A stretch of 35,762 nucleotides of DNA from Bacteroidota bacterium (GTDB taxonomy: Bacteria; Bacteroidota; Bacteroidia; Bacteroidales; UBA932). The translations under genes were made by a program, and so were the position numbers. The DNA lies in contig JAKQLB010000172.1 in NCBI GenBank assembly GCA_029567375.1, positions 1 to 35,762 on the forward strand, given 5' to 3'. This document shows, piece after piece, positions 1 to 35,762 of this stretch; within the stretch, counting starts at the first letter, position 1; every line of letters begins with the position of its first letter. The notes beneath the pieces are model-generated. The model ran no database searches. It saw only the letters and a program-made list of their open reading frames with translations, and was not told where the DNA came from.

Positions 1-260
1 TTATACTCCGATGCGAGGTATCGGGCGAGGTGTACGCTTGCGCCGGTGATCTCCTTGCCGGCACGGGGGAGGGAGTAAACACAGGACTGTGCGAGTTCCT
101 TGTCCTTGCTGATCACCGCAATAACATTCTGAACCGATCTCTCAACGTTACGGGGATAGGCTTTCGCCGTCCTTACCTGAACGTCAATCTCACTCCGGTT
201 CTGAGCCTCCGTTACGGATACGCTTTGCACCTCAACGGCTTCAATGATTTCATTTTCCAT
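1..260 (-). CDS. Conserved phage protein of unknown function, N-terminal part (runs off left edge)
   Basis: An open frame reads leftwards from ATG at 260 to the window edge, giving 86 residues. It starts MENEIIEAVEVQ and contains DVQVRTAKAYPRNV (around residues 26-39) and a later SLPRAGKEITGASVHLAR block. I recall the pattern of a TAKAYPR segment followed by a PR-GK-I-G-SVxLA segment from a widespread phage protein family often seen near recombination and replication genes, but I cannot assign a function from half a protein. It is the last visible gene of the leftmost operon and starts 10 bases after the 58-aa gene upstream. There is no Shine-Dalgarno sequence; the region before the ATG is A/T-rich. 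That it is coding is well supported. A role in homologous recombination is only a guess. Confidence 0.7.
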   Translation of the reverse strand, partial: MENEIIEAVEVQSVSVTEAQNRSEIDVQVRTAKAYPRNVERSVQNVIAVISKDKELAQSCVYSLPRAGKEITGASVHLARYLASEY

Positions 261-270
261 TTGATAGGTT

Positions 271-447
271 TTAACTGTTAATAATAGCGTCCCAATCTTT
301 TCGTGCGGTCAGTAAGCTATAAAGAGTATTTACCCTTTCAGCCTTACATCCCCTGAGCAAGTCAACGCCTGTAATCCGGACATAGATTGCAGAAAGCTCA
401 GATGTTGTTTTTCGCCTAAGGCGATCTTTGATTTTGGGTTTTGTCAT
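271..447 (-). CDS. Small hypothetical protein, 58 aa
   Basis: A short frame runs from ATG at 447 to TAA at 271, giving a basic 58-residue protein that starts MTKPKIKDRLRR and ends DWDAIINS. It overlaps the end of the 86-aa gene upstream by 32 bases and lies 10 bases before the next gene, which fits the packed layout of this operon. No domain is recognised. The C-terminal half (VNTLYSLLTARKDWDAII) looks like a compact helical segment. Coding status rests on the packing and on sensible composition, not on homology. Confidence 0.6.
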   Translation of the reverse strand: MTKPKIKDRLRRKTTSELSAIYVRITGVDLLRGCKAERVNTLYSLLTARKDWDAIINS

Positions 448-676
448 GCTTATAATGGTTAAGTTTCACTTTGCGAATGATTACATTCTTGTAATAGAAA
501 GCCTCATTTTTTGCAATGAAGAACCTTCGTATTGTGTGATACAGGGCTTCTATGCCCTCGGAGGCAAGTAACCATTTAAGGCTTGTATAAGCCTCAACAG
601 TTTTGTCAGCCCATCCTGAGGCGTCGGGGTCTCGGATGTTGCTGATCTTCTCTTTAATGTAAACCGTGTTCTGCAT
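416..676 (-). CDS. Small hypothetical protein, 86 aa
   Basis: The frame starts at ATG 676 (MQNTVYIKEKISNIRDPDAS) and stops at 416. An in-frame TTG at 682 is not needed as the start. The middle (GWADKTVEAYTSLKWLLASEG) looks helical and the C-terminus is strongly basic. No family is recognised. The start is unusual because a TATCTTTG box occupies 680-687, so the ATG lies only three bases downstream of a Bacteroidetes-type -7 element. The message would then be leaderless or nearly so, unless transcription comes from further upstream. This is the first gene of the leftmost small operon. Confidence 0.55.
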   Translation of the reverse strand: MQNTVYIKEKISNIRDPDASGWADKTVEAYTSLKWLLASEGIEALYHTIRRFFIAKNEAFYYKNVIIRKVKLNHYKHDKTQNQRSP

Positions 677-679
677 ACT

Positions 680-711
680 CAAAGATAATTAAATTTAACG
701 ACATTGGTTAA
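680..711 (-). promoter_or_regulatory. Possible promoter (-7 element TATCTTTG) for the leftmost operon
   Basis: On the minus strand TATCTTTG (687 to 680) matches the Bacteroidetes -7 consensus TAnnTTTG exactly. The four bases 20 nt upstream are TTAA rather than TTTG, so the -33 element is weak. The surrounding 60 bases are A/T-rich and non-coding, between the 128-aa gene and the 86-aa gene. Unlike the three strong promoters further right, no TTTAGA-N5-TCTAAA palindrome lies upstream. Confidence 0.4.
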
Positions 712-736
712 TAAATTGCAACAAAGATGCATAAAC

Positions 737-1123
737 TTATTCACCGGTTTCTGACACGTTATTCTCAGGGTCATGAAGGCCTACCCGTTTGGCATATCGT
801 TCCTCTATGAATATGAACCGTACCCCGTCAAAATCTATGTCCTTAAAGATGCGCTTACAGGCCTCTGCCGATACAACCCAAAGCTTGCCGGTACGATAAG
901 GATTGTCTCCTTTTTCTCCGTCCCTGACCTCACACAGCATTACTCCTTTGCGCATGGCCTCTTTACACTCGTTACACGGGCGGCGGGGATCAGCCTTACC
1001 ATGAAACTTTGACATATCAGTAGAGGGTTCACCCTTCCTGTTATATCGTATTGCAAGCAGGATGTCATTATCCTTCCCGCAGTAAAAGCACTTTGTAAGT
1101 GCTACATTCATTTTCTCACTCAT
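737..1123 (-). CDS. Hypothetical phage protein with two CxxC knuckles, 128 aa
   Basis: The protein is 128 aa with CFYCGKD at residues 12-18 and CNEC at about 50-53, so two CxxC pairs are spaced as in a zinc ribbon. A conserved-looking stretch follows (GVMLCEVRDG, then NPYRTGKLWVV). I recall proteins with this order, knuckle-knuckle-DG-PYRTG, as common small phage proteins of unknown function. The start ATG at 1123 overlaps the upstream stop by eight bases (ATGAGTGA), which favours this start over the internal Met5 and suggests coupled translation. It is the last gene of the operon driven from promoter A. Zinc binding is inferred from the Cys spacing. Confidence 0.8.
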   Translation of the reverse strand: MSEKMNVALTKCFYCGKDNDILLAIRYNRKGEPSTDMSKFHGKADPRRPCNECKEAMRKGVMLCEVRDGEKGDNPYRTGKLWVVSAEACKRIFKDIDFDGVRFIFIEERYAKRVGLHDPENNVSETGE

Positions 1124-1400
1124 TTTGTATGATTATATAGGTGTCTAAATCAAATTGTTCTTTGTCCGCAAGGAACTCTATGAGCTTAATGATAGCTCCC
1201 ATAATTGTTCTTGCTATTGTCAGGATCACTCCCGTATCTTTATCCATGATGACATACCGGTTAATATCCGGCGTGCCTATCATGCACCATTCTGAAAGGA
1301 TGAAGGTGTTAGCGAAACGGGAGGCTCGGATTTGCCTCAAGCCGAAGAAATTCGGCTCAAGGTGTAATCCGCTTTCAATAATGAGGGTCTGACTATTCAT
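1116..1400 (-). CDS. Hypothetical protein, 94 aa
   Basis: The frame runs from ATG 1400 (MNSQTLIIESGLHLEP) to 1116. An upstream in-frame TTG at 1418 would lengthen it, but the ATG overlaps the previous stop by eight bases (ATGAATAG), the same junction style as the next gene, so the ATG is preferred. The protein is mixed alpha/beta with a hydrophobic C-terminal half (VILTIARTIMGAIIKLIEFL) that is more likely an amphipathic helix than a membrane span, because charged residues follow at once. No family is recognised. Confidence 0.72.
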   Translation of the reverse strand: MNSQTLIIESGLHLEPNFFGLRQIRASRFANTFILSEWCMIGTPDINRYVIMDKDTGVILTIARTIMGAIIKLIEFLADKEQFDLDTYIIIQNE

Positions 1401-1881
1401 TGACCGGCTCTTTGACAATGTATTTCTTTTCAGCTAAGGCCTTGCAGAACCCCGTCAGCTTTGGCACTTTAACAACCTCCTCAACATAGTCAATGTCGCA
1501 AGCCTCAGTATTCCCAATGATTACCTCAACAATGACTGATTGATGCCGCTCATTAAGCATTTTGGGATATAGCCAAAACGTACCGTCCATTTTGTCCTTG
1601 TCTATGGTTAAGGTTGGTTCGTTATTAAACGCCCTCGCCAACCTACCTATCAGCTTATCAAACTCATCCGGCGGGAACGGTATTTCCTTACCTTCCTCAT
1701 TAACCTTTGGCCTGATAGTTACTCCGGCGTGCCAATATGTCTTTTCCATTTTGAGCCGGTCAAGAGGAATAAGGTCTGCTATGTTCTGCATTACCATACG
1801 GGTAAACATCACATCCTTGGCAAAGTCCTTAACCTCCCTCAGCTTGCGCTTGTATGCGATTAAGTGTTGTTCTGTTTTCAT
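1393..1881 (-). CDS. Hypothetical protein, 162 aa
   Basis: This is a soluble, charged 162-residue protein starting MKTEQHLIAYKRKLREVKDF. The N-terminal 45 residues look helical and the rest alternates strands and turns (EKTYWHAGVTIRPKV, then FWLYPKML). No recognised domain or motif is present. The sequence ACCACAA sits directly before the start ATG, an instance of the leader motif that recurs in this arm. It overlaps the 94-aa gene downstream by eight bases and follows the 380-aa gene by six, so it is clearly in the same transcript. Confidence 0.75.
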   Translation of the reverse strand: MKTEQHLIAYKRKLREVKDFAKDVMFTRMVMQNIADLIPLDRLKMEKTYWHAGVTIRPKVNEEGKEIPFPPDEFDKLIGRLARAFNNEPTLTIDKDKMDGTFWLYPKMLNERHQSVIVEVIIGNTEACDIDYVEEVVKVPKLTGFCKALAEKKYIVKEPVNE

Positions 1882-1887
1882 TTGTGG

Positions 1888-3030
1888 TTACATATTAAGT
1901 TGATTCATGGTTTCCGGTTCTTCGGTGAACACATAGCTACCGGCGATAGCCTGAAGGTCACGCCTCCTTTCTTCGTCCTTATCCCGTGCCATTGCCGAGA
2001 TTGCCTGAGACATCATAAGGTATGAGGGCTTTCCCTGTATCCCGTCATCTTCTGAGTGTTGTAACAGGATTTCCTCAACGGTCTTAACCTCAGGCTTTAC
2101 GAGGCCGAGCTGTGGGAGGCGCTTTATTTCAAGGCTAAGGTTCAGCGGCTTGGCTGAGGCCTCAACTATTTGAGCTTCTTCAAACTCACGGTTACGTTCA
2201 GAGAATATCCATCTCATGCTGTCACGAACCATCAAAGCCCTGACCTCCGTTTCCTTGTTTATGGTCTCAATGGAGAACATGAATTCGTCCGACATACGAC
2301 TACCAAGATGCACCTCTTTCAAGAATGATTTGCCGGTCATGCCGTTTAAACAGGCGGGGTAAAGTTTGAATGACCGCAGTTCGAGTTTCCCCGACCCGAA
2401 ATCTGAGTTCCTTAGCTGAACCCCTCTTGCATAGCTCACAATCCCGTTGTTGGGGGTTTCAACGAAGATTATGTTTGGGTCAATAGCCTCAAGCCAATCC
2501 TTAGACGTTCCCTCGTATGCGCCGATCAGGGGAAGCTTTAGCTCCCGTGCCATCAGCAGGAACATCATGAATATCTCTCTTGTGTTAAGTCGCTTGTATG
2601 AGGTGCTTAACCATCCCCTTACGGTGTCGTTCACGTTCCTGAACAGGAAGCGGTTATCCCGTGCCTCCCTGTTCGTGATGTACTTATTCAGGGCGTAGGT
2701 TACGGCATCGGCCTCATACGGTTTGCCTCCCCTAATTGTGTTAGCTACCCATCCGGCAGGAACGCCGAGGCTTGCGGCGGCCTGATAACCGGCGTGATAG
2801 CTCAGGCCAAGGTTGTGAACCTTATCCGGTGCTTCCGGTATCATAACGCCGATGCCATGAGTGGAACTTTTTAGCACCGTGAACGTGATAAGCCCTGCCG
2901 GAATTACCATATCGTCAATGTGACGATTGATTAGTCTGTCTGACAGCTTTACGCTGTCGATCTCTGCCTTTTCAACAAAGGTATTCACCTTTCGTTGTAG
3001 CACTTGCTGAAGTCCTGTCGTGTCTTTCAT
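1888..3030 (-). CDS. DUF932-like phage protein, 380 aa
   Basis: This is the largest gene of the left arm. Its layout resembles the DUF932 / phage-plasmid-like family: a segment with VRGWLSTSYKRLN (around residues 138-150), then SGKLELRSFKLYPACLNGM (around 214-232) and a KEVHLGSR stretch, matching the S-x-RY-x-x-ld and CLNGM-HLG landmarks I recall for that family. The function of the family is not established; it is common on phages and plasmids. The C-terminal 90 residues are charged and probably flexible. It lies mid-operon, six bases from each neighbour. The family call is from memory of motifs and is moderate; that this is a real gene is not in doubt. Confidence 0.6.
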   Translation of the reverse strand: MKDTTGLQQVLQRKVNTFVEKAEIDSVKLSDRLINRHIDDMVIPAGLITFTVLKSSTHGIGVMIPEAPDKVHNLGLSYHAGYQAAASLGVPAGWVANTIRGGKPYEADAVTYALNKYITNREARDNRFLFRNVNDTVRGWLSTSYKRLNTREIFMMFLLMARELKLPLIGAYEGTSKDWLEAIDPNIIFVETPNNGIVSYARGVQLRNSDFGSGKLELRSFKLYPACLNGMTGKSFLKEVHLGSRMSDEFMFSIETINKETEVRALMVRDSMRWIFSERNREFEEAQIVEASAKPLNLSLEIKRLPQLGLVKPEVKTVEEILLQHSEDDGIQGKPSYLMMSQAISAMARDKDEERRRDLQAIAGSYVFTEEPETMNQLNM

Positions 3031-3036
3031 TTACAT

Positions 3037-3309
3037 TTATTTAGTGGCTTGCGCCGATTTCTTAATGGTTTTGTCAGGGTCAACGCCTCCGCTTACCCTT
3101 CTGAAGGCGGTCTTTGCCTGTGGGCTTACGGGGTGTACGATATATCCTTTTTCTCCTTCAGGGGTCGTGTGGGGCATTACCTCAAACCTCTGCTTTTGGT
3201 CGTTGTAGTACGCCCAAACCTTAGGGCGTATCCCAAGCGGTGAGAGCTTACTGTTCAGCTCCTCAACGCTGTCTGCCTTCACGAAAAACGGGTCATAACG
3301 CTTACTCAT
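3037..3309 (-). CDS. Hypothetical protein, 90 aa
   Basis: This is a small basic protein starting MSKRYDPFFVKADSVEELNS. The first 60 residues look like a compact beta-rich domain (KVWAYYNDQKQRFEVMPH, then KGYIVHPVSPQAK) and the end is a Lys/Ala-rich tail. No family is recognised. Its ATG overlaps the stop of the upstream gene by four bases (ATGA), so translation is probably coupled. Confidence 0.72.
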   Translation of the reverse strand: MSKRYDPFFVKADSVEELNSKLSPLGIRPKVWAYYNDQKQRFEVMPHTTPEGEKGYIVHPVSPQAKTAFRRVSGGVDPDKTIKKSAQATK

Positions 3310-3818
3310 TTCTGCTTCCTTTCGTATGTCAGTTGGTGAATAAACTCATCCATGTACTTTACGATTTCACGCATTGCGTAGAACTCCTCAAGACCTACGG
3401 CGTTATGAAACAGTCCGGTGCTGTTCATCAGTCCGTGATAGTTCATTCTTTCGGTAGTTTGATCTCTGAATGTGGTTACCGTCTTCAGGGCGAACCGCAG
3501 GAGGTCTTTGTAGTCGGCCTCACGCTTCGAGAGGTCTTCGCCGGAGGTGTCAAGGTATTTCATTTTGCTAACGTACTTGCTTATGGTTTCCCTGAGAACC
3601 ATCAGGGTGCGCCTCTTAAATACGTTCCGTGCAACCGTGCCGCCCTCCCAAGCCACTAAGTATGCGAGGTCTGCATTTTCCTTGTTGACGGCCTGTTTGA
3701 ACTCGTCAATCTTCTCTGTTGTCCAAATGATCCTCATTGCGAGTATCCTGACAAACTCGGTGTAACTCCTTTCGGCGGGGCTTTGCGGCTGTGTTAAGTC
3801 TGTGGTTTTCGTTTCCAT
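3306..3818 (-). CDS. Hypothetical helical protein, 170 aa, first gene of operon A
   Basis: The start is taken at ATG 3818 (METKTTDLTQPQSPAERSYT). The longer reading from 3887 would begin upstream of the promoter -7 box at 3857-3864 and so cannot be transcribed from it. A third in-frame ATG at 3854 lies only two bases past that box and would need a leaderless message. The protein is almost wholly helical and charged, with an RRTLMVLRETISKYVSKM helix near the middle and a C-terminal YERKQK. No family is recognised. The leader contains AAAAACCACAAA. It is the promoter-proximal gene of a six-gene run down to 737. Confidence 0.72.
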   Translation of the reverse strand: METKTTDLTQPQSPAERSYTEFVRILAMRIIWTTEKIDEFKQAVNKENADLAYLVAWEGGTVARNVFKRRTLMVLRETISKYVSKMKYLDTSGEDLSKREADYKDLLRFALKTVTTFRDQTTERMNYHGLMNSTGLFHNAVGLEEFYAMREIVKYMDEFIHQLTYERKQK

Positions 3819-3856
3819 GATAATTATGCGTTTGTGGTTTTTAGTTTCATTCATAC

Positions 3857-3888
3857 TAAAGGTAATCATTTGCGTTGAACTATGCAAA
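3857..3888 (-). promoter_or_regulatory. Promoter A (TTTG-N20-TACCTTTA)
   Basis: Read on the minus strand, TTTG (3888 to 3885) is followed after exactly 20 bases by TACCTTTA (3864 to 3857). This matches the Bacteroidetes sigma-ABfr pattern of TTTG at -33 and TAnnTTTG at -7. It heads the 170-aa gene and the five genes after it. The same element with the same 20-base spacer appears at 5750-5781 and 6945-6976, which makes chance very unlikely. Confidence 0.85.
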
Positions 3889-3921
3889 TATATTGCCGTT
3901 TATTTGCACCTTGGGCGGTAA

Positions 3922-3938
3922 TTTAGAAACGGTCTAAA
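3922..3938. promoter_or_regulatory. Operator-like palindrome A, TTTAGA-N5-TCTAAA
   Basis: A perfect 6-bp inverted repeat with a 5-bp spacer (AACGG as read on the plus strand) lies 33 bases upstream of the -33 box of promoter A. It overlaps the stop codon of the 86-aa gene. The bases between it and the promoter keep a conserved GNGGnGTAAT-type edge found also in copies B and C. Its place upstream of the promoter fits an activator site better than a repressor site that blocks polymerase, but either is possible. Confidence 0.8.
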
Positions 3939-4194
3939 CAATGGCTTCCGGCGGGAGGTCTTCATTGGGGATTTCCCAAAGGTGATGGCAGTATGGATGA
4001 ACGTTCACAAACTCACGCTTGGGCGGGAATAACTGAGCCATAGTTACGTCATCAGGGATGTACCGGTAACGGGCTTCCTTAATCTCATTGTAAGACGGTG
4101 AACAGTTCGGGGTGCTGATAGACAAATGCCATAGGCCGTTATCCTGAGATACCAACACTCGGCATCTCCCCATCTGATATACCTTGATGTTCAT
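3934..4194 (-). CDS. Conserved phage protein with WHLSIS/ARYRYIPDD motifs, 86 aa
   Basis: This 86-residue protein has WHLSISTPNCSPSYNEI at about residues 23-39, then ARYRYIPDDVTMAQLFPP and HPYCHHLWEI. I recall this series of blocks as a conserved small family in phages and prophages of many hosts, annotated only as a domain of unknown function (possibly DUF7694; the number is from memory). Its function is unknown. It overlaps the gene upstream by four bases. Its TAG stop lies inside palindrome A, so the operon ends where the next regulatory module begins. Confidence 0.78.
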   Translation of the reverse strand: MNIKVYQMGRCRVLVSQDNGLWHLSISTPNCSPSYNEIKEARYRYIPDDVTMAQLFPPKREFVNVHPYCHHLWEIPNEDLPPEAIV

Positions 4195-4433
4195 ATCCGG
4201 TAACGGTTAATCAGTTGCTCAAGCTCCCGCTGAAAGTTCTGCATCTCAGTACCGGAGATGACACACAGTAAAAGTGATCCGTCTTCGGACTTGAGAGTAA
4301 CCTTTGTGTCCATAAACTCACCCTTAAAGGTTTCCACCTCATACTCTGCTGTAAGGGGAATAGACCCTCCCAACGAGTAGGCAAACGTTCTGAATTTAAC
4401 ATCATATCCCATCGTGGCGTATTTGAAGTTCAT
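4191..4433 (-). CDS. Hypothetical protein, about 80 aa
   Basis: The frame is open back to 4496, but that would overlap the 70-aa gene by 95 bases. Starting at ATG 4433 (MNFKYATMGYDVKFRTFAYS) cuts the overlap to 32 bases, and ATG 4412 (MGYDVKF) to 11; I cannot decide between the last two. The product is beta-rich (GGSIPLTAEYEVETFKGE, then KVTLKSEDGSLLLCVI) with a C-terminal helix ending INRYRI. No family is recognised. Its stop overlaps the next start by four bases. Confidence 0.65.
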   Translation of the reverse strand: MNFKYATMGYDVKFRTFAYSLGGSIPLTAEYEVETFKGEFMDTKVTLKSEDGSLLLCVISGTEMQNFQRELEQLINRYRI

Positions 4434-4614
4434 ACTTAGTTCCGAAAGGTCCGGTATAGTATCCGTCCTTAATGATCTGATCAATGATCTGCTCAATCCA
4501 TTCGGGGCGCTTCCCTTTCTTAAGGTTGATCATCCTGAATGTTTCAGTAGTCATCTGACCTCCATCTGATCCGTCAGAGTAGGTCACCGTAAATCGCAAA
4601 TTGTCTTTGTCCAT
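4402..4614 (-). CDS. Hypothetical protein, 70 aa
   Basis: This is a 70-residue protein starting MDKDNLRFTVTYSDGSDGG. It has a short beta domain followed by a basic linker (NLKKGKRPEW) and a helix (IEQIIDQIIKDG). No family is recognised. The leader has AACCACAAAAA about 14 bases before the ATG, the recurring motif of this arm. It lies 17 bases after the gene upstream and overlaps the next one. Confidence 0.68.
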   Translation of the reverse strand: MDKDNLRFTVTYSDGSDGGQMTTETFRMINLKKGKRPEWIEQIIDQIIKDGYYTGPFGTKYELQIRHDGI

Positions 4615-4631
4615 GTGGCTTATTTTTGTGG

Positions 4632-5012
4632 TTAATCGAATAGTCCTAAGTCCTTCCTTTCGGCGGGGGTTCTCCTGTCAAGCTTCATGATCGGCTCGGG
4701 GTAATGCTCATGCTTAATCTCAGCCTTCACCACCGTTGCCCTGTTGTGGCGTTCCCTGTAAGACGCTCCCCGTAAAGCCGGATGCTGTTCCTGTAATAGT
4801 TGCCTCGCCCTCCGGATGCTTTCAGGGTCAGCGTAAGTTCCCTTGATGAATTCACCGGCGAAGTCCAAGAATGAGTATGCCGACCATCGGAGCTGTGGGT
4901 TCTGAATAGCCCAAACCTTCAGCGTTAATAACCGGTCATTATCTTGGGTTTCCGGCGATCCGGTCAACAGTCCATAAACCGTTGCTTTGATTGATCTGAT
5001 CTTGTTAATCAT
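4632..5012 (-). CDS. Hypothetical protein, 126 aa, with a strong ribosome binding site
   Basis: The start is ATG 5012 (MINKIRSIKATVYGLLTGSP). It is preceded by AAAGGAGG about five bases upstream, one of only two clear Shine-Dalgarno sequences seen in the window, which settles the start against an upstream in-frame TTG at 5027. The protein is soluble and helical with WAIQNPQLRWSAYSFLDF near the middle and a charged C-terminal region (HNRATVVKAEIKHEHYPEP). I recognise no family with confidence. It follows the 65-aa Cys-motif gene by 11 bases. Confidence 0.72.
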   Translation of the reverse strand: MINKIRSIKATVYGLLTGSPETQDNDRLLTLKVWAIQNPQLRWSAYSFLDFAGEFIKGTYADPESIRRARQLLQEQHPALRGASYRERHNRATVVKAEIKHEHYPEPIMKLDRRTPAERKDLGLFD

Positions 5013-5017
5013 ATTGC

Positions 5018-5024
5018 CTCCTTT
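5018..5024 (-). promoter_or_regulatory. Shine-Dalgarno sequence (AAGGAGG) for the 126-aa gene
   Basis: On the minus strand AAGGAGG lies five bases before ATG 5012. It overlaps the stop codon region of the 65-aa gene. It is unusual here because most genes in this arm have A/C-rich leaders with no such sequence. Confidence 0.7.
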
Positions 5025-5221
5025 CAAATTGTATTAACATCAGCACATTGCAGGTCACTTTCAGGTGTCCAACACTCTTTACAAAGTACGGGGTATCCGT
5101 GAGTATATAAGATTGCTTTTTCCCCCTTGTGGTGTTTTGCTTGGTTTTCTTCATCCATGAAGTAGCACCCGCACTCAGTACAACAAGTGCCATCGATCAT
5201 GTCTTCTGCTATTTCTCCCAT
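5024..5221 (-). CDS. Small phage zinc-finger-like protein, 65 aa
   Basis: This 65-residue acidic protein has DGTCCTECGCYFMDEE near residues 10-25 and GYPVLCKECW near 42-51, giving two CxxC pairs about 30 residues apart. The order C-x-x-C-G-x-YF ... HGYPVxCxxCW is familiar from small phage proteins thought to bind one zinc ion. The function is unknown; a role in binding nucleic acid or protein is plausible but not shown. It lies 13 bases downstream of the 158-aa gene in operon B. Confidence 0.78.
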   Translation of the reverse strand: MGEIAEDMIDGTCCTECGCYFMDEENQAKHHKGEKAILYTHGYPVLCKECWTPESDLQCADVNTI

Positions 5222-5234
5222 TGCGCTTTTCTTT

Positions 5235-5711
5235 TTATGATTTGAGGTTGTTAATTATCCATTCAGTTTCAGTCTCTTCGAGTTCCACCTTGTTAATAAG
5301 CTTTGCCTTGATGACCTCGGCTTGCGGGAAGAACTGATAACTCAGTTCGTATGGGCTTTGCTCCCATTCATGGGTCACGAAGCTTTTAAGGATTTCCTTC
5401 AGCTTCTCGGTCATCAGGTTGTTCTCTGCCTCATATTCTTGAAGCTCGCTTTTTAGTCTTTCATTGGCAACTATTAGTCTGTTCCATTCAGTTTCTAATT
5501 CGCTGCATCTGCTTTCGAGATCACGTTGTTTGTTCAGGTCTGTCGTTCCGAGCATCAGCGTGAAGTCATTTTTGATGTTTTTGATCATGGCCTCAACGTC
5601 TGCTTCAGTAAACCAATCTGCGAAGTAGCCGTTTCCGGCGGCGAGCTTTTCTATTAGGCGAATTTCTTCGGCCTTACTTAGGCTCTTTTCGGTGTTTGTC
5701 GGTGTGCTCAT
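5235..5711 (-). CDS. Hypothetical coiled-coil protein, 158 aa, first gene of operon B
   Basis: Starts MSTPTNTEKSLSKAEEIRLI. A long heptad-like helix (NKQRDLESRCSELETEWNRL and on through ERLKSELQEYEAENNLMTEKL, about residues 60-110) predicts a coiled coil. The ends are acidic. No family is recognised. It is promoter-proximal to promoter B; its leader carries two ACCACA motifs within 22 bases of the ATG. Confidence 0.72.
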   Translation of the reverse strand: MSTPTNTEKSLSKAEEIRLIEKLAAGNGYFADWFTEADVEAMIKNIKNDFTLMLGTTDLNKQRDLESRCSELETEWNRLIVANERLKSELQEYEAENNLMTEKLKEILKSFVTHEWEQSPYELSYQFFPQAEVIKAKLINKVELEETETEWIINNLKS

Positions 5712-5749
5712 GGTGTGTGGTTTTTGTGGTGTTTATCTTGTTTACAGTA

Positions 5750-5781
5750 TAAAGATAACTCATTCACTTGAATTGCGCAAA
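5750..5781 (-). promoter_or_regulatory. Promoter B (TTTG-N20-TATCTTTA)
   Basis: On the minus strand TTTG (5781 to 5778), a 20-base spacer, then TATCTTTA (5757 to 5750). It matches the Bacteroidetes -33/-7 pattern and has the same geometry as promoters A and C. It leads, after a leader of about 38 bases, into the 158-aa gene and five more genes. Confidence 0.87.
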
Positions 5782-5814
5782 TAAAATACAATGTATTTGC
5801 AGTACGGGGTGTAA

Positions 5815-5831
5815 TTTAGAGTTGGTCTAAA
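5815..5831. promoter_or_regulatory. Operator-like palindrome B, TTTAGA-N5-TCTAAA
   Basis: A perfect 6-bp inverted repeat around GTTGG, 33 bases upstream of the -33 box of promoter B. It is flanked on the promoter side by GGGGTGTAAT, identical to copy C and close to copy A. Same arrangement and spacing as the other two copies. Confidence 0.82.
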
Positions 5832-5869
5832 TAAGAAAAGGGAGTATTTCGATTTTCTAACCCGCTCCC
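5830..5869 (-). terminator. Possible terminator of operon C
   Basis: On the minus strand GGGAG (5869-5865) can pair with CTCCC (5844-5840), followed by TTTTCTTATTT. The stem is only five base pairs and the loop is 20 bases, so it is weak by the usual rules. Its place, about 90 bases after the last gene of operon C and just before palindrome B, supports it somewhat. Confidence 0.35.
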
Positions 5870-5959
5870 CATGTTCGGTAAATAGCCTTTCCTCCGTCTG
5901 ATCAGGTATGCGGAAAACCACAACCGCAATCCTTCTCCTAATGGTTACTCAGCACGATC

Positions 5960-6151
5960 TTAATTAGGGTTAAGCCTTATCCGGTCAATGATCGTGAAGA
6001 CCTTATATTCTGAAGGGTCACCTTCATCAACTATGCGGATCGTTATGATCCTCTCAGGATAGCTCACCTCCCTGTATATTTTGAAATGCCGGTTGTTTAT
6101 GACATGGGATGTAATCTTGTCCTCTGTCCTTATGTATATTGCTTTTGCCAT
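5960..6151 (-). CDS. Hypothetical protein, 63 aa
   Basis: The start is taken at ATG 6151 (MAKAIYIRTEDKITSHVINN), four bases after the stop of the upstream gene. A longer reading from 6184 would overlap that gene and is less likely. The product is small and beta-rich with SYPERIITIRIVDEG and KVFTIIDRIRLN. No family is recognised. It is the last gene of operon C. Confidence 0.62.
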   Translation of the reverse strand: MAKAIYIRTEDKITSHVINNRHFKIYREVSYPERIITIRIVDEGDPSEYKVFTIIDRIRLNPN

Positions 6152-6155
6152 TTCG

Positions 6156-6380
6156 TTAAGCTTTTGAGTATCCTTCTTCATCAAGTGAGCCTATGGCCTG
6201 ATCTGATATTACGAAAGCCTTTCCTTCATCAACGTATTTTCGTGCCTGAAGATACGGTATTCGGGTCAAAAGTATTCCGTTTACCCAATACTGAACATGG
6301 GCTGTCTTAACGTTTGATGAGTCCAACTGCCATTCTTTTGGCCGGTACTTGTACGGGGTTTGTAGCTTTGGATGTATCAT
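6156..6380 (-). CDS. Hypothetical protein, 74 aa, with a strong ribosome binding site
   Basis: Starts MIHPKLQTPYKYRPKEWQLD and ends EEGYSKA. AAGGAGGAC lies about eight bases before the ATG, the second of two clear Shine-Dalgarno sequences in the window; it begins at the TAA of the 59-aa gene. The protein looks like a small alpha/beta domain (AHVQYWVNGILLTRIPYLQA). No family is recognised. Confidence 0.68.
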   Translation of the reverse strand: MIHPKLQTPYKYRPKEWQLDSSNVKTAHVQYWVNGILLTRIPYLQARKYVDEGKAFVISDQAIGSLDEEGYSKA

Positions 6381-6393
6381 GGTTTCGTCCTCC

Positions 6394-6573
6394 TTAGTAC
6401 ATTGTTACGCCCTTCAGCCTGATCAGGCCGTCTGTTCCAAGTTCTACTCTGAACTCCTTAGGGTTCAGGCTCAGTTTCAGTTCTGCGTAGTAAGCCATTG
6501 CGGCTGTTACGTTTCCGAAGTACACGAATTCGGTTTCTCCGGTGGTTCTGTTGATGATCTTTACGGTTTTCAT
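6394..6573 (-). CDS. Small hypothetical protein, 59 aa
   Basis: The frame runs from ATG 6573 (MKTVKIINRTTGETEFVYFG) to TAA 6394 and gives 59 residues ending LGTDGLIRLKGVTMY. The pattern of short strands, a helix (NVTAAMAYYAELKL) and strands suggests a compact ferredoxin-like or similar small fold, but no family is recognised. AAAACCACAGGACT stands directly before the ATG, another copy of the arm's leader motif. Packed 13 bases from the next gene. Confidence 0.65.
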   Translation of the reverse strand: MKTVKIINRTTGETEFVYFGNVTAAMAYYAELKLSLNPKEFRVELGTDGLIRLKGVTMY

Positions 6574-6675
6574 AGTCCTGTGGTTTTAATTGTTGTTTAT
6601 GGTTACGGACACCCTCTGTCCGGTTATCTGCACTGTTCTTTGGCGGTCATTTCGCTCATCTCTGTAGTTTTTAAG

Positions 6676-6909
6676 TTATGCTTCGTAAAAAATCTCAATC
6701 TCGTTATCTATCTCAGCGTCCGTCGGGTTGCCCTGCGGGTACATCCTCATTGTGTTGCGGTAAATTGCCTTCCAGTCCGTCCCGGTCATCTCAAGGTAGT
6801 TGGCCTCGGCCATCCTATCCTGTATCCGGGCGGTCAGGGCTTCGTCGTAGTTGGCTTCCTTGTAGCTGATTAGCCTTAGCTTGCCTTCCGTTGTTTTGAT
6901 TACTTTCAT
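6676..6909 (-). CDS. Hypothetical protein, 77 aa, first gene of operon C
   Basis: The start is taken at ATG 6909 (MKVIKTTEGKLRLISYKEAN), which leaves a leader of about 35 bases after promoter C. Longer in-frame readings begin in or next to the -7 box. The protein is acidic and helical (YDEALTARIQDRMAEANYLE) and ends DNEIEIFYEA. No family is recognised. Its leader has two ACCAC motifs (AAAACCACAAAAAACCACGA). A 102-base gap before the next gene has no supported gene. Confidence 0.68.
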   Translation of the reverse strand: MKVIKTTEGKLRLISYKEANYDEALTARIQDRMAEANYLEMTGTDWKAIYRNTMRMYPQGNPTDAEIDNEIEIFYEA

Positions 6910-6944
6910 CGTCGTGGTTTTTTGTGGTTTTTTCATCTTCATAG

Positions 6945-6976
6945 TAAAGATAATACATTCAGTTAACATTTGCAAA
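6945..6976 (-). promoter_or_regulatory. Promoter C (TTTG-N20-TATCTTTA)
   Basis: On the minus strand TTTG (6976 to 6973), 20 bases, then TATCTTTA (6952 to 6945). The -7 box is identical to that of promoter B. It heads the four-gene operon down to 5960. Confidence 0.87.
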
Positions 6977-7008
6977 TAAAATAGGCTTTATTGCGGTCAG
7001 GGGTGTAA

Positions 7009-7025
7009 TTTAGATGAATTCTAAA
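7009..7025. promoter_or_regulatory. Operator-like palindrome C, TTTAGA-N5-TCTAAA
   Basis: A perfect 6-bp inverted repeat around TGAAT, 32 bases upstream of the -33 box of promoter C and flanked on the promoter side by GGGGTGTAAT as in copy B. The spacer differs in all three copies, so the two arms are what is conserved. Confidence 0.82.
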
Positions 7026-7067
7026 TAGCGAACCGTTATTATGATTGCGGTGATCCGGCGCTGTGGT

Positions 7068-7517
7068 TTAAATTATGCGTCTGTTTTTCTTGTCTCTAAG
7101 CGTTTCCCAAGTAGGATCATTGCCCTCAGGGTCTTCCATGTGCTTTAATATAAAGTCACTTATTTTATCTGAGGTTCGATCCCACTCATAAGCATCAAAT
7201 ATCTCCCTTGCAAGCTCTAACACCCCTGTCGGGCTGAGGTAGTCCCTTATGGCAATACCTTTATCATGTATTCCTATTGGGGTTCTCAGGCCTCCGTCTA
7301 TATCGTCAAGCTCCCAATCAGGCGTTACGACTGATATCCAAACTTGACGGGTAGCGAACCTTACGTTAGCGTTAGCGAGGGCATCTTTGAGAGTGTCACC
7401 AACTCCCCAACATTGATCTGAGGTTCTTACGAACCACCTGAGGGGTATCTGATTTATTGTTCCGGCGTGAGCCTTAAGGAATTCCTGTTGCTCACTTGAT
7501 AATTCTATTTTCACCAT
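7068..7517 (-). CDS. Hypothetical protein, 149 aa
   Basis: This is an acidic soluble protein starting MVKIELSSEQQEFLKAHAGT. Features are a DTLKDALANANVRF helix near residues 40-54 (as in small domains that modulate an input strand), a beta region ending LDDIDGG, and a helical C-terminal half (GVLELAREIFDAYEWDR). No family is recognised. It is the first minus-strand gene of the divergent region at 7518-7594 and stands alone before promoter C. Its leader has AAAAACCACGA. Confidence 0.72.
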   Translation of the reverse strand: MVKIELSSEQQEFLKAHAGTINQIPLRWFVRTSDQCWGVGDTLKDALANANVRFATRQVWISVVTPDWELDDIDGGLRTPIGIHDKGIAIRDYLSPTGVLELAREIFDAYEWDRTSDKISDFILKHMEDPEGNDPTWETLRDKKNRRII

Positions 7518-7571
7518 ATCGTTTATCGTGGTTTTTAATTACCGCAAAAGATTTTGTTAATTGAAAACGTT

Positions 7572-7579
7572 TATATTTG
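7572..7579 (+). promoter_or_regulatory. Probable -7 element (TATATTTG) of the rightward promoter
   Basis: TATATTTG matches the Bacteroidetes -7 consensus exactly and ends 15 bases before the first rightward ATG at 7595. No TTTG lies at the ideal 19-20 base distance; the nearest (7553-7556) is 15 bases upstream. The divergent 77-base gap must also drive the minus-strand 149-aa gene, but I see no good element for that direction. Confidence 0.5.
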
Positions 7580-7594
7580 TACAAAACATAACTG

Positions 7595-8167
7595 ATGGTA
7601 GAAAAGCTTCAGATCGAATGGGTTAAAATCTCAACGTTAGAGGTTAACTCAGGCCAAATCGAAGGGGTTCCAACTAATCCAAGGTTTATCAAGGACTCAG
7701 GGTTTCGGGCTTTAGTGCAAAGCATAAGTGAAGACCCTGATTTCATGTCAGCCAACCCTCTCAAGGTTTATAAGAACGTAGTCATCGGGGGCAATATGCG
7801 CCTCAGAGCTTGCCGTGAGCTTAAGTGGAAGGAGATACCAATAGTCCGGTTTCCGGATGATACGCCTCCCGATATTCTTAAGGCAAGGGCTATAAAAGAC
7901 AACCACCATTACGGAGAAGACGATTGGGATGCTCTCGCTAATGAGTGGGATGACGTTCCTCTTAATGAATGGGGGGTATTCAAAGATCATGTAACTTTCA
8001 ATCCAAACCTCAGTCCGGAAACGGCTCAGGGGCAGGTTACTGAGGCTGACATTAACCACGCCCAAACGGAACTTAGCAATCAATTCGTTTCCTCAGAGCC
8101 GCAGATGTTTGAGATTATCTGTCCTAAGTGTGGTAATGAATTCAATGTCAAAGATCCCTCGAAATGA
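7595..8167 (+). CDS. ParB-like (sulfiredoxin/ParB N-terminal fold) protein with C-terminal Cys knuckle
   Basis: This 190-aa protein has the ParB/sulfiredoxin-type core: VKISTLEVN near residue 10, NPR at 28-30, and VIGGNMRLRACRELKW at about 63-78, which is the GG-x-x-R nucleotide/phosphate-binding box of the fold. A C-terminal CPKCGNEF (176-183) is half of a zinc ribbon. Phage proteins of this type act variously as CTP-binding DNA-binding proteins, nucleases or helpers of DNA-modification enzymes; which applies here is not visible. It is the first gene of the rightward operon, 15 bases after a -7 box, and overlaps the next gene by four bases. The fold is clear; the activity is not. Confidence 0.78.
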   Translation: MVEKLQIEWVKISTLEVNSGQIEGVPTNPRFIKDSGFRALVQSISEDPDFMSANPLKVYKNVVIGGNMRLRACRELKWKEIPIVRFPDDTPPDILKARAIKDNHHYGEDDWDALANEWDDVPLNEWGVFKDHVTFNPNLSPETAQGQVTEADINHAQTELSNQFVSSEPQMFEIICPKCGNEFNVKDPSK

Positions 8168-8433
8168 ACAAGAAACAAGTAGCGGCATTTTTAGAGGGCG
8201 AAGAATGGACTTTTGCAAAGACCATGCCGACAACTCCGCATTGGTACATAATAAAGCAAAAGTGTTCCGACCCTGATAAGTTCGTTGAGGCAGCTGAATA
8301 TTTACAGGCCAACGGAGTGCCGCATAGGTTCTTCAAGAAGGTTTATCTGTACTCATTTTTCGGCAAGTACAAATATTGGACTAATGGATATCCCATTGAT
8401 CAAACGGATGTTATTAACCGTGCCGAGATATGA
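8164..8433 (+). CDS. Small conserved phage protein of unknown function, 89 aa
   Basis: The protein starts MNKKQVAAFLEGEEWTFAKT and contains TTPHWYIIKQKC and YWTNGYPIDQTDVINRAE. The run WTFAKTMP...PHWY...YWT-G-P...T-x-x-INR is familiar from small proteins near methylase or ParB-like genes in other phages, but no function is known to me. It overlaps both neighbours by four bases (ATGA type), so it is translated together with the ParB-like gene and the unknown gene after it. Confidence 0.72.
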   Translation: MNKKQVAAFLEGEEWTFAKTMPTTPHWYIIKQKCSDPDKFVEAAEYLQANGVPHRFFKKVYLYSFFGKYKYWTNGYPIDQTDVINRAEI

Positions 8434-8990
8434 TATACAGTATTGAATATTGCCACGTTTATACCTCCTCAGGCGTTGATGAACTTGCGGAGAATTCAAT
8501 ATCTGCACTCCGTGATGTGCTTAAGGACGTGAAAGATACTCCTTATGAGTTAGCGGTGATGGTTGATGACTATTCGCCCAAGGATAAGACGGACTTTGAT
8601 TATAAGGCCTTCATAGACTACCTTAATGTTCATAAGGTTGTTCCTTCCTTGTTCATAAAGGAGAGTGATCTGCTTGGAATAAACAGAAAAATACTTGACC
8701 GGCTTCCTAATGGTAAGCTACGGCAATCCTATGTCAATTACATTTTAACAAAAGAACAGCATCCTTGCTCTCTCTTTGTGGCTTCTTGGTATATGCTAAG
8801 GTTAGGGTTGGTGACGGCATCTAATGGTGATCCTGATAGTGTTAAGATGGTTCAGCCGGCAGACCGATTAATAAATATTCTTCCCGCATATTTCATTGAT
8901 GCCGAAAACAGGGCGGCAAAGATATTACGGGCTTTAGGCGTTCCTTATTCAACCACCATAATGAACATCTATCTTGAAAACAAAAGCTGA
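8430..8990 (+). CDS. Unknown protein, 186 aa
   Basis: Starts MIYSIEYCHVYTSSGVDELA. The N-terminal 60 residues read like strand-helix-strand (RDVLKDVKDTPYELAVMVDDYSP), and the C-terminal half is helical (SLFVASWYMLRLGLV, then AENRAAKILRALG). I do not recognise the family. Its place between a ParB-like gene pair and a SAM methyltransferase, with overlaps of 4 and 17 bases, implies a joint function with them. Confidence 0.7.
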   Translation: MIYSIEYCHVYTSSGVDELAENSISALRDVLKDVKDTPYELAVMVDDYSPKDKTDFDYKAFIDYLNVHKVVPSLFIKESDLLGINRKILDRLPNGKLRQSYVNYILTKEQHPCSLFVASWYMLRLGLVTASNGDPDSVKMVQPADRLINILPAYFIDAENRAAKILRALGVPYSTTIMNIYLENKS

Positions 8991-9681
8991 TATTTGGAAC
9001 AGGTTTTCACCTGATAGGTATGTTAAGCAGAACTATGCGAACATGAAAGTTCAGGATGTGTTAATCCTGTATCGCATTTTTACCCGTCACCAAAACAGAA
9101 CGGGCGGGGTTATAATGGAGGTTGGGGGTGCGGTTAACCTTTATCCGGTTTTAGCAATGCTGCCGTTTTATGATCGGGTCATTATAACTGACATCACGGA
9201 TGCAAACCTCCATTACTTGTCATCTCAGATATCAAAGCTTGATAAGGTATGGATGCAGTACATTGACGTGATCAGGACGTTTGACTTATCGTTACAGGGA
9301 TATGATTTTCAGGCCGAGCTAAAAAAGAAGGTTCATTATCAGCGGGTGTCAGTATTCGATCTGCAGACTGATATTGTCAATCATATCAGCATGAACTTTT
9401 TGGCTGAAAGCATAACCGATAAATACACTACCTTTTATGATGCTTGCCAATGCGTTAAGAAGGCCGTCCGGAAGGGAGGGCAAATAACAGCAACATTCAT
9501 GTCGGGGTCAACCGGATATAAGGTAAACGGACACCGGTTTCCGGCGGTTAATATCTCAACGGAACACGTTATAGATGCCTTTGCCGACATGAAGGAGGCG
9601 TTTGCTGTTAATATTCCTATGGTTGGCAACCCCGTCCGGAAGGGGTATTCAGGTATCATTTATTACCAAGGGAAAAGATGA
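8974..9681 (+). CDS. SAM-dependent methyltransferase, NNMT/SCO2525-like
   Basis: The protein is 235 aa. The SAM-binding motif I region is VIMEVGGAVNLYPVLAMLPF (about 46-65), followed by VIITDITDANLHYL (motif II). Later NFLAESITDKYTTFYDA (141-157) and ATFMSGSTGYKVNGHRFPAV (173-192) match the pattern I recall for the actinobacterial SCO2525 methyltransferase family, related to nicotinamide/phenylethanolamine N-methyltransferases, which mostly act on small molecules. The only possible start after the in-frame stop at 8962 is TTG 8974 (or a non-standard codon); there is no ATG until residue 24. It overlaps the upstream gene by 17 bases and the next by four. The substrate is unknown; the methyltransferase call is firm, the subfamily moderate. 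Confidence 0.78.
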   Translation: MKTKADIWNRFSPDRYVKQNYANMKVQDVLILYRIFTRHQNRTGGVIMEVGGAVNLYPVLAMLPFYDRVIITDITDANLHYLSSQISKLDKVWMQYIDVIRTFDLSLQGYDFQAELKKKVHYQRVSVFDLQTDIVNHISMNFLAESITDKYTTFYDACQCVKKAVRKGGQITATFMSGSTGYKVNGHRFPAVNISTEHVIDAFADMKEAFAVNIPMVGNPVRKGYSGIIYYQGKR

Positions 9682-10310
9682 TAGCCGCCATTTATACTAT
9701 CCCCAAAAGGTTTGAGCTTATGAGGGCGTTAAAGGACAAGATTAAGCCCTCCGTTGATGAGGTACGAATTTTCATGGATGGGGATTACAGGGGGAATTGG
9801 TGGAACCATCAGCGAACACTCTCTGAAATGTTACCCTTAGCGAAAAAGGATGAGCCGGTATTGATAATGACGGATGACGTTACTACCGTTCCTGATTGGA
9901 GGGAGAGATGGGAAAAAATACATGAGGCGGCAGGCTCAGAGATTTATTGTTTATTCACCCGCAAGAGGCACTTGTTTAAAGAGGAAAATCTTAAACGTGG
10001 ATTTGTTACAGGGGTGCACCTAAGGGGGTTTTATGATCAGGCCACAATTTACATTAACCGGCCGTCGCTTATCAATGACGTAATCAAATGGTTCAATGAA
10101 ACGGGGAAACAGACAAAGCCGTTTCTCCCACCGCTTGAGAAAAGAGGCAATCACCTTGACGTTGTGATCCAAGAATATCTTGTGGCTCATAACATAGAAT
10201 GGACGGTGACAGTTCCTACTCTCTTTGATCATTTACAGGTCGGGTCTTCCCTCGGACATGATATCGGAGGATCACCGCTTTATATAGGAAACCATGAGGA
10301 TTTATCTTAA
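9678..10310 (+). CDS. Glycosyltransferase-like protein (probable GT-A fold), 210 aa
   Basis: Starts MIAAIYTIPKRFELMRALKD. The centre holds PVLIMTDDVTTVPDWRERWE (60-79) with D66-D67 in the place of the metal-binding DxD of GT-A enzymes. The C-terminus has HLDVVIQEYLV and then VPTLFDHLQVGSSLGHD, like the conserved Q-H-x-G/SSLG end of several phage and LPS-type glycosyltransferases. There is no signal peptide or membrane span. It overlaps the methyltransferase by four bases and the PAPS-reductase-like gene by 17, so it belongs to the central cassette rather than to the sugar cassette at 15.7-20.3 kb. The substrate could be DNA, protein or a small molecule. Confidence 0.58.
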   Translation: MIAAIYTIPKRFELMRALKDKIKPSVDEVRIFMDGDYRGNWWNHQRTLSEMLPLAKKDEPVLIMTDDVTTVPDWRERWEKIHEAAGSEIYCLFTRKRHLFKEENLKRGFVTGVHLRGFYDQATIYINRPSLINDVIKWFNETGKQTKPFLPPLEKRGNHLDVVIQEYLVAHNIEWTVTVPTLFDHLQVGSSLGHDIGGSPLYIGNHEDLS

Positions 10311-11529
10311 GGAAAACGTTTGGGATGCGGCACTTAATCGCATAAGGTATCTCTATGATGAGTTTCCTAAGGTTATCTGTCAATTCTCCGGCGGGAAGGA
10401 CAGCACGGTATGTTTACATTTATGCCTTAAGGTTGCCAAGGAGAAAAACCGGCTACCGCTTACAGTATTTTTCATTGATCAGGAGGCCGAATGGGATGCA
10501 ACCATTGACTATGTGCGGGAGGTTATGGCTATGCCCGATGTTGACCCCGTATGGTTGCAGATGCCGATAAGAATATCAAACACAACATCACCAACAGAGA
10601 GGTGGCTGTGGTGTTGGGAAGAAGGGGCAAAGTGGCTCAGGGAAAAAGAACCGAACAGTATCAAAGAGAACGTTTACGGAACGGTGACTTTCAGGGAGGT
10701 TTTTGCGGCCTATGCCCGTTATCACTATCCTCATACTCCTGTTGCAATGATAGGCGGCGTAAGGGTCGAAGAGTCGCCGGCAAGGGCTATCGGTTTAACT
10801 CATTTTGCTACCTATAAGCATATCACTTGGGGGGTAGGGGCAAGCAGGAAGCTTAAGCACTTCGGCTTTTACCCTCTTTATGATTGGACGTACATGGATA
10901 TTTGGAAGGCCATACATGATAACCATTGGTCTTACTGCAAAATGTATGACTACTACTATATGTACGGGATACCGGTTCAGCATATGAGGGTCTCAAACGT
11001 ACATCACGAAACGGCGGTCAGGAGCTTATATTTCATGCAGGAGATTGAGCCTGATAATTGGAACAGGCTTACTCAGAGGCTTAAGGGAGTGAACACGGCT
11101 AAGCATGGTCAGAATGATCTTTTTGCTGCGCCTCGTACTCCGCCGGCAATGTTTAAGGATTGGAAGGAGTACGCTAATTATCTATTGGAGAACCTAATTT
11201 CAGAACCGGAGATTAAAGAGATATTTCAGAGAGAATTTAAGGCCTTTGAGAGCCGGTATAACTATGGCAATGATTTGGTTCTGCGAGACATGTACCGTCA
11301 GCTTGCGGCGGCGGTCATTGCCGATGACTACCACATGACAAAGATTAAGTCGTGGCAGACACGGGCGGATACCGCACAATGGCGTAAGTGGAAGACTACG
11401 GGGGTGCGGCATAATAACTTTTCAAATAAGTACATTGACTATGAACTTAGTAAAGGAAATCAGGGAAGCGTTCAGCAACAGCACGGACAAGATCAAATTA
11501 GCGAACACGCTGAGGAAAGTGATCTTTGA
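10294..11529 (+). CDS. PAPS-reductase-like PP-loop protein, IbrA-like
   Basis: The protein is 411 aa. A PP-loop QFSGGKDSTVCLHL lies at about residues 30-43, the ATP-pyrophosphatase motif of PAPS reductases, DndC and tRNA thiolases. FIDQEAEWDATIDYV follows, then a C-terminal region with YPLYDWTYMDIWKAI, typical of the IbrA/DUF3440 group. IbrA is known next to IbrB (ParB-like) in Escherichia coli accessory DNA and in many phages; the biochemical role is unproven. The pairing is kept here, with the ParB-like gene starting 89 bases before this one ends. The domain supports adenylation chemistry (sulfur or phosphate transfer) but no substrate is visible. Confidence 0.82.
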   Translation: MRIYLKENVWDAALNRIRYLYDEFPKVICQFSGGKDSTVCLHLCLKVAKEKNRLPLTVFFIDQEAEWDATIDYVREVMAMPDVDPVWLQMPIRISNTTSPTERWLWCWEEGAKWLREKEPNSIKENVYGTVTFREVFAAYARYHYPHTPVAMIGGVRVEESPARAIGLTHFATYKHITWGVGASRKLKHFGFYPLYDWTYMDIWKAIHDNHWSYCKMYDYYYMYGIPVQHMRVSNVHHETAVRSLYFMQEIEPDNWNRLTQRLKGVNTAKHGQNDLFAAPRTPPAMFKDWKEYANYLLENLISEPEIKEIFQREFKAFESRYNYGNDLVLRDMYRQLAAAVIADDYHMTKIKSWQTRADTAQWRKWKTTGVRHNNFSNKYIDYELSKGNQGSVQQQHGQDQISEHAEESDL

Positions 11530-12133
11530 GGAAAGCCCTGTTAATTCTCAGCCGGTTGATTACGTCCGGTGGGTCCCAATAGAAATGGTGCGGGCAAACG
11601 ACTATAACCCTAATAGCGTTGCGAGGATTGAGATGCAACTGCTTTATACGTCAATATCCCATGATGGGTACACTCAGCCTATTGTTACCGTTTGGGATGA
11701 CGTGAATGAAAAGTATATTATCGTTGATGGTTTTCACCGGTACTTTGTAGCTAAAAGCAATAAGGATATTCTTGATCGCAATAAAGGAATGCTCCCGATA
11801 GTTGTTATTGATAAGAGTATAAATGAACGCATGGCCTCAACCGTCAGGCACAACAGGGCGAGGGGAAAACACTTAATGACCGGCATGAGCAGTATGGTCT
11901 TTGAGATGTTGGAAAACGGATGGAAGGATGAGGACATTTGTAATGAGTTAGGAATGGAGCCTGAGGAACTGATAAAGCTTAAGCATATCACCGGTTTCTC
12001 GAAACTGTTCAGTAACGTGGAATATCGAAAAGCATGGGAGACAAACCAACAGGTTAAATTGAGATTGGAACATGAGCGAAAAGAGGCAAAAGAGAGAGAA
12101 CAAGACGGGGAGGCCGGAGGTCGTTTTTACTGA
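11441..12133 (+). CDS. ParB-like protein, IbrB-like
   Basis: The protein is 230 aa. Start ATG 11441 (MNLVKEIREAFSNST) is preferred to an in-frame TTG at 11435. It has the ParB core: VPIEMVRANDYNPN (45-58), DGYTQPIVTV (75-84), VDGFHRYFVAK (95-105), then ERMASTVRHNRARGKH (129-144) and a helix-turn-helix-like WKDEDICNELGMEPEELIKL. The RHNRARGKH block and the partner gene identify the IbrB type. The C-terminus is a charged helix. It overlaps the IbrA-like gene by 89 bases and the small terminase by 62, deep overlaps that argue for obligate co-expression. Its molecular activity is not established. Confidence 0.8.
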   Translation: MNLVKEIREAFSNSTDKIKLANTLRKVIFEESPVNSQPVDYVRWVPIEMVRANDYNPNSVARIEMQLLYTSISHDGYTQPIVTVWDDVNEKYIIVDGFHRYFVAKSNKDILDRNKGMLPIVVIDKSINERMASTVRHNRARGKHLMTGMSSMVFEMLENGWKDEDICNELGMEPEELIKLKHITGFSKLFSNVEYRKAWETNQQVKLRLEHERKEAKEREQDGEAGGRFY

Positions 12134-12554
12134 TGACCAATGGAAAAAGATCAATGCCTTCCTGACCGCAAGGGCTGATGGGGCTACTATTGCAAGATAT
12201 TTCGGCATACACCCCGATACCCTGTACGCAAAGGTGGTTGACAAGTATGGTGAGACTTATGATATTACAACTTTTTCTGCCTATGCAGCACTAAAAAGAG
12301 AGGAGGGCAATGAGTTACTCCGGCGAACACAGTTTGATATAGCTATGGGCGGTAACGTCACGATGCTTATATGGCTTGGGAAGCAGTACCTTGGACAACA
12401 GGATACGAGCAGTATTACTCATGGCGGCAGTATTAAAACATCACCGTTCATGCAGTTACTTATGGAGGCTACGGCTGAAATGGAGAAGGCGCAAGACATT
12501 AACAAAGAGGATGTTTCAACAGGCGTTCAACAGAATTCAACAGGTGTTGAATAG
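12072..12554 (+). CDS. terS: Terminase small subunit
   Basis: The protein is 160 aa. Residues 20-60 hold a DNA-binding helix-turn-helix (DGATIARYFGIHPDTLYAKV), followed by YAALKREEGNELLRRTQFDI and GNVTMLIWLGKQYLGQQD, a helical pattern typical of small terminases that form rings and recognise the packaging site. The gene lies immediately upstream of the large terminase. The last 15 codons are an unusual Gln/Thr/Gly/Val-rich tail (STGVQQNSTGVE) encoded by an 11-bp direct repeat. Confidence 0.82.
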   Translation: MSEKRQKRENKTGRPEVVFTDDQWKKINAFLTARADGATIARYFGIHPDTLYAKVVDKYGETYDITTFSAYAALKREEGNELLRRTQFDIAMGGNVTMLIWLGKQYLGQQDTSSITHGGSIKTSPFMQLLMEATAEMEKAQDINKEDVSTGVQQNSTGVE

Positions 12555-12563
12555 GTGTTCAAC

Positions 12564-12564
<1 letters not shown>
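12515..12564 (+). repeat. Five tandem 11-bp TTCAACAGGyG-like repeats at the end of terS
   Basis: TTCAACA occurs at 12515, 12526, 12536 and 12558, with a variant TTGAATA at 12547. The spacings are 11, 10, 11 and 11 bases. The array covers the end of terS and the start of the following gap. A repeat phased to the DNA helix turn, next to terminase genes, is what a small-terminase binding site would look like; this role is inferred. Confidence 0.75.
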
Positions 12565-12626
<62 letters not shown>

Positions 12627-12667
12627 GAATAAAGTAAATAATTACACTATAATAAACTTATTAGTGA

Positions 12668-14206
12668 ATGACTGATTTAACGGAGTTGGAAACTATGCAA
12701 ATTGTTCAGCCGGCACATAGATTGTTTTATGCTTGGGTAAACGATTGGAATAAGTTTGCGGCTGACGTTATGCAAGTCAGTCTTGACCCTCAGCAACAGG
12801 AGATACTTTATGCCGTGCAGACACAAAGCAGAGTAGCCGTTGCTTCCGGAACGGCGAGGGGGAAGGATTACGTTGCGGCGGTGGCGGCTCTTTGCTTTAT
12901 GTATCTCACTCCGAGGTTTAATGATAAAAATGAGCTGATTGCCAACACTAAGGTTGCGCTTACCGCACCCACAGGCCGGCAGGTAGCAAACATTATGTAT
13001 CCTGAGATTGTGAGGCTTTACAACAAGGCCGGTTGCTTTCCGGGTCGGCTTGTGGCATTTGATATCCGGACTGAATATGATGAGTGGTTCTTAACCGGCT
13101 TTAAGGCAGACGAACACCGTCACGAAGCATGGTCAGGGTTTCATGCAGTAAACACAATGTTCGTTGTTACTGAGGCCTCCGGTATAGATGACGGTACGTT
13201 CTCCGCTATTGAGGGTAACTTACAGGCCAACTCTAAGCTTTTGATAGTGTTCAACCCTAACCGAATGATCGGATATGCGGCAAAGGCTATGTTTTCGCCA
13301 CGTTTCAAATCGTTCCGGCTTGATGACCTTAACGCTCCCAATGTATTACAGAAACGTCAGGTTTATGCCGGTCAGGTTGATTATGAGTGGGTAAAAGATA
13401 AGGTTGAGGCTTGGTGTACTCCTATCCGGCAGGAAGACTTTAGCGAGGAGAAAGGCGATTTTAAATGGGAGGGCGGTTTATACCGGCCTAACGATACCTT
13501 CAGGGTAAAAGTAAGGGGGATGTTTCCCGAGGTATCTGAAGATGCCCTTATCCCGTACTTGTGGATAGAGATGGCGAACAAGCGTTGGGAGGCACAGAAG
13601 AACGAGAACCGTACGGGTTACCGGAAGATAGGGGTTGACATTGCCGGCATGGGGCGGGATAGCACCGTGTTTGTGCATAGGTTTGATGACTTCGTGACAC
13701 AGATTGATATGTTTCAGTCAGGCGGGGAAGCAGACCACATGAAAAGCGCAGGGCGGCTCATGCAATATTCAAAGGGGAAAGTTGAATATTTGATTGATAC
13801 TATCGGAGAGGGGGCGGGGGTATATTCACGACTGATAGAGTTAGGGATGTTGACAAAGGCTTTCTCATGTAAGGCCTCTCATTCGGCGAAGGGGCTTACA
13901 GACTTAACCGGAGAGTATTCATTCGCAAACATGAGGGCTTATATGTTTTGGGCGTTAAGAGATTGGCTGAACCCGCAATTCAATTCTAAGGCTTGTCTGC
14001 CTCCTAATCAGTTATTAACGCAGGAGCTTATTGAAATACAATATCAAGTACAGAGTAACGGCAGTATTATCATTGAGGCGAAGGAGAAAATTAAGGAACG
14101 GTTGGGGCGGTCACCGGACATATCAGATGCCTTAGCTAATACTTTCTTTCCGGTGAAACGACAAAAGGGCTTACCAATATCACAAATATCAGGAATGTTA
14201 CCGTAA
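12668..14206 (+). CDS. terL: Terminase large subunit
   Basis: The protein is 512 aa, the usual size. The ATPase domain has a Walker A-like SGTARGKDY at 60-68 (GKD where GKT/S is usual), a Walker B MFVVTEA at about 164-170 and an NPN coupling motif near 196. The nuclease domain begins with GVDIAGMGRDSTVF near 323-336 and VEYLIDTIGEGAGV near 373-386, giving the acidic residues that bind metal, and ends with DISDALANTFF. It moves DNA into the prohead through the portal and cuts it. It follows terS after the microsatellite gap, and the portal starts 11 bases after its stop. Confidence 0.93.
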   Translation: MTDLTELETMQIVQPAHRLFYAWVNDWNKFAADVMQVSLDPQQQEILYAVQTQSRVAVASGTARGKDYVAAVAALCFMYLTPRFNDKNELIANTKVALTAPTGRQVANIMYPEIVRLYNKAGCFPGRLVAFDIRTEYDEWFLTGFKADEHRHEAWSGFHAVNTMFVVTEASGIDDGTFSAIEGNLQANSKLLIVFNPNRMIGYAAKAMFSPRFKSFRLDDLNAPNVLQKRQVYAGQVDYEWVKDKVEAWCTPIRQEDFSEEKGDFKWEGGLYRPNDTFRVKVRGMFPEVSEDALIPYLWIEMANKRWEAQKNENRTGYRKIGVDIAGMGRDSTVFVHRFDDFVTQIDMFQSGGEADHMKSAGRLMQYSKGKVEYLIDTIGEGAGVYSRLIELGMLTKAFSCKASHSAKGLTDLTGEYSFANMRAYMFWALRDWLNPQFNSKACLPPNQLLTQELIEIQYQVQSNGSIIIEAKEKIKERLGRSPDISDALANTFFPVKRQKGLPISQISGMLP

Positions 14207-14216
14207 ATTTACAGCT

Positions 14217-15695
14217 ATGGACATAAAAAAGCTTTTGCAAAAACAAGACATTGAGCAGATTAAAAAACTGCTTACCGACAGCCGTCCGTCTTTTGAGGTT
14301 CAGAGAGAGGACGCAATGAAGCAGTACAAGGTTGATGATCACGACATCAATGATGCAAGCATCCGAAAGGACAAACAGATCACGAAGGACACCGGCACTT
14401 TTGATGCAGAAGGTAACCCCGTTACTCAAACCTCAACGGTTGCGGTAGCCCGTGTGGCTATCCCGTTTCAAAAGCTGATTGTTGAAAGACGGATAGGGTT
14501 CATGCTGTCAATACCGGTAGAGCTTGAGCTTAAGAACGAGAATGTGGCGGGAGATAAGGGTAACGACTTGGTGTCTATGATTGATGACATTCAAGATCGT
14601 AACAAAATGGAGTATAAGAACAAAGAGATAGCTCGACGGCTGATGAGTGAAATGGAGGTGGCAGAGGCGTGGTATGTGGTCGAAAACAAACTGAAGGAAC
14701 CTAAGTACGACCTTCGGGTTTCAATATTCTCTCCTGAGCAGGGCGACACATTATACCCGCTATTTGATGGTACTGGCGACATGATTGCCTTTGGCCGGGA
14801 GTATAAAACCAAGTCGGGCGACAAAAGTATCGAGCATCTCGACGTTTCGACAGCTGAGGCGGAATACAGGTTTGTGAAGGGAGACACAGGTTGGGCGCTT
14901 GATAAAGAGCAGACTCCGAACCCAATTCCGAACCAGTTCCAGAAGATAATGATAGTGTACTATCAGCAACCGTATCCGGAGTGGAATGACGTTCAGAGTA
15001 TGATTGACCGGCTTGAAACCATCATATCAAACCATGCTGATATGAATGACTATTACGGCTCTCCCATGCTTAAGGTCTCAGGAGAGGTACAGGGGTATGC
15101 CTCAAAGGGGGAGCAGGGGAAAATCATTCAGCTAACAGAAGGATCGGAAGCTGATTATCTTGCTCTCGCTTCAGAGCCAAGCAGCATCAAAATGGAGCTT
15201 GAGAACCTGCAGAACTTTATCTATGCCATGAGCCAAACGCCGGACATTACTTTTGAAAGATTACGGGGCGTTGGCAACCTCTCAGGGGTGGCGCTTGAAT
15301 TGATGTTCATGGATGCGCATATGGCCGTGCATGGAAAAGAGGAAATATTCGGGATAGGTCTTCAGCGCCGGGTGAATATTTTGAAAAACGCAATAGGGAA
15401 ACTAATTGACACATCTTTTGCTGACGTATCGGAGAAGGCTTTGATAGTGCCAAAACTCACCCCTTACATTCCGGCGGCATTCTCTGAACTTCTGCAGAAC
15501 CTTCAGCTTTCAATAGATGCGGGAATTATGAGTAAGGAAACGGCCATCAAGCTCAACCCTTACGTCAAAGACCCGGAGAGTGAGATTGACCTAATAGAAG
15601 GAGAGGAAAATATGGGGGCTATCGACCTATACCAAAAAGCTGGCATTACCGCACCTTCGGGCGACGACTTTAGCACTAAAATCAAAACTAAATAA
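14217..15695 (+). CDS. Portal protein, SPP1 gp6-like
   Basis: The protein is 492 aa, normal for the SPP1 gp6 portal family. Characteristic parts are the N-terminal clip/stem lead-in (VARVAIPFQKLIVERRIGFM, about 76-95), LETIISNHADMNDYYGSPML near 263-282, and the crown/tunnel segment FIYAMSQTPDITFERLRGVG then NLSGVALELMFMDAHMAVHG (about 335-380). It forms the dodecameric ring at the head vertex through which DNA passes. Its stop overlaps the start of the next gene (TAATG). The last GATC tetranucleotide of the left half falls inside this gene at 15142. Confidence 0.9.
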   Translation: MDIKKLLQKQDIEQIKKLLTDSRPSFEVQREDAMKQYKVDDHDINDASIRKDKQITKDTGTFDAEGNPVTQTSTVAVARVAIPFQKLIVERRIGFMLSIPVELELKNENVAGDKGNDLVSMIDDIQDRNKMEYKNKEIARRLMSEMEVAEAWYVVENKLKEPKYDLRVSIFSPEQGDTLYPLFDGTGDMIAFGREYKTKSGDKSIEHLDVSTAEAEYRFVKGDTGWALDKEQTPNPIPNQFQKIMIVYYQQPYPEWNDVQSMIDRLETIISNHADMNDYYGSPMLKVSGEVQGYASKGEQGKIIQLTEGSEADYLALASEPSSIKMELENLQNFIYAMSQTPDITFERLRGVGNLSGVALELMFMDAHMAVHGKEEIFGIGLQRRVNILKNAIGKLIDTSFADVSEKALIVPKLTPYIPAAFSELLQNLQLSIDAGIMSKETAIKLNPYVKDPESEIDLIEGEENMGAIDLYQKAGITAPSGDDFSTKIKTK

Positions 15696-16696
15696 TGAAA
15701 ATCTTATTTCTGTCACCAAGTAAAACCGATAGTTGCTCATTCTACCGGGCTGGCGGAGTTGCGCCGGGGCTTGAGCGAATGATGAATGGCACAACCATAA
15801 GTGTCCTGCAATGGGACCAGATAATTATGAGTTGGCAGACCATTTTGAATTATGACCTTATAATGCTTCAGCGTCCATTTCTTCCTGAGCATCTACAGGT
15901 CTGCGAATACGTCAAAAACGCCGGAGTCCCATTGTGGCTCGATTATGACGACAACCTTCTGGCCGTTCCGCCGGAGAACCCAAGGCATGAGCTTTACAAC
16001 GCTCAGGTACGGGAGTATATCAAGAAGATGCTGACGCTGGCCGACGTGGTATCCGTACCGACAGAGGAGTTAAAGCGGGAATTCTCGGCTCACAATCAAA
16101 ATGTGACGGTCATCCCTAACGCCTTCAATGACTACATCTTCAAGAACTCCCGGAACAGGCTATTGTCACCGCAGCGTTCTCCGACCATCCTGTGGCGTGG
16201 GTCTGATACTCACATCTTTGACTTAATGACCGTCATAGACGAGGTTAGTGCGCTGGCCGCTGAGTACAAGCAATGGCAGTTTATGTTCATGGGGTTCTTC
16301 CCTTGGTTCATAAAGCAGAACGAAAACAACAATATCTTCCGGCTGCCGGGTATTGACGTATTGTTCTATTTCAAGAATGGTTACGCAATGCGGCCTTACG
16401 CTATGTACACTCCGCTTTCTGACAACCCGTTCAACCGGGCAAAGTCAAACATTGCGTGGATTGAGGGCTCATACTTCGGGGCGGTTTCTATTGTCCCGGA
16501 TTGGGAGGAATGGCAAAAACCGGGAGCGCTTACATTTAAAACCCCGGCGGAGTTCCGTGAGGTTATGACTGTCGTACTCTCCAGGAAGCTTGATACTGCG
16601 GCTCATGTCGGCAAGTCATGGGAGTACATTCAGGACTGCCTTATGCTTAGTAAGGTGAATGTGAAAAGGCTCGAACTTATAAACAGGCTGGTATGA
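15695..16696 (+). CDS. GT-B family glycosyltransferase
   Basis: The protein is 333 aa. The N-terminal Rossmann domain has KILFLSPSKTDSCSFYRAGG and DLIMLQRPF. The linker PLWLDYDDNLLAVPPENP (79-96) and ADVVSVPTEELKREF with VTVIPNAFN (116-144) are typical of group 1 (GT4-type) phage and bacterial glycosyltransferases. The C-terminal domain has ILWRGSDTHIFDL, then a PLSDNPFNRAKSNIAWIEGS segment that corresponds to the nucleotide-sugar binding E-x7-E region. It is the first gene of the sugar cassette and is translated directly after the portal (TAATG junction). Acceptor and sugar are unknown. Confidence 0.85.
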   Translation: MKILFLSPSKTDSCSFYRAGGVAPGLERMMNGTTISVLQWDQIIMSWQTILNYDLIMLQRPFLPEHLQVCEYVKNAGVPLWLDYDDNLLAVPPENPRHELYNAQVREYIKKMLTLADVVSVPTEELKREFSAHNQNVTVIPNAFNDYIFKNSRNRLLSPQRSPTILWRGSDTHIFDLMTVIDEVSALAAEYKQWQFMFMGFFPWFIKQNENNNIFRLPGIDVLFYFKNGYAMRPYAMYTPLSDNPFNRAKSNIAWIEGSYFGAVSIVPDWEEWQKPGALTFKTPAEFREVMTVVLSRKLDTAAHVGKSWEYIQDCLMLSKVNVKRLELINRLV

Positions 16697-16791
16697 CCGG
16701 GACAACATTAATCAACCTCTGGCGCACGCACGGGCGCTCGAGGTATATCACAGACACAAAGGATAACGCCTTATTGATATACCGGACATGA
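16693..16791 (+). CDS. 32-aa ORF linking two glycosyltransferase genes
   Basis: ATG at 16693 overlaps the stop of the GT-B gene by four bases (ATGA), and its own TGA overlaps the ATG of the next gene by four bases (ATGA). The 32-residue product reads MTGTTLINLWRTHGRSRYIT and ends LLIYRT. It is basic and slightly hydrophobic at both ends, with no recognised motif. The double ATGA junction makes it likely that ribosomes pass through it, either as a real peptide or as a translational bridge that couples the two glycosyltransferases. Confidence 0.6.
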   Translation: MTGTTLINLWRTHGRSRYITDTKDNALLIYRT

Positions 16792-17849
16792 GCAAACAAG
16801 TGAAACTTAGCCGGCCGGATTGGGATTACTCTCAGTACCACCGGGATTCGTGGATGGGATGGAATGTAACGGCGATTATGTGCGAGCGGGATACGGCAGA
16901 CGTTACCCGCTTAGGCATTGAAAGCCTGCTCCGATTTTACCCTGACCTTCCAATACTGATAATTGACGGAGGCTCGAAAGACGATTCGCTGAGGCATCTC
17001 CGGTGGCTGTCTCATTGTCACCCCAATATCCGCATCTGGGAAAGGGGAGGACGTAACGGGCATGGTACTATGCTCAATGAAGGCATAAGGGGCTTCATAA
17101 ATACCGAGTACATACTATTGCTCGATAATGACATTATAGTGCGCCGAGGGGGCTGGATTGAAGAACTGGTGGAAGCGTTGGCTGAGTCGGATAACACATA
17201 TGCCATTGGAACTCTTTTGGAGGTGACGGACAAAAACGACGGGTGCGGAGAACCGGACGGAGAAGGCGACATATTGAGGTACACGCATCCTTCATGCTCA
17301 ATGGTAAAACGCTCGATGTATCTTACGATGGCTCCCTTCGTGGAACACGGCGCTCCCTTGGTTTTCAATATGAAGACTGCTAAACAGCGTGGCTATAACG
17401 TAGCGTATTATCCGATTGATAAGTACGTTGCGCACCTGTCTGGGGCGAGTTGGATTGAACCATACAGGCCAGTATGGAAAGACGACATGGGCGTGAACTC
17501 GAGGCCGTTCATTACATTTCTGGCCGGGAAGGATACGGATATCAACCCACTTGTTACGCAGGACAACCGGGACTTTGAGATAATACTTACCGGGGAATGG
17601 ACTAAGGCGAAGGTTCATATTTTCGGACATGGAAGCTATGATGTTACCAATGACCTGTACGCTATTCGCTTCAGGGTTCACGGGGAATACATTTGCAGGC
17701 TACGGGTCACGCCGGGAGTTATTAAAGATACACTCGTATCGGAGGTCAAGATGTTACTTGAAAACACCGGGTATCCAGACGAGTTTAAGTATGCGGGAAT
17801 GCACTTTATCAAAAGAAGTTTATGGCAGCAGAGAGAATGTCTATCGTAG
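16788..17849 (+). CDS. GT2 family glycosyltransferase
   Basis: The protein is 353 aa. A GT-A fold with the GT2 signatures is visible: ILIIDGGSKDDSLRHLRWL (56-74), the DxD metal site LLLDNDIIVRRGGW (111-123) and a downstream HPSCSMVKRSMYL acceptor-side segment. The C-terminal 100 residues (from about 250) form an extra beta-rich domain without a recognised motif. It probably transfers a sugar from a nucleotide donor in the cytoplasm; there is no membrane segment. It overlaps the 32-aa ORF upstream and, by 28 bases, the next gene. Confidence 0.85.
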   Translation: MSKQVKLSRPDWDYSQYHRDSWMGWNVTAIMCERDTADVTRLGIESLLRFYPDLPILIIDGGSKDDSLRHLRWLSHCHPNIRIWERGGRNGHGTMLNEGIRGFINTEYILLLDNDIIVRRGGWIEELVEALAESDNTYAIGTLLEVTDKNDGCGEPDGEGDILRYTHPSCSMVKRSMYLTMAPFVEHGAPLVFNMKTAKQRGYNVAYYPIDKYVAHLSGASWIEPYRPVWKDDMGVNSRPFITFLAGKDTDINPLVTQDNRDFEIILTGEWTKAKVHIFGHGSYDVTNDLYAIRFRVHGEYICRLRVTPGVIKDTLVSEVKMLLENTGYPDEFKYAGMHFIKRSLWQQRECLS

Positions 17850-18565
17850 GCTTCATGCACGTTTGCATGATTAACAACTGGCTCGAAATAATTACCGAGC
17901 AGCTTGAAATAATGAAAGATAGCGGCCTGTATGACGAGATGCGGGTTTTAAATGTAGGGGCGGTCGGGAATGAAGAAAATCTGAGAACGCTTCAATCATT
18001 CGTCAAAAGAAACCGCAAACTGGATATTGCCGTATATTCCGACAATTTGTCTGCATACGAATTCCATACCCTGAGGTTCCTTAAGGACGTGGTTGACCGG
18101 GGAACTAACTTTTACGGCTTTTATATTCACACAAAGGGCGTAAGTTATCCGGGGCATCCCGGCGGAAAATACTGGCGGGACTATATGAACCACTACAATC
18201 TCCGGGAGTGGCAGGAGTGCGTCAGGCACTTGCATATCGGATATGAAACCTGTGGGGTCAAGTATATCAACAAAAAGTGGCCTGCACATTACTCCGGGAA
18301 CTTCTTTTGGTTCAAATCGGAGTATGCTAAAACTTTACTCCCGGTTGACAAAATGAACCTGAAGGACAGGTTTAATGCCGAAATGTGGATTTGTTCCGGG
18401 AAGGCTATAGCAGCAACACTTTGTCAGGACTTTGTTGACTATAACACTCAGGGCGTTTTTGACCCATATCCGGGAGTCTATCACAGGCCGGAATGCTTAT
18501 TTAAGTTCTGCCCGACACCTGAGACCTGTAAGAAAAATAACGAATGTCAAAACCCTAACGATTAA
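17822..18565 (+). CDS. Glycosyltransferase-like protein with HTKG motif, 247 aa
   Basis: The ATG at 17822 is used; an in-frame ATG at 17837 (MSIVGFMHVCMINNW) would fit the family start better and shorten the overlap to 13 bases. The motif run NFYGFYIHTKGVSYPG, WRDYMNHYNLREWQECV and HYSGNFFWFKSEYAK is familiar from glycosyltransferase-like proteins of capsule and LPS clusters. The C-terminus is Cys-rich (CLFKFCPTPETCKKNNEC), perhaps a metal site. With its neighbours it forms a glycosyl transfer set; its precise reaction is unknown. Confidence 0.68.
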   Translation: MAAERMSIVGFMHVCMINNWLEIITEQLEIMKDSGLYDEMRVLNVGAVGNEENLRTLQSFVKRNRKLDIAVYSDNLSAYEFHTLRFLKDVVDRGTNFYGFYIHTKGVSYPGHPGGKYWRDYMNHYNLREWQECVRHLHIGYETCGVKYINKKWPAHYSGNFFWFKSEYAKTLLPVDKMNLKDRFNAEMWICSGKAIAATLCQDFVDYNTQGVFDPYPGVYHRPECLFKFCPTPETCKKNNECQNPND

Positions 18566-18569
18566 AAAT

Positions 18570-19370
18570 ATGACAAACTATTGCTTCACGCTTGGCTATA
18601 ACTTAGTCAGCGAAATAGAGAAAACGACCCGGTTATTGTATCAGTTAAACGATAGCCGGGACTTCAAGCATCTCGTTGTTGACCTCGGGTTTCCCCTCGA
18701 GCACGGTGGTATTGTACCGGACAACATAGATGAAGCAAAGGAGCGCAATAGCGAAAAACTCAAAAAGCTGGCTGCGGCTTTCGGTTCTGAGTACGTCAAA
18801 ATGTCAAATATTGGAGTTAGTCAAAATTGGACTCAGGTTTACGAATACCTGAAACCTTCAGACGATGACATCCTCATAGGTACTGACCCTGACGAGCATC
18901 CCCTCAATGTTGGTTGGGTTAAGGCTATCGGGGATGTCATCAGAGAAGGTAACTTCGGGCTTGTTTCACTAATGATGACAAGCCATATTCAGCTTTTGAG
19001 TAGTGTGCCAAGAAACGAGCGTTTTTATGGCAACCGCAGGGTGTATCTATTCCCAGCGGGAGCTTTAAACTGGGCGCTGATAGGAGTATCCGGTAAGTTT
19101 TTCAACATCATAAAAGAGATGCCATTCCCAACGGAAGCTCCCCGTTATGGATGGATTGAAGGAAGCCTTTACCCGCTATTGGCCAGGCATGGGTTTGGGT
19201 GGTGCGTACTGGCCGATTACCAAGTGAGGCATACAGACTTCGAGCTTGGCGACCAAGGCACATCTTCGCTGCTCCGGGAATGGAAAAATCAGATAATCTT
19301 TAACATCCACCAGTACGGCCAGTTGTCATTTGACGAGTGGCTTGAAATGAGAAGGGAGGGGCGGATATGA
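18570..19370 (+). CDS. Glycosyltransferase-like protein (GT-A type), 266 aa
   Basis: The start is ATG 18570 (MTNYCFTLGYNLVSEIEKTT), four bases after the previous stop; a longer reading would overlap the previous gene by more than 130 bases and is rejected. A DxD-like centre is present: DDDILIGTDPDEHPLNVGW (98-116). GVSQNWTQVYEYL precedes it, as in GT2-like proteins where a conserved stretch marks the start of the acceptor site. The end is helical (SFDEWLEMRREGRI). It overlaps the epimerase gene by four bases. The fold assignment is from motif order only. Confidence 0.68.
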   Translation: MTNYCFTLGYNLVSEIEKTTRLLYQLNDSRDFKHLVVDLGFPLEHGGIVPDNIDEAKERNSEKLKKLAAAFGSEYVKMSNIGVSQNWTQVYEYLKPSDDDILIGTDPDEHPLNVGWVKAIGDVIREGNFGLVSLMMTSHIQLLSSVPRNERFYGNRRVYLFPAGALNWALIGVSGKFFNIIKEMPFPTEAPRYGWIEGSLYPLLARHGFGWCVLADYQVRHTDFELGDQGTSSLLREWKNQIIFNIHQYGQLSFDEWLEMRREGRI

Positions 19371-20269
19371 TTATCGTAACAGGGGCAGCAGGGTTCATCG
19401 GCAGCAATATTGTCCGGGAGTTGATTAAGCATACCGATGAGATTAAGTGCATTGACGACCTGTCTTTTGGCAAGGCAGAGAACCTTCCGGCGGGAGTACA
19501 CTTGACTGTTGACGACTTTGACCGGGCAATAAAGTCCGGCGGAAATCACAATGATATTCTGGTACATTGCGCCACTTCAAATATCATTTACGCCCAGAAA
19601 CACCCGGTTGAAACATTCAAGAATAACGCCGAAAAAACAATCGAGCTATTCAAACGCTTCCCGGGCAAAATAATCTACCTCAGTACCTCATCGGTATATG
19701 GAAATGCGGATGTGTTACCGATAAGGGAGTCAGCACCTATCCGGGTTTACAACGCCTATGACACCTCGAAGCGCATAGCCGAACTTTACCTTCAGTTGCG
19801 TGGAACTTATACTACATTTCGCCTCTCGAATGTGTATGGAGAGTATCAGCAGCCGTCGAACCCGTACTGCGGGGTAATAGGTCGCTTAATAGATTGTGCG
19901 CTAAATGGCAAGGTATTTACGATATATGGCGACGGCCTGAGTACACGGGATTACACTTATGTCGGAGATGTTGTTGAGGCTATTACGCTTTCAATCCTCG
20001 ACGACTCCACTTGGATGGAGATGAACCTTGGCACAGGAAAAGAAACAAGTGTTCTCGACCTCATAGAACTGGTACAGGATATTACCGGAATCGAAATAGC
20101 CGTTACCAACCATGAAGGAAGGAGTATTGACGTAATCAAGCGCCGGGTACTTGACACCAAAAAAGCCCATGCATATTTCGGATGGACTGCAAAGACTGAC
20201 ATGAAAACCGGACTGACAAAAACAATCGAGTGGTTCAAAGATGCCGGACTATTCCAGCATATATCGTAA
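19367..20269 (+). CDS. NAD-dependent nucleotide-sugar epimerase/dehydratase (extended SDR)
   Basis: The protein is 300 aa. The Rossmann GxxGxxG is VTGAAGFIGSNIV (4-16), the acid after the second strand is CIDDLS, the Ser/Thr of the active site lies in YLSTSSVYGN (104-113) and the catalytic YxxxK is YDTSK (131-135). NLGTGKETSVLDLIEL in the C-terminal half binds the nucleotide sugar. The family includes UDP-glucose 4-epimerase and dTDP-glucose 4,6-dehydratase; I cannot choose between them. It likely supplies an activated sugar for the four transferases before it. Its 3' end overlaps the minor head gene by 29 bases. Confidence 0.87.
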   Translation: MIIVTGAAGFIGSNIVRELIKHTDEIKCIDDLSFGKAENLPAGVHLTVDDFDRAIKSGGNHNDILVHCATSNIIYAQKHPVETFKNNAEKTIELFKRFPGKIIYLSTSSVYGNADVLPIRESAPIRVYNAYDTSKRIAELYLQLRGTYTTFRLSNVYGEYQQPSNPYCGVIGRLIDCALNGKVFTIYGDGLSTRDYTYVGDVVEAITLSILDDSTWMEMNLGTGKETSVLDLIELVQDITGIEIAVTNHEGRSIDVIKRRVLDTKKAHAYFGWTAKTDMKTGLTKTIEWFKDAGLFQHIS

Positions 20270-22007
20270 GCGGTTTCTTGGCAACCAGAAACGACTGCTG
20301 AATCAATACCTCAAGGCGTTCAGGGATATGGCCGATAAGGTGGCCAAGCTATCCAAAAACCCAGAGGCACGGTTTCTTAAGGCTTTCACATACACTCAGG
20401 CTCCCGCTTTATCGGCGGAGCTTGGCCGTTTAATGAATGACTTTGGTGGCAAGTTGATTGACCTGACAGAGATTGGCATAGGGCAGAGCTGGCGGTTATC
20501 CGAGCAAAAAAACAATGCGATATTTTCTGAATATCTCGAGGGATACCGGGGCAAAAAGATAGCAGAACTCAAGGCGCTCCCGGATATTATGAAGCTGGAA
20601 ATGTATCTGTCCACAACAAAAGGGCGTTTTTCAGATGCAATCTGGCGGACGGTTGACCAGACCCGGAAGGAAATGGAGGTGCAACTCGCCTTCGGAGTTA
20701 TGCGGGGAGATAGTGCGCAAGTGATAAGCCAAAGGATACGCCAATACCTTAAAAATCCAGATGCTCTATTCCGCCGGGTACGGGATGCAAATGGCAATCT
20801 GGTTGCCAGTAAGGCAATGGCTGCATACCATCCCGGCAGAGGAGTTTACCGCTCGGCATACAAAAACGCTATGAGGGTTGCCCGAACGGAAACTAATATG
20901 TCTTACCAACGAGCCGACTCCGAGCGTTGGCGGAATAATCCGGTAGTAATTGGGATAAAAGTTTCGCTTTCTGGTGCGCATCCCGACTATAATTTCGAGG
21001 AAATATGTGAGGTACTCGAGGGTGACTATCCAAAGGAGTTCATCTTCGAGGGATGGCATCCACAATGCCTGTGTAATGCGACCCCAATTCTTATGGATAA
21101 AGCCATGCTTAGGCGTTATCTCCGGGGAGAAACAGACTTTCTGGGCGAGGTTCAAATCACAAAGTACCCGGATAGGTTCAACCAGTACGTTAAGGATAAT
21201 TACGGCAAGCTTCAAAAATCGAGCCCTTACTGGTTCGAAGACAATAAGGCCATTATAGACAAAATAGTTCCCGAACCTCCCGCAGTACCCGCCGCAACTC
21301 CCGCACCACAGCCGAGAGACTTGCTTCAGGGCGAGTGGTGGAAGAATGAGGACTTAATTAAGTGCTTTACGGACGTTTCTCCGGACTATAAAACGGGATT
21401 TTCAACCGGGAACTCCGGAAATGACGACATCCTCTCGAATATTTACAAGCTTCAGGGTTTTGATAAGCTGCCGACTCTCATTGAGGGCAGTAAGTTTCCG
21501 CCGGGCGAGGGAACGTTCGGGTTTCGAGGCCTGTATGGGGCACAGGCTCAGGAATACATTAACGACTTCAAGTATGGTAAGCTATTTGCCGGGCGTGGGG
21601 TATTTGGGAGTGGAACTTACATTGCAGCGCCGAGGACCGTTAATATATCCCCGGCGTGGGATACGGCACTTAATGGATATGGAGGTGGAGAGACTCGTAA
21701 TGTTATGAGGATTCGAATAACTCCGGCTATGGAAGCAAGGGCTTTTAATGAAATATCCGATGAGGCGTCAAAATTCCTATGGGATTTCAGTGATGAATTC
21801 TTGAAGCTTAAGGATACCGGGATTTATAGCGAGGCGGAATGGAAGCGGTTGTATGACGGCTTCAATAAGATGCTGGGCGACCCCGGAAGGTACGCAGCGC
21901 TCAAGGGGATAGATGCATTGTATGAAAATGTAACCCCGGACGTGACTTATTTCATAGTTCATAACCGGGGCAAATTAGAGGTACTGAAAGAACAAATCGG
22001 AATGTGA
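20241..22007 (+). CDS. Minor head protein (SPP1 gp7 / Mu F-like) fused to a probable ADP-ribosyltransferase domain
   Basis: The protein is 588 aa, about twice the length of a plain gp7-type protein. Residues 1-300 are a head morphogenesis domain: a helical N-terminus, then RVARTETNMSYQRADSERW (about 211-229) and the C-terminal C-x-x-LEGDYP...WHPQCLCNA typical of Phage_Mu_F/gp7. A proline/alanine linker (EPPAVPAATPAPQP) follows at about 345-360. The last 230 residues have GFRGLYGAQAQEYI (about 426), GRGVFGSGTYIAAPR (about 452-466) and AALKGIDALYENV before a final VHNRGKL strand. This matches the Arg...S/T-x-x...pattern of ADP-ribosyltransferases. Virion-borne ADP-ribosyltransferases such as T4 Alt are injected with the DNA; that use here is inferred. 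Confidence 0.78.
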   Translation: MPDYSSIYRKRFLGNQKRLLNQYLKAFRDMADKVAKLSKNPEARFLKAFTYTQAPALSAELGRLMNDFGGKLIDLTEIGIGQSWRLSEQKNNAIFSEYLEGYRGKKIAELKALPDIMKLEMYLSTTKGRFSDAIWRTVDQTRKEMEVQLAFGVMRGDSAQVISQRIRQYLKNPDALFRRVRDANGNLVASKAMAAYHPGRGVYRSAYKNAMRVARTETNMSYQRADSERWRNNPVVIGIKVSLSGAHPDYNFEEICEVLEGDYPKEFIFEGWHPQCLCNATPILMDKAMLRRYLRGETDFLGEVQITKYPDRFNQYVKDNYGKLQKSSPYWFEDNKAIIDKIVPEPPAVPAATPAPQPRDLLQGEWWKNEDLIKCFTDVSPDYKTGFSTGNSGNDDILSNIYKLQGFDKLPTLIEGSKFPPGEGTFGFRGLYGAQAQEYINDFKYGKLFAGRGVFGSGTYIAAPRTVNISPAWDTALNGYGGGETRNVMRIRITPAMEARAFNEISDEASKFLWDFSDEFLKLKDTGIYSEAEWKRLYDGFNKMLGDPGRYAALKGIDALYENVTPDVTYFIVHNRGKLEVLKEQIGM

Positions 22008-22201
22008 TGGAACGGAAAATGGTATCAGCTGAGGATAGCCGGGCAATAGCGGCGGACATGGATAACCCGCCGTTTACTACTCTTACAATATTCGAGCAGA
22101 TGGAGATTCGTAAAATGTACGGATATGAAATACTAACCTATGTTGATTATCTGTTTGTAAGGGAAAGGTATCTCGAGAGACAGAAAGAAAATTTAGGGTA
22201 A
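22007..22201 (+). CDS. Small hypothetical protein, 64 aa
   Basis: The start is ATG 22007 (MERKMVSAEDSRAIAADMDN) at a TGATG junction with the minor head gene; a GTG three bases before is possible. The product is acidic and helical (TTLTIFEQMEIRKMYGYEIL, then YVDYLFVRERYLERQKENLG). It is the last gene before a 45-base gap with a possible promoter. No family is recognised. Confidence 0.68.
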   Translation: MERKMVSAEDSRAIAADMDNPPFTTLTIFEQMEIRKMYGYEILTYVDYLFVRERYLERQKENLG

Positions 22202-22223
22202 TGATTGTATTGAATTAATTTTA

Positions 22224-22231
22224 TACATTTG
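22224..22231 (+). promoter_or_regulatory. Possible -7 element (TACATTTG) before the scaffold and capsid genes
   Basis: TACATTTG fits the Bacteroidetes -7 consensus TAnnTTTG and lies 15 bases before the scaffold ATG in the only real gap of the morphogenesis operon. There is no good -33 element at 20 bases, so this may be a weak or activated promoter for the highly expressed capsid genes. Confidence 0.4.
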
Positions 22232-22246
22232 AAACATTTAAAAGCA

Positions 22247-22951
22247 ATGAAAGAAAAAATCTTAACCCACCTCAAGTCAAAACTGACGGGAGTTCAGGAG
22301 AGCTTCCTCGTCGGGATTGCCGAAAACTTCAGCAAGACCATTACAGACGAGGCCAGTATCGAAACAACCATTACGCAGCCGGTACTTGACGCAATCAAGT
22401 TATCCGCCCAAATGCTTCAAGTTGAAGGTGACCGCCGGGCAACCGAGGCCACTAAGAGTGCCGTTAAAAACTTTATTGACAAGCATGGCCTCGATGAAAA
22501 CGGGAAGCCTAAAGGCAAGCCGGATAAAACTGAACCCGATGGAGGTGGCGGTGGAAATCCGGACGTTCCTGCATGGTTCAAATCATTCGCAGATAAAATT
22601 GACCGTGAACTTCAGGAAAGTAAGCAAAAGTTGACGGCTATTGAGCAGGCGAAAACCCACGAGGTTCTTTCCGGGAAGGTTAAGGCTTCCCTCAAGGAAA
22701 AGGGGATTCCCGAATGGTTCTCAAATCCATTGCTCCGTAATCTGACGGTCGAGTCAGAGGACAAAATTGACCAACTGGTTACTCAGATTGAAGCCGACTT
22801 TGGCGTTGCCAGACAGGCTTCTGCCGAGCAGGGGGTTGTAATTGCAGTTCCGCCAAAGCCTGAAGGGGCAACCGAGGCCGGGGCGGAAATTGGCAAAAAA
22901 CTCGCCGAAAAGCGAAACGCTGAGACGGGCGAGAAGGGTAAACTTAAATAA
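22247..22951 (+). CDS. Probable capsid scaffold protein
   Basis: The start is ATG 22247 (MKEKILTHLKSKLTGVQESF); an in-frame TTG at 22229 falls within the -7 box. The 234-aa protein is highly charged and helical, with a flexible linker (DKTEPDGGGGGNPDVPAWF) near residues 90-110 and a basic Lys/Glu/Ala-rich C-terminus (KKLAEKRNAETGEKGKLK). This is typical of scaffolds that guide capsid assembly and leave. Position just before the decoration-like gene and the major capsid gene supports this. No maturation protease gene is nearby. The assignment rests on composition and place. Confidence 0.7.
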   Translation: MKEKILTHLKSKLTGVQESFLVGIAENFSKTITDEASIETTITQPVLDAIKLSAQMLQVEGDRRATEATKSAVKNFIDKHGLDENGKPKGKPDKTEPDGGGGGNPDVPAWFKSFADKIDRELQESKQKLTAIEQAKTHEVLSGKVKASLKEKGIPEWFSNPLLRNLTVESEDKIDQLVTQIEADFGVARQASAEQGVVIAVPPKPEGATEAGAEIGKKLAEKRNAETGEKGKLK

Positions 22952-22960
22952 AAACGTAAA

Positions 22961-23575
22961 ATGCAAATTACATCCAATACCTTCGGTGGGCGGAAAGTAA
23001 TCTGGGATAACATCCTCGATGAAATCCCCGGCGGAGCCGGTTTGAATGTAAGTCGCTTGGACTACACAAAGGCTAACGCCAATGTTGACAAGCGGTGGAT
23101 TCCCGGCGGAACGCCTGTTTATTTCGACCCCGCCACTCGTATTGCTGAGGTCTGCAAGTCAGCCTTGGCTATCGACGGCGGTGGGTCAACCACACCTCGT
23201 CTTGGGAAGGAGCATCACTTCAAGGTGGGCGACATCCTAAATGACGGAACTACCGGGGCGGTAATAACTGCAATTGACGAAAGCGAAAGCGCTTACGACG
23301 TTGCAACGGTTAATACCGATATCACGGTTACGGCTGGCACAAAGTATTTCGAAGGCGCAGCCTCCGGAACTAATGCTACGCTGAAATACACTCCTAACGG
23401 AGTCATCAAATCTCCGGAATGGATATACGACGGCAACGCTGACGTACCTGTTGTGACAATGGGAACGGCCAGAGAAGACAGCCTGACTTATCCCATGCCG
23501 GATGTGTACAAAATTGCTCTCCGGGGCGGGGCATCACAGACCGCTTCAAGCAAAACCTTGGTTAACGTATTTTAA
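22961..23575 (+). CDS. Possible head decoration or head-fibre base protein
   Basis: The protein is 204 aa, beta-rich and low in charge. It starts MQITSNTFGGRKVIWDNILD and has many Gly/Thr/Asp turns (KVGDILNDGTTGAVITAI, then TGTNAT-type stretches). Between scaffold and major capsid genes the usual occupant is a decoration or head-fibre protein that sits on the outside of the capsid. No specific family is recognised; the function is inferred from position and composition. Confidence 0.6.
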   Translation: MQITSNTFGGRKVIWDNILDEIPGGAGLNVSRLDYTKANANVDKRWIPGGTPVYFDPATRIAEVCKSALAIDGGGSTTPRLGKEHHFKVGDILNDGTTGAVITAIDESESAYDVATVNTDITVTAGTKYFEGAASGTNATLKYTPNGVIKSPEWIYDGNADVPVVTMGTAREDSLTYPMPDVYKIALRGGASQTASSKTLVNVF

Positions 23576-23585
23576 CTAATCTGAC

Positions 23586-24668
23586 ATGAAGACACCGATA
23601 ATTGAAGGGGTAACTGAAGCCGGATTAGTTTCATACCTCAACGCAAGGCAGTACGAGAAGCTCTACTGGCAGGATATGTTTCCAATCAAGCCTGTCAACT
23701 CTCTCGACGGAAAAACTCTCATTGGCGAAGCTGGCTCAAGACTGGCCGCTTATATCATATCATACGATGCGAAAGCTCCTGAAGTGAGCCGGAAATCAAT
23801 GCAGACCAAATACTTCGACATCCCGAAAACGGCAATCGCCCGGAGAAAGACTGAGAAGGAAATCCTCGAACACGCTATCACCAAAGCCCTCCGGGGTCGG
23901 GATGCGGTCATTGAGGATTACTTCAATGACGTTGACTTCGTGTTCGACTCCGTTATGGGTCGTATCGAGTGGATGGTTCTGACCATGCTTTCCCTTACCA
24001 AGCTTCAGCTTTCGGTTACCAACAACCCACAGGGTATTGTCAACGAGTCTGTCATTGACTTCGGAATGCCGACCGCCAACAAAAAGGTGGCAACCGGGGC
24101 AGTCTGGTCGGTAGGCAACAAAGATACAATGACTCCCATTGCCGACATTAAGGCAGTGCTCAAGGCCGCAAGGGCGAAGGGTATCAAGTTCGAAAGAATG
24201 CTGATGCACCCCGACGCACTTGACCTTATCATTGGCAGTACCGAGTTTCAAAACTCGGCCAAGTCGCTTATTGCGGGGCAGAGCTTAGTCCTCGGATACA
24301 CCGGGCTTGAAACCGTGAATATGATATTCAAGGCTCTCGACCTTCCGGTTATTTCCCTTATCGAGACCTCAATCGGTATCGAAGACAAGGGCGGGAACAT
24401 CACGCTTGCCAATCCATGGAGCGACACCCATGTTCTTTTCGTTCCCACAACCAACCTCGGACAGCTTTACAACGGTCCGATTGCTGAGGAAATAGAAAAG
24501 CCCGATGGGGTAATTCAGGCCAAGCGGCAGAACGTAATGGTATCCATGCAGAGGGCATTCAACCCGGTTTCCGTCCTGACGAAAGCCGAGAGCAACTGCT
24601 TCCCTTCATGGCCGACTATTGACAAGTGCTTCAACCTGTACACAGGTAGCACCAGTACATGGGCTTAA
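23586..24668 (+). CDS. Major capsid protein (HK97 fold, gpE-like)
   Basis: The protein is 360 aa. It follows the scaffold and decoration-like genes and is the usual size for a gpE-like capsid protein. Features include IPKTAIARRKTEKEILEHAI near residues 79-98 (spine-helix region), a long middle domain with RAKGIKFERMLMHPDALDLI near 198-217, and the late VLFVPTTNLGQLYNGPIAEE with QRAFNPVSVLTKAESNCFPS near the end, the typical R-x-P and E-x-x-x-P closing motif of many major capsid proteins of this family. It forms the shell. It ends ten bases before the adaptor gene. Confidence 0.85.
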   Translation: MKTPIIEGVTEAGLVSYLNARQYEKLYWQDMFPIKPVNSLDGKTLIGEAGSRLAAYIISYDAKAPEVSRKSMQTKYFDIPKTAIARRKTEKEILEHAITKALRGRDAVIEDYFNDVDFVFDSVMGRIEWMVLTMLSLTKLQLSVTNNPQGIVNESVIDFGMPTANKKVATGAVWSVGNKDTMTPIADIKAVLKAARAKGIKFERMLMHPDALDLIIGSTEFQNSAKSLIAGQSLVLGYTGLETVNMIFKALDLPVISLIETSIGIEDKGGNITLANPWSDTHVLFVPTTNLGQLYNGPIAEEIEKPDGVIQAKRQNVMVSMQRAFNPVSVLTKAESNCFPSWPTIDKCFNLYTGSTSTWA

Positions 24669-24679
24669 AGTAACCCGTG

Positions 24680-24991
24680 ATGACAAACCTTGACGCCTTA
24701 AAGGCTAAAGTTGGATATCCGCTGGCGGACGCTTCTTTTGAGTTAGCTTTAACCAAAAGAGGACTGACGTCAACGGATATCTTCACGGGTGAAGACTCGG
24801 CTTTCGAGTTGGCATACGCCGATTGCATTTTAGTTTTACTGACAAGCCCATCTTCCGTTCAGGAGGGTGGTTATTCAATTCAGCTTGGCGGTAAGGATGC
24901 ATTAGCGGATATTGCCAATAAGATATACGATAAGTATGGCAAAACCATACCGACCCCAAAACCCGTCGCAAAGTTTGTCCAGAGATGGTAG
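24680..24991 (+). CDS. Head-tail connector (adaptor) protein
   Basis: The start is ATG 24680 (MTNLDALKAKVGYPLADASF); a GTG at 24677 is possible. The 103-residue helical protein has the layout of gp15/gp6-like adaptors that sit under the portal: short helices, LTSPSSVQEGGYSIQLGGKD, then a C-terminal helix. Position right after the major capsid gene supports this. It overlaps the next gene by seven bases. Confidence 0.7.
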   Translation: MTNLDALKAKVGYPLADASFELALTKRGLTSTDIFTGEDSAFELAYADCILVLLTSPSSVQEGGYSIQLGGKDALADIANKIYDKYGKTIPTPKPVAKFVQRW

Positions 24992-25302
24992 AGCAGTATC
25001 CAGATACGATTGTTGTCCTCGTTAAGACTGAGCCAGTACAGGACGTAACCACCGGGGAGTTTACCGATGGTACGACCACAACTCATACCCTGCGATGCAG
25101 GGCTGAGAAGAATACTGAGGGGAAGTTGATAACGGGAGCAGACGGCAATCAAATCAGCTACGACTACACGGTTTACTTGCCCAAGATGGATACGGTTATC
25201 CCGATAGACTCGGAATATACATTAACCAAGGGGCTTTTGACTGCAAGGGGCAGAGTGAAGGATGCAATAAACGGCCAGTTAAATTCAAGGTTATGGCTAT
25301 GA
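24985..25302 (+). CDS. Probable head closure (stopper) protein
   Basis: The protein is 105 aa. Beta-rich with TIVVLVKTEPVQDVTTGEFT and CRAEKNTEGKLITGADGNQI, then DYTVYLPKMDTVIPIDSEYT. Small beta-barrel proteins of this type in this slot close the connector to hold DNA in the head (SPP1 gp16-like). No sequence motif proves it; the order adaptor-stopper-completion-terminator is the main evidence. Confidence 0.65.
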   Translation: MVEQYPDTIVVLVKTEPVQDVTTGEFTDGTTTTHTLRCRAEKNTEGKLITGADGNQISYDYTVYLPKMDTVIPIDSEYTLTKGLLTARGRVKDAINGQLNSRLWL

Positions 25303-25739
25303 GCAATAATTTCGGCGGATTCGTCGGAGAAATGAACAGGGCAATCTCGGAAGTTAAGGAGCGCATCAAGCTCGCCTTAGAGTACACCGGGGAAGCTTTT
25401 GTCAGGGATTGTCGGCTACAACCCGGCGACCCTGAGACTGCTCATGGACAGGGCTTTTATGCTGACCGGACGGGCAACCTTCGCAATTCAATCGGGTACT
25501 ATCTGTATGAGGATGGGAATTGTTATGACCAATCGGATACCAATAGTGACGATGAAAACAAGCGCAACCTTGAAGCAGAAATGCCGAAGCAGGGAATTTT
25601 CCTTGGTGGTATTGCCGGGATGAATTACGCCTCTTATGTGGAGGCCAAGGGCTATAATGTAATCTCTATTCAGACCATTGCAGCCCAGAAATCAATCGAG
25701 GAATTTAATGAGGATTTAAAGGTATTTCTAAATGGCTGA
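25293..25739 (+). CDS. HK97 gp10-like neck / tail completion protein
   Basis: The protein is 148 aa. Alternative starts are ATG 25293 and ATG 25299; the second gives a four-base ATGA overlap with the gene before. The content FGGFVGEMNRAISEVKERIK, then YADRTGNLRNSIGYYLYEDG and GMNYASYVEAKGYNVI is the typical pattern of the gp10 family: helix, R-T-G-x-L-x-x-S, then Y-A-x-x-V-E. It helps join head and tail. Confidence 0.75.
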   Translation: MAMSNNFGGFVGEMNRAISEVKERIKLALEYTGEAFVRDCRLQPGDPETAHGQGFYADRTGNLRNSIGYYLYEDGNCYDQSDTNSDDENKRNLEAEMPKQGIFLGGIAGMNYASYVEAKGYNVISIQTIAAQKSIEEFNEDLKVFLNG

Positions 25740-26112
25740 TTTTCACTCCACAGAGCAGATAATCGGAACCGTCAGGATGCTTTTAGGTTCGCTGACCGAG
25801 CCGAAATATTTACTCAGAAAGCCCACAAAGGCTGCTGACCCGGCTTACATAGTCATAAACTCGCTCCCCATAAATGCTGATGTGATGCAAAAGTGCATCG
25901 TGAATGTAAACTATCACGTCAAAGACATGGGGTTGGGAATTCCCGATTTGGCCAAATTAGAGGCCGGAACAACCGCTATCTTGGATATACTGCAAAAGGT
26001 CACAACCTCCGGATTTTTGATGGACTTTGAGAGTCAGGAAATTTTCCCGGAAACGGCCTTGAGCGAACACTTCTCAAACATTCGTTTTAGTGTGAAACAA
26101 ATTAACTACTGA
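25732..26112 (+). CDS. Probable tail terminator protein
   Basis: The protein is 126 aa. Starts MADFHSTEQIIGTVRMLLGS. The alpha/beta layout (PAYIVINSLPINADVMQKCI, then a long helix and two terminal strands) and the slot between the gp10-like protein and the tail tube are typical of gpU/gp17-like terminators that cap the tube. The assignment is by position and fold style. Confidence 0.65.
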   Translation: MADFHSTEQIIGTVRMLLGSLTEPKYLLRKPTKAADPAYIVINSLPINADVMQKCIVNVNYHVKDMGLGIPDLAKLEAGTTAILDILQKVTTSGFLMDFESQEIFPETALSEHFSNIRFSVKQINY

Positions 26113-26117
26113 AGACA

Positions 26118-26615
26118 ATGGCAGAATATATTTATGCAGTCAAGCAGATGTTCTATGGGACTCCTACCGGGTCAAATACACTCCCGGAGAGTCTCTCCCC
26201 ACTTCCCGATACGGTCAAGGGAACTATAACCGTCGAGGAGACCGAGGGAACACTGACAAAATTCTGGGTTGACCAGAAGAAGGAACCCGTGAGGGTTATT
26301 AAATCCGAGGAGGGTGACTTCACCCTTACCGCTCAGTTCTATGATTTCGACTTCGAAAAATACGCAGCCTTCAAGGGTGGCGTGGGAGTCGCCGGAGCAT
26401 CATTCACCCCTTCAACCGATTACACTACCATTGACAAGGCTTTCCGTGTCGTGTTCGATTCGGGTCATGTCATGGACATTTACAACGGTTCATGCGTTGC
26501 CCGTATGACGGGCGGCGGCGGGCGTGACAAGATGTTCGCATGGGAACTGAAGGTGACCCCGATGCTGACTCAGGACCTCGCAGGGAGCTACATGATTGCA
26601 GCTTCCGGAGTATAG
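26118..26615 (+). CDS. Major tail tube protein
   Basis: The protein is 165 aa. It starts MAEYIYAVKQMFYGTPTGSN and is beta-rich with alternating strands (PVRVIKSEEGDFTLTAQFYD, then VMDIYNGSCVARMTGGGGRD). Tail tube proteins of this size stand just before the tail chaperone genes; the order fits exactly. It forms the hexameric rings of the tube. Confidence 0.78.
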   Translation: MAEYIYAVKQMFYGTPTGSNTLPESLSPLPDTVKGTITVEETEGTLTKFWVDQKKEPVRVIKSEEGDFTLTAQFYDFDFEKYAAFKGGVGVAGASFTPSTDYTTIDKAFRVVFDSGHVMDIYNGSCVARMTGGGGRDKMFAWELKVTPMLTQDLAGSYMIAASGV

Positions 26616-26629
26616 TGGCGGATACCTGA

Positions 26630-27049
26630 ATGAAAGAGGTTGATGCTGCAAATATTATCCTTGGCGAGGCAGGAGATGGAGAGCAGTTCAAATTAAGGTG
26701 GGGTTGGTTGCGCTTTAGGCTATCAATCAAGCCGGTTTCGACTAAAACGCTTATTCGCATAAGCAGGGAGGTCGCTGAGATACCGGAGATAGACCCAAGC
26801 GGCGATGCGTTTCAGGAAATGTGCAGGAATGCCGCATACCTGAAGCAAATAAGTCGGGCGATAGCCTTCGCAACCAACACACCTTTCATAAGAATAGTCG
26901 CCGAGGCTATCCGGGGACTTCCGCTTAAGCATCTCAAGACCTTATGGGCGACGGTTATTCAACAGTCCGACCCCTCAAGCTTTTTTTTTATTATGATATC
27001 AGCCCGAGGAGTGAACAAACTGAAGAAGATGGAACCGGACGAACGGTAG
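26630..27049 (+). CDS. Tail assembly chaperone, short form (gpG-like)
   Basis: The protein is 139 aa and starts MKEVDAANIILGEAGDGEQF. It is helical with VSTKTLIRISREVAEIPEID and HLKTLWATVIQQSDPSSFFF. The TTT codons at 26981-26989 are the frameshift site for the long form. The short form ends KKMEPDER. Chaperones in this slot bind the tape measure during tail assembly. Confidence 0.75.
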   Translation: MKEVDAANIILGEAGDGEQFKLRWGWLRFRLSIKPVSTKTLIRISREVAEIPEIDPSGDAFQEMCRNAAYLKQISRAIAFATNTPFIRIVAEAIRGLPLKHLKTLWATVIQQSDPSSFFFIMISARGVNKLKKMEPDER

Positions 27050-27243
27050 GTGGAGATACTATTTTCGGAAGACTCGCATTAATCCGCAGCAAGCTCAACC
27101 TGACGGAAAATGAGTTAATGGAGAAGTCGTGGATAGCGCTTAATCTCGAATTGATTGATTTTCCGTATTATGACATGAAGGCGAAAGACCGTCCCAAGGT
27201 TAATGATATGAGCTTTTTGGACAATAGAATCGGAATGAAATGA
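26630..27243 (+). CDS. Tail assembly chaperone, long form by -1 frameshift (gpGT-like), about 204 aa
   Basis: A second open frame (stop ending at 27243) overlaps the short form in the -1 frame and has no proper start of its own. Slipping back one base on the T9 run joins FFF to YYDISPRSEQTEEDGTGRTV and continues to NDMSFLDNRIGMK. The added part, about 85 residues, is typical of gpT-like C-terminal domains (LTENELMEKSWIALNLELID). The long form would bind the tape measure while the short form coats it. The end overlaps the tape measure start by four bases (ATGA). Confidence 0.8.
26980..26990 (+). other. -1 programmed frameshift site (C TTT TTT TTT A)
   Basis: Nine T residues (26981-26989) lie in the reading frame of the short chaperone, giving TTT TTT TTT followed by ATT. 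Slipping one base back allows tRNA-Phe to pair again on TTT and continues in the gpT-like frame. The homopolymer is long enough to also allow transcriptional slippage. Confidence 0.8.
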
Positions 27244-30200
27244 GCTTCATAGGATTTGTTTTAGGCTTCGACACCACCAAGTTTGAGGCGCAGTCAAAAA
27301 AGGCCGAGGATACCCTCGACAACCTTGGGAAGTCCGGAGAAAAGGCCGGACAAGCTATTGATAAGGCTTTTGAGAAAAGCGGCGAAAATATCAAGCAATA
27401 TATAGCCAATCAAAAGCAACTGCTCGCAACGCTCGAACAGGAAATAGCCAAATCAGAACAGGCTTTTGCTAAGATGAGTGAAGGCCGGGCGAAAACTACC
27501 GCCGGGAAAGAACTACAGGCGCTCAGGCAGGATTTGATTGAGCAGAAGGTAGTATTGGCCGACCTCGAGTCTGGCGGGAAACGTGCGGCGGATGCTATGT
27601 CTCAGATAGGAACCTCGGGCGCACGTTCTCTGGGAGAATTACGGCATACGGCTCAAGCGGCTGCTCAGGCTCTCCGGGAAGCCGGGAGTGAGGGAGCGAA
27701 GTCAACAGGAACGGCGGTTGACGCAATAGCCGAACAAAAACAGAAGGTTAAGGAGTTACGTGCTGAGCTTAAAAGCCTGCAGGAAGAACAAAAGAAAGAG
27801 GTCAGCCCGGAGGCGAATAAGGCTTTGGGCGAAAGGGTGGCACAAGCAAAAACCGAACTGGCGGAGCAAAAGCGCATTCTTGACCAAATGAAAGCTGCCG
27901 CAAAGGAAGCCGAGGCCGCACTTGCAAATGTAGCCGTCGCCGGGGATGATACCGGGAAGAGGGTCACAACCGGATTTTCAAAGGTCAACGTGTCGCTTCA
28001 GCAGATGGCCAACGAGCAGAAGCAGGTTGTTGACAATCTGAAAAATGAAATAGCCAAGCTTCAGGCGGAGTATGATAAGATGTCAGCACCGTCACTTAAG
28101 AAGTCCGATATGGGCGGGGAGCTTTCGGCAATGAAGCAAGCGCTTAAGGAGGAGGTTGCACTTTTGAATGATTATCAAAGCAAGCTCAAAGAAGGCGAAG
28201 CCTCGATGACTCAATTCGGCCAGAAGGGAGCGCAGGCCGTCGGAGAGATAGGTAAGTCCATTGATACCAATGTCAAGGGATACGAAAACATGACCGATAA
28301 GGGCAAAAAGGCCTTTGAGGACGTATCCGGACAGATTGAAAAGCACAAAGCTTACATAACTGACCTTCAGAAAACCATTGCCGAGCTTCAGCTTGCGTAC
28401 ACTAACGCCGCAACGGCAAAGGAGAAAATGACGGCGCAAACCCAAGTGAGCGACGTTTCTGCAATCCTGAATACGGAAAAGGCCAAGGTTGACGAGCTGG
28501 AAATTTCCTTACAGAAAATAGTCGAAACCAACCAGAAGGTTGTTGAAAGTAACGACAAAGTTGGGGAGTCGGCTCAGCGCACTTACACCAAGGCTGAACT
28601 CAAACAGGCTATTGCAGGCCAGAAACAATCGGTGGCCGAACTTGAAGCTGAGGTAAAAAAGCTTAAGAAAGCCTATGACGAGATGCTTGCTCCCGGTACT
28701 GCCAAGGCCGCTATGGGGCAAGAACTGGCTCAGATGGTTCGGCACTTGAAGGAGGCACAGGCAGAACTGAAGCAACTTCAGAACACGCAGGCTACTGAAG
28801 TGAAAAAGCAGGACAGCTTGATTGGCGGTTTGATAGGGAAGCTCAAGGGTTGGGCTTTAGGACTTGTATCGGTGGCCGCAGCCGGGAAGATAGCGAAAGA
28901 AGTGATTATGTCAACTCAGGAAACGGCGCACGTTTTCGAGACTATAATTACCGAGGCGAAAACCGCTACTGAGTATTTCTTTAAAACTCTGGCTTCCGGA
29001 GATTGGAGTAATTTCTTCGCCGGGATGAGGGAGGCCATTGACGCAGCTCACGAGTATATGGATGCAATGGAGGATATTGAGCGGCGTCGAAATGAGATGG
29101 GAATTAAGGAGAGTGAGGCAAACCTCGAAATCGGCAGGCTCAGGGAGCTTACGTTCAATAAAACTCGGGAGAACTTCCCGGAGCGAATGCAAGCCCTTAA
29201 GCAAATACTCGACCTCGAAAAGCAAATCTATACAAAAAAGTCAGACATAACCAAGGATGAACTTGCTGCTCTGGTTAAGAAAACTGCCGCAACCAATAAG
29301 CTATCGGAGGCTCAGGTTAAGTCATTTATTTCCGAATACTCGAGCTTTAAGGAAATAATTGAGCTTGGGGAGGAATATAATGAAAAGCGCAAAAAGATGG
29401 CCGAGTTTGTGGCTTCTGGCGCTGCTGAGTATAACCCACAGATTCTTCAGCAGATGCGTGAGGAAATATGGGCTATGGGCGAAAAGAGTATGGCTGCCGG
29501 GAAGTTTGTCGATGACCTTGGGAAAATGAGTAAGAAGGAAGCCAAGGCTATTGCCGACGTCTGGAAGAAAATGAATGACGAGGCAACCCAGTATTACGCC
29601 AAAACCCGCCGTTATGAATCCCAATATACGCAAGGCCGGGCGCAAGCTATTGAAAGTTGGCACAAAGAACTCGAGGATGCGAATGACGCTACTGCGAAAT
29701 TGTGGGCTGATGTTGACCGGCTTAAGGTTGAGATGTCTCAGATAGGGGCGGAGCAAGCTGAGGCAACTCTGGCTGTGGGGATGGCGAATGCTAAGCGGCA
29801 GTATCAAGAAGACATTAAAAACTTCGAATGGAGCGAGAAGGTCAAACAGGCCGCAGCCGTGAAATATGAGCAGACTAAACTTAAGCTTCAGAAGGAGTAT
29901 TACAATGAGCTGAGTAATTTTATCCGGGACAAACAAATCAAGACACAATCTGACCCGGCGGATATCCTCGGCGGGTATGCGGCCATACGGAAGGCTGAGC
30001 AGGATATTCAGGAGTTATACGCACGGGCGGCAGTAACCCGTGACGAGGGATTAAAGCAGCAAATAATTGACGATATCAATACTCTCCGGGATTATATCCG
30101 GGAAGTCAAGGAGTTAATCAAGGAGGGTACATTCAAGGTTTCTGAGAGTACCAGCCCGGTCAATATGGCTCAGAGGTTAATTCCTATGAGTGCTACTGCA

Positions 30201-32153
30201 CAAAAGCAGGCAGAGGACGCCCGGAGGCAGCAAGCGGCTGACCAAGCTCGGGCATTGGCAGCAAATGAACTGCTGAAGCAAGGGTATTATGCGCTTGCTG
30301 ATAGCGCAATGATGCTTTCAGATGCCTTTGCGGAAAGTAATAAGGAATTGGCTGAGCTACTCGAAGGGGTGGCTTCACTTGCTCAAAGCCTTGGCGAACT
30401 TAATGAGGCCGGGCTTTTTGACGGCACGATGGGAACCGAGGAAGCTGTTGGTTCAATTATCGGAGGGGTTACCAAGTTAGTCGGTATGGTCAGTAACCAG
30501 ATAGCCGAAAACAAACGGGTAATGAAGGACTATTACGATAGCATCCTCGAGCAGCAACAGGCATACAACCTCGCTTTAAATGAGCAACTCCGGCTTCAGT
30601 ATGAGATGGAGGGTAACGTATTTATCGAGGATTATCTCGGGCAACTGGTAAGTGGAACTAACGCTTTCAACGACGCACAGAAACGTTACAATGAAGGGAT
30701 GGCTGCTTTTCTGAGCAGCGAGGCCGTTACCGGGAAGCAAAACGCAATCTCGGGTAAGAATGTCCTGTCAGGGGTTGGCGCTGGCGCAGCAATCGGGGCG
30801 GGTATCGGTTCATTTATTCCGGTCATAGGTACGGCTATAGGCGCAGGAATCGGGGCAATCGTGGGAGGCATCGCCGGATTGTTCGCAAAAAAGAAGAAAG
30901 ATGTGGTTGCTCCATTACTGGAAGTGTACCCTGACCTACTTGATGCAAACAATAAGTTCAATGTAGCCTTGGCAAAGACGCTTGTGGGAACCGAGGCTGT
31001 CACCGAAGAAACGTCAAAGGCGCTTGAGAATATGATCGAGTGGACTGAGGCGGCTGAAGCGGCGGAAGAACAGATGAAAGGGGTTATTGAGGAGCTTGCC
31101 GGGTCGCTCGGAAATGACCTGAAGGATGCGCTCGTTGCGGCATTTAAGGAAGGAGAGAACGCTGCTCAGGCTTTCGGTACTGCGGTTGATAAAGTCCTTG
31201 AGGATATAATTTCCAATATGCTTTTCAATCTGGTATTCCAGCAGGCTTTTGATAAGCTCGAGGAGGAGATGATGGCCAGTTATGCCATGTCGGGTGACCA
31301 GAACTGGCTCGATGACTTTCAGCGTTTTTATGCCGAAGCTCCCGACCTCATAAATAACTTTAACGCCGGGATGGCTGAAGCTCGCCGGGCAGCATCGGAG
31401 GCCGGATTTAATGTATTCTCAGGGGCTCAGCCTGCAAGCCAGATGAGGGGGCAAATCGAACGGAGTATTACCGAAGATACGGGGACTGAGCTTGCCGGGC
31501 TTATGAGAAAAATATCCGACGACAACCGCCAGAACCGGGATTACAATAAGCAGTCAGTAGAGGGGATATTCTTGGCAGTCAATAAGCTTGGAGAGTTGGT
31601 GTTCATTCAGGAAAGTATGATGCGCTTTATGGATGACACATACGAAGGAGTCCCGGTATTGACTCAGGCCACTCCTTCGACAACCGTTCCGGAAAATACT
31701 CAAGAGGAAAGTAAACCTGTATCGTTGGCTGAACTCCCGGAGATTATTTTCGAATTAAAAGCTATTCGTCAGATACAGGAGATATTTCTTGAGGCCTTCA
31801 CTACCGGATTGGGGTCTGTCGAATCAACTATCGGGGATGCAATGTCACAAAGTAATGCAAACGTACCCGAGGCGAGCACACCTGAAAACAGGAGAATGAT
31901 TGAGGAAGGGATTTACCTGAGAGACCGACGGGCAAGTTCAGTTGAGGACGTTGTGCCTGAAATGATATCCATGTTAAGAAACGCTGCCGGGCGTGACCGG
32001 GCAGACGTTGATTACAACCGAATGGCCGTAAATCATCTGGTGGCTATTGAGGCCAACACGCACGAAACGGTCAATGAACTCAAAAAGGCGGTGGCTGAGC
32101 TTACTGCCATAAACGGAAATACCAGACCTGTTTATAGTGGAATAGGATTGTAA
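27240..32153 (+). CDS. Tape measure protein, 1637 aa
   Basis: It lies right after the chaperone pair and before the distal tail gene. At about 1.5 Angstrom per residue for a helical ruler it implies a tail near 245 nm. Residues 54-514 form five degenerate helical repeats, each starting I/M-A-x-QKQ and followed by a coiled coil. A hydrophobic stretch at about 528-550 (GGLIGKLKGWALGLVSVAAA) and a Gly/Ala-rich stretch at about 1174-1216 (GVGAGAAIGAGIGSFIPVIG then AIVGGIAGLFAKKKK) may be membrane-active in DNA delivery. The C-terminal 400 residues are less regular. No lytic enzyme domain is recognised. It overlaps neighbours by four bases and one base. Confidence 0.92.
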   Translation: MSFIGFVLGFDTTKFEAQSKKAEDTLDNLGKSGEKAGQAIDKAFEKSGENIKQYIANQKQLLATLEQEIAKSEQAFAKMSEGRAKTTAGKELQALRQDLIEQKVVLADLESGGKRAADAMSQIGTSGARSLGELRHTAQAAAQALREAGSEGAKSTGTAVDAIAEQKQKVKELRAELKSLQEEQKKEVSPEANKALGERVAQAKTELAEQKRILDQMKAAAKEAEAALANVAVAGDDTGKRVTTGFSKVNVSLQQMANEQKQVVDNLKNEIAKLQAEYDKMSAPSLKKSDMGGELSAMKQALKEEVALLNDYQSKLKEGEASMTQFGQKGAQAVGEIGKSIDTNVKGYENMTDKGKKAFEDVSGQIEKHKAYITDLQKTIAELQLAYTNAATAKEKMTAQTQVSDVSAILNTEKAKVDELEISLQKIVETNQKVVESNDKVGESAQRTYTKAELKQAIAGQKQSVAELEAEVKKLKKAYDEMLAPGTAKAAMGQELAQMVRHLKEAQAELKQLQNTQATEVKKQDSLIGGLIGKLKGWALGLVSVAAAGKIAKEVIMSTQETAHVFETIITEAKTATEYFFKTLASGDWSNFFAGMREAIDAAHEYMDAMEDIERRRNEMGIKESEANLEIGRLRELTFNKTRENFPERMQALKQILDLEKQIYTKKSDITKDELAALVKKTAATNKLSEAQVKSFISEYSSFKEIIELGEEYNEKRKKMAEFVASGAAEYNPQILQQMREEIWAMGEKSMAAGKFVDDLGKMSKKEAKAIADVWKKMNDEATQYYAKTRRYESQYTQGRAQAIESWHKELEDANDATAKLWADVDRLKVEMSQIGAEQAEATLAVGMANAKRQYQEDIKNFEWSEKVKQAAAVKYEQTKLKLQKEYYNELSNFIRDKQIKTQSDPADILGGYAAIRKAEQDIQELYARAAVTRDEGLKQQIIDDINTLRDYIREVKELIKEGTFKVSESTSPVNMAQRLIPMSATAQKQAEDARRQQAADQARALAANELLKQGYYALADSAMMLSDAFAESNKELAELLEGVASLAQSLGELNEAGLFDGTMGTEEAVGSIIGGVTKLVGMVSNQIAENKRVMKDYYDSILEQQQAYNLALNEQLRLQYEMEGNVFIEDYLGQLVSGTNAFNDAQKRYNEGMAAFLSSEAVTGKQNAISGKNVLSGVGAGAAIGAGIGSFIPVIGTAIGAGIGAIVGGIAGLFAKKKKDVVAPLLEVYPDLLDANNKFNVALAKTLVGTEAVTEETSKALENMIEWTEAAEAAEEQMKGVIEELAGSLGNDLKDALVAAFKEGENAAQAFGTAVDKVLEDIISNMLFNLVFQQAFDKLEEEMMASYAMSGDQNWLDDFQRFYAEAPDLINNFNAGMAEARRAASEAGFNVFSGAQPASQMRGQIERSITEDTGTELAGLMRKISDDNRQNRDYNKQSVEGIFLAVNKLGELVFIQESMMRFMDDTYEGVPVLTQATPSTTVPENTQEESKPVSLAELPEIIFELKAIRQIQEIFLEAFTTGLGSVESTIGDAMSQSNANVPEASTPENRRMIEEGIYLRDRRASSVEDVVPEMISMLRNAAGRDRADVDYNRMAVNHLVAIEANTHETVNELKKAVAELTAINGNTRPVYSGIGL

Positions 32154-32971
32154 TGGCATATGCGCTGAACTCAATAGACTTAAGCACCTACGGTATTATC
32201 GAGGGGCGGATACGGGGCGGAAACGTGGCGTTACAGGGGCAGTATGACTTCCCCTCGAGGATTGGCGACGTATTGCATGAGTGGGGAGATGAGAATTACC
32301 CGGAGATTTACACCGATACGGATGAGATGTTTTGGGGTGGCCGTGACTTGACGTTTGAGGCTCATATTCCCGGAACTCGAAGCGCAATTTACGATGCGCT
32401 TGCCTCGTTTTATGCGGCGACTACCGCACCTTCCGGGCTTCAATCATTTGCTACACCCTATGGCACGTTCAATGTATATCCTAAAGCCATTGCGGTTACT
32501 CACGGTTTCGGGGCAACGTCATTAAAAGTAACGTTCCGGGAACCTGTGGTTGACCTGTCTGGCGGAAGTATTCCCGCTCCGGCTTCCGGGATGTTTAAGA
32601 TTGACGGCATACCACTTACGGCCTTCGGATTATACTATTCAGGGGATAAAAGCCTATTCAGCTTACCGGAAATGCAGGGGCAGGAATTCACTAAAATTGA
32701 GGCTGAGGGCTTTCAGGTGGCGTACAGGAAATCGGCCAAGTTTGAACTTAATGGCTCTTTGATTTCTGATAGTGTTTCCGGATTTGAGTCGAACGTGAGA
32801 GGGTTGTATGCAATTCTGGCGGCATCTGGGTTAAGAACCTTCAATCTCAATGAGCAGATTGAATTTACCGGGGCTGTCTTGAATGGCTTTAAGATTGAAA
32901 ACCTGAATGTCGGCTCGTATGTAAGCGCAAACTTTAAATGTGATGTAACCCTAACTTCCATAACGCCGTGA
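32153..32971 (+). CDS. Distal tail protein (Dit-like)
   Basis: The protein is 272 aa, shares one base with the tape measure stop (TAATG) and starts MAYALNSIDLSTYGIIEGRI. Beta-rich with a YPEIYTDTDEMFWGGRDLTF region and repeated strand pairs. Proteins in this position that are beta-rich and 250-300 aa are usually the distal tail hub that links tube and tip proteins. Its last base pairs overlap the next gene (GTGA). Assignment from place, size and composition. Confidence 0.72.
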   Translation: MAYALNSIDLSTYGIIEGRIRGGNVALQGQYDFPSRIGDVLHEWGDENYPEIYTDTDEMFWGGRDLTFEAHIPGTRSAIYDALASFYAATTAPSGLQSFATPYGTFNVYPKAIAVTHGFGATSLKVTFREPVVDLSGGSIPAPASGMFKIDGIPLTAFGLYYSGDKSLFSLPEMQGQEFTKIEAEGFQVAYRKSAKFELNGSLISDSVSGFESNVRGLYAILAASGLRTFNLNEQIEFTGAVLNGFKIENLNVGSYVSANFKCDVTLTSITP

Positions 32972-35762
32972 ATACCTTAACCATATACCGGGAAGGGTCG
33001 CCAGTTATAACGGTTGATATTGACGACAAAACCGTTTTTATCCAGAAGATAATGACCGAGCATCGAATTGCCTCGGAATTTTACTCTCGGTCTGTTTTGG
33101 ACCTCCGGATTGGCGACTATATTACTCATAACCTCGAGAACTTTTATGTCAACCGCCTCCCGAGCATCACAAAACTGGATAATGCGACTTTCCAATACCG
33201 GGTTGATTTCGAAAGCGTCCTTTACGACTTGAATAAAAAGCTTTTCATAAGCACCGATGGACTGGCGGAGTACGGGCGCACGGGTAACGCCTCGGATTTT
33301 ATAGGTGACATTGTTGCCAATATGAATGCTTCAGGCTTTGCCGGAGGCTGGACGGTTGGCACGGTTGATAGCACCGATGAGAAAACTCTGGTATTCTCAA
33401 ATGAAAACTGCCGGAGCGCACTTATGAAGGTGGCAGAGGCTTTCGGGCTTGAGTTTTCTATAGCAAACAAGTCAATTTCAATGGTTGATAGCGTCGGTTC
33501 TATTACTGCTAATACGTTTGAATATGGCCGCAATAATGGGCTATACAGGCTGGTAAGGGAACAGGTCGCAGACCAGAATATAGTGACTAAGGTGTACGGA
33601 TTTGGCTCGAGTATGAATATCCCATACACCTATAGGAACCGGGCTAAGCGGTTGGTGTTTGAGGAACGTTACTTGACCAAGAATACTGAGATTTACGGGG
33701 TTATTGAGGGGCAATATACCAATGATGACATTTACCCTAATCGGACAGGAAGCGTCACGGCTGTCAATATGGAGTTTGAGGGTGACGTATTCAATGTACG
33801 GGATAGTTACATCGAGGATTCGGCCATTACCGGCTTCGATATCAATGACTACGTTATTGCCGGGCTTGACCCGCTTATTGTATTCAAGTCAGGCGACCTT
33901 TCCGGGCAGGAGTTTGTGATATGGAAGTTTGACAACGCCACAAAGAGGATACATTTTAATCCTCAGTCAGATGAGGATGGATACACGACTCCTAATCCAC
34001 TTAATGTTCCACAGGTCGGCGACCTATATACGTTGGTAAACATTGCGCTCCCGGAAAGCTACATTGCCGATGCGGAACTGGCTCTTAAGAACGCAACTCA
34101 GGCGTACCTCGACGAGAACTCCGTTCCAATGGTTGTTTACTCGGTCGAAATAGACCCGAAATACGCCAAGGCCAATGCAATGACCCTGCACGCAGGCGAC
34201 CGGGTGACGGTTGTTGATACTCAGCTTGGGGTTGATAGTCTTATCCGGATATCGGAAATTACCTATCCGCTTACGAATATTTATAAGGTCAAGGCTACTA
34301 TTGCAGACTTTGTTCCTTACACGCAGCAGGAGCGCATTGTAAAAGCGGCGGTTTCGAATATTACTGAGACCCGGATAGTTGACCGGAGTGGGGATGAGCT
34401 TACCCGGAGATATACCATGCGCCAACGTCAATTAAAGGACTTGATTTTCGATACTGACGGGTATTTCGATGTAACCAATATCCGGCCGTTGTCAATAGAA
34501 ACCCAGTATTTGGCCGTCGGAGTTGGTTCGCAGAACTTCCATCTCAACGGGGTCAGGATAATGGCCAACTACCTCGGCGACCCCAATAGAATTTACGTCA
34601 GCACCGGGCAGCTGGTACATCACGAATTTGAAATTGAGGGGCTGGGATACGAGTGGGTTATTGGCTCGGCACTTGACCAATCGGGACTTGACCCGGATAC
34701 GGCATACTACCTTTATGCAAGGTGCGAAACCGATGCGCTGACGGGGACTTGGGTATTGAGCGCTTCCCATATCAAGTACAATGACGAGCCGGGATATTAC
34801 AACTTCCTTTGCGGAATACTTTACACGGTCATTGACGGGGTGAGGGATTTTGACTTCACTTACGGGATGACCTACATAAACGGGCGGACAATAACGACAG
34901 GCCGTATCCAAACCGTCAACGAAATAAACTACATTGACCTCGATACCAATGCCTTCAATCTCGGAGGGACTGACGCCGGAATTGACTGGAACGTGACGGC
35001 TGCCGGGGTCTTGACTATCCGGGGAGCAGTTGTGCAAAGGGCAGTAGGCGAAACATTCCCGATAGTGGTATTCCGGGGAGCTTACAACCCGGTGACGGTT
35101 TACCACAATGGCGACGAGGTTATGTATAATAGTGTAATGTGGTTATATCACAACAACACACCCGCAGCCGGTATGCCAGTTATTGAAGGCGATTTTTGGA
35201 CTCAGGTAGGGACGTCGGTAGCTGCGACCCAAAGCCCGATACCAGTATTTCGTGGGCAATGGAGCGCCGGAGTTGATTATTACGGAACGACCTCTCGGAC
35301 TGACATAGTGTATTATCCGGATACTGGTTTGTATTACATTGCCAGAACAACCGCAGGAGACCCGTTCCGGGATGTTCTACCGACCGATACTGATTATTGG
35401 AGCAGCTTCGGGGCGAGCTTCAGCAGCGTGGCAACGGAAATTTTATTCGCAGAGTTCGGAGTAATTGAGAATGCGGCTATCAGATACTTTCGGGGAGTCC
35501 CGGTAACACTTGGAAGCCTTGACGGGTCGGTGGTGCACACGCAGGCGGCAGTCGCCGGGACAAATCGTATTGACCGGATTTTGATGATGGGGTCAAGCGG
35601 CTCGGCATTGATAAGTGTTGACGGCCATACACAAACCATAAATTATTATGGGGTTAGCATAGAGGAAACCTGTATGCATTTCGTTGAGCTTTTTGCTGAC
35701 GGCTGGCTTGCTGATTACGGGATTGAGGTAACTTCCTTCAGCGACTTTCTGTATTTCGAGTT
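32968..35762 (+). CDS. Large tail-tip / tail-associated fibre protein, partial (runs off right edge)
   Basis: An open frame reads from GTG 32968 (overlapping the previous stop as GTGA) to the window end, at least 931 residues. Residues 1-470 are beta-rich like tail-associated (Tal/endopeptidase-type) tip proteins: DKTVFIQKIMTEHRIASEFY, then SVLDLRIGDY and QADPKYAKA-type turns. Residues about 702-750 and 761-818 are two tandem aromatic-rich modules starting FRGAYN and FRGQWS. The last 110 residues look like another beta domain. No catalytic motif is visible. It probably forms the receptor-binding tip; the rest of the gene lies outside the window. Confidence 0.8.
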   Translation, partial: MNTLTIYREGSPVITVDIDDKTVFIQKIMTEHRIASEFYSRSVLDLRIGDYITHNLENFYVNRLPSITKLDNATFQYRVDFESVLYDLNKKLFISTDGLAEYGRTGNASDFIGDIVANMNASGFAGGWTVGTVDSTDEKTLVFSNENCRSALMKVAEAFGLEFSIANKSISMVDSVGSITANTFEYGRNNGLYRLVREQVADQNIVTKVYGFGSSMNIPYTYRNRAKRLVFEERYLTKNTEIYGVIEGQYTNDDIYPNRTGSVTAVNMEFEGDVFNVRDSYIEDSAITGFDINDYVIAGLDPLIVFKSGDLSGQEFVIWKFDNATKRIHFNPQSDEDGYTTPNPLNVPQVGDLYTLVNIALPESYIADAELALKNATQAYLDENSVPMVVYSVEIDPKYAKANAMTLHAGDRVTVVDTQLGVDSLIRISEITYPLTNIYKVKATIADFVPYTQQERIVKAAVSNITETRIVDRSGDELTRRYTMRQRQLKDLIFDTDGYFDVTNIRPLSIETQYLAVGVGSQNFHLNGVRIMANYLGDPNRIYVSTGQLVHHEFEIEGLGYEWVIGSALDQSGLDPDTAYYLYARCETDALTGTWVLSASHIKYNDEPGYYNFLCGILYTVIDGVRDFDFTYGMTYINGRTITTGRIQTVNEINYIDLDTNAFNLGGTDAGIDWNVTAAGVLTIRGAVVQRAVGETFPIVVFRGAYNPVTVYHNGDEVMYNSVMWLYHNNTPAAGMPVIEGDFWTQVGTSVAATQSPIPVFRGQWSAGVDYYGTTSRTDIVYYPDTGLYYIARTTAGDPFRDVLPTDTDYWSSFGASFSSVATEILFAEFGVIENAAIRYFRGVPVTLGSLDGSVVHTQAAVAGTNRIDRILMMGSSGSALISVDGHTQTINYYGVSIEETCMHFVELFADGWLADYGIEVTSFSDFLYFE

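Follow-up and report, generated by a model that had tools for sequence, protein, structure and literature searches.

All three promoters of the form TTTG-N19-21-TAnnTTT in the window, i.e. the whole stretch of 35,762 nucleotides analysed here, are preceded 32–33 bp upstream by an exact TTTAGA-N5-TCTAAA palindrome, and many IMG/VR contigs have promoters with the same arms upstream, at distances from the −33 box that are phased with the DNA helix. To judge from these comparisons, an upstream activator module is a well supported interpretation. The explanation that we favour as a whole, and regard as reasonably probable, is a phased upstream activator site, bound most likely by a protein of the Fur family, through which three early operons would be switched on together.

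Promoter–palindrome modules in the window

The modules and the putative operons behind them are arranged as follows, with the second inverted repeats at the −33 box as read from the sequence:

3922–3938, minus strand: module 1 palindrome, minus-strand sequence TTTAGACCGTTTCTAAA
3857–3888, minus strand: module 1 promoter, TTTG-N20-TACCTTTA, gap to palindrome 33 bp
3884–3907, minus strand: GCAAATA-N10-TATTTGC over the −33 box of module 1
3–3818, minus strand: putative module 1 operon, including a phrog_1362 protein (1888–3030)
5815–5831, minus strand: module 2 palindrome, minus-strand sequence TTTAGACCAACTCTAAA
5750–5781, minus strand: module 2 promoter, TTTG-N20-TATCTTTA, gap to palindrome 33 bp
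5777–5800, minus strand: GCAAATA-N10-TATTTGC over the −33 box of module 2
3934–5711, minus strand: putative module 2 operon, first gene 5235–5711 (158 aa)
7009–7025, minus strand: module 3 palindrome, minus-strand sequence TTTAGAATTCATCTAAA
6945–6976, minus strand: module 3 promoter, TTTG-N20-TATCTTTA, gap to palindrome 32 bp
6972–6994, minus strand: imperfect second inverted repeat at the −33 box of module 3, one base shorter
5960–6912, minus strand: putative module 3 operon of small ORFs (6676–6912, 6396–6572, 6156–6380, 5960–6184)

The three promoter-plus-palindrome sets had been noticed in a sequence-only reading of this DNA; they are real, all coordinates check, and the arms (12 of 12 bases), the N20 promoter spacer, the TAnnTTTA box and the gaps of 33, 33 and 32 bp are indeed kept. 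The modules had also been called identical, which they are not: modules 1 and 2 agree at 56 of 82 positions, and between the arms of the palindrome stand CCGTT, CCAAC and ATTCA in modules 1, 2 and 3, respectively. Similarly, the proposed common edge GNGGnGTAAT is present in two of the modules and absent from one, whereas GGGnnGTAAT fits all three. With its N20 spacer, the window promoter is an ordinary Bacteroidota −33/−7 promoter, except that its TAnnTTTA box ends in A rather than G. The palindromes stop 32–33 bp before TTTG, i.e. they do not lie over the region from −33 to +1 as an operator overlapping the core promoter would. The sequence-only reading did not mention the further inverted repeat that lies at the −33 box.

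Allowing up to two mismatches adds no further site to the three exact palindromes in the window, and the bin of 3,376,362 bases contains no exact copy beyond these. Since at least three two-mismatch matches occur in 26 of 100 shuffles of the window, that count alone is ordinary; what is unusual is the exactness of all three palindromes. TTTAGA with a spacer of 5 is the sole six-nucleotide inverted repeat (spacers 0–12) found in triplicate within the window, and triplicate six-nucleotide inverted repeats appeared in none of 20 dinucleotide shuffles of the window. A search of 395 genomes from the phylum to which the bin belongs returned the full module in the window's three copies and in one other match, with a gap of 30 bp.

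Concerning the genes behind the modules, the first operon is probably an early DNA-recombination operon, because the relative in L124 (phrog_3657) of the protein whose start lies at its left end is followed there by a RecE/YqaJ-like exonuclease. Distant homologues of the first gene of the second operon stand first behind promoters in L181, L186 and L190 (L227 repeats L190); local tblastn with this gene gave five distant relatives, two of them copies of one phage, and a protein search gave no viral relative. In the third operon, ORF 6396–6572 appears in only one of two ORF sets, and the three ORFs searched returned no PHROG family.

Megablast of the window's first 25,000 bases against the phage collection gave no match. 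Relatives reached via the terminase or via the phrog_1362 protein are without the exact palindrome, which is absent from all 83 relative loci (80 of them reached via the terminase, the others being L124 and two pieces of C327) and from eight selected whole relative records, one of which has a one-mismatch form. The promoters of the terminase relatives often carry another upstream element, GTTAA[AC], which is also phased. Thus, the conservation of palindrome and spacing that had been anticipated for related phages fails for the exact palindrome in these loci and records, but holds for arms, orientation and spacing in more distant phages.

Helical phasing across IMG/VR contigs

In open-gap-range scans of IMG/VR, the distance between palindrome and −33 box peaks, among the matches listed, at 11–12, 22–24, 33–34 and perhaps 43–45 bp, and at least 90 distinct modules give R = 0.60 at 10.5 bp, i.e. 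helical phasing, with distance bins picked after inspection of the data. The phased modules differ from one another by at least 25%, and gaps of 25–31 bp are represented by four distinct modules among the matches listed. Of 610 pairs of homologous core promoters, which are not independent of each other, 607 have gaps that differ by 9, 10 or 11 bp. A scan for the palindrome alone yielded 108 distinct sites among the matches listed, 39 of them with a promoter no more than 110 bp away towards the TTAC side and one with a promoter on the opposite side, at offsets that cluster at 11–12, 22–24, 33–34 and 76; for 69 of the 108, again among the matches listed, no recognizable promoter lies within 110 bp.

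Other six-nucleotide arms account for at most three modules each, compared with at least 148 for TTTAGA, in loci that had been picked for TTTAGA. Of 11 modules without either inner mark, 9 are phased as well, and the TTTAGA arms may therefore suffice. At two mismatches, palindromes are in general no more frequent in phage records than in the reversed control. Phasing is broken by one cluster with a gap of 28 (L240, L354 and kin), 5 bp different from L078. Among at least 17 matches with this gap, seven loci have one sequence in common, six make up the L240 cluster and four are single; the seven were set aside as not promoter-like, and the L240 cluster is kept as a counterexample.

For the family, both the peaks and the 9–11-bp indels correspond to whole helical turns; taken by itself, the window shows only the 32–33 position. 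The phased distances therefore suggest an activator geometry, with the window fitting the 33-bp class. Both the three-promoter phage regulon of the sequence-only reading and its lean towards an activator over a blocking repressor are strengthened, because the same arms occur at helix-phased distances upstream of other promoters in many contigs.

Mechanistically, the window modules would be phage promoters for the host −33/−7 RNA polymerase, and every one would have an activator site upstream, at which a dimeric protein would bind the palindrome, centred about 76 bp before the putative start, on a helix face that allows touch with RNA polymerase, and would thereby turn on three early operons together. 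The same class would include modules of many other Bacteroidota-type phages, in which the arms lie one to three, perhaps four, turns away from the −33 box. A protein of the Fur family would be the most likely binder, in most cases that of the host, in a few phages a Fur-like protein of their own; we infer that this extends to the window's sites, which have no inner AATNATT.

Candidate binders and alternative explanations

Fur is a plausible binder of the phage sites, a suggestion that rests on host genomes, on one paper and on Fur-like genes carried by phages, and not on the window itself; the sequence-only reading had named no regulator. In PMC5609570, the Riemerella anatipestifer Fur box is predicted as ATTTAGAATTATTCTAAAT, with gel-shift support from Riemerella promoters, and the phage consensus ATTTAGAATCATTCTAAAT equals this prediction save for the central base. 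Exact TTTAGAATNATTCTAAA is present in 28 copies in 23 of the 395 genomes and has no copy in reversed controls. At nine host loci with the box, the adjoining genes by Pfam are FUR, FeoB, heme oxygenase, two TonB receptors, glutamyl-tRNA reductase and others. Host boxes are not all at iron genes: two of 23 lie within reading frames, and several are without a clear neighbour. In L400, the box before the host fur gene looks placed on the core promoter, i.e. repressor-like.

In the window, the outer arms ATTTAGA/TCTAAAT of the Fur box ATTTAGAATNATTCTAAAT are complete in modules 2 and 3 and have one mismatch in module 1, and the inner AAT-N-ATT is absent; the window sites are therefore regarded as relatives of Fur boxes and not filed as Fur boxes. 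The 32–35-bp class of IMG/VR modules keeps the inner T in 59 of 64 cases and the inner A in 56 of 64. The bin has a FUR protein (55 bits), with no site of at least 10 of 12 arm bases in the 6 kb around its gene, and shows no excess of Fur boxes outside the phage (14 near-matches, a count that includes the three phage sites, versus 19 in the reversed control).

PF01475 (FUR) has no match above cut-off in 24 pattern-scan records, which are possibly fragments, and host Fur therefore leads as candidate. A 15-bit match below cut-off in G478 was rejected as an unrelated-looking helix-turn-helix ORF. Likewise, phrog_13084, a broad profile that matched all 14 control genomes, is missing from 52 virus records (44 from the pattern scan and eight relatives, possibly fragments). 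Phage-carried Fur-like genes are Freya1_9 and one in L076. It is a tentative proposal, to which we give somewhat less than an even chance, that Bacteroidota phages have widely turned the repressor Fur into a helix-phased upstream activator, mostly with host Fur and in some phages with their own Fur-like protein, such that expression would follow the iron state, with the window phage as a variant.

The same architecture could also serve another dimeric regulator with TTTAGA half-sites, phage-encoded or from the host, which we consider possible but rather unlikely; for the window, its gene would be in the missing genome part or in the host. Such a binder would suit window sites that keep the arms only, phasing of modules without inner AATNATT and a bin genome that shows no host box, and the phasing of the unrelated element GTTAA[AC] in terminase relatives means that different proteins can use this geometry. 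However, the phage consensus matches the published Fur box (PMC5609570), some phages carry Fur-like genes, and no protein family is common to more than 7 of 16 sets.

Fur is best known as a repressor and loops need phasing as well, so that repression by looping or upstream contact, in which GCAAATA-N10-TATTTGC at the −33 box of window modules 1 and 2 could act as the second site, deserves mention as an improbable alternative. This second repeat differs in sequence from the palindrome, and GCAAA before TTTGC is found in only 6 of 88 modules (0.25 expected from shuffling), two of these from the window and three others alike; a combined pattern of palindrome edge and second repeat gave no matches. 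Moreover, 113 of 121 stretches among the matches listed carry one exact palindrome only, and several whole-turn distances better fit contact with polymerase. These single sites also speak against a Fur sponge, in which phage sites that match the host Fur box would titrate host Fur and free host iron genes; a sponge needs no fixed promoter distance and leaves the phasing unexplained, which makes it very improbable. Finally, chance or shared ancestry, in which promoter duplication would have copied an AT-rich palindrome too, would account for the likeness of the three modules beyond the arms (56 of 82 between modules 1 and 2), but is already disfavoured and hardly credible, given intact arms around changing inner bases, shuffles devoid of such triples and recurrence at phased distances in divergent modules.

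Significance and comparison with known systems

With a phased upstream activator site as the preferred explanation, one motif and one distance rule define an activator class that can be put to the test in many uncultivated phages, and the natural 10-bp insertions between homologous promoters are ready-made experiments. Bacteroidota are a major phylum in both gut and sea. If Fur is the binder, infection would be tied to iron. Titles and abstract beginnings, a set with subscription journals mostly outside its scope, included none that concerned Fur boxes ahead of promoters in Bacteroidota phages or the way in which these phages might time genes by such sites.

In class I activation of the CRP type, a dimer site upstream of the core promoter tolerates several distances one helical turn apart. 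The modules resemble this in their putative upstream dimer site and turn-spaced distances, but have another site sequence (an odd-length palindrome), a Bacteroidota −33/−7 promoter and a binder that is a candidate only. The consensus of this promoter type is TTTG-N18-21-TAnnTTTG, with a spacer of about 19–21, whereas the window boxes end in TTTA and an operator is added. Fur usually acts as a repressor on the core promoter, as it does at the Shiga toxin 1 genes of lambdoid prophages, a phage-borne operon under host Fur; the window class would share such host control of a phage-borne operon, but has its site upstream and phased. With respect to Riemerella, where PMC5609570 also names the −7 and −33 elements of the Bacteroidota promoter, the likeness lies between the predicted box and the phage consensus. 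That box is found near start codons of Fur-regulated genes, with Fur discussed as a negative regulator, whereas the phage boxes are located upstream of −33 in helical steps, and the window sites keep the outer arms only.

Palindrome–promoter modules in the window

The three minus-strand modules, i.e. promoters with an upstream palindrome, lie exactly where the sequence-only reading had placed them:

3857-3938, minus strand: module 1
5750-5831, minus strand: module 2
6945-7025, minus strand: module 3

Each runs as TTTAGA-N5-TCTAAA-TTAC-NN-CCC, with a TTTG (the -33 box) 33, 33 or 32 bp past the palindrome. After a further 20 bases comes TA[CT]CTTTA, and the gene is inferred to start 33-39 bp beyond this last box. 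Only these three promoters match TTTG-N19-21-TAnnTTT in the window, and the exact palindrome occurs nowhere else in the genome bin (3.38 Mb, 400 contigs), of which the window is one entire contig, C297. TTTAGA with a spacer of 5 is also the only 6-nt inverted repeat in the window to reach three copies at one spacer (0 in 20 shuffles). It is the exactness of the three palindromes that is unusual and not their number at two mismatches, since three such matches are ordinary (26 of 100 shuffles). The arms are the same in all three modules, while the inner bases have changed, as has about one-third of the whole alignment of modules 1 and 2; such constant arms within diverged surroundings are what a protein site should show. 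Modules 1 and 2 have a further inverted repeat, overlapping their -33 box, that may represent a second operator.

The operons led by modules 2 and 3 consist of small genes, mostly of unknown function, with distant relatives of the first gene behind module 2 likewise standing first behind promoters in three other loci (L181, L186, L190). The module 1 operon reaches a gene whose relative in locus L124 precedes a RecE/YqaJ-like exonuclease, a neighbourhood suggesting that it is probably an early DNA-recombination operon. In the stretch 7550-7595, the plus-strand unit from 7595 has a TATATTTG box (7572-7579) that is separated from a TTTG by a short spacer and lacks an accompanying palindrome, so control of the virion genes seems to be of another kind.

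A phage genome fragment and its relatives

The window is a fragment of a tailed-phage genome, in which small minus-strand genes (approx. 1-7.5 kb) are followed on the plus strand by ParB-like, PAPS-reductase-like, terminase and capsid genes, and which is incomplete because open reading frames run off both ends. One group of genes is perhaps a DNA-modification or nucleotide-sulphur module:

7595-8167, plus strand: ParB-like protein
8974-9681: methyltransferase-like protein
10294-11529, plus strand: PAPS-reductase/DUF3440 protein, between the ParB-like proteins
11435-12133, plus strand: ParB-like protein

Inspection of translations by eye also revealed a row of glycosyltransferase-like and NAD-epimerase-like genes ahead of the capsid genes (15695-20269), which recurs in several relatives with 45-70% identity.

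With megablast, the first 25,000 bases had no match to phage records. The terminase shows 47-70% identity to relatives in the best 80 IMG/VR loci and has further relatives in 21 loci of bacterial genomes, which we take from the record titles to be Bacteroidota. On two other contigs of the bin, C327 (L130, L131) and C63 (L132), there are related terminase genes, with identities of 50% and 33-38%, so that several related phages or prophages occur in one bin; the exact palindrome is absent from both. The window may itself be a phage contig that was mis-binned.

Conservation in related phages, on which the sequence-only reading had made its proposal depend, was found in part. The exact palindrome is absent from the relatives (0 in 83 loci, 1.22 Mb; in eight whole relative records none is exact and one has one mismatch), but in IMG/VR the palindrome with its TTAC does precede promoters. 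Searched alone, this combination occurred in at least 120 stretches; among the matches listed, 108 distinct sites had enough flanking sequence, and of these 39 had a promoter no more than 110 bp away on the side of the TTAC, against 1 on the opposite side. Offsets to the promoter, among the matches listed and with near-copies left unmerged, were 11-12 (16), 15 (1), 22-24 (9), 33-34 (5), 65 (2) and 76 bp (7). A search of 395 genomes from the phylum of the bin found the complete module only as the window's three copies and one further match (gap 30 bp), and it therefore looks like a phage arrangement.

Helical phasing of palindrome and promoter

Three further IMG/VR scans included the promoter and allowed gaps between palindrome and TTTG of 28-38, 18-48 and 2-32 bp. 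Each gave at least 120 matches (the 123 with gaps of 28-38 bp include the window's own three), and the 205 matches listed were pooled into 90 distinct modules by merging those less than 25% different. Among these, gaps cluster at 11-12 (7), 22-24 (22) and 33-34 bp (30), with five at 42-45 bp, two at 13-19 bp and four at 25-31 bp, although 28-32 bp was covered by all three scans; the remaining 20 have gaps of 4, 5, 7, 10, 20, 21, 32, 35, 36, 38 or 39 bp. The circular statistic for these listed modules is R=0.60 at 10.5 bp. Within the 28-38 bp range, 30 of the 39 distinct modules listed have 33-34 bp; binomial figures for such classes are rough, because the bins were chosen after the data had been seen. 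Modules were also compared in pairs with 78% or more identity in the core promoter and gaps at least 3 bp apart. The difference is 10 bp in 505 pairs, 9 in 78, 11 in 24 and 5 in 3, the pairs being non-independent; loci L420 and L298, with almost identical promoters and gaps of 43 versus 33 bp, are an example of a 10-bp difference. The 5-bp pairs, in which L078 is set against the L240/L354 cluster, genuinely break the whole-turn rule. Other 6-nt arms gave at most three modules each in the same loci versus 148 for TTTAGA, a control that informs the pooled offsets more than the numbers, because the loci were picked for TTTAGA. With two mismatches allowed, palindromes in 25 virus records showed no general excess over the reversed control, i.e. 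the signal sits in the exact sites.

The best supported reading is that a dimer on the palindrome would activate host polymerase at the -33/-7 promoter from the same face of the helix, one to four turns away. The sequences themselves show the site, its spacing and its phasing, and it is inferred that the dimer activates, what it is and when it acts. A looping repressor at the palindrome explains less, as does a sponge for the ferric uptake regulator Fur.

A second element behaves similarly. The commonest hexamer before promoters of the window's terminase relatives (L137-L237) is GTTAAA (36 of 178 distinct promoters). GTTAA[AC], often in the form AAAGTTAAAC..GTTTAAC, lies 39-42 (24), 50-52 (10), 18-20 (5) or 9-10 bp (3) before TTTG; the other 9 of the 51 sites are at different distances, and R is 0.74 at 10.5 bp in these relatives. 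Bacteroidota phages may thus make general use of upstream sites in helical phase with their promoters.

Fur as a candidate binding protein

Most phage modules carry an inner AATNATT, which the window's sites, having the arms, lack. Such arm-only sites are a minority elsewhere (both inner marks absent in 11 of 91 distinct modules), with nine of the 11 at phased positions. The bin genome beyond the phage shows no excess of near-matches (14, including the phage's three, versus 19 in the control), and no such site lies within the 6 kb surrounding the one FUR gene of this genome. Given these arm-only sites, their phased kin, the host-genome counts and the chance of mis-binning, we assign the window to the phased class fairly confidently, while for membership of the Fur class there is no more than a possibility.

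A host factor acting at the phage sites is favoured by the gene content of the virus records, some of which may be fragments: none of 24 pattern-scan records had FUR (PF01475) above cut-off, none of 52 (44 from scans, eight relatives) had phrog_13084, and with blastp no protein family was common to more than seven of 16 sets, most of these seven belonging to a single phage group. By contrast, some phages carry a Fur-like gene of their own. In Polaribacter phage Freya_1 there are three Fur boxes, two of them exact and the third with a single mismatch, preceding the portal gene and two other virion-region genes, two of them 5-7 bp ahead of a TATATTTG box, at the expected -33 place. Its protein Freya1_9 (L577:4082-4510), identical in 17 Polaribacter phage records, is annotated as a ferric uptake regulator family protein and matches FUR with 32 bits over residues 23-97 only, the winged-helix part. 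The IMG/VR contig L076 (63,869 bases) encodes a FUR-family protein (4307-4798, minus strand, 35 bits) and bears a TTTAGA-N5-TCTAAA site 12 bp ahead of a TAACTTTG box.

The phage consensus of the class with gaps around 33 bp is CTTATTTAGAATCATTCTAAATTT. For Riemerella anatipestifer, also of the Bacteroidota, the predicted Fur box is given as ATTTAGAATTATTCTAAAT, gel shifts are reported in support for promoters with putative Fur boxes, and the individual boxes tabulated are degenerate (PMC5609570). Exact TTTAGAATNATTCTAAA occurs in 28 copies in 23 of the 395 genomes (reversed control 0). One locus was viewed in each of the 23, and ten proteins from nine loci were passed through Pfam, which returned FUR, FeoB, heme oxygenase and two TonB receptors, besides glutamyl-tRNA reductase with an AraC-type regulator, a flavin reductase-like protein, a solute-binding protein and a class V aminotransferase resembling SufS. 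Two of the 23 sites are inside reading frames and several lack an evident iron neighbour; in genome G405, the FUR gene begins directly behind its box. By its sequence and the iron-gene neighbours of its host counterparts, the phage site looks like a host Fur box that has been relocated upstream.
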